A stretch of 64,000 nt of DNA from assembly GCA_037043015.1 (NCBI GenBank), contig CM073326.1, forward strand, positions 18,050,345-18,114,344. The letters are read 5' to 3'. The DNA comes from Bryum argenteum. Lineage: Eukaryota > Streptophyta > Bryopsida > Bryales > Bryaceae. Below, in pieces: positions 1 through 64,000 of the stretch (position 1 is the stretch's first letter; each line of letters opens with the position of its first letter). The notes beneath the pieces are model-generated. The model was not told the origin of the DNA. It saw only the letters and a list, made by a program, of their open reading frames with translations, and ran no database searches. The position numbers and the translations under genes are program-made.

Positions 1-3000
1 ACTTGAAATATTATGTATTTAACATCTATACCCGTATCTATGTACATATACGTACTTATTTATCTAAGTTAATATTCATTTCTACTCGGGTATATCTGCA
101 TGTATACCAATTTTATCTCGTATGGTCATTTAATCGCGCTTTCATTGTTCTATATTAAGATAGTACAATAAATGCTCAATACAAAGTCAAGTTTATCTTA
201 TAATCATTCATCATTAACTTGAAATATTATGTATTTAACATCTATACCCGTATCTATGTACATATACGTACTTATTTATCTAAGTTAATATTCATTTCTA
301 CTCGGGTATATCTGCATGTATACCAATTTTATCTCGTATGGTCAATTAATCGCGCTTTCATTGTTCAATATTAAGATAGTACAATAAATGCTCAATACAA
401 AGTCAGTTTATCTTATAATCATTCATCATTAACTTGAAATATTATGTATTTAACATCTATACCCGTATCTATGTACATATACGTACTTATTTATCTAAGT
501 TAATATTCATTTCTACTCGGGTATATCTGCATGTATACCAATTTTAACTTGTATGGTCAATTAATCGCGCTTTCATTGTTCAATATTAAGATAGTACAAT
601 AAATGCTCAATACAAAGTCAAGTTTATCTTATAATCATTCATCATTAACTTGAAATATTATGTATTTAACATCTATACCCGTATCTATGTACCTATACGT
701 ACTTATTTATCTAAGTTAATATTCATTTCTACTCGGGTATATCTGCATGTATACCAATTTTAACTCGTATTGTCAATTAATCGCCCTTTCATTGTTCAAT
801 ATTAAGATAGTACAATAAATGCTCAATACAAAGTCAAGTTTATCTTATAATCATTCATCATTAACTTGAAATATTATGTATTTAACATCTATACCCGTAT
901 CTATGTACCTATACGTACTTATTTATCTAAGTTAATATTCATTTCTACTCGGGTATATCTGCATGTATACCAATTTTAACTTGTATGGTCAATTAATCGC
1001 GCTTTCATTGTTCAATATTAAGATAGTACAATAAATACTCAATACAAAGTCAAGTTTATCTTATAATCATTCATCATTAACTTGAAATATTATGTATTTA
1101 ACATCTATACCGTATCTATGTACCTATACGTACTTATTTATCTAAGTTAATATTCATTTCTACTCGGGTATATCTGCATGTATACCAATTTTAACTCGTA
1201 TTGTCAATTAATCGCCCTTTCATTGTTCAATATTAAGATAGTACAATAAATGCTCAATACAAAGTCAAGTTTATCTTATAATCATTCATCATTAACTTGA
1301 AATATTATGTATTTAACATCTATACCCGTATCTATGTACCTATACGTACTTATTTATCTAAGTTAATATTCATTTCTACTAGGGTATATCTGCATGTATA
1401 CCAATTTTATCTCGTATGGTCATTTAATCGCTCTTTCATTGTTCTATATTAAGATAGTACAATAAATGCTCAATACAAAGTCAAGTTTATCTTATAATCA
1501 TTCATCATTAACTTGAAATATTATGTATTTAACATCTATACCCGTATCTATGTACATATACGTACTTATTTATCTAAGTTAATATTCATTTCTACTCGGG
1601 TATATCTGCATGTATACCAATTTTATCTCGTATGGTCATTTAATCGCTCTTTCATTGTTCTATATTAAGATAGTACAATAAATGCTCAATACAAAGTCAA
1701 GTTTATCTTATAATCATTCATCATTAACTTGAAATATTATGTATTTAACATCTATACCCGTATCTATGTACATATACGTACTTATTTATCTAAGTTAATA
1801 TTCATTTCTACTCGGGTATATCTGCATGTATACCAATTTTATCTCGTATGGTCATTTAATCGCGCTTTCATTGTTCTATATTAAGATAGTACAATAAATG
1901 CTCAATACAAAGTCAAGTTTATCTTATAATCATTCATCATTAACTTGAAATATTATGTATTTAACATCTATACCCGTATCTATGTACATATACGTACTTA
2001 TTTATCTAAGTTAATATTCATTTCTACTCGGGTATATCTGCATGTATACCAATTTTAACTCGTATTGTCAATTAATCGCGCTTTCATTGTTCAATATTAA
2101 GATAGTACAATAAATGCTCAATACAAAGTCAAGTTTATCTTATAATCATTCATCATTAACTTGAAATATTATGTATTTAACATCTATACCCGTATCTATG
2201 TACCTATACGTACTTATTTATCTAAGTTAATATTCATTTCTACTAGGGTATATCTGCATGTATACCAATTTTATCTCGTATGGTCATTTAATCGCTCTTT
2301 CATTGTTCTATATTAAGATAGTACAATAAATGCTCAATACAAAGTCAAGTTTATCTTATAATCATTCATCATTAACTTGAAATATTATGTATTTAACATC
2401 TATACCCGTATCTATGTACATATACGTACTTATTTATCTAAGTTAATATTCATTTCTACTCGGGTATATCTGCATGTATACCAATTTTATCTCGTATGGT
2501 CATTTAATCGCGCTTTCATTGTTCTATATTAAGATAGTACAATAAATGCTCAATACAAAGTCAAGTTTATCTTATAATCATTCATCATTAACTTGAAATA
2601 TTATGTATTTAACATCTATACCCGTATCTATGTACATATACGTACTTATTTATCTAAGTTAATATTCATTTCTACTCGGGTATATCTGCATGTATACCAA
2701 TTTTATCTCGTATGGTCAATTAATCGCGCTTTCATTGTTCAATATTAAGATAGTACAATAAATGCTCAATACAAAGTCAAGTTTATCTTATAATCATTCA
2801 TCATTAACTTGAAATATTATGTATTTAACATCTATACCCGTATCTATGTACATATACGTACTTATTTATCTAAGTTAATATTCATTTCTACTCGGGTATA
2901 TCTGCATGTATACCAATTTTAACTTGTATGGTCAATTAATCGCGCTTTCATTGTTCAATATTAAGATAGTACAATAAATGCTCAATACAAAGTCAAGTTT

Positions 3001-5141
3001 ATCTTATAATCATTCATCATTAACTTGAAATATTATGTATTTAACATCTATACCCGTATCTATGTACCTATACGTACTTATTTATCTAAGTTAATATTCA
3101 TTTCTACTCGGGTATATCTGCATGTATACCAATTTTAACTCGTATTGTCAATTAATCGCCCTTTCATTGTTCAATATTAAGATAGTACAATAAATGCTCA
3201 ATACAAAGTCAAGTTTATCTTATAATCATTCATCATTAACTTGAAATATTATGTATTTAACATCTATACCCGTATCTATGTACATATACGTACTTATTTA
3301 TCTAAGTTAATATTCATTTCTACTCGGGTATATCTGCATGTATACCAATTTTAACTTGTATGGTCAATTAATCGCGCTTTCATTGTTCAATATTAAGATA
3401 GTACAATAAATACTCAATACAAAGTCAAGTTTATCTTATAATCATTCATCATTAACTTGAAATATTATGTATTTAACATCTATACCCGTATCTATGTACC
3501 TATACGTACTTATTTATCTAAGTTAATATTCATTTCTACTCGGGTATATCTGCATGTATACCAATTTTAACTCGTATTGTCAATTAATCGCCCTTTCATT
3601 GTTCAATATTAAGATAGTACAATAAATGCTCAATACAAAGTCAAGTTTATCTTATAATCATTCATCATTAACTTGAAATATTATGTATTTAACATCTATA
3701 CCCGTATCTATGTACCTATACGTACTTATTTATCTAAGTTAATATTCATTTCTACTAGGGTATATCTGCATGTATACCAATTTTATCTCGTATGGTCATT
3801 TAATCGCTCTTTCATTGTTCTATATTAAGATAGTACAATAAATGCTCAATACAAAGTCAAGTTTATCTTATAATCATTCATCATTAACTTGAAATATTAT
3901 GTATTTAACATCTATACCCGTATCTATGTACATATACGTACTTATTTATCTAAGTTAATATTCATTTCTACTCGGGTATATCTGCATGTATACCAATTTT
4001 ATCTCGTATGGTCATTTAATCGCGCTTTCATTGTTCTATATTAAGATAGTACAATAAATGCTCAATACAAAGTCAAGTTTATCTTATAATCATTCATCAT
4101 TAACTTGAAATATTATGTATTTAACATCTATACCCGTATCTATGTACATATACGTACTTATTTATCTAAGTTAATATTCATTTCTACTCGGGTATATCTG
4201 CATGTATACCAATTTTATCTCGTATGGTCATTTAATCGCTCTTTCATTGTTCTATATTAAGATAGTACAATAAATGCTCAATACAAAGTCAAGTTTATCT
4301 TATAATCATTCATCATTAACTTGAAATATTATGTATTTAACATCTATACCCGTATCTATGTACATATACGTACTTATTTATCTAAGTTAATATTCATTTC
4401 TACTCGGGTATATCTGCATGTATACCAATTTTATCTCGTATGGTCATTTAATCGCGCTTTCATTGTTCTATATTAAGATAGTACAATAAATGCTCAATAC
4501 AAAGTCAAGTTTATCTTATAATCATTCATCATTAACTTGAAATATTATGTATTTAACATCTATACCCGTATCTATGTACATATACGTACTTATTTATCTA
4601 AGTTAATATTCATTTCTACTCGGGTATATCTGCATGTATACCAATTTTAACTCGTATTGTCAATTAATCGCGCTTTCATTGTTCAATATTAAGATAGTAC
4701 AATAAATGCTCAATACAAAGTCAAGTTTATCTTATAATCATTCATCATTAACTTGAAATATTATGTATTTAACATCTATACCCGTATCTATGTACATATA
4801 CGTACTTATTTATCTAAGTTAATATTCATTTCTACTCGGGTATATCTGCATGTATACCAATTTTAACTTGTATGGTCAATTAATCGCGCTTTCATTGTTC
4901 AATATTAAGATAGTACAATAAATGCTCAATACAAAGTCAAGTTTATCTTATAATCATTCATCATTAACTTGAAATATTATGTATTTAACATCTATACCCG
5001 TATCTATGTACATATACGTACTTATTTATCTAAGTTAATATTCATTTCTACTAGGGTATATCTGCATATATACCAATTTTAACTCGTATGGTCATTTAAT
5101 CGCGCTTTCATTGTTCTATATTAAGATAGTACAATAAAAGC
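1..5141. repeat. 216-bp AT-rich tandem satellite, about 24 monomers
   Basis: Head-to-tail array of a 216-bp monomer; monomer starts (ACTTGAAATATT) fall at 1, 217, 432, 648, 864 and so on, with rare 1-bp deletions (for example near 407 and 1110). Monomers differ at a few diagnostic places (CATATA or CCTATA, CTCGGG or CTAGGG, ATCTCG, AACTTG or AACTCG, TCGCGC, TCGCCC or TCGCTC), which lets them be sorted into types. The order of types 1-7 is repeated by monomers 12-18, giving a higher-order unit of about 2.37 kb. There is no meaningful ORF. The array begins before the window and is ended on the right by insertion of an LTR at 5142. A centromeric or heterochromatic satellite is the likeliest identity, but position on the chromosome cannot be seen. 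Confidence 0.97.
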
Positions 5142-5925
5142 TGTCGTGAGTTACCAGACCGAGAAGACCAAAAATAACCCAATTCTACTTATACAGCCAA
5201 GCAAAATGGTTCGCCTTCCGGGTAACGTTCCACGGAGATTCTGTGAAGTGTGAAGACCAAATGAAATCCGGACCGACCACCAATGGACGCTACAACGACA
5301 TAAACGTTCTAATCCACCGGATTAGAGAACTCGGGGGTTGGGACCTGACTAGTTCCTAAACCCAAAACCCCAGGGAAACTTGTTTTGATTCTGATCCGGT
5401 GGCCCTCTAGATTCGAACGGCCCCCTGTCCGGTGGGGACTTAGTATCATGTGGTGATTTAGTTTAACCTCCGTAAATCCTCGGAGGGGTCTTTCCTATTT
5501 GTTTGGAAGAGCGCGGAATGTCGCTCCCTACCGGATGATTAAGGTGTCCGGAGTTCCACCCTTAGTATCTCGACTACCCTTTCCTTCTTTCTTGGAGTTC
5601 CTTCCTTGCTACTACTGCCACTATCCGGATTTTTACCCAAACAGTGGGTCACACAGCAGTAGCCCGGTTTCCTTCCTAATCTGAGCCAACAAAAAAAAGG
5701 GAGGGGGTTGTTTACTCGTGATCCGGATCGCAGTGTGTGGTATCCCGCCACTTGATCCGTTAGAGTTCCAATAACATAGACCCGGGTTCGTGCACTACTC
5801 CTAGGGGAGGCTTTCCTCAACCGAACATCCCGTTCGGGAGGTTGGCAATCAGGTTAGCGTCCCTTGCTAACCCTGGTACCTCAGCCCAACCCGGTTAGTG
5901 TATCACCTTCCTAGGTGACGACTAC
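5142..5925 (-). mobile_element. Family A LTR, truncated 3' part (oldest insertion)
   Basis: The sequence starts at TGTCGTGAG exactly as do the LTR copies at 5926 and 15838 and follows them for about 780 bp. At 5925 (ending ACTAC) a second family A LTR begins, so this copy was cut by a later insertion of its own family. On the left it abuts satellite sequence at AAAGC, where the satellite consensus reads AATGC, so it inserted directly into the array. On the minus strand this is the last 784 bp of the LTR. The rest of this LTR is not found in the window. Confidence 0.85.
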
Positions 5926-8900
5926 TGTCGTGAGTTACCAGACCGAGAAGACCAAGAACAACACAATTTTACTTATACAACCAAGCAAAATGGTTCGCCT
6001 TCCGGGTAACGTTCCACGGAGATTCTGTGAAGTGTGAAGACAAAACTAAATCCGGACTGAACACCAATTGACGCTACAACGACAGAAACGTTCTGATCTA
6101 CCGGATTAGGGAACGCGGGGTTTGGGACCCGACTAGTTCTTAAACCCAAAACCCCAGGGTAACCGGTAGATTCTGATCCGGTTGCCTCCCCCAACTCAAT
6201 TATTATTCTGACCGGTTAGGGCATGTTAGTGTGTGGTGATTTAATTTAACCTCCGTGAATCCTCGGAGGGGTTCTCCCTGTGAGTTTTTAGTAGAGTACG
6301 GAAGGGGCACTCTCCTCCGATTGATTAGGGTGACTGGAATTTCACCTATACTTGTATCCTTCTCTCTCTCTCTCTCTCTATCCGGGGTTCCTCCCTTACA
6401 ACTGCCGCTACCGCTTGATAAATTCCCTCAAACGGTAGGTCACACCGGCAGCTGTCCGGTTCTCTCCTTCTTCCTGAGCGACACAACTTGTGGTCCGGTC
6501 TGCAGTGAGTAGCATCCCACTACTCGGCCCACGAGGTTTCCTACTATGCACGCCGGTGATTAGCTGGCATCCGGGGTTACGGGCTACTCCCTTCGTGGAC
6601 TTTCCTCACCCGAATATCCCATCCGGGGGGTGGTTATGCGGGGTGGCTTTACTCGCCAATCCCAGCTCTCCTGTCCAGTCCGGTTGGGGTCACGGCCTCC
6701 CCTCCCTTTGGCATTCGCTACAACACTTCCAGGACGTCCGGACTTCTCTCACTAGGACCTCTTACTGACGGCATCACTCCTCCGACTATCCAATTATCAG
6801 ACACCTCGGACTCGTAACTACCAGACCCACAAGGGACTTTCTGTACCCGCAACCGGTTTTCAAAGCCTCACTTCACACACAAGACCCAGCGAATCACTCA
6901 CACATACACAGTAAGGACGCAAGGTTTCGGATGCACAATTGAACCTTTACTCACAGGGGGTGGATCGCAGAAAAGACCCGAAGGACTCCGCAGAGTCTTC
7001 GGTAAGTACAGAAGGGTCCGGATTTCCCGGAAACCCTATCGGATCCGGAATTCCCGGGCCTCCGAGATTCCCGGGTGAGTGGCCAAAAGGGCATCTACTA
7101 TTTCTAGCTACTTCTAACCTAACTACTTACTAACTAATGTTATCTTCCGGCGGCGTGGGGCGGCTCGAGGGGTCTGGCGGCGGGGTATTCCTCCTGGAAG
7201 TACCTTTCCACTCACGGGGAGGAATCTGCCTTCTTGATCGACCCGGGTGTAGGTGTAAAACCTCGAGTTTTACAGTGTCCTCCGGCTCTTCCACCTGTCC
7301 CGAAGTGCCTTCAATTTCGATGGAGGGGGCGCGGGTTGGACTTCAGCTTCCTCTTGAGGGGCCTCGGGTTCCTCCTGGCACATTCCCCGAGGGGCCACGA
7401 GTTCGTCCCGATGGTCTTGTTCGCCCGGATCCCCACCTCGTTGACTTGGGCCTCCGGGTGAATCGCTACTTCCTCGACTGCGCCGGGAAGTCCCGCCATT
7501 CTCTGTGGCCCCGTCAACTGGGATCTCATCCGGTTGTTGAGAGGGGTTAACCTCTCCTTCCACCACCTGCTCCACCTCGGAGGGACCGGGTAGTCCCGTC
7601 TCACCCGGGGTATCATCTCCCTGAGGGGGAGTTGCAGCTCGTTCTCCCTCCCTGTCCTCCGGAACGCCACCATCGACTGGGATCCCCTGCTCCTCCGAAA
7701 CGGGCATGGGCACTTCCTCGACCTCCATGGGCACCGGCCCCTGCGTCGGCACCTCTGGGGGTGCAAACACCTCCCCTTCCGGAAGGGCTTCCGTCATCTC
7801 TACGTGGGGGAGGGCCCCCAACAGCCTTCCTGTGAGGGTTCGGAACTCCTTGAGACACTGGTTGATGCCGGTTGCGTGCCTTCTGAGCAACTCCAGGGAT
7901 TGGGGTGACTCGCTAATTCCAATCCGAGCATCGTAGAAGGTGGCCTTTGTTTGGGCCTCAGCATCCGGTTGCAGCACCTTCAGGATGGAGTGCAGCACCG
8001 TCCGATCGATATTCTGCAACCTCCGGAGTGCAGCCTCCTGCTCCCGTACGATCCCCCTGAGGGCTTCCACCTCCGGATGCGTCTCTGTCTCCGAGGGGTC
8101 CGGTCCACACTGGACTCCCACGGATGCCTTCTCCTTCAGCCGGGTCTTCAGCACCAGCTCTACTTTTTCCCTCCTCAGCTTGGCCGTTTCTCGTTGCATC
8201 TCCTCGGCCAACTCCGGGTACCTCTCCACGTTGGGGGTCTGGAAGACCCGCTCGAGTCGAGCCAGGGAGGTGAACAACTGTTCATTCTCCCGATCTACCT
8301 CTTCCATGGCCAGCCGGATGGGGTGGAGGATACCCTCGCTGGGTATCCGGTAGTAGGGACGGGGGAGCACCGGGGTGGTGTTTCCCGTTCCGGGGGTCAC
8401 AAGTCCTCTATGGGACGACTCCGGAGCTGCCACTGATGTTGGAGTGGCCGGGGCGGGGTCACTCCTCTGCTCCGGTAACTCCAGTCGGGGAGGTGTGGCC
8501 CTCTCCGGAGTGTTCTCTTCCTCTTCAATGAGCAGCCTCCTCTTCACCTTGGGCTGGCTCTCCGGGATCGGCTCTGCTGTCGGGGCAGGAGCCGGATCCT
8601 GCATTGGTGCGGGGTCCGGACTTGGGGCCCGCTCCTCCTCGACGGCCCTCGGCTGTACTACCGGACTCGCTGACCTCTTCCTCTTCTTGGCCTTGCGCTT
8701 CAGGTTGGGCACTCTCCCTCCTGGGGGTCTCTCTCCGGGTGGAGGCACCTCTGCAATGGCCCCTGCTGCAGCCACCTCCTCGTTCGGGACCTCCTGTACT
8801 ACCGGGGGAGGGATCCGGACGGGAGAACGTCTTCTCCCAAAGCCGGTCGTATCCTTCCTCCTCACCCCTCGGGATGGTCTTGCCTGTCGAGGTGGGACTT

Positions 8901-10556
8901 CCTCTTCTTCCTCTTCCTCGTCATCTTCGCTCCGGTCCTCTTCCTCCGCGGACTGGTCTCCACCCGCCTCGGCTATCTCCTCAGCCCTTCGCTGCTGGGC
9001 TCTTGTCCTCCAGATGAGGGGGACGATCTCCTCTTCTTCCTCCTCTTCCTCCTCTGCATTGGGCATGAACAGGGAGGGCATCGTCTGGGGAGTCCGGGTA
9101 GAGTTCACCCGGCTACTTCCTCCTTCCTGTGTGGCTACCCGGGGTGCTGTGCTAGGTCCGGCTTGGCTGGGTCCCACCGCTCTGGCCTGTCGAGTAGCTG
9201 GTTCCGGTGACCTCTCCAGGTCGGTAGCCTGGACTTCCTCCATCTCGTCTCCGGACTCGGAAGAGGTCGGCCCCTGCGGATCTCCGGATGGGAGGTCGTG
9301 CTTCTCGTGCCAATAGAAGATCTCCCGGTCGGTGATGATGCCGTACCGTTGATAGAGGTGGAAAATGTAGGGGGCCAGTGGACACCCCTTCTGGTTTCCG
9401 ACCTTCATCAACTCCCGCTGCACCACCTCGCTGATGATGTGGTGCCACCCGACCTGCATCCGTCCATCATAATTCGCCAAAATGGCCTTCATCAGCTTCA
9501 CGGTGCAGGTGGTCGGCTTGTCCGGGCTGAGTATGGGGAGGAGAAACCGGAGGAGGCGCATCACCCGGGGGTCCTTGCAGTCCTCCGGTTTGAACCCGTC
9601 CTTCTCCGTCGGCCCCCTGCGGAACCAGTTCCTCAATCCGTCGTCGCCCTTCTTCTTGATGTAGCCGATCGGGGAGTCCGGAAATTTGTAAGTCGCCCTC
9701 CAATGGCGGGGTCCCCAGTTGTCCGTCTTCCCCCTCAGGGGGTGCGTCACGTACATCTCGGGGAAGCGGTGGGTGACTGTCTCCTCGATGATGGTCTGGT
9801 CCGCCAAGTCCCACGGGGCATCGTACAGCCCGGCGCACCCCATCCGGAGGAGGTCATCCCTCAGCTCCGCTTGGTGCAGTGGCAGCTCGGGCACCTGCGG
9901 CTTCACTGATTTGAGGGGAATCGGCATCCCCAGTCGCCACGGGACCACCTCCCTCCTCTTCGGCATCGCTCCGGTCTCCTGTAGCTGCCCGGAACTATTC
10001 TCTCCCTGCTTTCCCGGACTGATTCCGGTAGAAACCCTACTTCCCGAAACCCTAATCTCTCCAAACTCTGCTTTTCCAACACTGTCGGATCGCTGAGCTC
10101 TCAAAATCGCTCGATCTCTCAAAACGCGCGGACTGGAATGGCTGAGAATGGAGGCGGCGGCTCCTAATAACAACAAACCGGAATTCTCCTTCCGAGACAT
10201 CATCACCCAGCGCTCGAGACGTACACCGGGAAGTACCCCGGTCATCATTGAGCCGCCGGTGATTATGTCGAGCGCCCGCGAGTTTTCCGACCCTTTCTCC
10301 GGGTCGACCGGCGGCCCCGGTCATCAACCCGGTAGGAGAACCGGCCCATCCGGGCATCTCAGGGTATCAACCGGATATCAACAAGGGTATCCGGTAGGCT
10401 CTAAAATCCCCTAAGGTTAGCCGGAAGAATCCTAGCACACAATTACTATCTACGAACCGGTTTAAGCAGGCCGGTTTTTATTCCTATTTGCTAAATTGGC
10501 TATTTTACTCCTAATTAATTGCTAAAAACAAAAATATTGGAGAACAGGGTTCGACA
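5926..10556 (-). mobile_element. Family A 3' LTR (4,631 bp) of a Ty3-like retroelement
   Basis: Read on the minus strand the LTR starts TGTCGAACCC (at 10556) and ends CGACA (at 5926), so its tips form the short inverted repeat TGTCG/CGACA. Immediately upstream on the minus strand are a purine-rich tract and then the integrase ORF, which fixes this as the 3' LTR and gives its direction. At 4.6 kb it is far longer than most Ty3 LTRs and encloses a large ORF on the same strand. The flank at 5921-5925 is ACTAC; the matching duplication cannot be checked because the 5' side of the element is missing. A CT microsatellite lies near 6360-6380. Confidence 0.9.
7270..9966 (-). CDS. Large ORF inside the family A LTR (898 aa), function unknown
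   Basis: Long open frame wholly inside the LTR, read in the same direction as pol. The frame is open up to 10248, but the start at 9966 (MPKRRE) is chosen because it heads the part shared with the LTR at 15838 and with family B. Residues about 20-240 form a conserved globular block with motifs RMGCAGLY, WRATYKFPDSPIGYI, RLLRFLLPIL, GWHHI and KGCPLAPY. The middle is low complexity with long Glu runs and Lys/Arg patches that look nuclear. A later block (about residues 560-760) is rich in charged residues and probably coiled coil; the C-terminus is Pro/Glu rich. No CCHC knuckle, protease or polymerase motif is visible, so a Gag role is possible but unproven. I do not recognise the family. Confidence 0.75.
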   Translation of the reverse strand: MPKRREVVPWRLGMPIPLKSVKPQVPELPLHQAELRDDLLRMGCAGLYDAPWDLADQTIIEETVTHRFPEMYVTHPLRGKTDNWGPRHWRATYKFPDSPIGYIKKKGDDGLRNWFRRGPTEKDGFKPEDCKDPRVMRLLRFLLPILSPDKPTTCTVKLMKAILANYDGRMQVGWHHIISEVVQRELMKVGNQKGCPLAPYIFHLYQRYGIITDREIFYWHEKHDLPSGDPQGPTSSESGDEMEEVQATDLERSPEPATRQARAVGPSQAGPSTAPRVATQEGGSSRVNSTRTPQTMPSLFMPNAEEEEEEEEEIVPLIWRTRAQQRRAEEIAEAGGDQSAEEEDRSEDDEEEEEEEVPPRQARPSRGVRRKDTTGFGRRRSPVRIPPPVVQEVPNEEVAAAGAIAEVPPPGERPPGGRVPNLKRKAKKRKRSASPVVQPRAVEEERAPSPDPAPMQDPAPAPTAEPIPESQPKVKRRLLIEEEENTPERATPPRLELPEQRSDPAPATPTSVAAPESSHRGLVTPGTGNTTPVLPRPYYRIPSEGILHPIRLAMEEVDRENEQLFTSLARLERVFQTPNVERYPELAEEMQRETAKLRREKVELVLKTRLKEKASVGVQCGPDPSETETHPEVEALRGIVREQEAALRRLQNIDRTVLHSILKVLQPDAEAQTKATFYDARIGISESPQSLELLRRHATGINQCLKEFRTLTGRLLGALPHVEMTEALPEGEVFAPPEVPTQGPVPMEVEEVPMPVSEEQGIPVDGGVPEDREGERAATPPQGDDTPGETGLPGPSEVEQVVEGEVNPSQQPDEIPVDGATENGGTSRRSRGSSDSPGGPSQRGGDPGEQDHRDELVAPRGMCQEEPEAPQEEAEVQPAPPPSKLKALRDRWKSRRTL

Positions 10557-10569
10557 TTACCCCTTTCTT
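10557..10569 (-). promoter_or_regulatory. Polypurine tract of the family A element
   Basis: On the minus strand AAGAAAGGGGTAA lies directly before the LTR start TGTCGAACCC, in the place where plus-strand DNA synthesis of an LTR retroelement is primed. It lies about 50 bp past the stop of the integrase ORF. Its position fixes the 3' LTR boundary at 10556. Confidence 0.85.
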
Positions 10570-10619
10570 AAATGTGAGCGTCCCCGCGAACACATTCGTC
10601 CTCTCCAACACGATTGCCT

Positions 10620-12215
10620 TTAACTGGAATCATCAGCTGAGGCATCCTCCGGTTCGGAACCGGTGTCTGCCTCCGAAATTGATTCGGGGTAGTACCTTTT
10701 CACTCGAGATCCGTTCGTTCGGGTTGGTAGGGGGTTACCTTGCAAATCCTCCAACTGCAGTGACCCATTGGCGAAGACCTCTGTGACCTTGTAAGGTCCG
10801 ATCCACCGGGTGTGGAGTTTTCCGGGGAAGTCCATGAACCGGCTGTCGTACAGTAGGACCAGCGTCTCGGTTCGGATTCCATGATCCCGGGGAAGGCGTC
10901 GGTCATAGATTACCTTACGGTTCTCTTGCTCCACCCGGTTTTTCTCAATGGCCTCCTCCCTTAGTTCCTCCAAGTTGTCAATGGCCATCAGGCGGGGGGT
11001 GTCATCCTCTACTCTCTCCCCCATCCGGATTGCCATTACCCGGTGAGACTCGATGTTGAGCTCAATGCCATGGATGCACTCTTGTCCAAACACCATGAAG
11101 AACGGGGTCTTCCCGGTTGTGGTCTTCTCCGAGGTGTTGTAGGCATGTATGGCGGACGGCAGCTTGCGATCCCAATCCGTCTTGTGTGCCGACACCATCT
11201 TGCTGAGGATTTTGCCAACGATCCCGTTGGACCGCTCCGTAAGACCATTAGCTTTCGGGTTATACGGAGTCGTCTTCCGGTGTTTGATGGCATACCTCCT
11301 GGTCAGATCCTCCACAATGTCGTTGATGAAGTGCTTTCCCCGGTCACTCACCAACTCCAGGGGGTACCCAAAACGCATCATGATATCTTCGAAAAGGAAC
11401 CGGGCTGCTACTCGTGCGTCGTTTCCTCTTGTAGCCCGGGCCTCTACCCATTTGGTGGCATAATCCGTGGCCAGGATTATGTACCTCTTCCTATCACTGC
11501 TGACCGGGTTGACTGGACCGATGAAGTCAATCCCCCATTTGACAAAAGGGGCTAAGGGGATGATGGGGGTCAGTGGCCAGTGGTGCTTAGTCTGCGGGGC
11601 ACCGGTTCGCTGACACTGATCGCAACTCCGAACATACTTCTTCACGTCACGGATGATGTAGGGCCACCAATAACCAGCACTTTTGATCCGGTTCACCGTG
11701 CTCATCGCTGCGAGGTGTCCTCCCGAATCGCCTGCGTGAAGTGCTTCCATCACCGGTTTACGTTCGTCAGGCTCCAAGCAGCGTCGGATGACATCATCAG
11801 GTCCCATCCTGAAGAGGATCCCAGATAGGAGGGTGTAGGGTGCCATTTTGTACTGGAACACGCTCTTCTGATCCCTCGACATGCCTTCCGGATACTCCCC
11901 CGTGTTCAGAAAGTCCCTGATGTCCTGATAGTCCGATATGGGTGCCTGTTCAATGTGGAACACTCCTGTGGAGGGAACCGGGTTCCCTTCCGAAAACTCG
12001 TCCGGAAAGAGGCTCGGCACATCCTCAAAAGCTTTGTCCCCGCGCATCCTGGAGAGGTAATCCGCATTGGAATTGGCTTTCCCGGATTTCACCTTCACCT
12101 CGTAATCGAATTCTTGGAGGAGTAGGATCCACCGGGCAATCCTCCCGGACAGGTCAGCCTTGTTAACAAGGTACTTTAGGGAGTCATGGTCCGTGTGGAA
12201 CACGACTTTGTAACC
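10620..12215 (-). pseudogene. Ty3/gypsy pol fragment: end of RNase H plus integrase
   Basis: Open frame, 5' truncated at 12215 where a MULE-like transposon end begins; the first Met (12203) is not a true start. It opens in the C-terminal part of the Ty3 RNase H (HTDHDSLKYL, then ADYLSRM). The integrase follows: an HHCC zinc-binding region ending CDQCQRTG, then the DDE core with Asp in GIDFIGP, Asp in SDRGKHF and Glu in LTERSNG, and the LHTRWIGPY motif of the C-terminal domain. Reverse transcriptase, protease and gag are absent from the window. There is no chromodomain; the product ends in an acidic Ser/Asp/Glu tail. No internal stop, so the integrase part was functional until recently. Plant Ty3-lineage affiliation is inferred from motifs only. 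Confidence 0.93.
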
Positions 12216-13471
12216 GGACGTTGCTACCGTGTGAGCGTTGAGCGGTGAGCGGTGAGCGGTGAGCGGTAAGATTTAGAATTTTTAGAGCTGAGTTTGTATT
12301 TTTAGTATAAACATTTCTAATAATAGTTATTGAAAAAGATTTTAGGAATAATTTTCGAATATTGTTAAGAATATTCTAATATTCCAGACTTATAACCGTG
12401 GATTTAGTGACCCAAACCCGTGGAAATAAGGCTTAAATTCCCTGAATTTGTGAGACTTGAGCTACAAAACTCGACAGTAAATCACAAATTTTTAAATGTC
12501 AAGAGGTTTCTAAGGTAATATTTCTAAGTGAATAGTACTCCGAGTTTGACAAATTGGCGAGGTTTAGGGTACTGGTATAATAATTTTTAATAAGTTGTGA
12601 AAAAATATCACATACAGTGTGGAGCACCCAATCATAAGACTAACATATAGCATACGTAGATGAGGAGATATAAGGCATTCTAATCTGTAGCATGGTCTAG
12701 GATTCCTCCCTCCAGAATCTTCTTCACCTCGTTGAAACTAAGAGTGGCCGCGTGGATGAAGAGGTCTGCATCCGGATCAAATTTGCAAACCAATACCGTG
12801 ATGAAGTATAGGTGCTTGCACGGTCGATATGGATCTCTCCGTCCTAACGAAGAAATTGTTTTCTTGAACACTGGACATGAGCAATCCGGGATTTTACTAA
12901 TTGAAAGTCTATAAACTGCATCTGAATCCGACTCCAAGTCTACGATACACCCAAAACCAGGCTGCGGAATCATGGTCACCCTCAGAATTTTGGCCTGCAT
13001 TGACGTGGCAGACTCAATATTCTTCATGTGCTTTGAAGTCATAGCTGGAATGCGTTTCATGTTCTTCGATCTTCTTGACCTCGGGTACACGTCCGGCTTC
13101 TCCGGGACTGGAATATGCGACAAGTCTCTTGGTGGGGCAGCATTATTGAAAGTGCGGTTTGTAGGAAGCTGTTCTTTTTGTGGTAGTCGAAAGCCCGCAT
13201 TCTCCAACGCCTCCATTTCATCACGTGTGAGGTTAGTCCCTATCTTAACAGGCCATATTGAAGGAATAGGGGGTCTATCGTCGCTTTGAGAGAATGGCTC
13301 AATCCACTTGCGACGATGACCCTTCATTTTTTTGTCAATATCATCCGCACAAAAAAAGAACTGATCAATTTTTCTAGGCCCCTCTTGAGGGCGTTGCCAT
13401 ACTCCGGTGTAAGTTGGAGCTGCGGTGGCCTTCCCCTTCTGAATTATTCGTGAGTCACATCTTTTTTTACT
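12216..13471. mobile_element. MULE-like transposon, transposase-side end fragment (copy 0)
   Basis: Begins GGACGTTGCTACCG then GTGTGAGCG, differing at one base from the left end of the transposon at 22628. Heptamer repeats (GAGCGGT) follow to about 12268, then AT-rich DNA and a transposase 3' end closely similar to that copy. Similarity stops near 13471, in the middle of the transposase exon, where unrelated DNA starts. It interrupts the family A pol gene, with CTTTGTAACC (12206-12215) as the left flank. The far end is not found, so this is a truncated or rearranged copy. Confidence 0.85.
12680..13471 (-). pseudogene. MULE-like transposase, C-terminal SWIM-finger fragment
   Basis: Matches the last exon of the transposase at 23115-24554 almost residue for residue, but lacks everything before residue about 920 of that protein. 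The SWIM zinc finger (CxCx(n)CxH) is intact here: DCSCPVF followed by CKHLYF. The later copy has Ser for the second Cys, so this fragment is more conserved at the motif. A frame break near 13330 separates the tail (from MKGHRRK) from the upstream part, where a short A/T-rich change removes several residues. SWIM fingers are typical of MuDR/MULE transposases. It has no promoter of its own and is dead. Confidence 0.8.
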
Positions 13472-14624
13472 CTTTCGGGTGGAAGCACACTAGGGTGGAT
13501 CAATATGTACGTTACAGGATTTAAAATCCTGTAATTTGCATGTTCAAAGGCTATTATTGGTCCTTTTCACATTGTAGTCTTCAAATATTGTTATGGATTT
13601 GACATAATAGTAGCATGTTGATTACAAATCAGTTGAGCTTTTTTGTAGAAAACATCTACAACCTTACACAAATGGCACTTTTTATTCATCAGAAATGTAC
13701 GTTACGCTGTGTAACATTGACATATAGTACTAAAATGTGGGTAAATATAAATTGCCAAGTACTAAACAAATTAAAGGGTTAGAGAGAGGATCTTCTAAGG
13801 CTTTAGATTTTGCATTCATACTCCCCAAAATGTCATTCCCTCCTTACTATTTCTAGTGGTCAAAGTGCCCAAACTTTGACATGGTGTACATCACCAAGAA
13901 ATTAAAATTTTTGAATTTTTTTCGAGGATCCTATAGAGAAAGCGAGCCATTCTTTGGGTGTAAAAACGAGCAGCCGGTTTTTGGCGGTAAAGCACACTTG
14001 CAGGAAGTGTGGGAATTTTAAAAAGATGTCCCTATAGTACTCAAAGTACTCATGCCCCAACTTACTTTAGAAGCAGTCGAAAGTGGCAGATGCGATTTTT
14101 GGCAGTATTAAGTTGGACGCCGCCAGGAATGGAATTCCATTAATTTCTCATGCGAGGCTTTGGCAGGCTTTTGCGAGGCTTTTGAAGATACAATATGCTT
14201 TTCAACTTGGATCCGTTGCCTCGCGCGTCGTCTTCCTCCGATTTCTTTGCTAGGGTTTTGGTTTTGCGCCGCACACAAGCGCTACGAAGCAAAGTTGTGT
14301 GTCGCCGATGCCGGAGTTTGATGGTTGTGAATAGGGTTTCAATTGAGAGAAACCTACAGATCGTAGTTTTTGACCGTGGTTTATCTGCTTCGAGTTTGGT
14401 CATGGGGAATGAGCGCAATCGTTTGCGGACCCGACTTGGGATCATCCGGCCCGGTCGAAGGGCGACGATCCGCGGCTGCTGCAAGAGAGAAGTGACACGC
14501 GCGCGCCGCAGCAAGCTTCACGACTACGAATGCGTGCATATCGCGCGAGGCTAGCCAAGCTGCCACCTACTGTTGAGAGAAATAGGCGGTCGGGTGAGGG
14601 TTCGATGGAGTGCAGTGGATTCGG
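13472..14624. other. AT-rich DNA with no recognised gene
   Basis: Between the broken MULE fragment and the next coding segment. I see no repeat shared with other parts of the window. The stretch 14140-14560 is richer in GC and holds overlapping open frames on both strands (119 aa plus, 124 aa minus), neither with recognisable motifs; it may be 5' leader or first exon of the gene that follows. Confidence 0.5.
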
Positions 14625-15394
14625 TGAGCGTCTAACCACCGAAAGAGCAACAAGCGGCCCGCTATCATAGAGGAGTTAGAGGCTTGCCAAACACAATGCG
14701 ACAAGAGCTCCATCATGGAGAAGGTGTTAAATCATGACTCTGTTTGGCCGCATCTCCCTGATTACTACCCCCGGCCTTCAGAGGCGAAATCCATATTCAC
14801 GTTTGTTAGGAGTTTCCGAAACGAGTTACAGTCAGTTAAGACCGCTCATTCAAAGGAGTTTCTAGCGCGGAAGGGTGTTCTACTCGATGCCGCTGTTAGC
14901 GAAGGGATTGAAGGAACGCGAGTTCTTGGGAGGGTGTTACAGGTGCGTCCTTGTTATTTCTTCTCATGATTCAGTATAGGATTTAGGGGCCTTCTAATGG
15001 GAACCGAATATCGCCCAAGCTGTACTTTGGGTAATGGGATCAACTAGGGTCCAGGGAGTCAAGGTCTTCAACTTCGGTGGTTGTTTCACTAGGAAAGAAT
15101 GCGTATTCAGTTTATGGACGAGGTGTTCTGAAGTTGCCTCATGTTTTGCAGGTGCATCCAAGGAACATTTTGAATGCTGTAGAAAGGAGATCTGGTTCCG
15201 TCTCTACCACTGAGCAGTTCAAACTTCTGGAGCGGGCAAAACGACCTGGACTGTCGGATTACGTGAAAGATACTGCGCGAGCCTGGTGGCATGGGAAAAC
15301 TCGCGTGTCTCCTAACAAGAAAGACGTGACTAGACGTCGCTTAGGGCGAAATGAGTATGTGGTTCATGCAACCCATTACTTGACAGATACTCAG
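14625..15394 (+). pseudogene. Partial spliced gene of unknown function, possibly transposon-derived
   Basis: Two exons can be read. The first is open from about 14625 (through a Met at 14715, MEKVLNHDSV) to 14942, ending CAG|GTGCGT. The second runs 15152-15394, flanked by TTTTGCAG and by CAG|GTTCGA. Both exons keep frame. The second contains KTRVSPNKKDVTRRRLG and then HATHYLTDTQ, conserved-looking basic segments that I cannot assign to a family with confidence. The next exon is missing: within 450 bp a family A LTR starts and unrelated DNA follows, so the gene is 3' truncated. It could be a host gene or an N-terminal region of a DNA-transposon protein. Confidence 0.5.
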
Positions 15395-15837
15395 GTTCGA
15401 ATGATTTCAATACCTCCCATCACATTGTCGTATGATCATATATATTCATGTATGTGTTAATGTTATGTAATCTTAATTATGGTAGCATACATCAAAAACT
15501 TCCATGAGGCTATTGTGGTAACCAAGTATACTCTGAGTTACTTTATACTGATGCTAGTATATTTGGAATTGCATTACAGTTAAGCATTACCAAACAATAA
15601 TTATTATGTACAAGTGTACCCGTATAGTCGTTAATGTACATTGAATAGCATTTCTAGAGTAATATGGGTACAAATTACAATCTCCTTCACGTACTGGGTA
15701 CATACGTTGTAACGACTCATACCTACTAGTGCCATTGTTGTATACTGGGTACTATTCCAGTACTGTTAATACACGCTACCTTCAAAGTTCAGTAGAATGG
15801 TAGTAGTGAATAGTATAGGATATTGGTGACGAAGTAC
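15395..15837. other. AT-rich DNA, no gene seen
   Basis: Intron-like or intergenic sequence after the truncated gene, ending in AGTAC directly before a family A LTR. No repeat or coding potential noticed. Confidence 0.5.
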
Positions 15838-18800
15838 TGTCGTGAGTTACCAGACCGAGAAGACCAAAAACAGCACAATTTTACTTATACAACCTAGTAA
15901 AATGGTCCACCTTCCGGGTAACGTTCCACGGAGATTCTGTGAAGTGTGAAAAACAAGAAGAAATCCGGATTAACCACTGGGTTGACACTACAACGACCAA
16001 CGCATTTTGGTACACCGGATCAGGGCACGCGATAGTTTAGACCCGATTGGTTCCTTAACCCAAAACCCCAGGGTAACCGGTTTGATACTGATCCGGTTGC
16101 CCTTTTGATTGAAAAGGGTACCCTGTCCGGCAGGGACTTAGTGGCCAGGGGTGATTTAGTTTAACCTCCGTAAATCCTCGGAGGGGTCCTTCCTATTGGT
16201 TTGGAAGAGCGCGGAATGTCGCTCCCTACCGGATGATTATGGTGACCGGAGTTTCACCCTTGGTATCTCGACTACCCTCTCCTTCTCTCTTGGGTTCCTT
16301 CCTTGCTACTCACGCCATTGTCGGTGTTCTCACCCAAACGGTGGGTCACACAAAGAGAGTCCGGGTCTCTTCCTACTCCTAACCAACAAAAGGGGTGGGT
16401 TTTACTCGTAATCCGGATTGCAGTACGTGGTATCCCGCCACTCGGTCCGTTAGAATTCCACTAACATGACCCGGGGTCGTATCCACATTCGGGTTCGTAC
16501 ACTACTCCTGGGGAGGACTTCCCTCAACCGAACATCCCGTCCCGGGAGGTTGGCGGCTAGGTCAGCGTGTCTTGCTAACCCTGGTACCTCTGCCCAAACC
16601 GGTTAGTGTGTCACCCTCCTAGTCAACGACTACCTCCAAGTATGCTCTGGTACTTCCCACTCGGACCTCTCACTAACTCTGTTACTCCCCTAGAGGCCCC
16701 TCCCGGGTTCTGAGGTTGCAACCACCGAATTGACGAGGGACTTTCTGTGTCGACACCCCGGTTCAGACATCAATGGCGCACGCACAATCACAAGACTAAG
16801 AACGCACGCAATACAAAGTCATGAACTAGGTGCAAAATCAACCTTTACTCACGGGTGAGGAAACACAAGAAAGACCCGAAGGACTCCGCAGAGTCTTCGG
16901 TAAGTACAGAGGGTCCCGGTTTTCCCGGAAACCCTATCAGATCCGGAATTCTCGGGCTTCCGAGATTCCCGGGTGAGTGGCCAAAAAGGCACCTACTAAT
17001 CCTACTCATTCTAACCTAACTAACTACTGACTAGTGTTTTCTTCCGGCGGCGTGGGTCGGCTCGAGGGGTTTTGGCGGCGTATTCATCCCGGGAAGGGCT
17101 CGCCAACTCGCGGGAGGAATCTCCCTCCCCGATCAACCCGGGGTGGATGTAAAATCTCGGATTTTTTGCGTCCTCCGGCTTTTCCACCTGTCCCGGAGTG
17201 CCTTCAACTTCGATGGAGGGGGCACGGGGTGGACTTCCTCTTCTTCATGAGGAACCACGGGTTCCTCCAGCTGTACCTGAGGGCCCACGGGTTGGACCTC
17301 AACTTCCTCTTGAGGGACCTCGGGCTCCTCCTGCTGCCCTTGTTCGCCCGGATCTCCCACCTCGTTGACTTGGGCCTCCGGGTGAGGTATTACCTCTTCA
17401 ACTTTGTTCGGGAGTCACGCCCTTCTCTCGTGACATCGCCATCCGGGTGCTCATCCGGTTGTTGAGAGGGGTTCACCTCTCCTTCCACCACCTGTTCCAC
17501 CTCGGAGGGACCGGGTAATCCTGGTTCTCCTGAGGTATCCGCTTCCTGAGGGGGAGTCGCAGCTCGTTCTCCCTCCCTGTTCTCCGGAATGGCACCGTCG
17601 ACTGGGATCCTTTGCTCCTCCGAAGCGGTCAGGGGCACTTCCTCTATTTCCATGGGCACCGGCCCCTCCGTGGGCACCTCTGGGGGTGCGATTACCTCCT
17701 CTTCCGGAAGGGCTTCCTGAATCTCCACGTGGGGGAGGGCCCCCAACAGCCTCCCAGTGAGGGTGCGGAACTCCTTGAGACACTGGTTGATGCCGGTGGC
17801 GTGCCTCTGGCGGCTCCAGGATTGGGGTGATTCACTGATCCCAATCCGAGCATCATAGAAGGCCGCCTTCGTTTGGGCCTCTGCATCCGGTTGCAGCACC
17901 TTCAAGATGGAGTGCAGCACCGTCCGATCAATATTCTGCAACCTCCGGAGTGCAGCCTCCTGCTCCTCCACAATCCTCCTGAGGGCTTCCACCTCCGGAT
18001 GTGCCTCCGTATCCGAGGGATCCAGTCCACACTGGACTCCCACGGATGTCCTCTCCTTTGGCCGGGCCTTTGCGCGGCTCCACCTTCTCCCTCCTCGCCT
18101 TGGCCGTTTCCCATCGCATCTCCTCGGCCAACTCCGGTACCTCTCCACGTTGGGGGTTTGGAAAACCCGCTCGAGTCGCGCCCGGGAGGTGAACAATTGT
18201 TCATTCTCCCTATCTACCTCTTCCATGGCCACCGGATGGGGTGGAGGATACCCTCATTTGGGTATCCGGTAGTAGGGCGGGGAGCACCGGGGTGGTGTTG
18301 CCCGTCCCGGGGTCACAAGTCCTCTTTGGGACGACTCCGAGCCGCCACCGATCTTTGGAGTGGCCGGGCGGGTCACTCCTCGCTCCGGTAGCTCCGGTCG
18401 GGAGGTGTGGCCCTCTCCGGGGTGTTCTCCTCCTCCGCAAGGAGCAGCCCTCCTCTTCGTCTTGGTGGCTCTCCGGGATCGGCTCGGCTATCGGGCGAGT
18501 CGGATCTTGCATCGGTGTGGGGGTCCGGACTTGGGGCACGCTCCTCCTCGACGGCCCTCGGCTGTGCCACCGGACTCGCTGACCTCTTCCTCTTCTTGGC
18601 CTTGCGCTTCAGGTTGGGTACTCTCCCTCCTGGGGGCCTCTGTCCGGGTGGAGGCACCTCTGCAATAGCCTCTGCCGCAGCCACCTCCTCGTTCGGGACC
18701 TCTGCACCACGGGTGGGATCCGGACGGGAGAACGTCTTCTCCCAAAGCCGGTCGTATCCTTCCTCCTCACCCCTCGGGATGGTCTTGCCTGTCGAGGTGG

Positions 18801-20457
18801 GGCTTCCTCTTCTTCCTCTTCCTCGTCATCCTCGCTCTGGCCCTCCTCCTCCGCGGATTGGTCTCCACCCGCCTCAGCTATCTCCTCAGCCCTTCGTTGC
18901 TGGGCTCTTGTCCTCCGGATGAGGGGGACGACCTCTTCTTCTTCCTCCTCTTCCTCCTCTGCATTTGGCATGAACAGGGAGGGCATGGTTTGAGAAGTCC
19001 GGGTAGGATTCACCCGGTTACTTCCTCCTTCCGGGTGGCCACCCGGAAGTCTTTATCTTTTGGTCCGGCTTGGCTAGGTCCCACCGCTCGGGCCTGTCGA
19101 GTGGCTGGTTCCGGTGACCCCTCCAGGTCGGTAGCCTGGACTTGCTCCATCTCCTCCCCGGACTCGGAAGATGTCGGCCCCTGCGGATCTCCGGATGGGA
19201 GGTCGTGTTTCTCGTGCCAATAAAATATCTCCCGGTCGGTGAGGATGCCGTACCGTTGGTAGAGGTGGAAAATGTAGGGGGCAGTGGACACCTTCCGATT
19301 CCCAATCTTCATCACCTCCCGCTGCACCACCTCGCTGATGATGTGGTGCCACCCGACCTGCATCCGCCCATCGTAATTTCCCAAAATAGCCTTCATCAGC
19401 TTCACGGTGCAGGTGGTCGGCTTGTCCGGGCTGAGTATGGGGAGAAGAAACCGGAGGAGGCGCGTCACCCGGGGGTCCTTGCAGTCCTCCGGTTTGAATC
19501 CGTCCTTCTCCGTGGGCCCCCTGCGAAACCGGTTCCTCAATCCGTCGTCGCCCTTCTTCTTGATGTAGCCGATTGGGGAGTCCGGGAATTTGTAAGTCGC
19601 CCTCCAATGGCGGGGTCCCCAGTTGTCCGTCTTCCTCTCTCGAAGTGCGTCACGTACATCTCGGGAAGCGGTGGTGATTGTCTCTCGATGATGGTGCAGT
19701 CCGCCAAGTCCCGGGGGGGCATCGTCTGACCCAGCGCACCCCATCCGGAGGAGGTCATCCCTCAGCTCCGCTTGGTGCAGTGGCAGCTCGGGCACCTGCG
19801 GCTTCACTGATTTGAGGGGAATCGGCATCCCCAGTCGCCACGGGACCACCTCCCTCCTCTTCGGCATCGCTCCGGTCTCTGTAGCTGCCAGGAACTCCTC
19901 TCTCCTGCTCTCTCCCGACCGATTCCGGTAGAAACCCTACTTCCGAAAACCCTAATCTCTCCAAACTCGCTTTTCCAACACCCTCGGATCGGGCCGAGCT
20001 CTCAAACTCGCTCTATCTCTCAAAACGCGCGGACTGGAATGGCTGAGAATGGAGGCGGCGGCTCCTAATAACAACAAACCGGAACTCTCCTTCCGAGACA
20101 TCATCACCCAGCACTCGAGACGTACACCGGGAAGTACCCCGGTCATCATTGAGCCGCCGGTGATTATGTCGGGCGCCCGCGAGTTTTCCGGCCCTTTCTC
20201 CGGGTCGACCGGCGGCCCCGGTCATCAATCCGGTAGGAGAACCGGCTCATCCGGGCATCTCAGGGTATCAGCCGGGTATCAACCCGGCTATCCGGTAAGC
20301 TCTAAAATCCCATAAGGTTAGCCGGAAGAATCTTAACACAAAATTACTACCTACGAACCGGTTTAAGCAGGCCGGTTTTTATTCCTATTTGCTAAATCAG
20401 CTATTTTACTCCTAATTAATTGCTAAAAACAAAAATATTGGAGAACAGGGTTCGACA
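15838..20457 (-). mobile_element. Family A LTR, lone copy (4,620 bp) with mismatched flanks
   Basis: Complete from TGTCGTGAG to GGTTCGACA, so on the minus strand TGTCGAACCC to CGACA, collinear with the LTR at 5926-10556. No pol lies on either side. The flanks do not match: AGTAC on the left, AAGGC on the right. A simple solo LTR would have a 5-bp duplication, as the family B and C solo LTRs here do. The right flank is family B LTR sequence and the left flank is the unknown gene region, so recombination between two family A elements in different places is the likely origin. Confidence 0.85.
17133..19867 (-). pseudogene. Decayed copy of the family A LTR ORF
   Basis: Homologous along its length to the ORF at 7270-9966, starting with the same MPKRREVVPW. 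It is broken into at least five reading frames (about 19867-19010, 19013-18609, 18684-18373, 18232-17390, 17360-17133) by small indels, for example near 19690, 19070 and 18700. The N-terminal block with WRATYKFPDSPIGYI and the coiled-coil block (VERY, ALRRLQNIDRTV) are still legible. This LTR is therefore older or less constrained than the one at 5926. Confidence 0.85.
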
Positions 20458-22627
20458 AAGGCATCGGGGCTGAGGTGTCCGGATGTGTCTCTCCAATCTC
20501 CGGGACATCGACCAAGTCCTCGGGAATGAGGGGGGCGACATCGCAGATCAGTACCTTCTCTGGGAGGGACTCGCCTTCAGAGGGCTCCACCGGGTTGGTT
20601 AAACCCGGACAGCGAGGCACCTGCGACTCCTCAGTTACCCGTCCGGTTGGCCGGGTATCGGTCTCCCCCTCCTGTCCTGGTTGGATTGTGGCCTCTTGGG
20701 CAGGAATAGGACTCCTGTCCTCGGGGTCCTCAGTCCGGACCGGTGGAACGGGGGAGGAATTCCTTACCCGGGTATCCTCCTCCACTACCCGGGAAACCTC
20801 CTCTGCTGTCCGGGGAGCCCCCTCCTCGGCTAGGGGTACGCCCTTCAGGTTTGCCTCCGCGCTCTCCGATACATCCTTGCTGAGGGCGTGCGAAGGCCCT
20901 GTCTCTCCAGGGGTCTTCTCCATGCTCAAGTTCGTGGGCAGGGCCGGCTCCTCCATTGCCGCAGGATCGGGGTGCTCTTCCTCCTCCACCCTGGCCTCCT
21001 TAGTCACTTCGGGGGTATCCTCGGGGAGGAGTGGCAGTACGCTTGCCCCGGCCGGAACCTTTTCCGGGCTGCGGACGGGTAGAGGAATGGGCTCCTCCAT
21101 GGCTACGGGGTCGGCAGACTCCTCTTCCTCCGCTCGGACAGCCTCCACAAACTCGGATGCTACCCGGGTAGGAGGATTTTCAACTACCTCCGGTGGGGGT
21201 GCTTCTCCGGGAAAGGCCTTAGCCATTTCCCCGATGAGGGTCCTCATCTCCTGGAGGGCTCCCTCCATCCTCTCTGCGGCCCTCTTCATGTATGCCGCCA
21301 TCCGGTTTGGGAGGTCCGATCCCGATGCCTGGAATTGGGCGTCGAGCAGCTGAGCCTTCAGCTGTGCCTCTCCGGGTGTATACAGGAATCTCCTGAGCCC
21401 GAATAGGTGCTGCCGAGCGTACCCCTGCTGCTTAGACAGTTCCTCCTCCAACTGCTGGATTTCCCGGGCTTGCCGAAGGATGATGAGAGATCCCTCGTTG
21501 CTGCTTGCCCGGGCTGCCGCATTCTCCTGGACTAGCTCCCGCACCATGGCGGGATACCGCTCCACCTGGCCAGTCCGGAGAGCTACCGATATCCCGCGCA
21601 GGGCCTTATGCATTTGCAGATGCTCATGCGTGCATACGTGCAAAGCGTGGGCGATCGGTTGCAAGGGGTGTTCTTCCGTTATCCGGAATGGGGGTACCGG
21701 GAGGTGTAGGTCGATCTCCTGCCTCCGCGGGGTGAAATCCTCCCACCCGGGTAACCGGTCGGTGTTGGCCGGTGCCGTCTCTCCTTGTGTCCGGGTAGTG
21801 GGGACAGGAGAGTACTGTCCAGTCGCCCCCTCCTCCTCCGAGTCGGAGGATTCCTCCATCACCCTTTTCCCTATCCTCCGGATTTCTCTCTCCCCGGGGG
21901 GTGAGACTCTCTGAACCGCTGGGATCGCTTGGACCACCGGTTCGGGGGGATCGGCTCGGGTAACAGGAGAGGCGGCCGGAGTTGGTGACGCGTCCGCCCT
22001 GAGCTTTGTGAGCTTTCTCCGGACTCGCGGCCGAGGGCTTTCGGCGGGGAGGTCCGCCTTCCTCCTCTTCGCATACTGCGGGTCTCCCCACTCAATTTCT
22101 CCTGCGGCTGTAGGCTGTCCGGGGCCTTCCGCCAGGCTATCCGCCAGGAGGAGGACCTCCGTAGGTACGTCCCCCATCGCCACTCCCCGGGTAGGGGTCT
22201 GCACTTCCGGGGTAGGATCTCCTTGCGGTGGAGTTTCCCCGGCCTCGGTCTCTCCTGGCGGGGCCGAGGCTTCCACCCCCTGGTCTCTGGGCAAGGAGGC
22301 CGACTCGCTCTCCACGAACCTCAGGACCCTCCCCGACTTCCTCCGGTGCAGGACGGGAGCCTCCTCTCCCTCACTGTTATTCCCCTGCACCGGCCTAAGG
22401 GGTGGTGGAGAGGCTATCACAGAAGTCGGAGTGTTTGCCGCAGTCGGAGGGGTCGCCATTGCCACTGGGGAACTCTCCTCCAGTCCGGGTAGGATCGGGC
22501 CTTGGTGGCTCGATCCGGTTGCAGCTCCACTCCGGGTCGCCATCCGGTGGCTGGTGGCTGGCCGGGGTGTGGTGGCTCCCTCCGGACGGGGCTGCGGAGC
22601 GACCTCCCTCTGCCGGAGGATGGCTGC
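20458..22627 (-). mobile_element. Family B LTR, middle part (left half of a split LTR)
   Basis: Collinear with the complete family B LTR at 47708-52887 from its position about 49025 to about 51220. It joins a family A LTR at 20457 and is cut at 22627 by a MULE-like transposon. The remainder, up to the LTR start, resumes at 40804. The ORF inside (minus strand, about 22627-20458) covers the middle and C-terminal part of the LTR-encoded protein in one open frame. It runs from ILRQREVAPQP to DTSAPMPL and then into foreign sequence. The missing last 1.3 kb of this LTR lay beyond the family A junction. Confidence 0.88.
20458..22627 (-). pseudogene. Family B LTR ORF, middle and C-terminal portion
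   Basis: Continuous frame of over 700 codons, homologous to residues about 290-1000 of the protein at 49166-52099. The open frame extends artificially to 22921 through the transposon end and to 20423 through the LTR A tip; neither extension belongs to it. Visible parts are a Pro/Ser/Thr-rich segment, a basic patch (AKRRKADLP, RVRRKLTKLR), an acidic SSDSEEE stretch and a helical block (LQMHKALRGI, QQLEEELSKQQ, ERMEGALQEMRTL). This looks like coiled coil and pairs with the similar block of family A. The frame is intact, but the gene is cut at both ends. Confidence 0.82.
22618..22627. repeat. 10-bp target-site duplication, left copy
   Basis: GGATGGCTGC lies directly before the transposon end at 22628. 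The copy after the far end (40804-40813) reads GGATGGCTCC, 9 of 10 matching. In the uninterrupted family B LTR the site reads GGATGGCTGCTCC (near 51215-51227), so both flanks rejoin correctly. A 9-11 bp duplication is typical of Mutator-like elements. Confidence 0.88.
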
Positions 22628-22694
22628 GGACGTTGCTATCGTGTGAGCGTTGAGCGGTGAGCGGTGAGCGGTGAGCGGTGAGCGGTGAGCGGTA
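22628..22694 (+). repeat. Transposase-side terminal repeat with heptamers
   Basis: The 22-bp tip is followed by about seven head-to-tail copies of a 7-bp unit (GAGCGGT, first copy GAGCGTT) ending GGTAAGATTT. The same block occurs at 12216-12268 with fewer units. As terminal tandem heptamers in a DNA transposon, they are plausible transposase binding sites. Confidence 0.85.
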
Positions 22695-25600
22695 AGATTT
22701 AGAATTTTTAGCGATGAGTTTGTATTTTTAGTAAAAATATTTCTTAAAATAGATTTTAAAAATTTTTTTGAGAAAAATTTTCGAATATTCATGGGAATAT
22801 TCGAATATTCCATACTTATCACCGTGATTTGGTGACCCAAACCCGTGGAAATAAAGCTTAAATTCCCTGAATTTTGTGAGTCTTGAGCTACAAAACTCGA
22901 CAGTAAATCGCAAATTTTCAAATGTCAAGTGGTTTCTACGGTAATATTTCTAAGTGAATAGTACTCCGACTTAGACAAATCGGCAAGGTTTGCTGTACAT
23001 GTAGGTACTAGTATAATAATTTTTAATAAGTTGTGAAAAAATATCACAATTAGTGTAGAACACCCAATCTAAGACTAACACATAGCGTACGTAGATGAGG
23101 AGATTTAATACATTCTAATCTGTAGCATGGTCTAGGATTCCTCCCTCCAGAATCTTCTTCACCTCATTGAAACTAAGAGTCGCCGCGTGGATGAAGAGGT
23201 CAGCATCCGGATCAAATTTGCAAACCAATACCGTGATGAAGTATAGGTGCTTGCACGGTCGATATGGATCTCTTCTTCCTAACGTAGAAATTGTTTTCTT
23301 GAACACTGGGCTTGAGCAATCCGGGAATTTACTAATTGAAAGTCTATAAACTGCATCTGAATCGGACTCCAAGTCTACGATACACCCAAAACCAGGCTGC
23401 GGGATCATGGTCACCCTCAGAATTCTGGCCTGCATTGACGTGGCAGACTCAATAATCTTCATGTGCTTTGACGTCATAGCTGGAATGCGTTTCATGTTCT
23501 TCGATCTTCTTGACCTAGGGAACACGTCGGGCTTCTCCGGGACTGGAATATGGGACAAGTCTCTTGGTGGGCCAGCATTATTGAAAGTGCGGTTCGTAGG
23601 AAGCTGTTCTTTTTGTGGTAGTCGAAAGCCCGCATTCTCCAACGCCTCCATTTCATCACGTGTGAGGTTAGTCCCTATCTTAACAGGCCATATGGAAGGA
23701 ATAGGGGGTCTATCCTCGCTTATAGAGAATGGCTCGATCCACTTGCGACGATGACCCTTCACACACCTATCAATATCATCCGCACAAAAAAAGAACTGAT
23801 CAATTTTTCTTGGCCCCTCTTGAGGGCGTTGCCATACTCCGGTGTAAGTTGGAGCTGCGGTTGCCTTCCCCTTCTGAATAATTCGTGAGTCACATCTTTT
23901 TTTACTCTTTCGCATGATACCCCAACAAGCCTTGGCAGAATTCTCCCTCAAACGGGCAATGTGCCACAACCTCTCGTCTACTTTAGTCTCCTGAACAGCG
24001 GTCACACGTTCAATACTAGGTCCAGCAAAAGTAAATGGTAATGTCGGTGGCTCCTCAACTTCATCCTCTTCATGGATAGTACTCAGATTTTCAGCCAAGG
24101 CTCGGGTAACCCTTCTCCCAATTCGGGGACGTGAGTAGCTCACGGTGTCAGGTCTGTGCGTTTCATCATCAACTCCAATCGGAACATCAGCCTTACGTTT
24201 CTTGGATCCAAACACCTCGGCCCCTTCAAGGTGTGCGTCTCGGGTACAAATCTTTTCAGCTCCTGGATAGTCAGACACTGCCTTTGTGAGGCTTGATGGA
24301 TCGCCGGTACGTTGAGCTTTATGGGCAAGACGAAGTAAGAGTTCTTCGGATGTTGGTCCAGTACCACCCTTGCCACCTCCATTGAAGTCGTGGTAACCCA
24401 CAACTTGGAGGAAAGCACGAACATAATCATCAACAGCTGCAACGTACAAGTCCCCACCCTTGTTGCCGGATGCTTGCAACCATTTGTTATGGATTGATTC
24501 CGCAAGGTTACATGAAGGCATCTCCGCCAGCTCCTCCGCAGAATATTTATTTTCCTGCAAGGTGCACAGAATTTTGACTTAGTAACAAAAGAAGTCGATC
24601 ACGAGGTCTGGACCGGTTTAGACTTGCTGTACCGCAAGTCTGATCTAAAAATAGAAATGTTTTTCAAATTTTATAAAAGTAACTGTTAATGAAAAAAATC
24701 AAAAACGCTGTATATTTGCAGAGTTAATAGACATACATGCAAGTGTACAAAATTCCTACATCGACTGTGGACTCACCAATTCCATAAAGCCACCCCACTG
24801 TCCGTATCGGAAGTGCCAGAAAGCAAGCCAGTGTTCGAGGTGACCTAATCCAACGTCGGAGGTGGCCTGCGCGGACGCCCACCATGCTCGGATCGCCCAG
24901 TATCTTGTCTCCGCCTCAGCCATGGTGCGTGCATCTTTGTATTGCTTACAAAGATGTCGATGTTGATCCTGCAACTCATGCACGATGTATTGTTTGGTGT
25001 GTTTCTCTAGTGACTGCGTCCAATGGAAGTAGCAAGTCCGCTCGCGGCCTTCCATGGGCACTTTAGGGTCTCCGGAGCCGTAAATAATCCGCACAGCGTT
25101 CCAGTTGGCTTGCGCACTGTCGGCCATGAACCCTTGAAACTGTGGCGCTTCCACTCCGTTCCTGTCCATGACGTGGTTTAGGTTCTTCCAGAAGACGATT
25201 TGGGCATCTCCGTCTTCAGATTGGAAATCACAGCATGCAATAGTTAGAATGCGGCAGATTTTTGAGTCGTAAACGTGGCACGCCATGGTCGTCCAGTTCT
25301 TGACACGCTTGACGTGGTCGAACATCAACCACGCGTGGGACAGGTCGCCTCCGGGCTGCATACGACGAACAAGGTCAACACCGCTTCCGGGGCCGACCTC
25401 GGACATCTTGAAAATGAATACTTTGTCACTTTCATCTCCTTGGCCCGGGAACTGGTTACGTTGGATGTAAGCCCAATTACTGAGGCCTCGAAGCTTGGTG
25501 ATCCCATCAAGAACACCGTATCTGCGCAAGTGCTTAAAAGTGGTAATACAATTTCTGACGCTAGGAGAGTTCAGCTCTTTACACTGATCGAAGATAGGTT

Positions 25601-26104
25601 CTAGCTCCTGGAGGGTGAGCTTGGAGGTTATAGGGTCACCTTCTTCACGGAGAAGTAAGTTTCCGAGTAAGTCCTTGCTAGCCTCCATGACTATTTTGGA
25701 CGTGGTAGCTTGTGGGTTACGTTCTACATGCTCCTCTATTAGCTCATCAATGATTTTACGTGCACATCTGTAGTTGTCAAACCTCATTTTTTCGTTTTTA
25801 CCCCAATTTGGTCCGGATAGTGCTTAGTAGTAGCTAAATAGGATAAATAACGCCCTGGTAACCGGCTATCCGGGTAATAACCGGGTAGGGTTAGCTTAGC
25901 CAGGGACCTGCCTGCCCGGGAGCATCCTAAAGCTTAGTGGGCAGGATAGGATAGCGGAAATTCTTACCCGCCTTTTGCTTCCTAACCTTTTCTTTTGAGA
26001 CCCGGGCACGGACTCACCGTACCTAGTCCGACCACTGAGTGCCCGGGTAGGGCTTAACCGACTGGTCCCGAGTCTGCCCCAAACCGGGGAGGCATATAAT
26101 GACC

Positions 26105-26270
26105 CGGGGTGCACCGATCGGGCATGTACCGACCGGGTATGAGAGGCCCGGGTACGATCTGTCCGGGCGTGACCCGGACAGTCATGGCCCGGTCAGCCAT
26201 GGTCCGGCCCGGCCATGGCCCGACCGGCTATGGACCGACCGGTCATGACCCGGCCGGTTCTCAATGGCCG
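26105..26270. repeat. CCGG/CATGG degenerate repeats upstream of the LTR ORF
   Basis: A dense series of short imperfect units such as GGCCCGGNCATGG and GACCGGCTATGG in the first 0.5 kb of the family B LTR, ahead of the ORF. Similar blocks lie at about 42000-42110 and 52430-52545 in the other two copies, differing in unit number and order. The place corresponds to the U3 promoter region. Whether it binds a protein is unknown. Confidence 0.6.
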
Positions 26271-26555
26271 GGGAGGCCGCCGGGTGGAAGGACAGGCCGG
26301 GCGGTGTAACTTCCGGCGGCGCCGACCGCCCCGGGCTGACAAGCCCGTGATCAATGCGCCGCCAAAAGGTACCGCCACCCACCTCCCCCACTCCGTTGTC
26401 TTTAGCGGCCAAATTCGGCCGTTACCCTCCTTTTTCTCCTCCTCCTCGTTTCTCGTGCCTCCGCCGACTCTGTTGCTCCCGAAGTCGTGTACGCACGTTC
26501 CTGCTCCACGCGGCCGTCCTGTACGCCATAACCCGGGGAAGGAGAGTACGGAACC

Positions 26556-29500
26556 ATGGCCGGAGAGCGAGCTTCGCGAACCCGGAGTAAGATCATCCAG
26601 GCTGGCATTCCGATGGCGGAGGATGCCCGAGCACAGTTGGTGCAGGATCTCACGAGGATGGGGTGCGCGGGGTTGTATTGGGTGCCCTGGAATGTGGAGG
26701 ATGCAGAGATCATCGAGGAGGCCGCGTCCGGACAGGACCCACCGACCTTTGCAGACAATCCTGTCCGAGCCAAGCCGCACTTCTGGCAGGAGGCTTGCTG
26801 GAGGGCGACCTATGGCTTCCCGGACTCCCCCACCGGATACATTCAGGTGAGGAATGACCCCTCCCTGATCGGGAAATTCCACAACCCGGCCCACGAGCAC
26901 GATGGATTCCGGGTAGAGGACTGCGTGAATGCGAGGGAGCGACGGCTTCTCCGATTCCTGGTTCCCATCCTGAACCCGGAGAAGCCACAGACAGTGTCGA
27001 ATCGGCTCCTGAAGGCGATCATGGAGTCTTACCTGGGTAGGAGGCAGAGAGGGTGGGGACATATCATTGAGGAGGTGGTTACCCGCGCAGCGAAGAAGAC
27101 CACCTGTGCAAAGGGGTGCCCCCTGGCACCGTACATGTACCATTTGTACGCACAGTACGAATGTCTGCACCCCGGAGAGATCACGCACCTCTGATTGCTC
27201 ATGGAGAAGAGGAGGGACATGTTTCCAGGAGAGGAGATTCCCGGAGACGGAGTCCCCGCCGCAGCCAAATTCCTCCCCAGGGTGGCTAACCCCGGAGCCG
27301 GAGCACTTCCACCGCCTCCGCCACCAGCCCCGCCAGGACCACCGGGCCCAGGGGAGCAGAGACAGCGACGGACGGGGGCAGCACCTCAACCCGGAGAGGG
27401 TGGGGCACCAGGGCCCAGCACAGGAGGAGTGGCCACCCTCAGATCGAGAGAAGCAGCGCAGCTACCCCTCCCGGAAGGAGGTACTCCACCCCGGCCGGCC
27501 CCCACTCACCGGATGGCAACCCTGAGTGTGGCTACCACCGGGCCGAGCCAACCGGATTCGCCTCTACCCGGACAGCAGGAAGACTCCCCGGTCGCCATGG
27601 CAACCCCTTCGGTCCCCGTAGCTGTCTCACCCCCACCCCTTAGACCGGTGCAGGGAAATGATAGTGAGGGAGAGGAGGCTCCCGTCCTGCACCGAAGGAA
27701 GTCGGGAAGAGTCCTGCGGTTCGTGGAGAGCGAATCTGCTTCCCTGCCCGGAGGACAGGGTGTGGAAGTCTCGGTCCCGCCAGGAGAGACCGAGGCCGGG
27801 GAAACCCGACCGCCCGGAGACCCTACTCCGGAAGTACAGACCCCGATCCGGGGAGTGCAAGTGGGGGACGTACCCACTGAGGTACTCCTCCTGGCAGATA
27901 GTCCAGCAGAAGGTCCCAGACAGCCTACGGCCACGGGAGAGATCGAGTGGGGAGATCCGCAGTACGCGAAGAAGAGGAAGGCGGACCTCCCCGCCGAGAG
28001 CCCTCGGCCGCGCGTCCGGAGAAAGATCACGAAGCTTAGAGCGGACACTTCGCCAACTCCGGCCGTTTCCCCTGTTACCCGGGCCAATCCCCCTGAACCG
28101 GTTGTCCGAGCAATCCCAGCAGTTCAGCGGATTTCACCTCCCGGGGAGAGGGAGATCCGGAGGAAAGGAAAGAGGGTGCTAGAGGAGTCCTCTGAGTCAG
28201 AGGAGGAGGAGACCCCCGCGCCGCACTCGCCCGCCCACGCTACCCGGGTACAGACAGAGGCGGCACCCTCCAATGCTACCCGGGTGCCAGGATGGGAGGA
28301 CTTCACCCCGAGGAGGACGGAGTTCGACCCTGACCTTCCCACCCCCATTCCGGATAACGGAAGAGCATCCGCTGCAGACCAATTGCGCACGCATTACAGT
28401 ATGCACGCAGAACACTGCAGATGCACAAGGCCCCGCGGTATATCCGTGGCTCTCCGAACCGGCCAAGTAGAGAGGTTCCCGACATGGTGCGGGAGCTAGT
28501 CCAGAGAGAATGCGGCGGCCGGGCAAGTAGCAACGAGGGGTCCTCATCATCCTTCGGCAAGCCCGGAAATCCAGCAGATTGGAGGAGGAACTGTCTAGCA
28601 GTTAGGGTACGCTCGGCAAAGACCTTTCGGGCTCGGGGAGATTCTCGTATGCACCGGGGAGAGGCACGGTGAAGGCTCAGCTGCTCGACGCCCAATTCCA
28701 GGCATCGGGATCGGACCTCCCAACCCGGATGGCGGCTTACATGAAGAAGGCCGCAGAGAGGATGGAGGGAGCCCTCCAGGAGATGAGGACCCTCATTGGG
28801 GAAATGGCTAAGGCTTTTCCCGGAGAAGCACCCCCACCGGAGGTAGTTGAAGACCCTCCTACCCGGGGAGCATCCAAGTCTGTGGAGGTTGTCCGAGCAG
28901 AGGAAGAGGGGTCTGCCGACCCCGCAGCCATGGAGGAGCCCATTCCTCCGCCCGTCCGCAGCCCGGAGAAGGTTCCGGCCGGGGCAAGCGCACTGCCACT
29001 CCTCCCCGAGGGTAATCCCATCCAGGGCGACACCGAAGTGATCGAGGATGTCAGGGCTGAGGAGGAGGAGCCCACCAGCCCCGCGGTAATGGAGGAACCG
29101 GTTCCGCCCACGAGCCTGAGCCCGGAGAAGACCCCGAAGGAGACAGGGACTTCACACCCCCTCAGCAGCGACTTACCGGAGAGCACCGAGGTAGAGGCCC
29201 CCCGGGTAGTCGAGGCAGAGGCTCCCCGGGTAGTCGAGCGCAGGCTCCCGGGTAGTCGAGCGCAGGCTCCCGGGTAGTCGAGCGCACTCCAACCCGGGTA
29301 GTCGAGGCGATTCCCGGGCAAGGGAGGAGGTCTCGAGCAATGAGAGGAGGATACCAGGGTAAGAAATCCCTCTCCCATTCCCCCGGACCGGACCGTGGAC
29401 CCCGACAGCAGGAGTCCTAACCCTGCTACGGAGGCCATGATCCAACCAGGACCGGAAGGGGAAGCCGGCACCCGGCAACCCGGACTGGGCATAGAGATGC

Positions 29501-29820
29501 CGCAGGCACCCCCCTGCCCGGATCCGGTCGTCCCATTGGAGCCATCTGATCTCGGGGCCCTCCCCGAGAAGGCACTACCCGCGGAGATCATCCCCCTCAT
29601 CCACGAGGACTTGATCGAGGTCCCGGAGATCGGGGAGGCTCTCCCGGACACCTCAGCCCCGATGCCTTCCGGAGACACTGAGATCCTTGGGAGTGAGGAT
29701 ACTGCTCCAGCGCTCCAGAAGACGGGGAACGAGGAGGAGGAGGTCACTTCCCAACCCGGGTTGGGAGCACAGAAGGTCGAGACTACCGAGACTGCCGAGG
29801 CTTCCGAGGCTGCGAAGTAG
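26556..29820 (+). pseudogene. Decayed family B LTR ORF
   Basis: Homologous to the ORF at 49166-52099, from MAGERASRTRS to a C-terminus ending near 29820 (TAEASEAAK). A TGA at 27192-27194 ends the first 212 codons (ECLHPGEITHL), where the other copy reads on (EITLFRML). Frame then resumes from 27195, and shifts again near 28350-28680 and near 29230-29400. This copy shows the natural end of the protein, absent from the other copies because of a late frameshift. The last 80 residues are acidic. Confidence 0.85.
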
Positions 29821-31306
29821 GATGGGCGGGACAGGAAGAACCAAGGCCGAGTCGATTGAGGGCGGATGCAGCTGGCCGAAGATAGGGTTGGATTTCGGTG
29901 CCTTTATGGCAGTAGGAGAATGACGGCGTTAGACTGGCCAGGGGCCGGAATTAGAAAGATTCCTTGGCATAGGATTTTGTCCTTTCTGGGATGCCAGAGA
30001 GGATCTGCTACTTAGCCGAGGGAAGGATACTCCCTCGGGGTCTTTTTGTGATTTTGCCATACCCTAATCCAGTGCAAGTACGCCTCTTTCTCACTTCCCT
30101 TGTGTATGCTCGTGTGTGTGATTGTGTGTGTCGGATTGTGCATCTTTCTTGTTCTTCCTGTCTTGTCTGTAGGGTCGGGGTGTGTGCAGGGTTCAAAGGA
30201 CCCTTGCTGTCCGGGCAAGAGGTAACGGTTCCGTCCTTGAACGGAGAGGAGTGAGGAGAGTAGAGAAGCTGGTAGGAGAGGAGTGCAGCCAACGAACGGC
30301 ACCTCTCACTTAGAGCCCGGTTTAGCCTGTCCGTGCAGCATTCAGGATTACGGCGGCCAGGAAGGGATTCCGGCCGCCTAACCGACTTCCGAGGCCGCGC
30401 CCGGTCGAGTCCCCCTGGATTGCTGAAGTCCGGATAGGAAGGTCAGTGTATAGGTGATAGCGGTGAACTCCGGGTCAGTCGCACCACCCCCAGTCCAGTA
30501 ACCCGGAATCCACTAATCCGGATAGTGAGTTGAGATAACCGGACCATAGGAGAACCGGATACCGAACTTTGTGACATGCGTGTGGATCTACAGTCCGGGC
30601 ATAGAGGGAGGTATAAGGGAAGTTCCTAACAGGGTAAGGAAAGAGAGAGAGTCTCGGTGACCTTTCCGGTCACGTTAATCAACGGGAGAAGTGGCCTAAT
30701 CCCCCCACTTATCTAAGTCCGGGAAAATCCCTCTGAGGTGAATACAGAGGCTAAACTAAACCACACAAAAACTAAACTCCATCCCCTCTCCTGTCCGGGC
30801 AGCTTTTCCAGGACAGGATACAGGGTACAGGGGTGAGAGGACAGTTCCCGGATAGCACAAATCCGGGTTGGCTAACTGGTGGAAATTGTTGTGTTTGCAC
30901 TTCACAGGATCTCCGTGGAACGAATACTCGGGTTCTTGTTTGGGAAACCTCTTTTACCGCGAAAAAGGGTTATCCGGGCACGAATCGGAAAAGCACGTTA
31001 CGACAGTAGTCCCCGACTTTGACAGGATGTTCGTGGGTACCGATATGCACACACGCTCGCTCTTGACTCTCCTCTCCGAATACGTAAAAGATTTTAGAAG
31101 GGCATACAGCAACACAAACGGGAGGTTCTTTGCAGATCTTACAGACCAGTGTTGAAGAAGGAGGAGGCGCGTGACCGACCGAGGAGGGGTCTTTGGTAAA
31201 GCCCTCGAACTCCACCTCATTCACCTGTGCTCTGCGGTCAGGTCGTAGCAAGAAGCCGCAGTTCGGATTGTGGCATTGAAGATGACCTACACAGTTAGAG
31301 TAGCGG

Positions 31307-32796
31307 TGTCACATCCCTTTCCAAAGGATGCCCGAACACCGTGGTGAGCCGAGAGGACCCCGGGAGTGACGCCCCGGGCTTGGCAAGAGACAAGGTGAGG
31401 TGACCAAGGAGAGTCCCGAGCAAACAGCACGCAATGGCGTCGTGCTCGGGACGAACTTGGTGGCGTGTCTTACATGGTTGGAAACCTTGGTTGAGCACGC
31501 ATCCATGGGTCCAAAGAACACGCGATTTGGAGTTGTGAGTCATGAGATATGACTCTCCAAAGTTGGAGCGCGTTCCGGGACACTCCGGGACTCGGGAGTG
31601 TTGCCTTTCGGGACTCAAAATGTCGTCCCTCATGGATGGCGGCATGTTGCATGTCTTTGGAAAGCTCTGGACAAGAGCTTTCCAAAATGCTAAGGCTCGT
31701 GAGGAGCAAAGCAATGCTTTGGGAGATATGGCTCTCCAAAGCATCGGGACTTCGGGACTCCGGGACTGCTGCCTCCCGGGACTCCCGAATGTTCAGAGGA
31801 GCATAGCTCCCACATGGAAGCTTCGATTGGGACAAGTGAGGAGTCTATCGACATCTACTCAAAGAGTAGATGTCGAAAATGGGCTCGCACGTCCCATTTG
31901 GATAACTGAGCTACAAGTTAGCCCGAGAAGAAGATACGGCCCGTTTTTGAGGCTAAGGCAAAAACGGGTGGTCTTCCAAAACAAAAGTGTGTCACGGAAG
32001 GCCCCTCAACACAAGAGGGGGGGGTCTACCGAAGACTCCAGAGAGTACTATGAGGAGGGGTGGTCTCCCTCCTCACTTGCACATGGTGCCTTGAGGAGCC
32101 GGGGTGGCTCCAAGGGGTGAGGCTTGGGATGGGGCCTCACTCCCGCACCTTGTGGAAAGTAGAGGGTGCTTTGGAGCCTCTCTAAACATGGGGTTGGGAA
32201 GTGTCCCTCTCCAAGTTAGTCCCCGTGATAAGTAGTGCCGGTTCCCGGGAGTGACCGGGAATGGCTCAAGAAGGTGAGGCATGGAAAGGAAGCCTTACTT
32301 CTACATCTTGGGCATTGTGGGATGCTCTTGAGCATCCCGCAACATTGGGTTGGAAAGAGTCCCGCTCCAAACTAGTCCCCGGGAAAACTAGTGCCGGACT
32401 CCGGGAGGATTTCCGGCAAAGTCCCGAATGGGGTGAGAAACAAAAGTGGAAGGGGACTAGTGGGAAGTTGGAAAATGGGTAAGGGCGGTTAGCTCCGGGG
32501 GTGATTAGTGTTACCCTTGGGAGCTTGGACATTTGTGGAAGGCCGCCCCGTGCCACCAAGTGGCATGCCCATGTGTTTTGTGGGAGTTCCGATTTACGGG
32601 TTCCGGATAATGATTGGGGGAGTCAAGGTGGGTTGGACACCTTGACTTAGAATGGTGCTAACATTGTGTGTGTGGGGCACATGCAAGTGTTAGCAAAGTC
32701 GTGGCCGGTTGCTACCAACTAAGTGAGCCGGGATTCCGCTACCAAGTAAGGCTCACTAAGAAAAAAAAATGTGTTGGAGTAATTAGGGTCGCGACA
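31307..32796. mobile_element. Solo LTR of a third family, C (1,490 bp), TSD AGCGG
   Basis: Runs from TGTCACATCCC to GGGTCGCGACA. The flanks 31302-31306 and 32797-32801 are both AGCGG, a perfect 5-bp duplication. Removing it restores the transposase frame. No large ORF; short open frames inside look random. The orientation is not certain because neither a polypurine tract nor pol is present. It contains imperfectly repeated words around CTCTCCAAAG (31550-31740) and ends with an A-rich stretch at 32759-32769. Confidence 0.9.
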
Positions 32797-33631
32797 AGCG
32801 GAATGACAAACCGAGGTTGTTACTGATGTTAGTAGTCATTGTCCTAGTCCAGACATGACCATCATATCTTTTGTCCATCCCTTCCATAGATTTGGCTACC
32901 TTGACAGCAGTAGTTGGTAGAACAGGAGGGAGAATGTAGAAGACATCACCATTGAAAGTGGGAGGCAGGAAAGAGACGCTGTGAGTACGAATGGAATGGA
33001 AATCTATTTTTTTGAGTATAGTTTTGTTGCGAGACATACTACCTAGTCTACGGAGCGAGGATAGAATGTTTTTGGATTTTAAGACTGTGGACGCGGGATG
33101 AGTAACGGGGGTCGTTCTGAGACTGTGTTCAGATCCAGACGAGGGGGGAGGCAGAGTCGATGACAGTCGACGGGATTGGATGGACGCTTTTCTTTCATCG
33201 TCGGATGAATCAGAAATATCAATTCGGACTTCGAGTCCAGGTTCAACCTTGACACGAGTAAGAACTGGACGAATAGTGGAGATGGTAGAAGAACTGCGAG
33301 GAGTGAGGAGGACGGTGGAGGCGTTCATGACGGACTCAGTCAAGCCAAACAGACGATACTGCCCGGGTTGTAGTTTATAGATTTTTGAGTTACCTTCGAG
33401 GGCGACAGGTTCGACAAGCACAGAGTAGTCGACAAGATCAGTGTTAAGGTCTAAGACTTGATTCTCTAACCACAGAGAGGACTCATCAAACCCGAAACGA
33501 ATTGCTAGCCAAGACGGAGTGATTTCAGCCACTCCATCCACCCCCGGAGGAATGTAGATAGGGGGGCCTAAGCCTTCAGACCTAACGGCAATGACGTTTG
33601 CAGCTCGAGGCAAGAGAGCGGAGGATGCCAT

Positions 33632-34182
33632 GATAGACGGAGGCGAGGATGACTGCATCAACAAGTGCGCAGAGAAAGAGAGTCTGAGGTGCGATTTGAA
33701 TGTTCAAATACAAAAAATTGGTGTAGGGTGTTTGCATACGTATTGAATACTTATTAAACGTAATTTGTTAGAATAAATCGTACATATACCAGATACTCTA
33801 AATCGTGAGCACGATCATTTAAAGGGACATAACTTATAATACTCAAAATATCGAGACTGACAAAGTTGCATTATGTAGTCACGATTAAAAATTAGAGATT
33901 CGTCGATAAAATAAGTAGGGAGTTAATGTAAAGTGACGGCGGCAGTCATTGTCAGAGTTCTTGGTGGATAATAGATGCGATCAGAAGTTAGCTTATTTGG
34001 GATTGTCTGACACGGTGATACCAAGATGTTCGGGAATACGCGTTGGCTGATTAGGGTTTTTTAGCCGCATGGGGGAACTTATATAATGGAAGTGTAACTC
34101 ATATGTCGACCTCTTCATTTGCAGTGAGAACATTTGGACTAGTGAGGTAGAACGGGTGCTAAGTTACTTGAGTGCAAGCAGC
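33632..34182. promoter_or_regulatory. Divergent promoter region, copy 1
   Basis: The 551 bp between the transposase start (minus) and the gene B start (plus). A TATA-like TTATATAAT lies at about 34079-34087, about 100 bp before the gene B ATG. A TGACGGCGGC word (near 33933) also occurs in similar form in the same region of copy 2 (TGACGGCCGCC near 63312). Both genes probably start here, so their expression may be linked. Confidence 0.55.
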
Positions 34183-37100
34183 ATGGACGAAACGGGTAGC
34201 GTTAGTGAGAGAGGAAAGGAGATAGGTCAGAGAAAGAAAAAGCGGAGGGGTGGAACAAAGTTCACTAATTCAAAAGCACAGAGGCGTTGTGCTTTGCGGA
34301 AGCGCGATGGGAGAAGCTCCAGCGGCGATGATCGGGAGCAAGACGGGTACGATATCTTGATCGATGATGATGTTCTACCGCCATTCAGGCGGAGTATCAA
34401 AATGCGATCGCTCAACCTCGACACTGTCCCAGAGTGTGTCGGGACGGACGAAGCTGAAGAAGAGGAGGAGGAACGGAGTACAGGGCAGTTTAGAACGTCT
34501 GCCGAGACCGTTTTTGTCGATGGAGATGACGACGAAGGTGGGGACTCCTTACATGAGGTAAGGAAGTAGTGTATCTTACTAATATGTGGATACTCGTAAA
34601 AGTCAATGTATACCTGAAAACGTATATGAATTAACTGAAACATGTGTTGCCTTCAGGGTTGTAGAGGATCAGAAGATGAAGACGGTAGATCAGGAGATGA
34701 AACTCAAACGTCTGACGAGAAAAGAGTCACTGATTTGGGCGAAGGTGCAGAAACCTCTGTTCATCAGCAACCAAGTGCTGAAGAAATGGAGGAGGTACAT
34801 GAGAAACCCTACTTCGTGGTTTACTGGGAGGACCTAGGGTTGGTTAAGTATACTATCAACGAGAACTCATTCTTTACCTCCAAGTAGTACTGAGTATTCA
34901 TATGTGTTTATGTTGGTTTCATGATATATATGGACCAAAGACTCAGAAATATTTCCTATCTGGATTGAATAGTGCAAATATTGTTTTCGTAGTAGTATGA
35001 TATATACGTATTTGATGATGTACAAACGTAGTTATAAATATTGTGAATGCAATGATTTCATAGTTAAATTAAATCGAGTGTCTGATGTACCCCATGTGGA
35101 TGTTCGGAATATTTTTCACGATTGCATGGGAATTGTCACTTGAGCGAAACATTGCCTATGATGGAGATGGGAAAGATACGTAAAAAATGAGTCTAATATA
35201 TTTTTAAGAGTTGTTATCAATGCAAGTGATGTCGAAGTTCTTGAGTTCAATTTGAAATATGAGTATAGTTATAGTTGTGTACTCAATTGACTAGTCCTAT
35301 ACTCAATGAGAATAATAGTATGTGATAGGAGTTCAGTTTTTTTTAAAGGAGTGGCAGGATTTGGTGAAGAATTGGATGATGCCCGGCGGGCACACGATCA
35401 TGAAGGGCGGGGTCACGGCGGCCACGGGGTAATGACTAACACCAAGTCACGACGGACAGGGGGATTGGTCAGGGGGTGTGGACTAAGATCCGGCGGTATT
35501 GGAATATGAACGGCCAGTCGTCGGAGGTCAGCGCGGGCACCGGGCTACACCAGCAGGTACCGGGTATCTGCCGGTATGGGGGTCGATAATGGGGGCGGGG
35601 AGGCCTCTGGGTTCGGGTGAGCTGGTGGCTCGACTCCTCCGCCAGCAGCGCTGTGTCCAGCGTTGGATGCCTGCCTCGCTTTGACCTCCAGCGCCATGAC
35701 CCCGCCTCTTTTAGATCTGTTGCCCCCGGCTCTTCGAATTGTGGAGAGGCGATTTCGTTTTTAGATTCTATTAATTCCTAAACGCCGATGCATAGAACGG
35801 CTGTGCTATGATTGGCATAAAGCTGATTTTAGAAAGAGGCAATGTAAATCTCTGACAGAATGGGATGCCCTAAGTTGATACTATACAGATCTAAATCGAA
35901 GATAGTGAATGTCCATGATACGGAGCGGTTTCTTTGGTTTGTAGGAAGGAGAAGAAGGAATGGCGGAATCGACAGAGAAGGAGGTGGAAATGCAAGGTGG
36001 TGAGAAGCACGTGGATGAAGGTCTCCAGAATGTGAGTTCGACGTCCTCGGATTCAAGTTTGTTTGCTGAATTTTACAGGGAACATCGTTATGCTCCTGGA
36101 GAAGCTATCAAAACACGAGCGGAGTTGGAGGCATGCTACTCCAGAGTTTTGAAGGTATGTTTTAAAAAACCCTAAATTGTAACTTAGATTACAGTGATTC
36201 TCCCAAAACCCTAATATACAATCAGTATCTCCTAATTCTATCCTATCTCCGGGGACACTCCGTATTCTTGGTTGAGTTTTTTGGGGGATTACTGGGCTTG
36301 CCATGGAGACCTGCTGTGCCGCAGCTCAGGCTCGTGAGGCCGGTCATGAGACTGCTTCCATATCTCCCCGAAGGGGCAGGCAAATCTGTGAATGTTGATT
36401 TTTTTGATCATTGGGCTTGCCGTGGAGACCTGCTGTGCCGCAGCTCTGGCTTGGATTGCAGGGACTTGACAAGTGGTTGGGGATGTGTTGCCCGGCATGA
36501 CAATGTCGGTGCTGAGACGCTCCCAATGTCTCCCCAATGGGGCTTGCCGTGGAGACCTGCTGTGCCGCAGCTCAAGCTCGTGAGGCCGGTCATGAGACAG
36601 CTATCATATCTCCCCGAAGGGGCTTGCCGTGGAGACCTGCTGTGCCGCAGCTCAGGCTCGTGAGGCCGGTCATGAGAGAGCTTCCATATCTCCCCGAAGG
36701 GGCTTGCGTGAATTTCCGAATGTTGATTTCGTTGAGTACTGGGCCTGTCGTGGAGACCTGCTGTGCCGTAGCTCAGGCTCTTGAAGCCGGGCTTAACAAT
36801 GCCGGTCATGAGACAGCTCCCAATGTCTCCCCGTAGGGGCCGGTCTCGAATTTTTGAATGCTTTTGTCGTTAATTATTGTGCTTGCTGGGCTTGCCGTGG
36901 AGATCTGCTGTGCCGCAACTCTGGCTTGGATTGCAGGGACTTGACAAGTGGTTGGGGATGTGTTGCCGGGCTTGACAATGTCGGTCCTGAGACGCTCCCA
37001 ATTTCTCCCCGAAGGGCCATGCCGTGGAGACCTGCTGTGCCGCAGCTCAGGCTTGGATTGCAGGGACTTGACAAGTATTCCGGCTGTGTTGTCGGGATTG

Positions 37101-37721
37101 ACAATGTCGGTCCAGTGATGAAGTTTTGGCTGGTCAGACTTATTTTGGGAATTGTTAATGACTAAACTCTGTATGCTTCGTGGCGTATGTCACGATGATT
37201 TTCGAATGGGCAAGATCTAACCCGCTTGATGTGATTTTCGTGGAACTCTGTCTTCTAACGTTTTGGACCCTCTGCCATTGTACTGAATTTGATTGGGGTT
37301 GCAAATACTGCTTTCCGCATGTACATGCTTAATAATTTCTAATTAGCAATATTCATTTTGTCTGGATTGTGATTAATCTTTCTGATGGATATAGTGTATG
37401 TGAATGCAGGTCCCATTGAAAGTTGAGGCCGTCCAAAAACACGAGGAATCTGATGCCGATAGCGACTTATCGTCTTTGAGAGATCATGTCATGGCCGTAG
37501 TAGAGTCCCGTCGATTGGTGGTAGCACTGACTTCGGTTCCAGAAACTCCGCCTTCTGCCCCTCCTGTCCGTTCCACTTCCAGTGGAATTCTTGATTGAGT
37601 CGCACTAGCGGTTAACATTCGAATAAAGAAGGCTAAATCCAGACGTCTTGAAGCCAAAGCTTTAGCTAGACTTGCACCCAGGCGTTCTCCACGACTTGCA
37701 GCAAAGTTGAAATCTATCTAG
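34183..37721 (+). pseudogene. Gene B, copy 1 (four exons, one premature stop)
   Basis: Exons 34183-34557, 34657-34794, 35945-36154 and 37410-37721, all with GT-AG borders at the same places as copy 2 (for example GAG|GTAAGG, AG|GTATGTTTT). The product begins with a Met-Asp start, then a strong basic motif KKKRRGG suggesting nuclear entry, then acidic Ser-rich stretches. Exon 3 encodes FAEFYREHRYAPGEA, matching WREFYMSRRYGLEGA of copy 2. The C-terminus is LARLAPRRSPRLAAKLKS in both copies and ends at a conserved stop. In exon 4 an in-frame TGA at 37596-37598 stands where copy 2 has Arg, consistent with CGA to TGA. No known domain recognised. Introns 2 and 3 hold GC-rich repeats. Confidence 0.75.
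36290..37110 (+). repeat. Tandem repeat in intron 3 of gene B, copy 1
   Basis: About seven imperfect units built on GCCGTGGAGACCTGCTGTGC (starts near 36300, 36420, 36547, 36627, 36746, 36894 and 37021), with spacers GCTCAGGCTCGTGAGGCCGG and ATATCTCCCCGAAGGGGC. Spacing varies from about 80 to 150 bp. The block is GC-rich within an AT-rich element, and spurious open frames cross it on both strands. The same intron of copy 2 has an unrelated array. Confidence 0.85.
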
Positions 37722-37853
37722 TTCAATGACATCTTATCTGATACTTATAACGTCTTCGTACACGACTTTTTATTTTGATTATTAATTTATTACTTTATTG
37801 ATTTATTCTTATACTTTTAGTGCGATGTTGTATTATTTTTTTTGATTTGTCAG

Positions 37854-39904
37854 ATGAGAATATCCGAGCTTCAATCACTTCAAGACAAAGAAGATATCTC
37901 CCTTGAAAAATTTGAGTCACGTCCTGTACCTGAAGAAGATGATAGCACACCCGTGCCACAAGGAATTGTAGAACACATCTCTTCTCCACTTCCACGTGAT
38001 ACTCCTACCGAACTCGAGCCTTCTCCGAAGGCTTTGCAAGATCCCGTTGGTCACACTTCTCCATCGGATGACGAGGAGTCTTCTTTGCCAGAGTGTCAAC
38101 GTCGGCATCGTGCACATGCCACCCCATCTCCAAAACAAAGATCCTGATTGGAGTGCCAATGAGATGCGGATGATCCACAAAAGTGATTCCATAGCAATCA
38201 GATGGAGCGACCAACAATGCACGTAGACGTGGTCGACCGTTGACTCAGATTTCTGTAGGCGCTCTTACGAATGCGGGGTCCCCTCAATCTTTCACTGTCG
38301 ACCACAGCTCCGGAAAGAAGTTCGCTTCACTCCCATTTCTTGAACCGAAGCATGTTGGCGAGTGCTCGTCTTCTGAGATTACTATTTCTCTCCCAATGTA
38401 CTTGGAAAAAGGGGATATCGGAGCTTCTGTTCAAAAGGCGGCTCATGAAACAAAAGATTGGGACACGCAAATCATGGACATTATTAACCACATCAGAAAG
38501 GTTTTATGTCTTATATCTCTTATCACTTCTGTTATTTCTGAAATTCTGTTCGGAACATATCGTTTGCAACATGTCTAACTTTTTTTGATTTCCACAGATT
38601 GGCAAGGACCGGAAGTACCCATGTAAGGAGATGGGCACGAAACACCCGCATCCCGGCATTGATCTCATCTACGCAGACGTACCCGAGAACTTACCCGTGC
38701 CTGACGTGTCGCCCGTCGAGATCCCTTCATGGAACAAGCGAGAGAAAAGCTACTTCGAGAGTGTGTTCTTTTTTGCTTTCTACAACTTGACAGACGAGGG
38801 TGCGATACTTGTTATGCATCCGAAAGATCGTTGAGTCGAGAAAGCTCTGGATGCCGAGTCGAAGGCTTTCGAATTCCGAATGGTGCGAGATTGGTGGGGA
38901 TATAATCCCATACCAATGGCCTCGACTAACCCCCACGTGAAAACGGTATGGTCTTCATTGTGCAATCAAATCATCATTTATGATTATTTACAACATTCCT
39001 TTAAATCTCTCTCATCTTTTGAATTTTGCACACTCACAACTTCCACATTAAGGTGTTTGTTCGGAAGTCTTTTGCCACGAGATTCTCCATAAGACAGGTT
39101 GCGAAAGAGTACGCAGGTGTGCCCATTCTTCCCGACGAGGAGGACCATGTTTTCAATTTCGCGAGCAATGACTCCATTCGTAAGAAGGAAGATGGTACTC
39201 CGTGGCGTGGCTCGCGTGAGAAGGACCCCTCCTTCATCCAATGTTTCATTGATTCTCTCACAGACGAGCGGGGAATCGTCTTTGACTGGAGCCCTAGTAC
39301 AGGTTAGTTGTTGCTTATATGAACTCTCATTTAACTCAATCAATATTGTAGTTCTGATGTTAGTTGCTCGTATGTAGGTGCTTCCGTGATTGCGTGCGCG
39401 CGATCGAACCGTCATCTCATAGCTGTTGAAGCTGATGAAGAGATATTTGACGGACTTTTATCGGCATACGTGGATGGTACCGCCTTTGAGGAAGAAAGTG
39501 GCGATTCGGATCCAGTTTATGACTACGAGAGTGACACTTCCGAACCGCTTCAGAAGAAGCAACGCCCAACATTTTGTGCGTACTTATATCTTACTTTTCC
39601 CCCTTCTATTGTTACCTTCACTTGCTAATAATTCACTGGTATTGACTTTTTCTGTACTTTTAGAATCGCAGGTTCCAATCGACGCTTGATTGGCGACGCT
39701 AGTCTCTACAGCAGTCCTTCGCAAACTTTCACCCTACCATCTTATGCGGAGCAGATAGCTCAGGAATTTGTCGCTGCCCCTTCTCCCGTCTTATCCGACA
39801 CTAGTAGACGTCGACGCTTTAGCTCGAGAGTGCTTGCGTTTATAGACGATGAGGCTGATCAGTGTGACCAACACTTTAATGGTCGTTCACCATCAACTTC
39901 TTAG
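37854..39904 (+). pseudogene. ParB/methyltransferase-like gene, copy 1, internally deleted
   Basis: Homologue of the gene at 54676-58959. The start (MRIS, at 37854, directly after an acceptor TTTGTCAG) and the acidic N-terminus are present, then GIVHMPPHLQNKDPDW as in copy 2. Near 38093 a 1-bp loss shifts the frame. At about 38203 the sequence jumps from SDSIAI to a segment matching exon 6, so the ParB core and the next four exons (over 2 kb) are gone. The methyltransferase-like part remains: IYADVPENLP, an in-frame TGA near 38832, REKDPSFIQC and IVFDWSPSTG, ACARSNRHLIAVEADEE and the C-terminal tail ending at 39904. It cannot encode the full protein. Confidence 0.85.
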
Positions 39905-40735
39905 TAGTTTTTATTTTCCTGGTTTGGTTTGGACTACGTAGGGATATAGTCCTACGGCATTGGTCATACATGTGGTTTTATTATACGTTTTTATATCTAT
40001 ATATGATGTTTACCTATTACTCGTGAAAGTTTAACGCTTTCTTAATTTATATCTAATTGTTCAAGTTTTAAACTCAATGCGAACTAAAAGTTTCTGAATG
40101 TTTTTTTATTTTCAATTGAAGTGATTGAGTCTAGCCAATGTTGGTAGGGGCACTAGTTCACTGTTTGTATAGCTCAGGATAGCTGCCTTACGACGCACTG
40201 CAACGCTCAAACGAGGCCGAGGAGAATCGAACTCGGACCACTACAATGCCACGTGAATGTCTTTTTGTACACCTTACAAGGAGACACGGAAAGACGACTT
40301 GAATTTATAAACTTCATATTATAAATACAGAAGAATTTACATATAATTTTTATAAGTGTAATAGGAAATTGATGACGTCAGCCCTAATTATACTATACAT
40401 ATTACAATAGTCAGAGTAAATTTTTTGATGTCCTAATGGGCCCTCCCAGATTTTGGTTAAAGTTTTGTATTTGAAAGTGAACGAGGCCAGTATATGATTT
40501 GAATTGTATGGGTTACATATGATGATGTAAACATTAATTTAATTTACTTCTACTTAAACTTACAAATGTGGAATATTTATGGAATATTGTAGGACCTCAA
40601 TACCATGCAAAGAAATGCATGAAGGACCTATATCCACGGTTTTGGGTACTTTTATGCCTAAAAATAACCATTTAAAAATTTCAAAACCACCCATTCCATG
40701 GTAATAGGGCAATTAACATTTGAATTATTTTTTTC
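39905..40735. other. Subterminal noncoding region of MULE-like copy 1
   Basis: AT-rich, with no gene. Parts are shared in inverted orientation with 53605-54675: the tRNA-like block, GATGACGTCAGCCC near 40372 (a TGACGTCA palindrome) and the stretch around CCACCCATTCCATGGTAATAGGG near the tip. The sharing between two diverged copies suggests these are functional subterminal sequences. Confidence 0.7.
40169..40274 (-). other. tRNA-like conserved block near the transposon end (copy 1)
   Basis: On the minus strand it contains GTGGTCCGAGTTCGATTCTCC, which resembles a T-arm and RNA polymerase III B box (GTTCGANTC). The whole block, from AAAGACATTCACGTGGCATTG to CAGCTATCCTGAGC, is conserved in copy 2 at 54107-54221. 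I cannot fold a complete tRNA from it, so it could be a tRNA-derived SINE remnant or a small pol III RNA. Confidence 0.4.
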
Positions 40736-40803
40736 TTACCGCTCAAACCTTACCGCTCACCGCTCACCGCTCACCGCTCAACGCTCACACCGGTGGTTTC
40801 CCC
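40736..40803 (-). repeat. Cargo-side terminal repeat with heptamers
   Basis: Inverted counterpart of the left end: TTACCGCTC, CAAACC, then CCGCTCA units and CGCTCAACGCTCAC, ending in a tip that reads GGGGAAACCACC on the minus strand. The outer 12 bp differ from the transposase-side tip, while GTGTGAGCG and the heptamers are shared. The tip matches 19 of 22 bases of the end at 53558. Confidence 0.85.
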
Positions 40804-40813
40804 GGATGGCTCC
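40804..40813. repeat. 10-bp target-site duplication, right copy
   Basis: GGATGGCTCC directly follows the transposon terminus at 40803 and is continued by family B LTR sequence (TCCTCCTGCACC). It pairs with GGATGGCTGC at 22618-22627 with one mismatch. Confidence 0.88.
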
Positions 40814-41689
40814 TCCTCCTGCACCAGGTCCTGGCGGTCCCTCATCTCCTGGTCGGGGTGCCTCATCTCCTGTTCTTCGCGGCCTCTGCTCTCCTGGGCC
40901 TGGCAATCCCGGTGGTGCAGGAGGTGGGGGTGGTGGGATTGCCCCTGCTCCGGGGGCTGGCATCCTGGGGAGTAGCTTGGCCGCAGCAGGGACTCCCACC
41001 TCGGGGATTTGCTCCCCGGGAAATATGTCCTCTCTACCCTCCATGAGCATCCTGAGGAGGGTGATCTCACCCGGATTGAGGCACTCGTAATGCGCGTACA
41101 GGTGGTACACGTACGGTGCCAGGGGACAGCCGTTCACACTGGTGGCCTTCTTCGAGGCCCGAACGATCACCTCCTCCAGGATGTGTCCCCATCCTACGCG
41201 CTTCCGGCCCAGGTAGGACTCCATGATTGCCTTCAGAAGCCGGTTGGACACAAACTGTGGCTTCTCCGGGTTGAGAATCGGTGCCAGGAACCTCAGCAGA
41301 CGCCGCTCCCTAGCATTCGCGCAATCCTCTACTCGGTAGCCGTCGTGCTCATGCGCGGGATTGTGGAACATTCCTCCGAGGGAGGGGTCATTCCTCACCT
41401 GGATGTACCCGGTGGAGGAATCCGGAAAGCCATACGTCGCCCTCCAGCACGCCTCCTGCCAAAAGTGCGGCTTGGCCCGGACAGGGTTGTCGGCGAAAGT
41501 CGGTGGATCCTGTCCGGACACGGCCTCCTCGATAATCCCTGCATCCTCCACATTCCAGGGCACCCAGTACAATCCTACACACCCCATCCGCGTCAAGTCC
41601 TGCACCAACTGCGCCCTGGCATCCACCGCTATTGGAATGCCAGCCTGGATAATCTTGCTCCTCACCCGCGAAGCTCTCTCCCCGGCCAT
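40804..41689 (-). pseudogene. Family B LTR ORF, N-terminal portion
   Basis: Starts MAGERASRVRSKI at 41689 and is open into the transposon end. It is nearly identical to residues 1-290 of the ORF at 49166-52099, with the conserved block CVGLYWVPW, WRATYGFPDSSTGYIQ, RLLRFLAPIL and GWGHI. It then runs through a Pro-rich stretch and is cut by the 22628-40803 transposon. Together with 20458-22627 it made one reading frame before that insertion. Confidence 0.88.
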
Positions 41690-42823
41690 GTCTCCGTACT
41701 CCTCCTCTCCGGGCTATGGTGTGCAGGGCGGCCGCATGTACAAGCTCGTGCGAGAATTGGGGGAGCAGCGCAATCGGCAATGGTGCACGAAAAACGAGGA
41801 AGAGAGAATGGGGGGGGAAAATAAAAAAGAAGGACAACGGCCATCCCCGTGCCATTAACGACAAACAGGAGTGGGGGAGGTGGCGGTACCCTTTTGGCGG
41901 CGCGGCCTTAATCACGGGCTTGTCAGCCCGGGACTGTCGGCGCCGCCGGTGGTTCTACCGCCCGGCCCGTCCTTGTACCCGGCGGCTTCCCCGGCCATTG
42001 ATAACCGGCCGAGTTATAACCGGTTAGGTTACGATCGGCCAGGCCATAGCCGGGCCGGGCCATAGCCGGACCGGACCATGGCTGTCCGGGCTATGACCGC
42101 CCGGATCGTGCCCGGACCGACCCCTGTGCGGTTAGCACATGTTCAATCGGTTCAAGCCGGGTCAGAGCCTTGCTTTCCCCGGGTTGGGGTCAACCCGAGG
42201 ACAATCGGCTCCGCCTTATCTGGGCAACCGGCATTCAGGCTAGGTATGGTGAGACCGGACCCTGGTTAGGGGCGAGGACTAAAAGGCGAAGGGAAGGTTA
42301 GAAGTTTCGTTACCCTATCCTGCCCACTAAGCTTAGGGATACCCCCGGGATGGGAGGTTCCTGGCTAAGTCGACCCTACCCGGTCATTACCCGGGTAGGC
42401 GGAAATGAGGGCTTTATTTTACTTAATTAGCTATTACTAAGTACTATCCGGGCTGAATTGGGGCAAAAACGAAAAAATGAGGTTTGACAGACATCTGCAG
42501 GGTCGTCGATCGCTGCTGCAACGTCGGCCTCAGGAGGATGGTTCGGATCGTCATAACAATCCTGAATAGAGAAACCAACTATTTTCAATCACAACGGATA
42601 CAGTCACAGTAACGAAGTTTACGACTTGTGACTAGAATCAGTCATTATTTTCATAGATATAACAGAGTGTAGTCATATTATTGAGGAGAATCAAACTTGG
42701 CAACTATGAGGAGTGACATATCACAAATATGTGACTAGAACTAGTCATTATTTAACAATGATTGGTCAAGCATTCCAAAGCGTTAGTGCTTGTCTTAACG
42801 GGTACATGTGTACAGACAAATAT

Positions 42824-43671
42824 TTACTTCCCGACCCTGTATTCTGCAAACAACTCGTCCCGTGGAACTATATCCCTTAATGCTATCGTCATTACGTAAC
42901 CATGATGGCTCTGGTTCCAGGGCGCCGGGAGAGGCACAAAATCCCATTGGCAGTTTTGGATTTCCGATCGCCCCTCGCTGCTATTTATAAATCCAGCAAC
43001 ATTCCCGAGTTTGACATCCCCATTCAGGAACATTTCTTCGGTTGCAGCAAGCGCATACCGCCGGAAACGTGGAGAGGTACGATGAGCTATTCGGAATTCT
43101 TGTGCATCTAATTCTGGGCTGACAAACGGTAGAAGCTCATCTCCAGCCTTTGCTGCCTCTAAAGCAAATAAACCCCATCCCATAAACGGAAATTGTGACA
43201 CTTTAACTTCCCAGGCTCTACCCCAAAAAATAAATTTGCGGAGCTTTGGAATGGGACCGGGCCTCCACTGCCCGTACTCTCCTTTCACAATCATGTTTGA
43301 CTCATGGTCGGAAGTAGCGAGTGATGGGCGGGGTCTTGCTGTACCGAGGAAGGCTCGCAATGCGGCCATGGTTGCTGCCTGTACAAAGGGCCGCCTCGAA
43401 TCCTAGAAGCCAACGATTTCAGCAAATATTGGAGCAGAAATGATGTGTACGTGCATGAGAGATGGATGCTTACCAAAATAGACCTGGTGAAATTTGGATC
43501 GCGGCCAAACTTGCGTAGGTGAACCCGAAGGCTCCGTCGAAGAAGGACCTTGCCTCCCATGCACATCCGACACGGACAGGGGTACCTCGTCAATGCCTGC
43601 CTGTCGACAATTTGTTCTTCGATCTCCCACAACCGCAGGTCATGGAGTAATTGGTGAGATGCACCATCCAT
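42824..43671 (-). CDS. SET-domain protein with a CACTA-type Cys motif, two exons
   Basis: Exon 1 (43671 to about 43476, MDGASHQLLH) carries YPCPCRMCMGG and RVHLRKFGRDPNF, a Cys-x-Cys-x2-Cys pattern with a downstream HL and Gly that recalls the transposase-associated domain of CACTA elements. After an intron (TTTTG|GTAAGC; acceptor GGCTTCTAG) exon 2 reads to a TAA at 42824. Exon 2 looks like a SET domain: MGWGLFALEAAKAGDELL, then GNVAGFINSS with a following NC, and IVPRDELFAEY at the end. SET domains transfer methyl groups to lysines. The usual FINH signature is changed to FINS, so activity is uncertain. The exon pairing is inferred. The gene lies among repeats of GACTA motifs. Confidence 0.6.
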
Positions 43672-44479
43672 TGAAAGTGGCTTCGGGCCTGGAGATGTGC
43701 TCCATCACGAATACAAATCACATTATCAACAAAATATGACAACATCAAATTTGATCTCATCGACATACAACATGTGAATGTAAACTCCAAAACTGTAAAC
43801 TCCAAAACTGACAGAGGGAGGGAGGTTGGAGACTTTGAATACCTTCGCGTAGTAGTGTTGATCTGCAAGTGTGAGGGGTATCAGAAAAACAAATTCGTCA
43901 GATCATGTCTAACGTATTGCACAATTCATGATAAGTTTTCCTCACATGTCATCGGCATGCGTCGATCCAGTACGTACCTGCAATTTAGAAGTATGTGGAC
44001 AACATCCAATAGCTCAAATGGAAGACAATCAGGGTATGATTTGGAACTTCAGACTCAAAATTAGGCAAGAAGGAGGAGACTTGATACTCTATGCCGAAAC
44101 GGGTGTTCAAATCCACCATCATCATTCGACGCAAAAAGCTAGAAATTCAGTGAATTTAGGCCAATGAGTACTGTGATCGGGTAGAGTCACCGCAAGTATT
44201 CGTGGATCGCAATGAGTGTCATCAGTATTCGTGGATCGTGACAAGTCACATTTGTATGGGCCGCCTCGTGCTATTACTGCAGCATTAATGGCGGTGGCGG
44301 CCGTAATTAGCGCTGATGGCGGCGGAGTAAAAAGGGGTCTACAACGGCCGTTCAATTTTGAACAATCATTTCTCCGAATTGATGTTGAAGTGACTGTCTA
44401 AGGAGGGCGATCGCGGCTATGGCTGAAATGGCGCCTTGGGCTACAGCTCGTTTTTACAGAGCTTCTTGCAGGTGCAGCA
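43672..44479. other. Intergenic DNA between divergent genes
   Basis: Lies between the SET-domain gene (minus) and the acidic-protein gene (plus). It holds short open frames without motifs and one short direct repeat (CAGTATTCGTGGATCG near 44221 echoing AAGTATTCGTGGATCG near 44193). Probably promoter sequence for both genes. Confidence 0.5.
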
Positions 44480-47400
44480 ATGGCGACCACGGAGAATCAA
44501 TCGGCAATAGTGCTTGAAGAAACTGATCAAGCGGCGAAGAATCACCAAGCAGACGCGCCGAACGAGGAAGAGGACACCAGGATCGAAGAAGGAGAGGACG
44601 GCGCAGAAGGAGAGGACGGCGCAGAAGGAGAGGACGGCGCAGAAGGAGACGAGGACGGGGCCGAAGGAGACGAGGACGACGCCGAAGGAGACGAGGACGG
44701 CGCCGAAGGAGACAAGGACCGTGGTGAAGGAGAATCTGAGGACGCCGCCGAAGGAGACACAGAAGGCGCCGAAGGTGAGGAAGGCGCCGAAGCTGACGAA
44801 GCTGACGAAGGCGCCGAAGGTGACGAAGGCGCCGGAGGTGACTTGGACAGCAGCAGCAAAGAAGAGGACGACGGCAGCGACTACAAGGAGGAGGAGGAGG
44901 CCTCCAGCGACTCCAACTCCAGCGCCTCCGACTCGAGCGCCTCCGACTCCAGCGCCTCTAGCGACTCCGGGGCCAAGCGCAGGTCGAGAAAGGCAAGAGC
45001 GAAGAAGACTCTAGCTGCTGAAGAGGACGCACCGCTGGTGCAAATCGAAATCAATAAGTTGAAGAATTTGGCAATCAATCAAGCAAAACTGCAGGAGTTG
45101 GGATTGCCAAGTCTCACCCCTGTTGCTAATGTTGTGGAGCCATTGATTGTGAGTGAGGAAGAGGCAGCATCACCTCCACGCAAACGTGCATCGAAGTTAG
45201 CGGGGAAGAAGAGTGCACTGTCCCCGTCTTACCCCCCTCCCAAGCGAGTGACGCGACAACAAAAGGCGACAGGGAGGTTTGTATCCCCGCCATCCTCTCC
45301 CATTCCTTCACCATCCGCAGCAAACGATGTAGCAGATGTCGTGCAACGAGTAGCAAATTTAAGTGACGATGGCATTCGTGATGTTTTCTGCACAATTGCG
45401 ACCTTTCCGCCAATAACAACCGAGATCCTGGCTTCCGCGTCGACGCTATTAACAGGGTTGTTTGAGGATAGCAGGGATGTTTCAGCCCCCCGTAGGAAAG
45501 CCCGGTTAGTAAAGAGCAATCAGGAGGCGGGAGAGGAGTTGCATCGGGCTTCAGCAGCTTCTAAACAACCCAGGGTGAGTGCACAGTCACTCTGACTAGT
45601 TTTGCTCACCTTTCACTTCTACTCACCTGTTTTGAATGTGATTAGAATCAATCACACACACAGTCGCTCAGTGTGACTAGGTCGTGTCACTTCTGCTAAC
45701 CTGTATTGAATGTGACTAGTATTAGTCATAAACAAAGTCACGCAGTGTGACTAGGTCCTCTAACTTTTGCTGGCATGTTGTTTTGCCGAAATACATGTTG
45801 TAATTCATGTTGTCTGCACGTCGTTGCGATGCAGGGCAAACAGAGGTCGTATAAACCGCAGGAGTGGGGGATTGTTGAGCGGGACAGTTCCGGCAAGCTC
45901 CCGAGTGTACAGCCCGGAAAACCACCTCGACCACCATCGGCTTCTAAGCCGCGAACAAGAAGGACGTCGATCGAGATGTCGGAAGAGCTGCAGGACGAGG
46001 AGATGTATTCAGACGAGGACATATACGGAACTGAAGACATTTCTCAGATGTCGGGAGACGAAGATGTGGCAGAGGAGGACGAGCAAGACGACGAGCTCCC
46101 TACAGCAGATGTTCATGCACTGGCAATTTTGGAGGCTGAGAGGGAGCTTGCGAAGAAGGACCTCGAGGTCTTGAAGATGCGAGGTCCTAATGCCTTCATG
46201 GCATCCTCATCCGGGGGTGCAGGCTACGGCCACCGGGACCGAGAAGAGCAAGGGTCGGGCGAGGGCCGAGGTGAAGCCACGAGTCCGGCAAGCGCATCCG
46301 GGTCGAGGTGGATGCGACAGGCAATCACGTGGCCGCACCGGTCGAAGTTTTTTACAACTCTGCGAGGATACAGCAGGAACATCGACTTCAGCATCGACAA
46401 CTACAAACTTCACGACAAGGCGATGCTCTTGGATATCAAAGCCCAAGTCGATGCCATCACCGAGTACCGTAGGGGGTTGGGAAGACTATCGGAGGAAGGC
46501 TTCCACAAGGTCATGATGGACCACTTGCGGATGAAGCGGTACCACACCAAGCAGATAATCCTCAAAGGTGGACGGTGCCCCCCCGGATGTCCGCCTCCGT
46601 TCTGGCACAATATGACTAAACTAATAAAGGAAGACCGAAAGAAGAAGGAGTCTGAGGCGCGGAAGGCAAGCCGCAGCAAGGTGCAGAAGAAGAGCCACGC
46701 AGGCCGATCAGAAGGAGAGGTGCGTGATAATTTGGTGAGAAATTTCTGTGCACAATTATCTCAGCTTGTCAAATGTATTCTAGGATTTTGACGAAATTTG
46801 TTGGGTTGGGTTGCAAATCAAGTCTAGTTTCAATTCTAAAAATGAAAACTAATCTCAAGACCCCATGAAAAGATTGAGTGAAAAATGATGAAAGTTGCAT
46901 TGCCGGTACCGGCAGGGCAATTTTCATGAAGTTCTCCATGTTTGAAGAGCCGCCAAATCCTCATACAATCTCGGATTTTGACGAAATTTGTTGGGTTGGG
47001 TTGCAAATCAAGTCTAGTTTCAATTCTAAAAATGAAAACTAATCTCAAGACCCCATGAAAAGATTCAGAATTGTTCTAGTTCTGTTGTTTGACTCACATC
47101 AATGCTCCAAAAGCTGCCGTTGTTCCAGGCACTAGAGCTCGAGCGGAATCCATCGCGTTTGGAGTTGGAGACCGAATTACAGCGGGAAAAGGGCGCATCG
47201 TCGAGGAAGCGAAAGTATCACTCGTCGACAGTGTCCAACGTCTCACCCGCAGCTGAATGGCAACCCAAAGACGAATCTCCTTCTTCACGGAAGAGGGACG
47301 CCTTGGGATCGCGAGTTGAGAATCTAGAGGTTTTGATGCAGTCCCTGGTGGGCATGTTTGCCGCTCGCTTTGGAGCTTGGCCGCCCGGCCAAGCAGTGCA

Positions 47401-47524
47401 GGTGGCAACCGCTGCCATAGCCGGGGAGGCGACCACCGACAATGACGGAAAAGACATTCCAACAGAGCAGAACGTAATGAACTCATTATCCTCCATCATC
47501 CCTAAAACCGGCCTTAAACATTAA
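44480..47524 (+). CDS. Acidic, Transposase_24-like protein of a CACTA-type element
   Basis: Three exons keep frame: 44480-45574 (CCCAGG|GTGAGT), 45835-46719 (GATGCAG| and GAGAG|GTGCGT) and 47129-47524, about 791 residues. Residues about 30-120 are near-perfect repeats of a short Glu-Gly-Asp unit (EGEDGA, EGDEDGA), then come Ser/Asp runs and a Lys/Arg patch. Exon 2 contains KFFTTLRGYSRNIDFSI, FHKVMMDHLRMKRYH, PPFWHNMTKLIKEDRKKK and RSKVQKKSHAG. The order Trp, Ser/Lys-rich, Arg-x-Lys, His-x-Gly resembles the plant Ptta/En/Spm Transposase_24 domain. Exon 3 has a coiled-coil-like VENLEVLMQSLVGM segment. Introns contain GACTA palindromes. The gene may have continued further before an LTR inserted at 47708. 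Confidence 0.6.
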
Positions 47525-47707
47525 CACTGTTGTCCGTAGTATCAGTCATACTTAGGAACAAAGTGACTAAAACCAATCATCAAAATCAGTCGCAAAATCT
47601 AAAATCAGTCACGAAATAGTGACTAAAAGTAGTCGTCTAATTCAGTCACTAGAATCACTCACGAAATCTACGAGGGGGGAGAATTTTGACTTCGTGATCT
47701 AGAATGC

Positions 47708-50700
47708 TGTCGTAACGTGCTTTTCCGATTCGTGCCCGGATAACCCTTTTTCGCGGTAAAAGAGGTTTCCCAAACAAGAACCCGAGTATTCGTTCCACGG
47801 AGATCCTGTGAAGTGCAAACACAACAATTTCCACCAGTTAGCCAACCCGGATTTGTGCTATCCGGGAACTGTCCTCTCACCCCTGTGCCCTGTATCCTGT
47901 CCTGGAAAAGCTGCCCGGACAGGAGAGGGGATGGAGTTTAGTTTTTGTGGTTTAGTTTAGCCTCTGTATTCACCTCAGAGGGGTTTTCCCGGACTTAGAT
48001 AAGTGGGGGGATTAGGCCACTTCTCCCGTTGATTAACGTGACCGGAAAGGTCACCGAGACTCTCTCTCTCTCCTTACCCTGTTAGGAACTTCCCTTATAC
48101 CTCCCTCTACGCCCGGACTATAGATCCACACGCATGTCACAAAGTTCGGTATCCGGTTCTCCTATGGTCCGGTTATCTCAACTTACTACCCGGGTTAGTG
48201 GATTCCGGGTTACTGGACTGGGGGTGTTGCGACTGACCCGGAGTTCACCGCTATCACCTATACACCGACCTTCCTATCCGGACTTCAGCAATCCAGGGGG
48301 ACTCAACCGAGCGCGGCCTCGGGAGTCGGTTAGGCGGCCGGAATCCCTTCCTGGCCGCCGTAATCCTGAATGCTGCACGGACAGGCTAAACCGGGCCCTA
48401 AGTGAGAGGTGCCGTTCGTTGGCCGCACTCCTCTCCTACCAGCTTCTCTACTCTCCTCACTCCTCTCCGTTCAAGGACGGAACCGTTACCTCTTGCCCGG
48501 ACAGCAAGGGTCCTTTGAACTCTGCACACACCCCGACCCTACAGACAAGACAGGAAGAACTAGAAAGATGCACAATCCGACACACACAATCACACACGAG
48601 CACACACGAGGGAAGTGAGAAAGAGGCGTACTTGCACTCGATTAGGGTATGGCAAAATCACAAAAAAGACCCCGAGGGAGTATCCTCCCCTCGGCTAAGT
48701 AGCAGATCCTCCCTGGCATCCCAGAGAGGACAAAACCCTGTGCCAGGGAATCTTTCTAAATCTAGCCTCTGACACTCTAGCGCCGTCATTCTCCTACTTG
48801 CAATAAAGGCACACAAATCTAACCTAACCCTCCCGGTCAGATGCACCCGCCTCGACCCTAGTCCTTTCTGTCACGACCATCCGACCTCGCAGCCTCGGCA
48901 GTCTCGGAGATGCCGACCTCCTGCACTCCCAACCCGGGTTGGGAATTGACCTCCTCTTCTTCATTCCCGGCCTCCTGGAGCATTGGGGAAGTCCCTCCGC
49001 TTCCGAGGATCTCCGTATCCCCGGAAGGCATCGGGGCTGAGGTGTCCGGGAGGGCTTCCCCGATTTCCGGGACGTCGATCAGTTCCTCATGGATGAGGGA
49101 AGTAGCTTCCGCGGTCAGCACCGTCGCGGGGAGGGCTCCGAGGTTCGAGGGCTCCGGTGGGACGGCTAAACCCGGCCGTGAAGTGTCTGCGGGCTCATTA
49201 CTAATCCGGTTGACCGGGTATCGGCCTCCCCCTTCTGCCCTGGTTGGATTGTGGCCTCTTGGGCAGGAAGGGGACTCCTGTCCTCGGGGTCCACAGTCCG
49301 GACCGGGGGTGTGGGGGAGGGATCTCTGACCTGGGGAACCTCTTCTACTGCTCGGGGAACTGCCTCGACTACCCGGGTTGCCTCTGCCTCGACTACCCGG
49401 GGAGCCTCTGCCTCGACTACCCGGGGAGCCTCTGCCTCGGTGCTCTCCGGTAAGTCGCTGCTGAGGGGGTGTGAAGTCCCTGTCTCCCTCGGGGTCTTCT
49501 CCGGGCTCAGGCTCGTGGGTGGAACCGGTTCCTCCATTACCGCGGGGGCGGTGGGCTCCTCCTCCTCGGCCCTGACATCCTCGATCACTTCGGGGTCGCC
49601 CTGGATGGGATTATCCCCGGGGAGGAGTGGCAGTGCGCTTGCCCCGGCCGGAACCTTCTCCGGGCTGCGGACGGGTGGAGGAATGGGCTCCTCCATGGCT
49701 ACGGGGTCGGCAGACCCCTCTTCCCCCGCTTGGACAGCCTCCACAGACTCGGATGCTCCCCGGGTAGGAGGGTTTTCAACTACCTCCGGTGGGGGTGCTT
49801 CTCCGGGAAAGGCCTTAGCCATTTCCCCAATGAGGGTCCTCATCTCCTGGAGGGCTCCCTCCATCCTCTCTGCGGCCTTCTTCATGTAAGCCGCCATCCG
49901 GGTTGGAAGGTCCGATCCCGATGCCTGGAATTGGGCGTCGAGCAGCTGAGCCTTCAGCTGTGCCTCTCCGGGTGCATACAGAAATCTCCTGAGCCCGAAA
50001 AGGTGCTGCCTAGCGTACCCCTGCTGCTTAGACAGTTCCTCCTCCAACTGCTGGATTTCCCGGGCTTGCCGAAGGATGATGAGGGACCCCTCGTTGCTAC
50101 TTGCCCGGGCTGCCGCATTCTCCTGGACTAGCTCCCGCACCATGTCGGGGAACCTCTCTACTTGGCCGGTTCGGAGAGCCACGGATATACCGCGCAGGGC
50201 CTTGTGCATCTGCAAGTGTTCCTGCGTGCATACCTGTAATGCGTGCGCAATTGGCTGCAGCGGATGCTCTTCCGTTATCCGGAATGGGGGTACAGGAAGG
50301 CTGGGGTCGAACTCCGTCCTCCGCGGGGTGAAGTCCTCCCATCCTGGCACCCGGGTAGCATTGGAGGGTGCCGCCTCTGTCTGTACCCGGGTAGTGTGGG
50401 CGGGCGAATGCGGCGCGGGGGTCTCCTCCTCCTCTGACTCAGAGGACTCCTCCAGCACCCTCTTTCCCTTCCTCCGGATCTCCCTCTCCCCGGGAGGTGA
50501 AATCCGCTGAACTGCTGGGATTGCTCGGACTACCGGTTCAGGGGGATTGGCCCGGGTAACAGGGGAAGCGGCCGGAGTTGGCGAAGTGTCCGCTCTAAGC
50601 TTCGTGATCTTTCTCCGGACTCGCGGGCGAGGGCTCTCGGCGGGGAGGTCCGCCTTCCTCTTCTTCGCGTACTGCGGATCTCCCCACTCTATCTCTCCCG

Positions 50701-52887
50701 TGGCCGTAGGCTGTCCGGGACCTTCTGCTGGGCTATCCGCCAGGAAGAGAACCTCAGTAGGTACGTCCCCCACCGCCACTCCCCGGGTAGGGGTCTGCAC
50801 TTCCGGGGTGGGATCTCCTTGCTGTGGAGCTTCCCCGGCCTCGGTCTCTCCTGGCGGGGCCGAGGCTCCCACCCCCTGGTCTCCGGGCAAGGAGGCCGAC
50901 TCGCTCTCTACAAACCTCAGGACCCTCCCCGACTTCCTCCGGTGCAGGACGGGAGCCTCCTCTCCCTCACTGTCATTCCCCTGCACCGGCCTAAGGAGTG
51001 GTGGAGAGGCTGTCACAGAAGTCGGACGGGTTGCCGCAGTCGGAGAGGTCGCCATTGCTACAGGGGAACTCTCCTCCAACCCGGGTAGGATCGGGCTTTG
51101 GTGGCTTGATCCGGCTGCAACTCCACTCCGGGTCGCCATCCGGTGGCTGGGGGCTGGCCGGGGTGTGGTGGCTCCCTCTGCACGGGGCTGCGGAGCGACT
51201 TCCCTCTGCCGGAGGATGGCTGCTCCTCCTGCACCAGGTCCTGGCGCTCCTCCATCTCCTGGTCGGGGTGCCTCATCTCCTGTTCTTCGAGGCCTCTGCT
51301 CTCTTGGGCCCGACGGTCCGGGTGGTGCAGGAGGTGGAGGAGGCGGGAGTGCCCCTGCTCCGGGGGCGGGCACCCTGGGGAGCAGCTTGGCCGCAGCAGG
51401 GACTCCCACCTCGGGGATCTGCTCCCCGGGAAACATGTCCTGTCTGCCCTCCATGAGCATCCTGAAGAGGGTGATCTCACCCGGATTGAGGCACTCGTAA
51501 TGCGCGTACAGGTGGTACACGTACGGTGCCAGGGGACAGCCCTTCACACTGGTGGCCTTCTTCGAGGCCCGGACGACCACCTCCTCGAGGATGTGCCCCC
51601 ATCCTACGCGCTTCCGTCCCAGGTAAGACTCCATGATTGCCTTCAGGAGTCGGTTTGACACAAACTGTGGCTTCTCCGGGTTGAGGATCGGTGCCAAGAA
51701 CCTCAGCAGACGCCGCTCCCGAGCATTTGCGCAATCCTCTACCCGGTAGCCGTCGTGCTCATGCACGGGATTGTGGAACATTCCTTCGAGGGAGGGGTCG
51801 TTCCTCACCTGGATGTACCCGGTGGAGGAATCCGGGAAGCCATACGTCGCCCTCCAGCACGCCTCCTGCCAAAAGTGCGGCTTGGCCCGGACAGGGTTGT
51901 CGGCGAAAGTCGGTGGATCCTGTCCGGACACGGCCTCCTCGATAATCCCTGCATCCTCCACATTCCAGGGCACCCAGTACAATCCCACACACCCCATCCG
52001 CGTCAAGTCCTGCACCAGCTGCGCCCTGGCATCCACCGCGGTTGGAATGCCGGCCTGGATAATCTTGCTCCTCACCTGCGAAGCTCTCTCCCCGGCCATG
52101 TCTCCGTACTCCTCCTCTCCGGGCTATGGTGTGCAGGGCGGCCGCGTGTACAGGTTCGTGCGAGAATCGGGGAAGCAGCACGGCCGGCAATGGCGCACGA
52201 AAAACGAGGAAGAGAGAAGAGAGGGGGGGGGGAAAAATCAAAATGGAAGGACAACGGCCTTCCCCGTGCCATTAACGACAAAAGAGAGTGGGGGAGGTGG
52301 CGGTACCTTTTGGCGGCGCGGCCTTAATCACGGGCTTGTCAGCCCGGGCTGTCGGCGCCGCCGGTGTTTATACTGCCCGGCACGTCCTTCCGTCCGGCGG
52401 CCTCTCCGGTCATTGATAACCGGCTGGGTTTTGACCGGTCGGTCCATAGCCGGGCCGGGCCATGGCTGGCCGGGCAATGACTGTCCGGGTCATGTCCGGA
52501 CAGATTGTACCCGGGCCTCTCATGCCCGGTAGGCACCCGCCCGATTGGCACATAACCGGGTCAGCATATGCCTTCCCGGGTTGGGACAGACGTGAGGTAG
52601 GTCGGCTAAACCCTACCCGGGCGCTCAGTGGTCGGTTAGGTAGCGGGAGTCCGTGCCCGAGTTTTAAAAGCAAAGGGTAGGAAGCAAAAGACGGGGTATA
52701 AATTCCGCTATCCTATCCTGCCCACTAAGCTTTAGGATGCTCCCGGGCAGGCAGGTCCCTGGCTAAGCTAACCCTACCCGGTGATTACCCGGATAGCCGG
52801 TTACCAGGGCGTTATTTATCCTATTTAACTACTACTAAGCACTATCCGGACCAAATTGGGGCAAAATCGAAAAAATGAGGTTTGACA
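47708..52887 (-). mobile_element. Solo family B LTR (5,180 bp), TSD AATGC
   Basis: On the minus strand it starts TGTCAAACCTCATTTTT (52887) and ends ACGTTACGACA (47708). The flanks 47703-47707 and 52888-52892 are both AATGC, a perfect 5-bp duplication. It is collinear with the solo LTR at 25775-31005 but inverted in the window. It has inserted among the GACTA-motif repeats of the CACTA-like region and is the best preserved family B LTR here. Confidence 0.95.
49166..52099 (-). CDS. Large ORF inside the family B LTR (977 aa), function unknown
   Basis: Begins MAGERASQVRSKI, about 790 bp inside the LTR and on its sense strand. Residues 1-215 match the N-terminal block of the family A ORF (RMGCVGLYWVPW, WRATYGFPDSSTGYIQ, RLLRFLAPIL, GWGHI, KGCPLAPY), showing that both LTR families encode related proteins. 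Then follow a Pro-rich segment, a basic nuclear-type patch (KKRKADLP), an acidic EESSESEEEE stretch and a helical block (QQLEEELSKQQ). The tail contains repeats of a short unit (EAEAPRVV). Compared with the other copies a frameshift near 49190 replaces the true C-terminus, which continues in another frame to about 48865. No enzyme motif is seen; capsid, RNA-binding or regulatory roles are all open. Confidence 0.78.
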   Translation of the reverse strand: MAGERASQVRSKIIQAGIPTAVDARAQLVQDLTRMGCVGLYWVPWNVEDAGIIEEAVSGQDPPTFADNPVRAKPHFWQEACWRATYGFPDSSTGYIQVRNDPSLEGMFHNPVHEHDGYRVEDCANARERRLLRFLAPILNPEKPQFVSNRLLKAIMESYLGRKRVGWGHILEEVVVRASKKATSVKGCPLAPYVYHLYAHYECLNPGEITLFRMLMEGRQDMFPGEQIPEVGVPAAAKLLPRVPAPGAGALPPPPPPAPPGPSGPREQRPRRTGDEAPRPGDGGAPGPGAGGAAILRQREVAPQPRAEGATTPRPAPSHRMATRSGVAAGSSHQSPILPGLEESSPVAMATSPTAATRPTSVTASPPLLRPVQGNDSEGEEAPVLHRRKSGRVLRFVESESASLPGDQGVGASAPPGETEAGEAPQQGDPTPEVQTPTRGVAVGDVPTEVLFLADSPAEGPGQPTATGEIEWGDPQYAKKRKADLPAESPRPRVRRKITKLRADTSPTPAASPVTRANPPEPVVRAIPAVQRISPPGEREIRRKGKRVLEESSESEEEETPAPHSPAHTTRVQTEAAPSNATRVPGWEDFTPRRTEFDPSLPVPPFRITEEHPLQPIAHALQVCTQEHLQMHKALRGISVALRTGQVERFPDMVRELVQENAAARASSNEGSLIILRQAREIQQLEEELSKQQGYARQHLFGLRRFLYAPGEAQLKAQLLDAQFQASGSDLPTRMAAYMKKAAERMEGALQEMRTLIGEMAKAFPGEAPPPEVVENPPTRGASESVEAVQAGEEGSADPVAMEEPIPPPVRSPEKVPAGASALPLLPGDNPIQGDPEVIEDVRAEEEEPTAPAVMEEPVPPTSLSPEKTPRETGTSHPLSSDLPESTEAEAPRVVEAEAPRVVEAEATRVVEAVPRAVEEVPQVRDPSPTPPVRTVDPEDRSPLPAQEATIQPGQKGEADTRSTGLVMSPQTLHGRV

Positions 52888-53122
52888 AATGCGACTAGAA
52901 TTAGTCATATTCTTGTGACAGGTTTGTGTCACAATATCTTGGTGGGTGACTATTTTCAGTCTTGCTTTTTGAATTAATAACTAGAATCAGTCATCTACTT
53001 TCTGGGTTGTATGACTCACAGAAATCACGTTTCGGACCCGCAGCGTTAGACTATTAGACTTCAGGTTAATGGAGAAAAATGCTTACGGACTCCGAGGTTG
53101 AATCTGGGTTTTATGAGTGCAG

Positions 53123-53557
53123 GTGTCTCTGATGGATGCATCCACAGAGTTGGACGACACCGAACTTCCTGCAGAAGGGAAGAAGGTCATGGAAGATTCC
53201 CCGGAGGCCCAGTCCAGGAAGAGGGCAAAAGGACATGAGGTCGATGTTTCTACTCCGAAGAAGGGGAAAGGAAAGGAGGTCGCGGAACGAAGCCCAAAGA
53301 GGGGCCATGGACAGAATGCAGTGGCGACCCCTGAATCGACCCCAAAGAGGGGTAAAGGAAAGGCAGCTTGGAAGTCTACCCCGAAGAAAGGCCCGACAGC
53401 GCAGACTATACAGAAGAGCACTGCGTGTTTACCTCTCTCACTAGACGAGGAGGGATTTTTGGCAGAAATCGAGGGGAAAACACCGGCGACAACGGAGTCT
53501 TTACCGCCGAAGAAGAGCACGAGGAAGGTTCTTGACCTTGACGACCTCATCTGCATC
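53123..53557 (+). pseudogene. Basic SPKK/TPKK-repeat exon, 3' truncated by a transposon
   Basis: Open exon after an acceptor (TTATGAGTGCAG) reading VSLMDASTELDDTELP and then repeated TPKKGKGK, SPKRGHGQ, STPKRGKGK and STPKKGP units. S/TPKK motifs bind the minor groove of AT-rich DNA in histone H1-type tails, so a chromatin or DNA-binding role is possible. The frame ends at the MULE-like terminus (53558). It follows the acidic gene at 44480-47524 on the same strand, beyond a solo LTR, and may be a further exon of that gene or of a neighbour; no linking donor is clear. Confidence 0.5.
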
Positions 53558-53604
53558 GGGGAATGCACGGGTGTGAGCGGAGAGCGGTGAGCGGTGAGCG
53601 GTGA
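53558..53604 (+). repeat. Terminal repeat of MULE-like copy 2
   Basis: A 22-bp tip ending GGTGTGAGCG and four or so GAGCGGT-type heptamers. The array is shorter than in copy 1, so unit number varies between copies. Confidence 0.82.
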
Positions 53605-54675
53605 TTGGCAGAATTTTTTTTTTTTTTCATGAAAGATTAAGACCCTATTACCACTCATTGCAAAAAAATTATAAAAGTTAATAGCCCTATTACCATGAAA
53701 TGGGTGGTTCTGAATTTTTGAAATGGTCAGTTTTAGGCCAAAAAGTACCCAAAACCGTGGATATAGGTCCTTTATCCATTTATTTTCATGGTAGTGAGGT
53801 CCTCCACTATTTCATAAATAAGCCACATTTGCAAGTTCAAATAAAAGTTCATTAAATTATGGGTTGGAGTCATCATGTGTAACCAAATTAATTCAAATCA
53901 TATACAAAATGTAAACCAAAATTTGGGATGGCCCTTTAGGTAATCAGTAAGTTTAATTTATTGATTTTGATTTTGATTTTAAGATTTAGAGAATAATTAG
54001 GGCTGACGTCATCAATTTCCTATTACACTTGTCAGAATTATTGATAAATGTTGCGGATTATATAATCTGAAATTTATAACTAGAGGTCGTCTTCTTGTCT
54101 CACCTTGTAAGATGTAGAGAAAGACATTCACGTGGCATTGTAGTGGTCCGAGTTCGATTCTCCTCCGCCTCGTTTGAGCGTTGCACTGCGACTTAAAGCA
54201 GCTATCCTGAGCTATACATATAATAGACTATAGCCCTACCAACATTGGCAAGATTCAATCACTCCAATGGAAAATAATAAAAACCTTCTGAAGCTTTTAG
54301 GCTGCATTGAGTTTAAAGCTTACACATTTTCATATATCGATGCATGGAAATTGGAGTAGAAGAAGTTACATCAAAATTAGGGCTGACGTCACCGTTAAAG
54401 GAATGCTGTGATCGCAGCAACAGTGATTCTGGGAGTGATTCCAACTACGACTATTTGATTGGAAGTTAGAGTAGTTGTATGGCCACGACGCACACTTGGA
54501 TTGAGGGTTGGCTTGAATGTGCTTGAATATTTTGAATACAAATTAACGACTTATAAAAATATAAAACCGTATATATTGAAAAACATATATAGATAATATA
54601 TAAGTAATAGATCATGGAAAACTACGAATGTATGGCGCTACCATGTCCAGTACATATCGGAAAACAAATCACAAA
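53605..54675. other. Subterminal noncoding region of MULE-like copy 2
   Basis: AT-rich with no gene. It shares with copy 1 the sequence around CCATGAAATGGGTGG near 53693, a TGACGTCA palindrome (54004-54011, and CTGACGTCACC near 54385) and the tRNA-like block. A poly-T run lies at about 53616-53629. Confidence 0.7.
54107..54221 (+). other. tRNA-like conserved block near the transposon end (copy 2)
   Basis: Contains GTGGTCCGAGTTCGATTCTCC followed by CGCCTCGTTTGAGCGTTGCA, the counterpart of 40169-40274. The T-arm or B-box resemblance is clear, but no full cloverleaf is evident. Conservation in two copies that differ widely elsewhere speaks for function or for recent common origin. Confidence 0.4.
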
Positions 54676-57600
54676 CTAGGCCGACGGTGTAGTACCATTA
54701 AAGTGCTGATCACACTGATCTGCCTCAAAGTCTATAAACTTAAGCACACTCTTGCTAAAACGTCGACGTGGAGTGTCAGACAGAATGGGAGATGGAGCTT
54801 GAACAAACTCTTGAGCAAGACGCTCAGCGTACGAAGGTAGGTTGAATTTCGATGGAGGGCTTCTGTAGAGATGAGCGTTGCGAGACAATCGCTCTTTCAG
54901 ACCTGCGATCCTAAAATTGCAAAGAAAGTCAATCTCATCGATATGTAAGTGTGTTTTTTTAATCGAAAAAAAAAATACAAGATGAAATTACGCACCAATG
55001 AATTTTCGTGGCTTCTTCACGACTGGTTCGTCAGAGTCATAATCTGCGGGAGGGGCCGATTCTCCACTTTCTTCATCACCGGGAGGACCATTCTTGTAAT
55101 CCGCGAGTACTCCATCAAAGATTTCTTCGTCAGGTTCCATAGCGATGAGGTGTCGGTTGGAGCGCGCGCAAGCAATCACAGAAGCACCTACAAAATCGGA
55201 AGCCCACGTTAGAAATGCGAAATGTAGAAACAAATTCTAATGAAGAGTGAACGAAAACAATACCTGTACTTGCGCTCCAGTCGAAGACTATACCCCCCTC
55301 GTCCGTGAGACAATCGACGAAACATTGAATGAAGGAGGGGTCCTTCTCTCGTGAGCCTCGCCATGGCGTACCGTCCGGACGATAACGCAATGTTTCCTTC
55401 TCTGCAAAGTTACAGAGGTGGTCTTCCTCGTCAGGTACGATTGCCACACCCGCGTATGCATGTGCTACTTGCCGGGTTTGGAACTTCGACACATACTCTT
55501 TACGAACATAGACTTTGATGTGGAAGCAGTGAGTCTGTGAAACAGAAGCACAAATATGTTAACATATAAACATAGAAGGAAATCATCATGAATATTGAAA
55601 TCAGAAACTAGAATATGGTTCATACCACTTTCGGTTTTGGTACGGTAGAGGCCATAGGGAGGGGATTATATCCCCACCAGTCTCGAATAAGACGAAAACC
55701 ATACATATGAGACTCAGAATCGACGCTACGCTCGATTTTCCGACATTTTGGATGCATCAGAAGAATGGCTCCAACGTCTGTAAAATGATACGCGGCAAAC
55801 ACGAAGAGGCTCTCAAAGTAAGTTTTGTCACGCCGGTTCCAGGATGGGATTTCTGTTGGAGACACCCCCGGTACAGGCAAGTTCTCGGGAGCATCTGCAA
55901 AAATGAGATCAATCCCTGGATGCTTGGGTTCATACTCCATCGCCGAACACGGGTACTTTCGGTCTTTTCCAATCTGAGGTACATGCCAGTAATTAGATAG
56001 TGGCTAATAGAGTAACAAGTACAAAACGAAATAAAGTAGAAAATAATTGAAAAATGTATGAAGTAGTACCTTCCTGATGTGCTCGATGATATCGAGAATT
56101 TGCGAATCCCATTTGGCAGTCTTTGACGACTGATGAACCAAATCTCCAATGTTGCCCTTCTCGAGATACATAGGTAGAGTGACTGAAATTTTTGACGACG
56201 AGCTGCTACCAATGTGATTGGGTTTTGGCAGAGGGCGTTTGGCGAATTTTGGCTGACTGAGACGGCGAGGCGACTGCGGGGAGTTGTGGTCTACGGTAAA
56301 GGACACGGGAGGGGATCCCGCATTTGTAAGACCACCTCCGGAAACCTGAGTGAGTCGTGCACCACGTCGAACGACGTTGACTGTCGCACCATGTGAAGTC
56401 TGAGTAAGGTCAGCGTCCTCGGGAGCTTCGAGTTGGAGAGGAGCGGTATCACCGGAATGTTGTTGAAGATCCTCTGCAGGGTCCTCAGCAGTGTTGCGTC
56501 GCTTCTTCCTCGCTCGAGCTTTAGGGAGCGCTGCCGGGGACGGTGGAGGAGAACTTGAGCCAGGTGCACTTGGTAGAATCGAGACGTCGTCGTCGTCATC
56601 GTCATCATCGATCTCCATGGGTGCATCGTGAGCGCCAAGCGAACCGAGGTTTCGCACAAGTTCTTTCTCCTCCTTGTGCACGAAGTTAGCATGGCACTCA
56701 AGAAACCAACCCCCCGTCAATAACTGTGCGTCAGTAAATTGCCTTTGCTGGGATTCGGAGAATATGCTCGAGGGATCGTTTGTGACTGCAACGTCTTCCA
56801 ACTCAATAGGAATGGCCCATGAAGCTAAAGCCCCTTTGGCTACAAGCTCTTGCTTCAAGTACCTACAACCAAATGAGCCGATAAGATAAGTGGAATAAAT
56901 TATGTGAAGCAGAACTTTGTAGTGGATACAAAGTTAGTGGTTGGCATACCGGAATAACAATCGTTTGATGGTGACTTTGCCACCTGCAATCTTATAAATA
57001 TCGGTGCCTTTGATAAATTTTGGGCTGGCATTTGGAGCGAGGTAGTTGGCGAATGCCTTCTCCCAGTATAGCAACCTCCACTTCTCGACATATGGGGATG
57101 GCTTGAGGATGGCGTCTGACCATTGAATGTTGAGATTCTCTTTCTCGATAAGCTTATCCAATTCAGTTTCAAGAGACTTCTCCAACTGCACATTGATAGA
57201 ACACGTTGAGAAATGTATCAATCAAATGGGAATAGTAAGTAAAACAGAGAAGTAGAGACCAAATTACCTGTGCCCATAGAGAAGCACGATGAAGAAAGGT
57301 AATGAGACTTTTATCCTTCATCGGGCGGTCCTCCGGGAAGTGGACCGAACGTCGAACATCGTTTGGTGAGTTCCACCATCGCAACCACTTTGCCTTGAAA
57401 TCGAAGTGAACATTGGTAGTTGCTACCATGTGCAAGCGATCGATTGTCATGTCCGGTTTGAGGGTTTTGCTGTAGTGTGCATAAATCTGCACACACGACG
57501 GATTGGGATATAGAATTCAGTGTTGGAAAACAATCATACATAAGCGCGAAAAGAACCTAAAAAAATAGACATACACACCTCTTTTGGGAATTGTCTCCCA

Positions 57601-58959
57601 AGATTGTAATTCGCCACAGCGACCATCTTGTCAAAATTTTTGCCACGGATTGCTTTTATTTCTGCTTTGATAGCATTATCCATGGCACTCCATACTCCTG
57701 GACCTGATTGCTTCTCTTTCGGGATAGTGGCATAGTAAGCAGTCTCAGCATCGTCGGATGCTTTGGCTAACCTCCTCTACACAATACAAACCAAAGATAT
57801 GACGATGTGACAAAGTAGACATTATGTATTAACGACAAGGGCGTATTTAGAGAACTTACCGAATACAAGAACTTAACGAAAACGTCTAGGGTGACTGGGT
57901 ACCAAGTTTCTTTCTTGGCCTTGGCGTTCTTGCAGATTCTGTAGTCCTCTGGACTTATGAGATCTTTGAAATCGTGCAGTTTGAGCTTACCAAATTTCCT
58001 CATGCGTTGAAGCTTGGCGCAAAGGCTGTCTTGCACATGGTCATGTTCAGTAGACCTAGAAATCACAAGAAGAAGTTAGGAACAGTGGGGGGAGATCAAT
58101 TATAGAACAAACTAAAGAAAAAGATTGAAAATCACTCTTACCAGTTGATGTCATTCATAACGTCCAGGAGCAAACTGCTTTGCCCGCGTGCATCAAGGAT
58201 GATGCAGTCGACCGAAATATGCCACGAAGCATCGAGCTTATGGTACCTTTCGATGTGACGCATCCACGCCGTAACACGATGGTTACCTTCGTAAACATAA
58301 AAGTACTTGCCGATGAGATGATGGAGATCAGGATCCGCCTGCAACGTCTTGTCGAACTCGTCGTTCGCCTCTCTCCAAAGCGTATCCTTGAAGACATCAT
58401 CTCCAGCATCCACTATCTTTTCTCTCTCTTTTCTATCAAAGGGAGACACGTACATGACCCGGTCGCCCTCGCGATAGCCCTTGTTGAACTCTTTCTCCAA
58501 TTTCCGGACGTCTTGTTCCGAAATAGGACGAACCTTAGGATAACAAATAAGGCGACACAACGGAATCAACATGCGAGATTTCTTCACGGGTTTGAAACGC
58601 AACCTGTTGATGATCGCGATTGAATCACTCTTGTGAATCATTCGCATCTCGTTTGCACTCCAGTCGGGATCTTTGTTTTGGAGGTGAGGGGGCATGTGAA
58701 CAATCCCGACGTTAACACCTCCCGGCAATGCAGGTTCCTCGCCATCGGAAAAAGAATCGTGTCCATCGTCCTCATCGAATGTTTGAGGAAGATTGGCAGT
58801 TTCGGACGGACTTTCGCCGAGAACCGCATCGCTCGCGCCTTCTAGCATTTGTTGCTCAGGAACTACCTCGTCTTCACCAATGGGGTTCTCATTTTGGTCA
58901 GTCAGACGAGGTTGGACATCTTCTTCTTCATGAAGCGGTGAAGTTGGTGACAATCTCAT
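54676..58959 (-). CDS. ParB-like domain fused to a DNA-methyltransferase-like domain (10 exons)
   Basis: Exons (about): 58959-58142, 58055-57860, 57776-57579, 57486-57268, 57185-56950, 56862-56070, 55973-55626, 55534-55264, 55187-54992, 54910-54676. Lengths sum to 3,510 bp, one frame of 1,169 residues, and every junction is GT-AG. Residues 1-80 are acidic. About 130-258 resemble a ParB/sulfiredoxin-like domain: IPLCRLICYPKVRPI, then YEGNHRVTAW with the GNHR signature. About 275-580 are helical and unassigned; 600-770 are low complexity with an Asp run and KARKKRR. About 821-1050 follow beta-class DNA methyltransferase order: motif IV-like IFADAPE (DPPY is canonical), then GAILLMHP, and motif I-like IVFDWSASTG followed by IAMEPDEE. 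The ATG directly follows an acceptor. Phage and bacterial ParB-methylase fusions are known; this one sits in a eukaryotic transposon. Activity is unproven. Confidence 0.75.
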
Positions 58960-59098
58960 CTGGAAAGAAAAACAACGAAGTACAACAAAGCAAAGACATA
59001 ATAAGAATATGTCAATGAAGAAATGAAAGATGAATATAGTATTAATTTGGATAAATTATAAAATTGATAATTTAATAACATATCATGATGTCAATAAT

Positions 59099-62000
59099 CT
59101 ACTTAGACTTCAACTTTGCGGCGAATCGAGGTGAGCGTCGGGGGGCAAGTCTGGCCAATGCCATGGCTGCGAGACGTCGTGCTTTTGCTTGTGCACGATA
59201 GTTTCGCATGTAGCTAACCCGTGCAACCCGATCAACATCAACACTTGAAGTGTGACGGACAGGAGAAGCAGGAGGGGGCGTTTCAGGAACCGAGGACAAA
59301 GGTATTGTTAAACGGCGATACTCAACTACTTTCTGAACATAAGATCTAATTTCCGATAAGTCGCTATCCGTGTCTGATTCCTCGTTCTCAACGGCAGGTT
59401 TCTTCACAACATTCTCAAGATCCTGCATTCCCACGCACCAAAACTTAAGAAAGCAAATATCAACAAACATATTCAAACATCCTACATTACCAATACATTC
59501 TTCATGGGATCCTGCAACTACATTCAAGCAACATTCAAAAGCAAAATGCAAAAAAACAATGTGATAGTCGTCCTTCCGAGGCCAGCCTTGCGTGGACGCA
59601 AGGTTGACACTCGTCGGTCAAAATCGGCCAAAATTTACAGACTCCTCATCCAAAAACCAGGACCGGCACTTCAAGGACCTGCACGGCCAGATTCAGGAAG
59701 ACGAGGAGCTCAAGCAGCACGCTCTGGCCGGCCCCCCTCCACGAGGCTGGTCCTCCACTACGAGATGGTGGTACCAGAGTAGATCAGAACAAGACGGCCA
59801 CCACGAGGACGGCCCCCTCCACCCGCTGCGGATCAGCAGAGAGCTTCATCGAGGACCAGCCCCCTCCGGCACCTCCAAATCACCACTTTGCAACATGGGA
59901 TCCAGCAACTACATTCAAGCAACATTCAAAAGCAAAATGCAAAAAAAACAATGTGATAGTCGTCCTTCGAGGCCGACCTTGCGTGGGACGCAAGGCTGAC
60001 ACTCGTCGGTCAAAATCGGCCAAAATTTACAGACTCCTCATCCAAAAACCAGGACCGGCACTTCAAGGACCCAGACCAGCAGTTCAGGAAGACGAGGAGC
60101 TCAAGCAGCACGCTCTGGCCGGCCCCCCTCCACAAGGCTGGTCCTCCACTACGAGATGGTGGTACCAGTGCAGATCAGAACAAGACAGCCACCACGAGGA
60201 CGGCCCCCTCCACCCGCTGCGGATCAGCAGAGAGCTTCATCGAGGACCAGCCCCCTCCGGCACCTCCAAATCACCACTTTGCAACATGGGATCCAGCAAC
60301 TACATTCAAGCAACATTCAAAAGCAAAATGCAAAAAAAACAATGTGATAGTCGTCCTTCCGAGGCCAGCCTTGCGTGGACGCAAGGCTGACACTCGTCGG
60401 TCAAAATCGGCCAAAATTTCTGAGACTCCTCATCCAAAACCAGGACCGGCACTTCAAGGACCCGGACGGCGATTCGGGAAGACGAGGAGCTCAGCAAAGA
60501 CGCTCGGCCGGCCCCCTCCACGAGGCTGGTCCTCCACAAAGAGATGGTGGTACCAGAGTAGATCAGAACAAGACGGCCACCACGAGGACGGCCCCCTCCA
60601 CCCGCTGCGGATCAGCAGAGAGCTTCATCGAGGACCAGCCCCCTCCGGCACCTCCAAATCACCACTTTGCAACATGGGATCCAGCAACTACATTCAAGCA
60701 ACATTCAAAAGCAAAATGCAAAAAAAACAATGTGATAGTCGTCCTTCCGAGGCCAGCCTTGCGTGGACGCAAGGCTGACACTCGTCGGTCAAAATCGGCC
60801 AAAATTTACAGACTCCTCATCCAAAAACCAGGACCGGCACTTCAAGGACCCAGACCAGCAGTTCAGGAAGACGAGGAGCTCAAGCAGCACGCTCTGGCCG
60901 GCCCCCCTCCACGAGGCTGGTCCTCCACTACGAGATGGTGGTACCAGAGTAGATCAGAACAAGACGGCCACCACGAGGACGGCCCCCTCCACCCTCGGCG
61001 GATCAGCAGAGAGCTTCATCGAGGACCAGCCCCCTCCGGCACCTCCAAATCACCACTTCGTTCATGGGATCCAGCATTAACATTCAAGCAACATTCAAAA
61101 GGTTACATCAAGGTCGTCTCGATCAACAGTGGGCTTCATCGGGGTCTACCCCCCTCAGCCCTTTCTTACGGGAGCCAGCCTCCGAACTCTACATACTGAC
61201 TAGATGGAGATTGAGGATTGCGGAAGTGAGATCTTCACTCGAAATACAAGAGCAACTGGGGTTTTTCATGAATGCAAAACATACCTGGAACTTGCTACTG
61301 TGCCTGTTCTCCAGCTCCTTTGAAGATTTCAACGCTCCTTCCAGACCATATCGACGACTCATATAGAACTCTCTCCAAACCCTCGATTCTGGACTTGTAC
61401 TCACATTTTGCAGATTCGAATCAATGTTCTCGCCCTCGCTTTGCACTCCCTCCTCTTCCTCGACTCTGTTCGCCATTTCTTCCTCCTCCAAGATTGCTTC
61501 TCCGCCCTGCAACACCCTCTTCTAGTCGATGAAGTAGATCTAAACCCTCTCTTTTAGATTCCACTACAAGACAAGAATTCAAAATCTCCATTCTATTTCG
61601 GAGCGGCATCTTCTACTGTCGATGCTAATTGAACTTCGATGCTACGTCAAAAGCCTGCCAGCGAGATTCTCCTTACTGGATTTTGCCCGCTCGGCTGCTA
61701 CTAGAGAATTAGGGTTCGATGCGATGCTGCGGCGCTGGGCGGAGGACACCACAGTCTCCATCCCCGTCCCTGCCTTATCAAGCTGAACGAGTCAGGCTAA
61801 GAACCGGCCCGGCACTGAGGACCGGGTACCGCGTGGGTATCGAATAATGAACCAGTTAGGCTAAGAACCGGGCCCTGCACTGAGGACCGGGTACCGCGTG
61901 GGATCCGGATATGGTATGGAACCGGTGTGGGAACCGGGTGTGGGAACCGGGCGTGGGAACCGGGCGTGGGAACCGGGCGTGGGAACCGGGCGTGATACCC

Positions 62001-63049
62001 GGGCGGGGGGACCGGGCGTGGGAACCGGGCGGGGGGACCGGGCGTGGGAACCGGGCGGTGGGACCGGGTGTGGGACGACACTGTATGGTAAATTCGATTA
62101 ATATACTTAGTCACTGGGGTCGGTATTAATATGGTTGAAATGTATAATATCAAATCTAACATATACTTAGTATTTGTACATAATCTTCCATCCTCACCAA
62201 TTACAGATCGATATCTACTATAAGATCAAAATCTACTTTTCACAGAATCTACTTCGTCAAGTGTAATCCTAATCGCATTTCTACTCTAACGAGGTGAATG
62301 CTAAAATATGCCCGGAATCCTGCATGACACTAAAAAAAAACAACATGTCATTTACCTCCTTCTCTAAAATGCGATTTGTGATATCTTCATCTTCTTCAGT
62401 ATCATTTGTTTTCCTCATAGATCCCATCTGCTCCTCGTTCTCAGCACACTCATTTAAATCCTTCTCCTCCTCGTTAAAACTTATATCGTCTACTTCATCG
62501 TCATTGGGACTTCCGTCAGCATCGCCCTAATTTGCAAACAAAGGAATCATTCAACTCGCAATCACCTCAATTTCCAATAAACCAAATCATTAAACTCAAG
62601 ATCTAAGTGTTCACTCATAAAAAACATCATGAATACTTACGTACCTGACTCAGAGTATTCTCCACAGCCTCATCAGTCTTATTAGGCCCCGTGTAATAAC
62701 ATAGTGATTCGCTGGACGTTGATCCACTTCTACAGCGCTCCTGCTCCTCTACAAATTTCTTGAACTCGTTCCCATCTTCATCTGAATCTTTCTCGACAAC
62801 CTCGTTTACCGTGTCAAGATTGATCGATCGCATTTTAACGTTCCGCCTATACTGCGGCCCGACTTCATCGTCATTCAGATCTAAATCATCATGGCCTCCC
62901 TCATCTCCACTCGACCTAGATGCACTCACCTTTCGCAATGCGCTTCGTTTGCGTGCTTTTGTGTTACTAAAACGCATACCCCCTCTCCTCTTCTTCTTCT
63001 TTGGCACACTCTCTATGGATCTCTCAGGCCCCATGCTCACCGCGTCCAT
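59099..63049 (-). CDS. Gene B, copy 2 (four exons, 373 aa), unknown cargo protein
   Basis: Exons about 63049-62645, 62526-62356, 61506-61285 and 59422-59099, each a whole number of codons (135, 57, 74, 108 including the stop). Donors and acceptors sit at the same places as in copy 1. The start MDAVSMG is preferred over an upstream Met because copy 1 also begins Met-Asp. Visible features are the basic KKKKRRGG motif (residues 17-24), acidic Ser-rich exons 1-2, the exon 3 segment VWREFYMSRRYGLEGA, and in exon 4 SSVPETPPPASPVR plus the basic end LARLAPRRSPRFAAKLKS. The tail looks like DNA-binding or nuclear-localising sequence. It is transcribed towards the methyltransferase-like gene, 140 bp ahead of it, so they could share a transcript. 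Confidence 0.75.
59521..61100. repeat. Four 390-bp tandem repeats in intron 3 of gene B, copy 2
   Basis: Units start at CATTCAAGCAACATTCAAAA near 59521, 59912, 60303 and 60691, with a fifth partial start at 61081; period about 390 bp. Each unit holds GTCGTCCTTCCGAGGCC, CGTCGGTCAAAATCGGCC and GACGAGGAGCTCAAGCAGC. They are GC-rich and open on the plus strand, antisense to the gene, which is why long but repetitive open frames appear there. Units are nearly identical, so the expansion is recent. Confidence 0.92.
61801..62075. repeat. GC-rich minisatellite in intron 2 of gene B, copy 2
   Basis: Two copies of a 65-bp unit (CACTGAGGACCGGGTACCGCG near 61812 and 61877) lead into some eleven units of 13-15 bp of the type GTGGGAACCGGGC up to about 62075. 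The block interrupts AT-rich intron DNA and gives spurious open frames on both strands. Confidence 0.88.
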
Positions 63050-63559
63050 AATGTCAAAATGCTCTAGAAATGGACAAAGACCGTAACGTCTCAATGCCTT
63101 ACCTACACCAACTAATCGAAGAATGGAAAGGGCCAAATTGTCGTCCTCCTCCTATTTAAACAAAATTGACAAGCCGCCACCTAACCTAATTTGCGCAGTT
63201 GATCATTAATGATCAACTCAACTATGACGGCTAATACGCTGCCAATCGTGTCAGTCTCTGACATGAGATACTAATCTATTTTTTGAATTTAGATACGAAT
63301 GCTCTGACAGTGACGGCCGCCGTCGCTTTTCCAAATCTGACACTGTCGACACTTGCGCATTAAGGACACTAAATACAATTGCCTAATAGTTTTCAACATT
63401 TACTCTTTAGTATTTTAAATATCAGATTTACCCAATCTACTGTATTTATTACTTTATTACAGCTTCCAAAAACCAAATTCCACTTATAAACAGCATCACA
63501 TTATGTGTGTATCCTTTTCTCACATCCACTGTCGATTCTCCTTGGTTCTCTAGCGCATC
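63050..63559. promoter_or_regulatory. Divergent promoter region with a perfect palindrome, copy 2
   Basis: The 510 bp between gene B (minus) and transposase (plus). On the plus side CTTATAAAC lies at about 63482, 78 bp before the transposase ATG. On the minus side TTTAAATAGG lies near 63154, about 105 bp before the gene B ATG. Between them at 63197-63218 is a perfect 22-bp inverted repeat with half-site AGTTGATCATT. TGACGGCCGCC near 63312 recalls TGACGGCGGC of copy 1. Confidence 0.55.
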
Positions 63560-64000
63560 ATGGTTTCCTCTTCCTCTGAACCCTCTCCTGCAGACATTGT
63601 TGAGATTGTGTCACAGGGAGGACTTGTTCCTATTTGCATGTCCGTAGGGCTTGAAGGTGTCGTAGACATCACTGCATCGTGGCTTGAAATTCGATTTGGC
63701 TACGATGCATCTTCCCTGTGGTTAGAGAGAGAAGTTCTTGAACCCGTTACTAATCATATTCAGTACTCCATGGTCGTAGATCCAATCATCCTAGACGATA
63801 ATACCACAATCTGGAAGCTTAGAGCTGGAAAGTATCGCCTCTATGGCTTGACAGAGTCCGTCATGAACGCCTCAACAGTTCTCCTGACCCCACGTAGTTC
63901 CTCTACTATATCCAACGTAGCTCCAGCTCTTGCTCGTGTCAAAGTCGAACCAGGTCTCGAAGTCACCATTGACATATCGGATTCATCAGAAGACGAGAAG
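63560..64000 (+). CDS. MULE-like transposase, N-terminal part of copy 2 (runs off window)
   Basis: The ATG at 63560 (MVSSSSEPSP) is followed by 147 codons without a stop to the window end. It aligns without a gap in the first 41 residues with the start at 33631 of copy 1. Shared motifs are ITASWLEIRFGYDASSLW, GKYRLYGLTESVMNAS, LLTPRSSSTIS and VKVEPGLEV followed by IDISDSS. This N-terminal domain has no function that I recognise; it precedes the Cys/His and DDE-like parts in copy 1. The identity of the substitutions, and whether the rest is intact, cannot be seen here. Confidence 0.82.
   Translation, partial: MVSSSSEPSPADIVEIVSQGGLVPICMSVGLEGVVDITASWLEIRFGYDASSLWLEREVLEPVTNHIQYSMVVDPIILDDNTTIWKLRAGKYRLYGLTESVMNASTVLLTPRSSSTISNVAPALARVKVEPGLEVTIDISDSSEDEK

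What the first reader, a model, noticed from the sequence alone, without database searches (positions are those of the whole stretch)
54676..58959. A eukaryotic MULE-like transposon carries a spliced ParB plus DNA-methyltransferase-like gene
Seen: ten exons with GT-AG borders join to 3,510 bp in one frame. The product shows YEGNHRVTAW (ParB-type GxHR signature) and, further on, motif IV-like then motif I-like segments in the order of beta-class DNA methyltransferases. Known: ParB-methylase fusions occur in phages and bacteria, and some eukaryotic transposons carry methyltransferase genes. Inference: the element captured a prokaryotic or viral-type modification gene as cargo, perhaps to mark its own DNA, protect it, or counter host silencing. 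I do not know of a described MULE with this cargo.
Basis: partly seen in the sequence, partly recalled or inferred. Interest (0 to 1): 0.92.

Follow-up and report, generated by a model that had tools for sequence, protein, structure and literature searches.

The report
Jumping gene with self-recognition-like cargo
A complete jumping gene in a photosynthetic eukaryote carries, beside its transposase, a spliced gene for a protein resembling bacterial ParB joined to a DNA methylase, together with repeated copies of a palindrome that differs between two clades and looks like that protein's own docking site.

Summary
In detail: ten GT-AG exons on the minus strand join to 3,510 nt in one frame, and dN/dS between five intact copies is 0.11-0.18. 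The gene sits in a complete 14,252-bp DNA transposon (53558 to 67809, past the window end) with a perfect 9-bp target-site duplication and an intact, divergent transposase gene. The C-terminal domain is a beta-class DNA-methyltransferase relative, but the aromatic residue of its catalytic motif IV is glutamate in 18 of 18 copies read. The ParB assignment is weak. The kind is known: an Ectocarpus Sola1 transposon has such a gene. What I did not find described: 11 of 12 elements of this subfamily carry upstream of the gene a palindrome, CAGCCTTGCGT-NN-ACGCAAGGCTG, in nine of them repeated 4-18 times within otherwise divergent DNA. Another clade has a different palindrome at the same place. I read these as parS-like or VANC-target-like sites of the encoded protein: a transposon self-recognition system, probably anti-silencing. 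Binding is inferred, not shown.

The parts
53558..64000 (.). The part inside the window of a complete DNA transposon (element B) that runs to 67809 in extended window coordinates (14,252 bp); termini GGACGTAGCTACCGTGTGAGCGG... and ...CCGCTCACACCCGTGCATTCCCC, with subterminal AGCGGTG repeats
53549..53557 (-). 9-bp target-site duplication GATGCAGAT (gene orientation), identical to the copy flanking the other end
58142..58959 (-). Exon 1 (818 nt): variable N-terminus and ParB-like domain with GNHR
57860..58055 (-). Exon 2 (196 nt)
57579..57776 (-). Exon 3 (198 nt)
57268..57486 (-). Exon 4 (219 nt)
56950..57185 (-). Exon 5 (236 nt); exons 2-5 are among the most constrained parts of the protein, no Pfam hit
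56070..56862 (-). Exon 6 (793 nt): partly acidic, low-complexity linker
55626..55973 (-). Exon 7 (348 nt): methyltransferase domain, motif IV position reads DAPE
55264..55534 (-). Exon 8 (271 nt): methyltransferase domain, motif I start
54992..55187 (-). Exon 9 (196 nt): motif I end and acidic residue of motif II
54676..54910 (-). Exon 10 (235 nt): C-terminus, stop TAG
59503..61101 (.). Tandem array (391-bp unit, 4.1 copies) upstream of the gene, holding the palindromes
59583..59606 (.). Palindrome copy, 1 mismatch
59974..59998 (.). Palindrome copy, 2 mismatches and a 1-base longer spacer
60366..60389 (.). Palindrome CAGCCTTGCGT-GG-ACGCAAGGCTG, exact
60754..60777 (.). Palindrome CAGCCTTGCGT-GG-ACGCAAGGCTG, exact
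59102..59430 (-). Probable last exon of a small separate upstream gene (ends RSPRFAAKLKSK-stop); its 5' limit is approximate
   Evidence: (homologous reading frame in copy L009)
61290..61476 (-). Probable upstream exon of the same small gene (MANRVEEEEG...HSSKFQ); limits approximate
63560..64000 (+). Start of the element's transposase gene (head to head with the ParB gene), open with one inferred intron to about 67326 beyond the window
22628..40803 (+). Element A: a second, decayed and interrupted member of the other subfamily in the same window, with exons of the same gene at about 37.4-39.9 kb; flanking duplication imperfect

Best explanation
A large autonomous-looking Mutator-like DNA transposon carries two main genes transcribed away from each other: a transposase and a ten-exon accessory gene for a ParB-like plus DNA-methyltransferase-like protein. 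Shown: element ends, target-site duplication, intact genes, purifying selection, methyltransferase homology, and clade-specific palindromes next to the gene. Inferred: the protein, through its ParB-like part and the adjoining conserved exons 2-5, recognises the palindromes as ParB recognises parS, loads on its own transposon, and uses the methyltransferase-like domain mainly as a DNA- or SAM-binding module, chiefly to keep the element from being silenced and perhaps also to set expression of its two divergent genes. In effect it works like VANC of Arabidopsis VANDAL elements, built from other domains.
For: Complete element with perfect 9-bp TSD and both genes intact. dN/dS 0.11-0.18 over the CDS, while residues 1-84 are loosely constrained (0.36-0.73). 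Methyltransferase homology: PF01555 in 5 of 5 members, best E 5.7e-4; phage methyltransferase families, best E 3.2e-5; a phage methyltransferase collinear over 94% of the domain, E 3e-4; profile comparison 93% probability, E 3.5e-7, against 1% and 0.1% in two controls. First palindrome: at least one site in 11 of 12 elements of the window's subfamily, four or more in 9 of them; 181 exact copies genome-wide, 0 for the reversed pattern. On C1, 9 of 16 exon-1 matches at 79% identity or more have an exact copy within 7 kb upstream, 0 of 16 downstream, random mean 0.09; without the four copies in which I had already looked it is 6 of 12; 0 of 37 more distant matches have it. Second palindrome (ACCTGCGGTACCGCAGGT, found in L058): 42 copies, 0 for the reversed pattern, in 5 clusters; 4 clusters (30 copies; 3 clusters and 25 copies outside the discovery place) are 0.9-5.5 kb upstream of exon 1 of copies at least 90% identical to L034. 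VANC targets likewise sit in fast-changing tandem repeats in introns and upstream regions (PMC5735166, abstract and section 9).
Against: No binding, expression or methylation data. The ParB assignment is weak: no Pfam or NCBIfam hit, no PDB hit for the single sequence and two chance-level ones for the profile, and a negative profile comparison with P1/N15-type ParB. The palindrome also folds as a strong RNA hairpin, so it could act in RNA. The core's conservation is partly built in, because sites were collected allowing at most 3 substitutions. L019 and L021 have a single site, not an array, and L021 is one of the intact copies. Element A, of the other subfamily, has none. 20 of the 50 listed palindromes on C1 have no scored exon 1 within 7 kb, 7 of 16 close exon-1 matches lack an exact copy, 2 of 6 matches at 90% or more to L034 lack the second palindrome, and one of its five clusters has no listed exon 1 nearby. 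The 79% line was set after seeing the data.
Confidence: 0.48

Rival explanations
1. Active DNA methyltransferase: the protein binds the element and writes 4mC or 6mA on it, marking or protecting it, as the first reader and the Ectocarpus authors suggest.
For: The methyltransferase part is under purifying selection (dN/dS 0.05-0.18). The motif I region and the motif II acid are kept. Phage relatives are annotated DNA methyltransferases.
Against: Motif IV has E where ten of ten aligned phage members have Y or F, in 18 of 18 copies read; the leading D is N in one intact copy. The first glycine of motif I is S.
Confidence: 0.2
2. Autoregulator or transposition co-factor only: the protein binds the palindromes to set transcription of the two divergent genes, or to pair and segregate element copies, with no link to host silencing.
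For: The sites lie between the divergent genes, upstream of the protein's own gene. Two elements, one of them intact, have a single site.
Against: Arrays of up to 18 sites are more than simple autoregulation usually needs (recalled judgement).
Confidence: 0.22
3. The palindromes are RNA hairpins or sites of another protein (transposase or a host factor), unrelated to the ParB-like protein.
For: Very stable RNA hairpin, z -4.75. A T-run follows the site in the element consensus strings.
Against: The second palindrome has no spacer, which suits a dimeric DNA site better than a hairpin. Terminal sequences, the likelier transposase targets, are similar between the window element and element A of the other subfamily; the ends of L034-clade elements were not seen. 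Which palindrome is present follows the clade of the ParB gene.
Confidence: 0.1

Closest known systems
ParB plus DNA-methyltransferase accessory gene of Ectocarpus Sola1-1_Ec32 (PMC12477816; section 5 read, other passages by search; [quoted passage not shown]
   Same: One protein of similar size (1,104 aa there, 1,169 aa here) with ParB-like and N4/N6-type methyltransferase domains, on the strand opposite the transposase of a large DNA transposon.
   Different: Sola1 superfamily there; 9-bp TSD, Mutator-like termini and a SWIM-like finger here. That section mentions no palindromic sites or motif IV change. Sequence homology between the two was not testable here.
VANC anti-silencing proteins of Arabidopsis VANDAL21 (MULE) elements (PMC5735166; abstract and section 9 read)
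   Same: Accessory protein of a MULE; cognate motifs in tandem repeats that turn over quickly between related copies and lie in introns and upstream regions.
   Different: VANC has DUF1985/DUF287 domains and short motifs (YAGTATTAC-type); here a ParB/methyltransferase-like protein and long palindromes. Binding and hypomethylation are reported for VANC and not shown here.
Phage ParB plus N6_N4 methyltransferase fusions (PMC12704722, passages read)
   Same: Same pair of domain types; a GxxR P motif is present.
   Different: Prokaryotic. No direct sequence match of exon 1 to the phage collection was found.
Bacterial ParB-parS (recalled)
   Same: Works like it, on the present reading: a ParB-like protein encoded beside palindromic, repeated sites.
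   Different: ParA was not looked for; the sites differ in sequence; spreading and CTP binding are unknown.

Membership tests
Mutator-like elements (MULE) | 8-11 bp target-site duplication | tested here: met
   Perfect 9-bp TSDs in the window element and L009, 8 of 9 in L021
Mutator-like elements (MULE) | Terminal inverted repeats | tested here: met
   Imperfect repeats of about 50 bp with a shared GTGTGAGCGGAGAGCGGTGAGCGGTGAGCG block
Mutator-like elements (MULE) | MULE-type DDE transposase | tested here: inconclusive
   Intact transposase gene, but no MULE/DDE Pfam match in the segments scanned; a search of the own genome with PF10551 did not complete
Mutator-like elements (MULE) | SWIM zinc finger at the C-terminus (common, not universal) | tested here: inconclusive
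   Weak SWIM matches, E 0.11 and 0.5, below cut-off
Beta-class N6/N4 DNA methyltransferase (PF01555) | Homology, with motif IV before motif I | tested here: met
   5 of 5 members match PF01555, the window copy below the curated cut-off; collinear phage match; profile comparison
Beta-class N6/N4 DNA methyltransferase (PF01555) | Catalytic motif IV [D/N/S]-x-P-[aromatic] (motif form recalled; ten of ten aligned phage members show [D/S]-[P/L]-P-[Y/F]) | tested here: not met
   E at the aromatic position in 18 of 18 copies; phage alignment
ParB/sulfiredoxin fold | Sequence-profile match | tested here: inconclusive
   phrog_1033 in 7 of 8 members, best E 0.0053; Pfam and NCBIfam none; profile comparison with P1/N15-type ParB negative
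ParB/sulfiredoxin fold | GxxR P motif | tested here: met
   GNHR in 13 of 15 copies where it could be read, of 17 listed
ParB/sulfiredoxin fold | Three-dimensional fold | not testable with these tools
   Structure prediction switched off
ParB plus methyltransferase transposon accessory gene (Ectocarpus type) | Both domains in one product, gene on the strand opposite the transposase of a complete DNA transposon | tested here: inconclusive
   Architecture and orientation met; the ParB part is weak; homology to the Ectocarpus protein not testable
VANC-type anti-silencing factor | Conserved motifs in rapidly evolving tandem repeats of the same element | tested here: met
   Four or more palindromes in 9 of 12 elements of the subfamily, a single site in 2; that the motifs are cognate to this protein is inferred
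VANC-type anti-silencing factor | Protein binds the motifs and causes loss of host methylation | not testable with these tools
   Needs binding and methylome data

The most novel reading that the evidence does not exclude
Eukaryotic DNA transposons run a ParB-parS-like self-recognition system: each transposon clade encodes a ParB plus pseudo-methyltransferase protein and carries repeats of its own private palindrome, with protein and site diverging together, so that the protein coats only its own family's DNA to escape or override host silencing.
Probability: 0.35. Interest if true: 0.9.

Novelty: new variant of a known kind. Interest (0 to 1): 0.73.

Why it matters
If right, a bacterial centromere-like recognition module has been turned into a transposon's own self/non-self label in a photosynthetic eukaryote, by other means than VANC but with the same logic of fast-evolving private target repeats. 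It makes a concrete, cheap test possible (does this protein bind this palindrome?) for a class of ParB plus methyltransferase transposon genes reported from brown, green and red algae whose role is unknown. Two clades with different palindromes give a built-in specificity swap.

Tried and rejected
Rejected: chance reading frame. Rejected: evidence of splicing from an intron-less copy; L040 keeps part of intron 7 and intron 8, so it is an internal deletion. Not found: a viral relative; two scans of viral contigs gave no confirmed relative and exon 1 matched no phage record. Led nowhere: PDB sequence searches (searches gave none; one search gave two chance-level glutamate-receptor chains); a ParB_N search of four phage records; comparison with P1/N15-type ParB. 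Element A of the window has no copy of the first palindrome within 3 mismatches, and no palindrome repeated in it was seen upstream of its gene; it is decayed. The six fetched copies of the other subfamily had only about 500 bp upstream, so palindromes there were assessed only for L034, with 822 bp more. A different methyltransferase family in the same genome (L038/L039, DTPF at the motif IV position) was found but not resolved.

Literature: nine full-text searches, of which only asked for palindromes. I found no description of palindromic arrays in such transposons; the library lacks most subscription papers, and Iyer 2011 and Petroll 2025 were not read. PMC12730594 was seen in passages only and is not used further.

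Full report
WHAT IS THERE. The ten exons of the finding are real: with the boundaries listed under parts they join to 3,510 nt, a single frame of 1,169 aa, all nine introns GT-AG (a first pass was off by one base at exon 6). The window lies in a 258.8-Mb genome of 25 contigs. Exon 1 alone has 143 matches there, with 142 of 1,224 candidates scored, so the gene is highly repeated.

THE GENE MODEL IS SUPPORTED BY EVOLUTION. I fetched ten close copies with 20 kb each and six more divergent ones with an open exon 1. Exon-by-exon searches recover the exons in the same order with introns at the same places; truncated copies lack their lost part. Of 17 copies spliced by alignment, 5 are completely open: the window copy, L015, L021, L034, L035. 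Across the ten pairs of these five, dN/dS (Nei-Gojobori) is 0.11-0.18 for the whole CDS. By region it is 0.04-0.08 in the five pairs computable for the ParB-like part of exon 1 (synonymous sites are saturated in the other five), 0.05-0.17 for exons 2-5, 0.05-0.18 for the methyltransferase part, and 0.36-0.73 for the first 84 residues. Two subfamilies exist: most exons of the ten close copies are 80-100% identical to the window copy, those of the other six mostly 58-91%. No RNA evidence was available, and one apparent intron-less copy turned out to be a deletion.

THE ELEMENT. Comparing copies shows sharp ends. The L009 copy is 14,868 bp, flanked by GGGCACTAC on both sides. The window copy runs from 53558 to 67809 (3.8 kb past the window end), 14,252 bp, flanked by GATGCAGAT on both sides. 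The ends are imperfect inverted repeats with a subterminal AGCGGTG series. On the opposite strand and pointing away from the accessory gene is a transposase gene, open in the window copy as two reading frames of 708 and 482 aa separated by an inferred intron, and also without stops in L021. The segments scanned match no Pfam transposase. The MULE label therefore rests on the 9-bp TSD, the termini and a sub-threshold SWIM finger (E 0.11); features of MULEs are taken from PMC6446971 (passages). A small separate gene seems to lie between, with exons near 61.3-61.5 and 59.1-59.4 kb and its own stop codon. A second, decayed element of the other subfamily occupies 22628-40803 of the window, with an imperfect flanking duplication.

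THE PROTEIN. The methyltransferase part is well supported. PF01555 is hit by 5 of 5 members (best E 5.7e-4; the window copy lies below the curated cut-off), phage DNA methyltransferase families at E 3.2e-5 at best, and a Lactobacillus phage methyltransferase aligns over 94% of the domain at 23.9% identity, E 3e-4. A profile comparison with ten phage methyltransferases gives 93% probability, E 3.5e-7, over the motif I-II region, while two controls give 1% and 0.1%. The motif IV position, [D/S]-[P/L]-P-[Y/F] in ten of ten of those phage proteins, reads D-A-P-E or D-V-P-E here in 16 of 18 copies; glutamate sits at the aromatic position in 18 of 18, one intact copy has N for D, and one decayed copy S for P. 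The surrounding residues are conserved, so this looks like a settled state and not decay: a pseudo-enzyme or an enzyme of changed chemistry. The ParB part is only suggestive. A ParB-like phage family is hit by 7 of 8 members, best E 0.0053, and the GxxR P motif is present as GNHR in 13 of 15 readable copies.

THE UNEXPECTED PART: PALINDROMES UPSTREAM OF THE GENE. Of eight elements scanned for tandem repeats, six hold an array of units of about 200-440 bp upstream of the accessory gene (window 59503-61101, 391-bp unit, 4.1 copies). In the comparison of units printed (one unit against those of four others) alignments cover only 25-86 bp, mostly around one core. That core is CAGCCTTGCGT-NN-ACGCAAGGCTG, a 24-bp palindrome. 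Allowing up to 3 substitutions it is present in 9 of 10 fetched copies (the tenth, L011, is cut 110 bp upstream), in the window element and in a neighbouring copy, 11 of 12 in all; 9 have four to 18 sites, L019 and L021 one each. The sites lie mostly 0.65-5.8 kb upstream of the ATG; three in L027 are 10.3-11.1 kb away and may belong to another element. Of 69 sites of exactly 24 bp in 11 elements, 58 match all 22 specified bases. Mean information over per-element consensus strings is 1.98 bits in the core against 0.68 and 0.88 in the outer flanks, and mean pairwise identity 0.99 against 0.47; part of this is built in, because sites were collected with at most 3 substitutions, but the core was first seen in a search without that limit. 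Genome-wide there are 181 exact copies and 0 of the reversed pattern. On the part of C1 covered by the first 50 listed, 30 of the 50 lie within 7 kb upstream of a scored exon 1. Of 16 exon-1 matches at 79% identity or more (a line drawn after seeing the data), 9 have one upstream and none downstream (random mean 0.09); leaving out the four copies in which I had already looked, it is 6 of 12. None of 37 more distant matches has one.

A DIFFERENT PALINDROME IN ANOTHER CLADE. I could read only 822 bp more upstream of one member of the other subfamily (L058, next to L034). It again holds repeats, with the perfect palindrome ACCTGCGGTACCGCAGGT in one of three visible units and what look like decayed forms in the others. 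This word occurs 42 times in the genome (0 for the reversed pattern), in five clusters of 5, 4, 14, 12 and 7. Four clusters (30 sites) lie 0.9-5.5 kb upstream of exon 1 of copies 100, 97, 92 and 90% identical to L034; three of these clusters (25 sites) are independent of the discovery place. Two of the six matches at 90% or more lack it, none of the other 135 of the 141 listed matches lies near a cluster, and the fifth cluster has no listed exon 1 nearby. So which palindrome is present follows the clade of the protein. Terminal sequences, the likelier transposase targets, are similar in the window element and in element A of the other subfamily; the ends of L034-clade elements were not seen.

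READING. The simplest account is that the palindromes are binding sites of the ParB-like protein, as parS is for ParB, arrayed and renewed as VANC targets are in VANDAL elements, where motif-bearing tandem repeats also change quickly and lie in introns and upstream regions (PMC5735166, abstract and section 9). What binding achieves is open. I favour protection from silencing, perhaps with control of the two divergent genes, and the methyltransferase-like domain as a binding module, because motif IV is altered. An RNA role of the hairpin is one alternative (strong fold), but the second palindrome has no spacer, which suits a dimeric DNA site better.

NOVELTY. [quoted passage not shown] ParB plus N6_N4 fusions are more frequent in phages (PMC12704722, passages). 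Here the carrier is a Mutator-like element, motif IV is altered, and there are clade-specific palindromes that I did not find described in nine searches (listed in Tried and rejected).

Noticed in passing
L038 (1405-2325) and L039, G000 C4:20498341 and C7:9878472: A different family in the same genome encodes a methyltransferase-like product at or over the PF01555 cut-off, with DTPF at the motif IV position and VVDLTASTGAS at motif I; a search with it gave 56 matches, three of them strong and many short ones around motif I. It may be a catalytically more normal cousin.
   Followed up: partly
G000 C1, for example 1525606, 5274549, 19216546, 21517798, 31139391: Palindrome copies with a CG centre, away from the exon-1 matches scored; one (1525606) lies about 2.2 kb upstream of an exon-1 match. 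Possibly a third clade.
   Followed up: no
G000 C10:4342750-4347279: Twelve copies of the second palindrome with no listed exon 1 nearby: an unscored or broken element, or an array without the gene.
   Followed up: no
window 59503-61101 and the same region of the other elements: A T-run of about 5-17 bases follows the palindrome by roughly 20-35 bp on the gene's 3' side in the element consensus strings; a similar order is seen after the second palindrome in L058. Could be a nucleosome-free tract or an RNA signal.
   Followed up: no
window 59102-61476, also 62284-63151: Further reading frames on the gene's strand between it and the transposase look like one or two small acidic or basic accessory genes; the ParB gene's ATG directly follows a splice acceptor (TTTTTCTTTCCAG|ATG).
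   Followed up: partly
extended coordinates 71230-76087 (L029/L030): Another copy of the same gene, about 84% identical to L009 in DNA and with stops, lies about 3.4 kb beyond the far end of the window element.
   Followed up: no
G000 C2, C3 and C5: Many clustered weak PF00504 matches shorter than the light-harvesting ones, which look like expanded early-light-induced-protein genes (label recalled).
   Followed up: no
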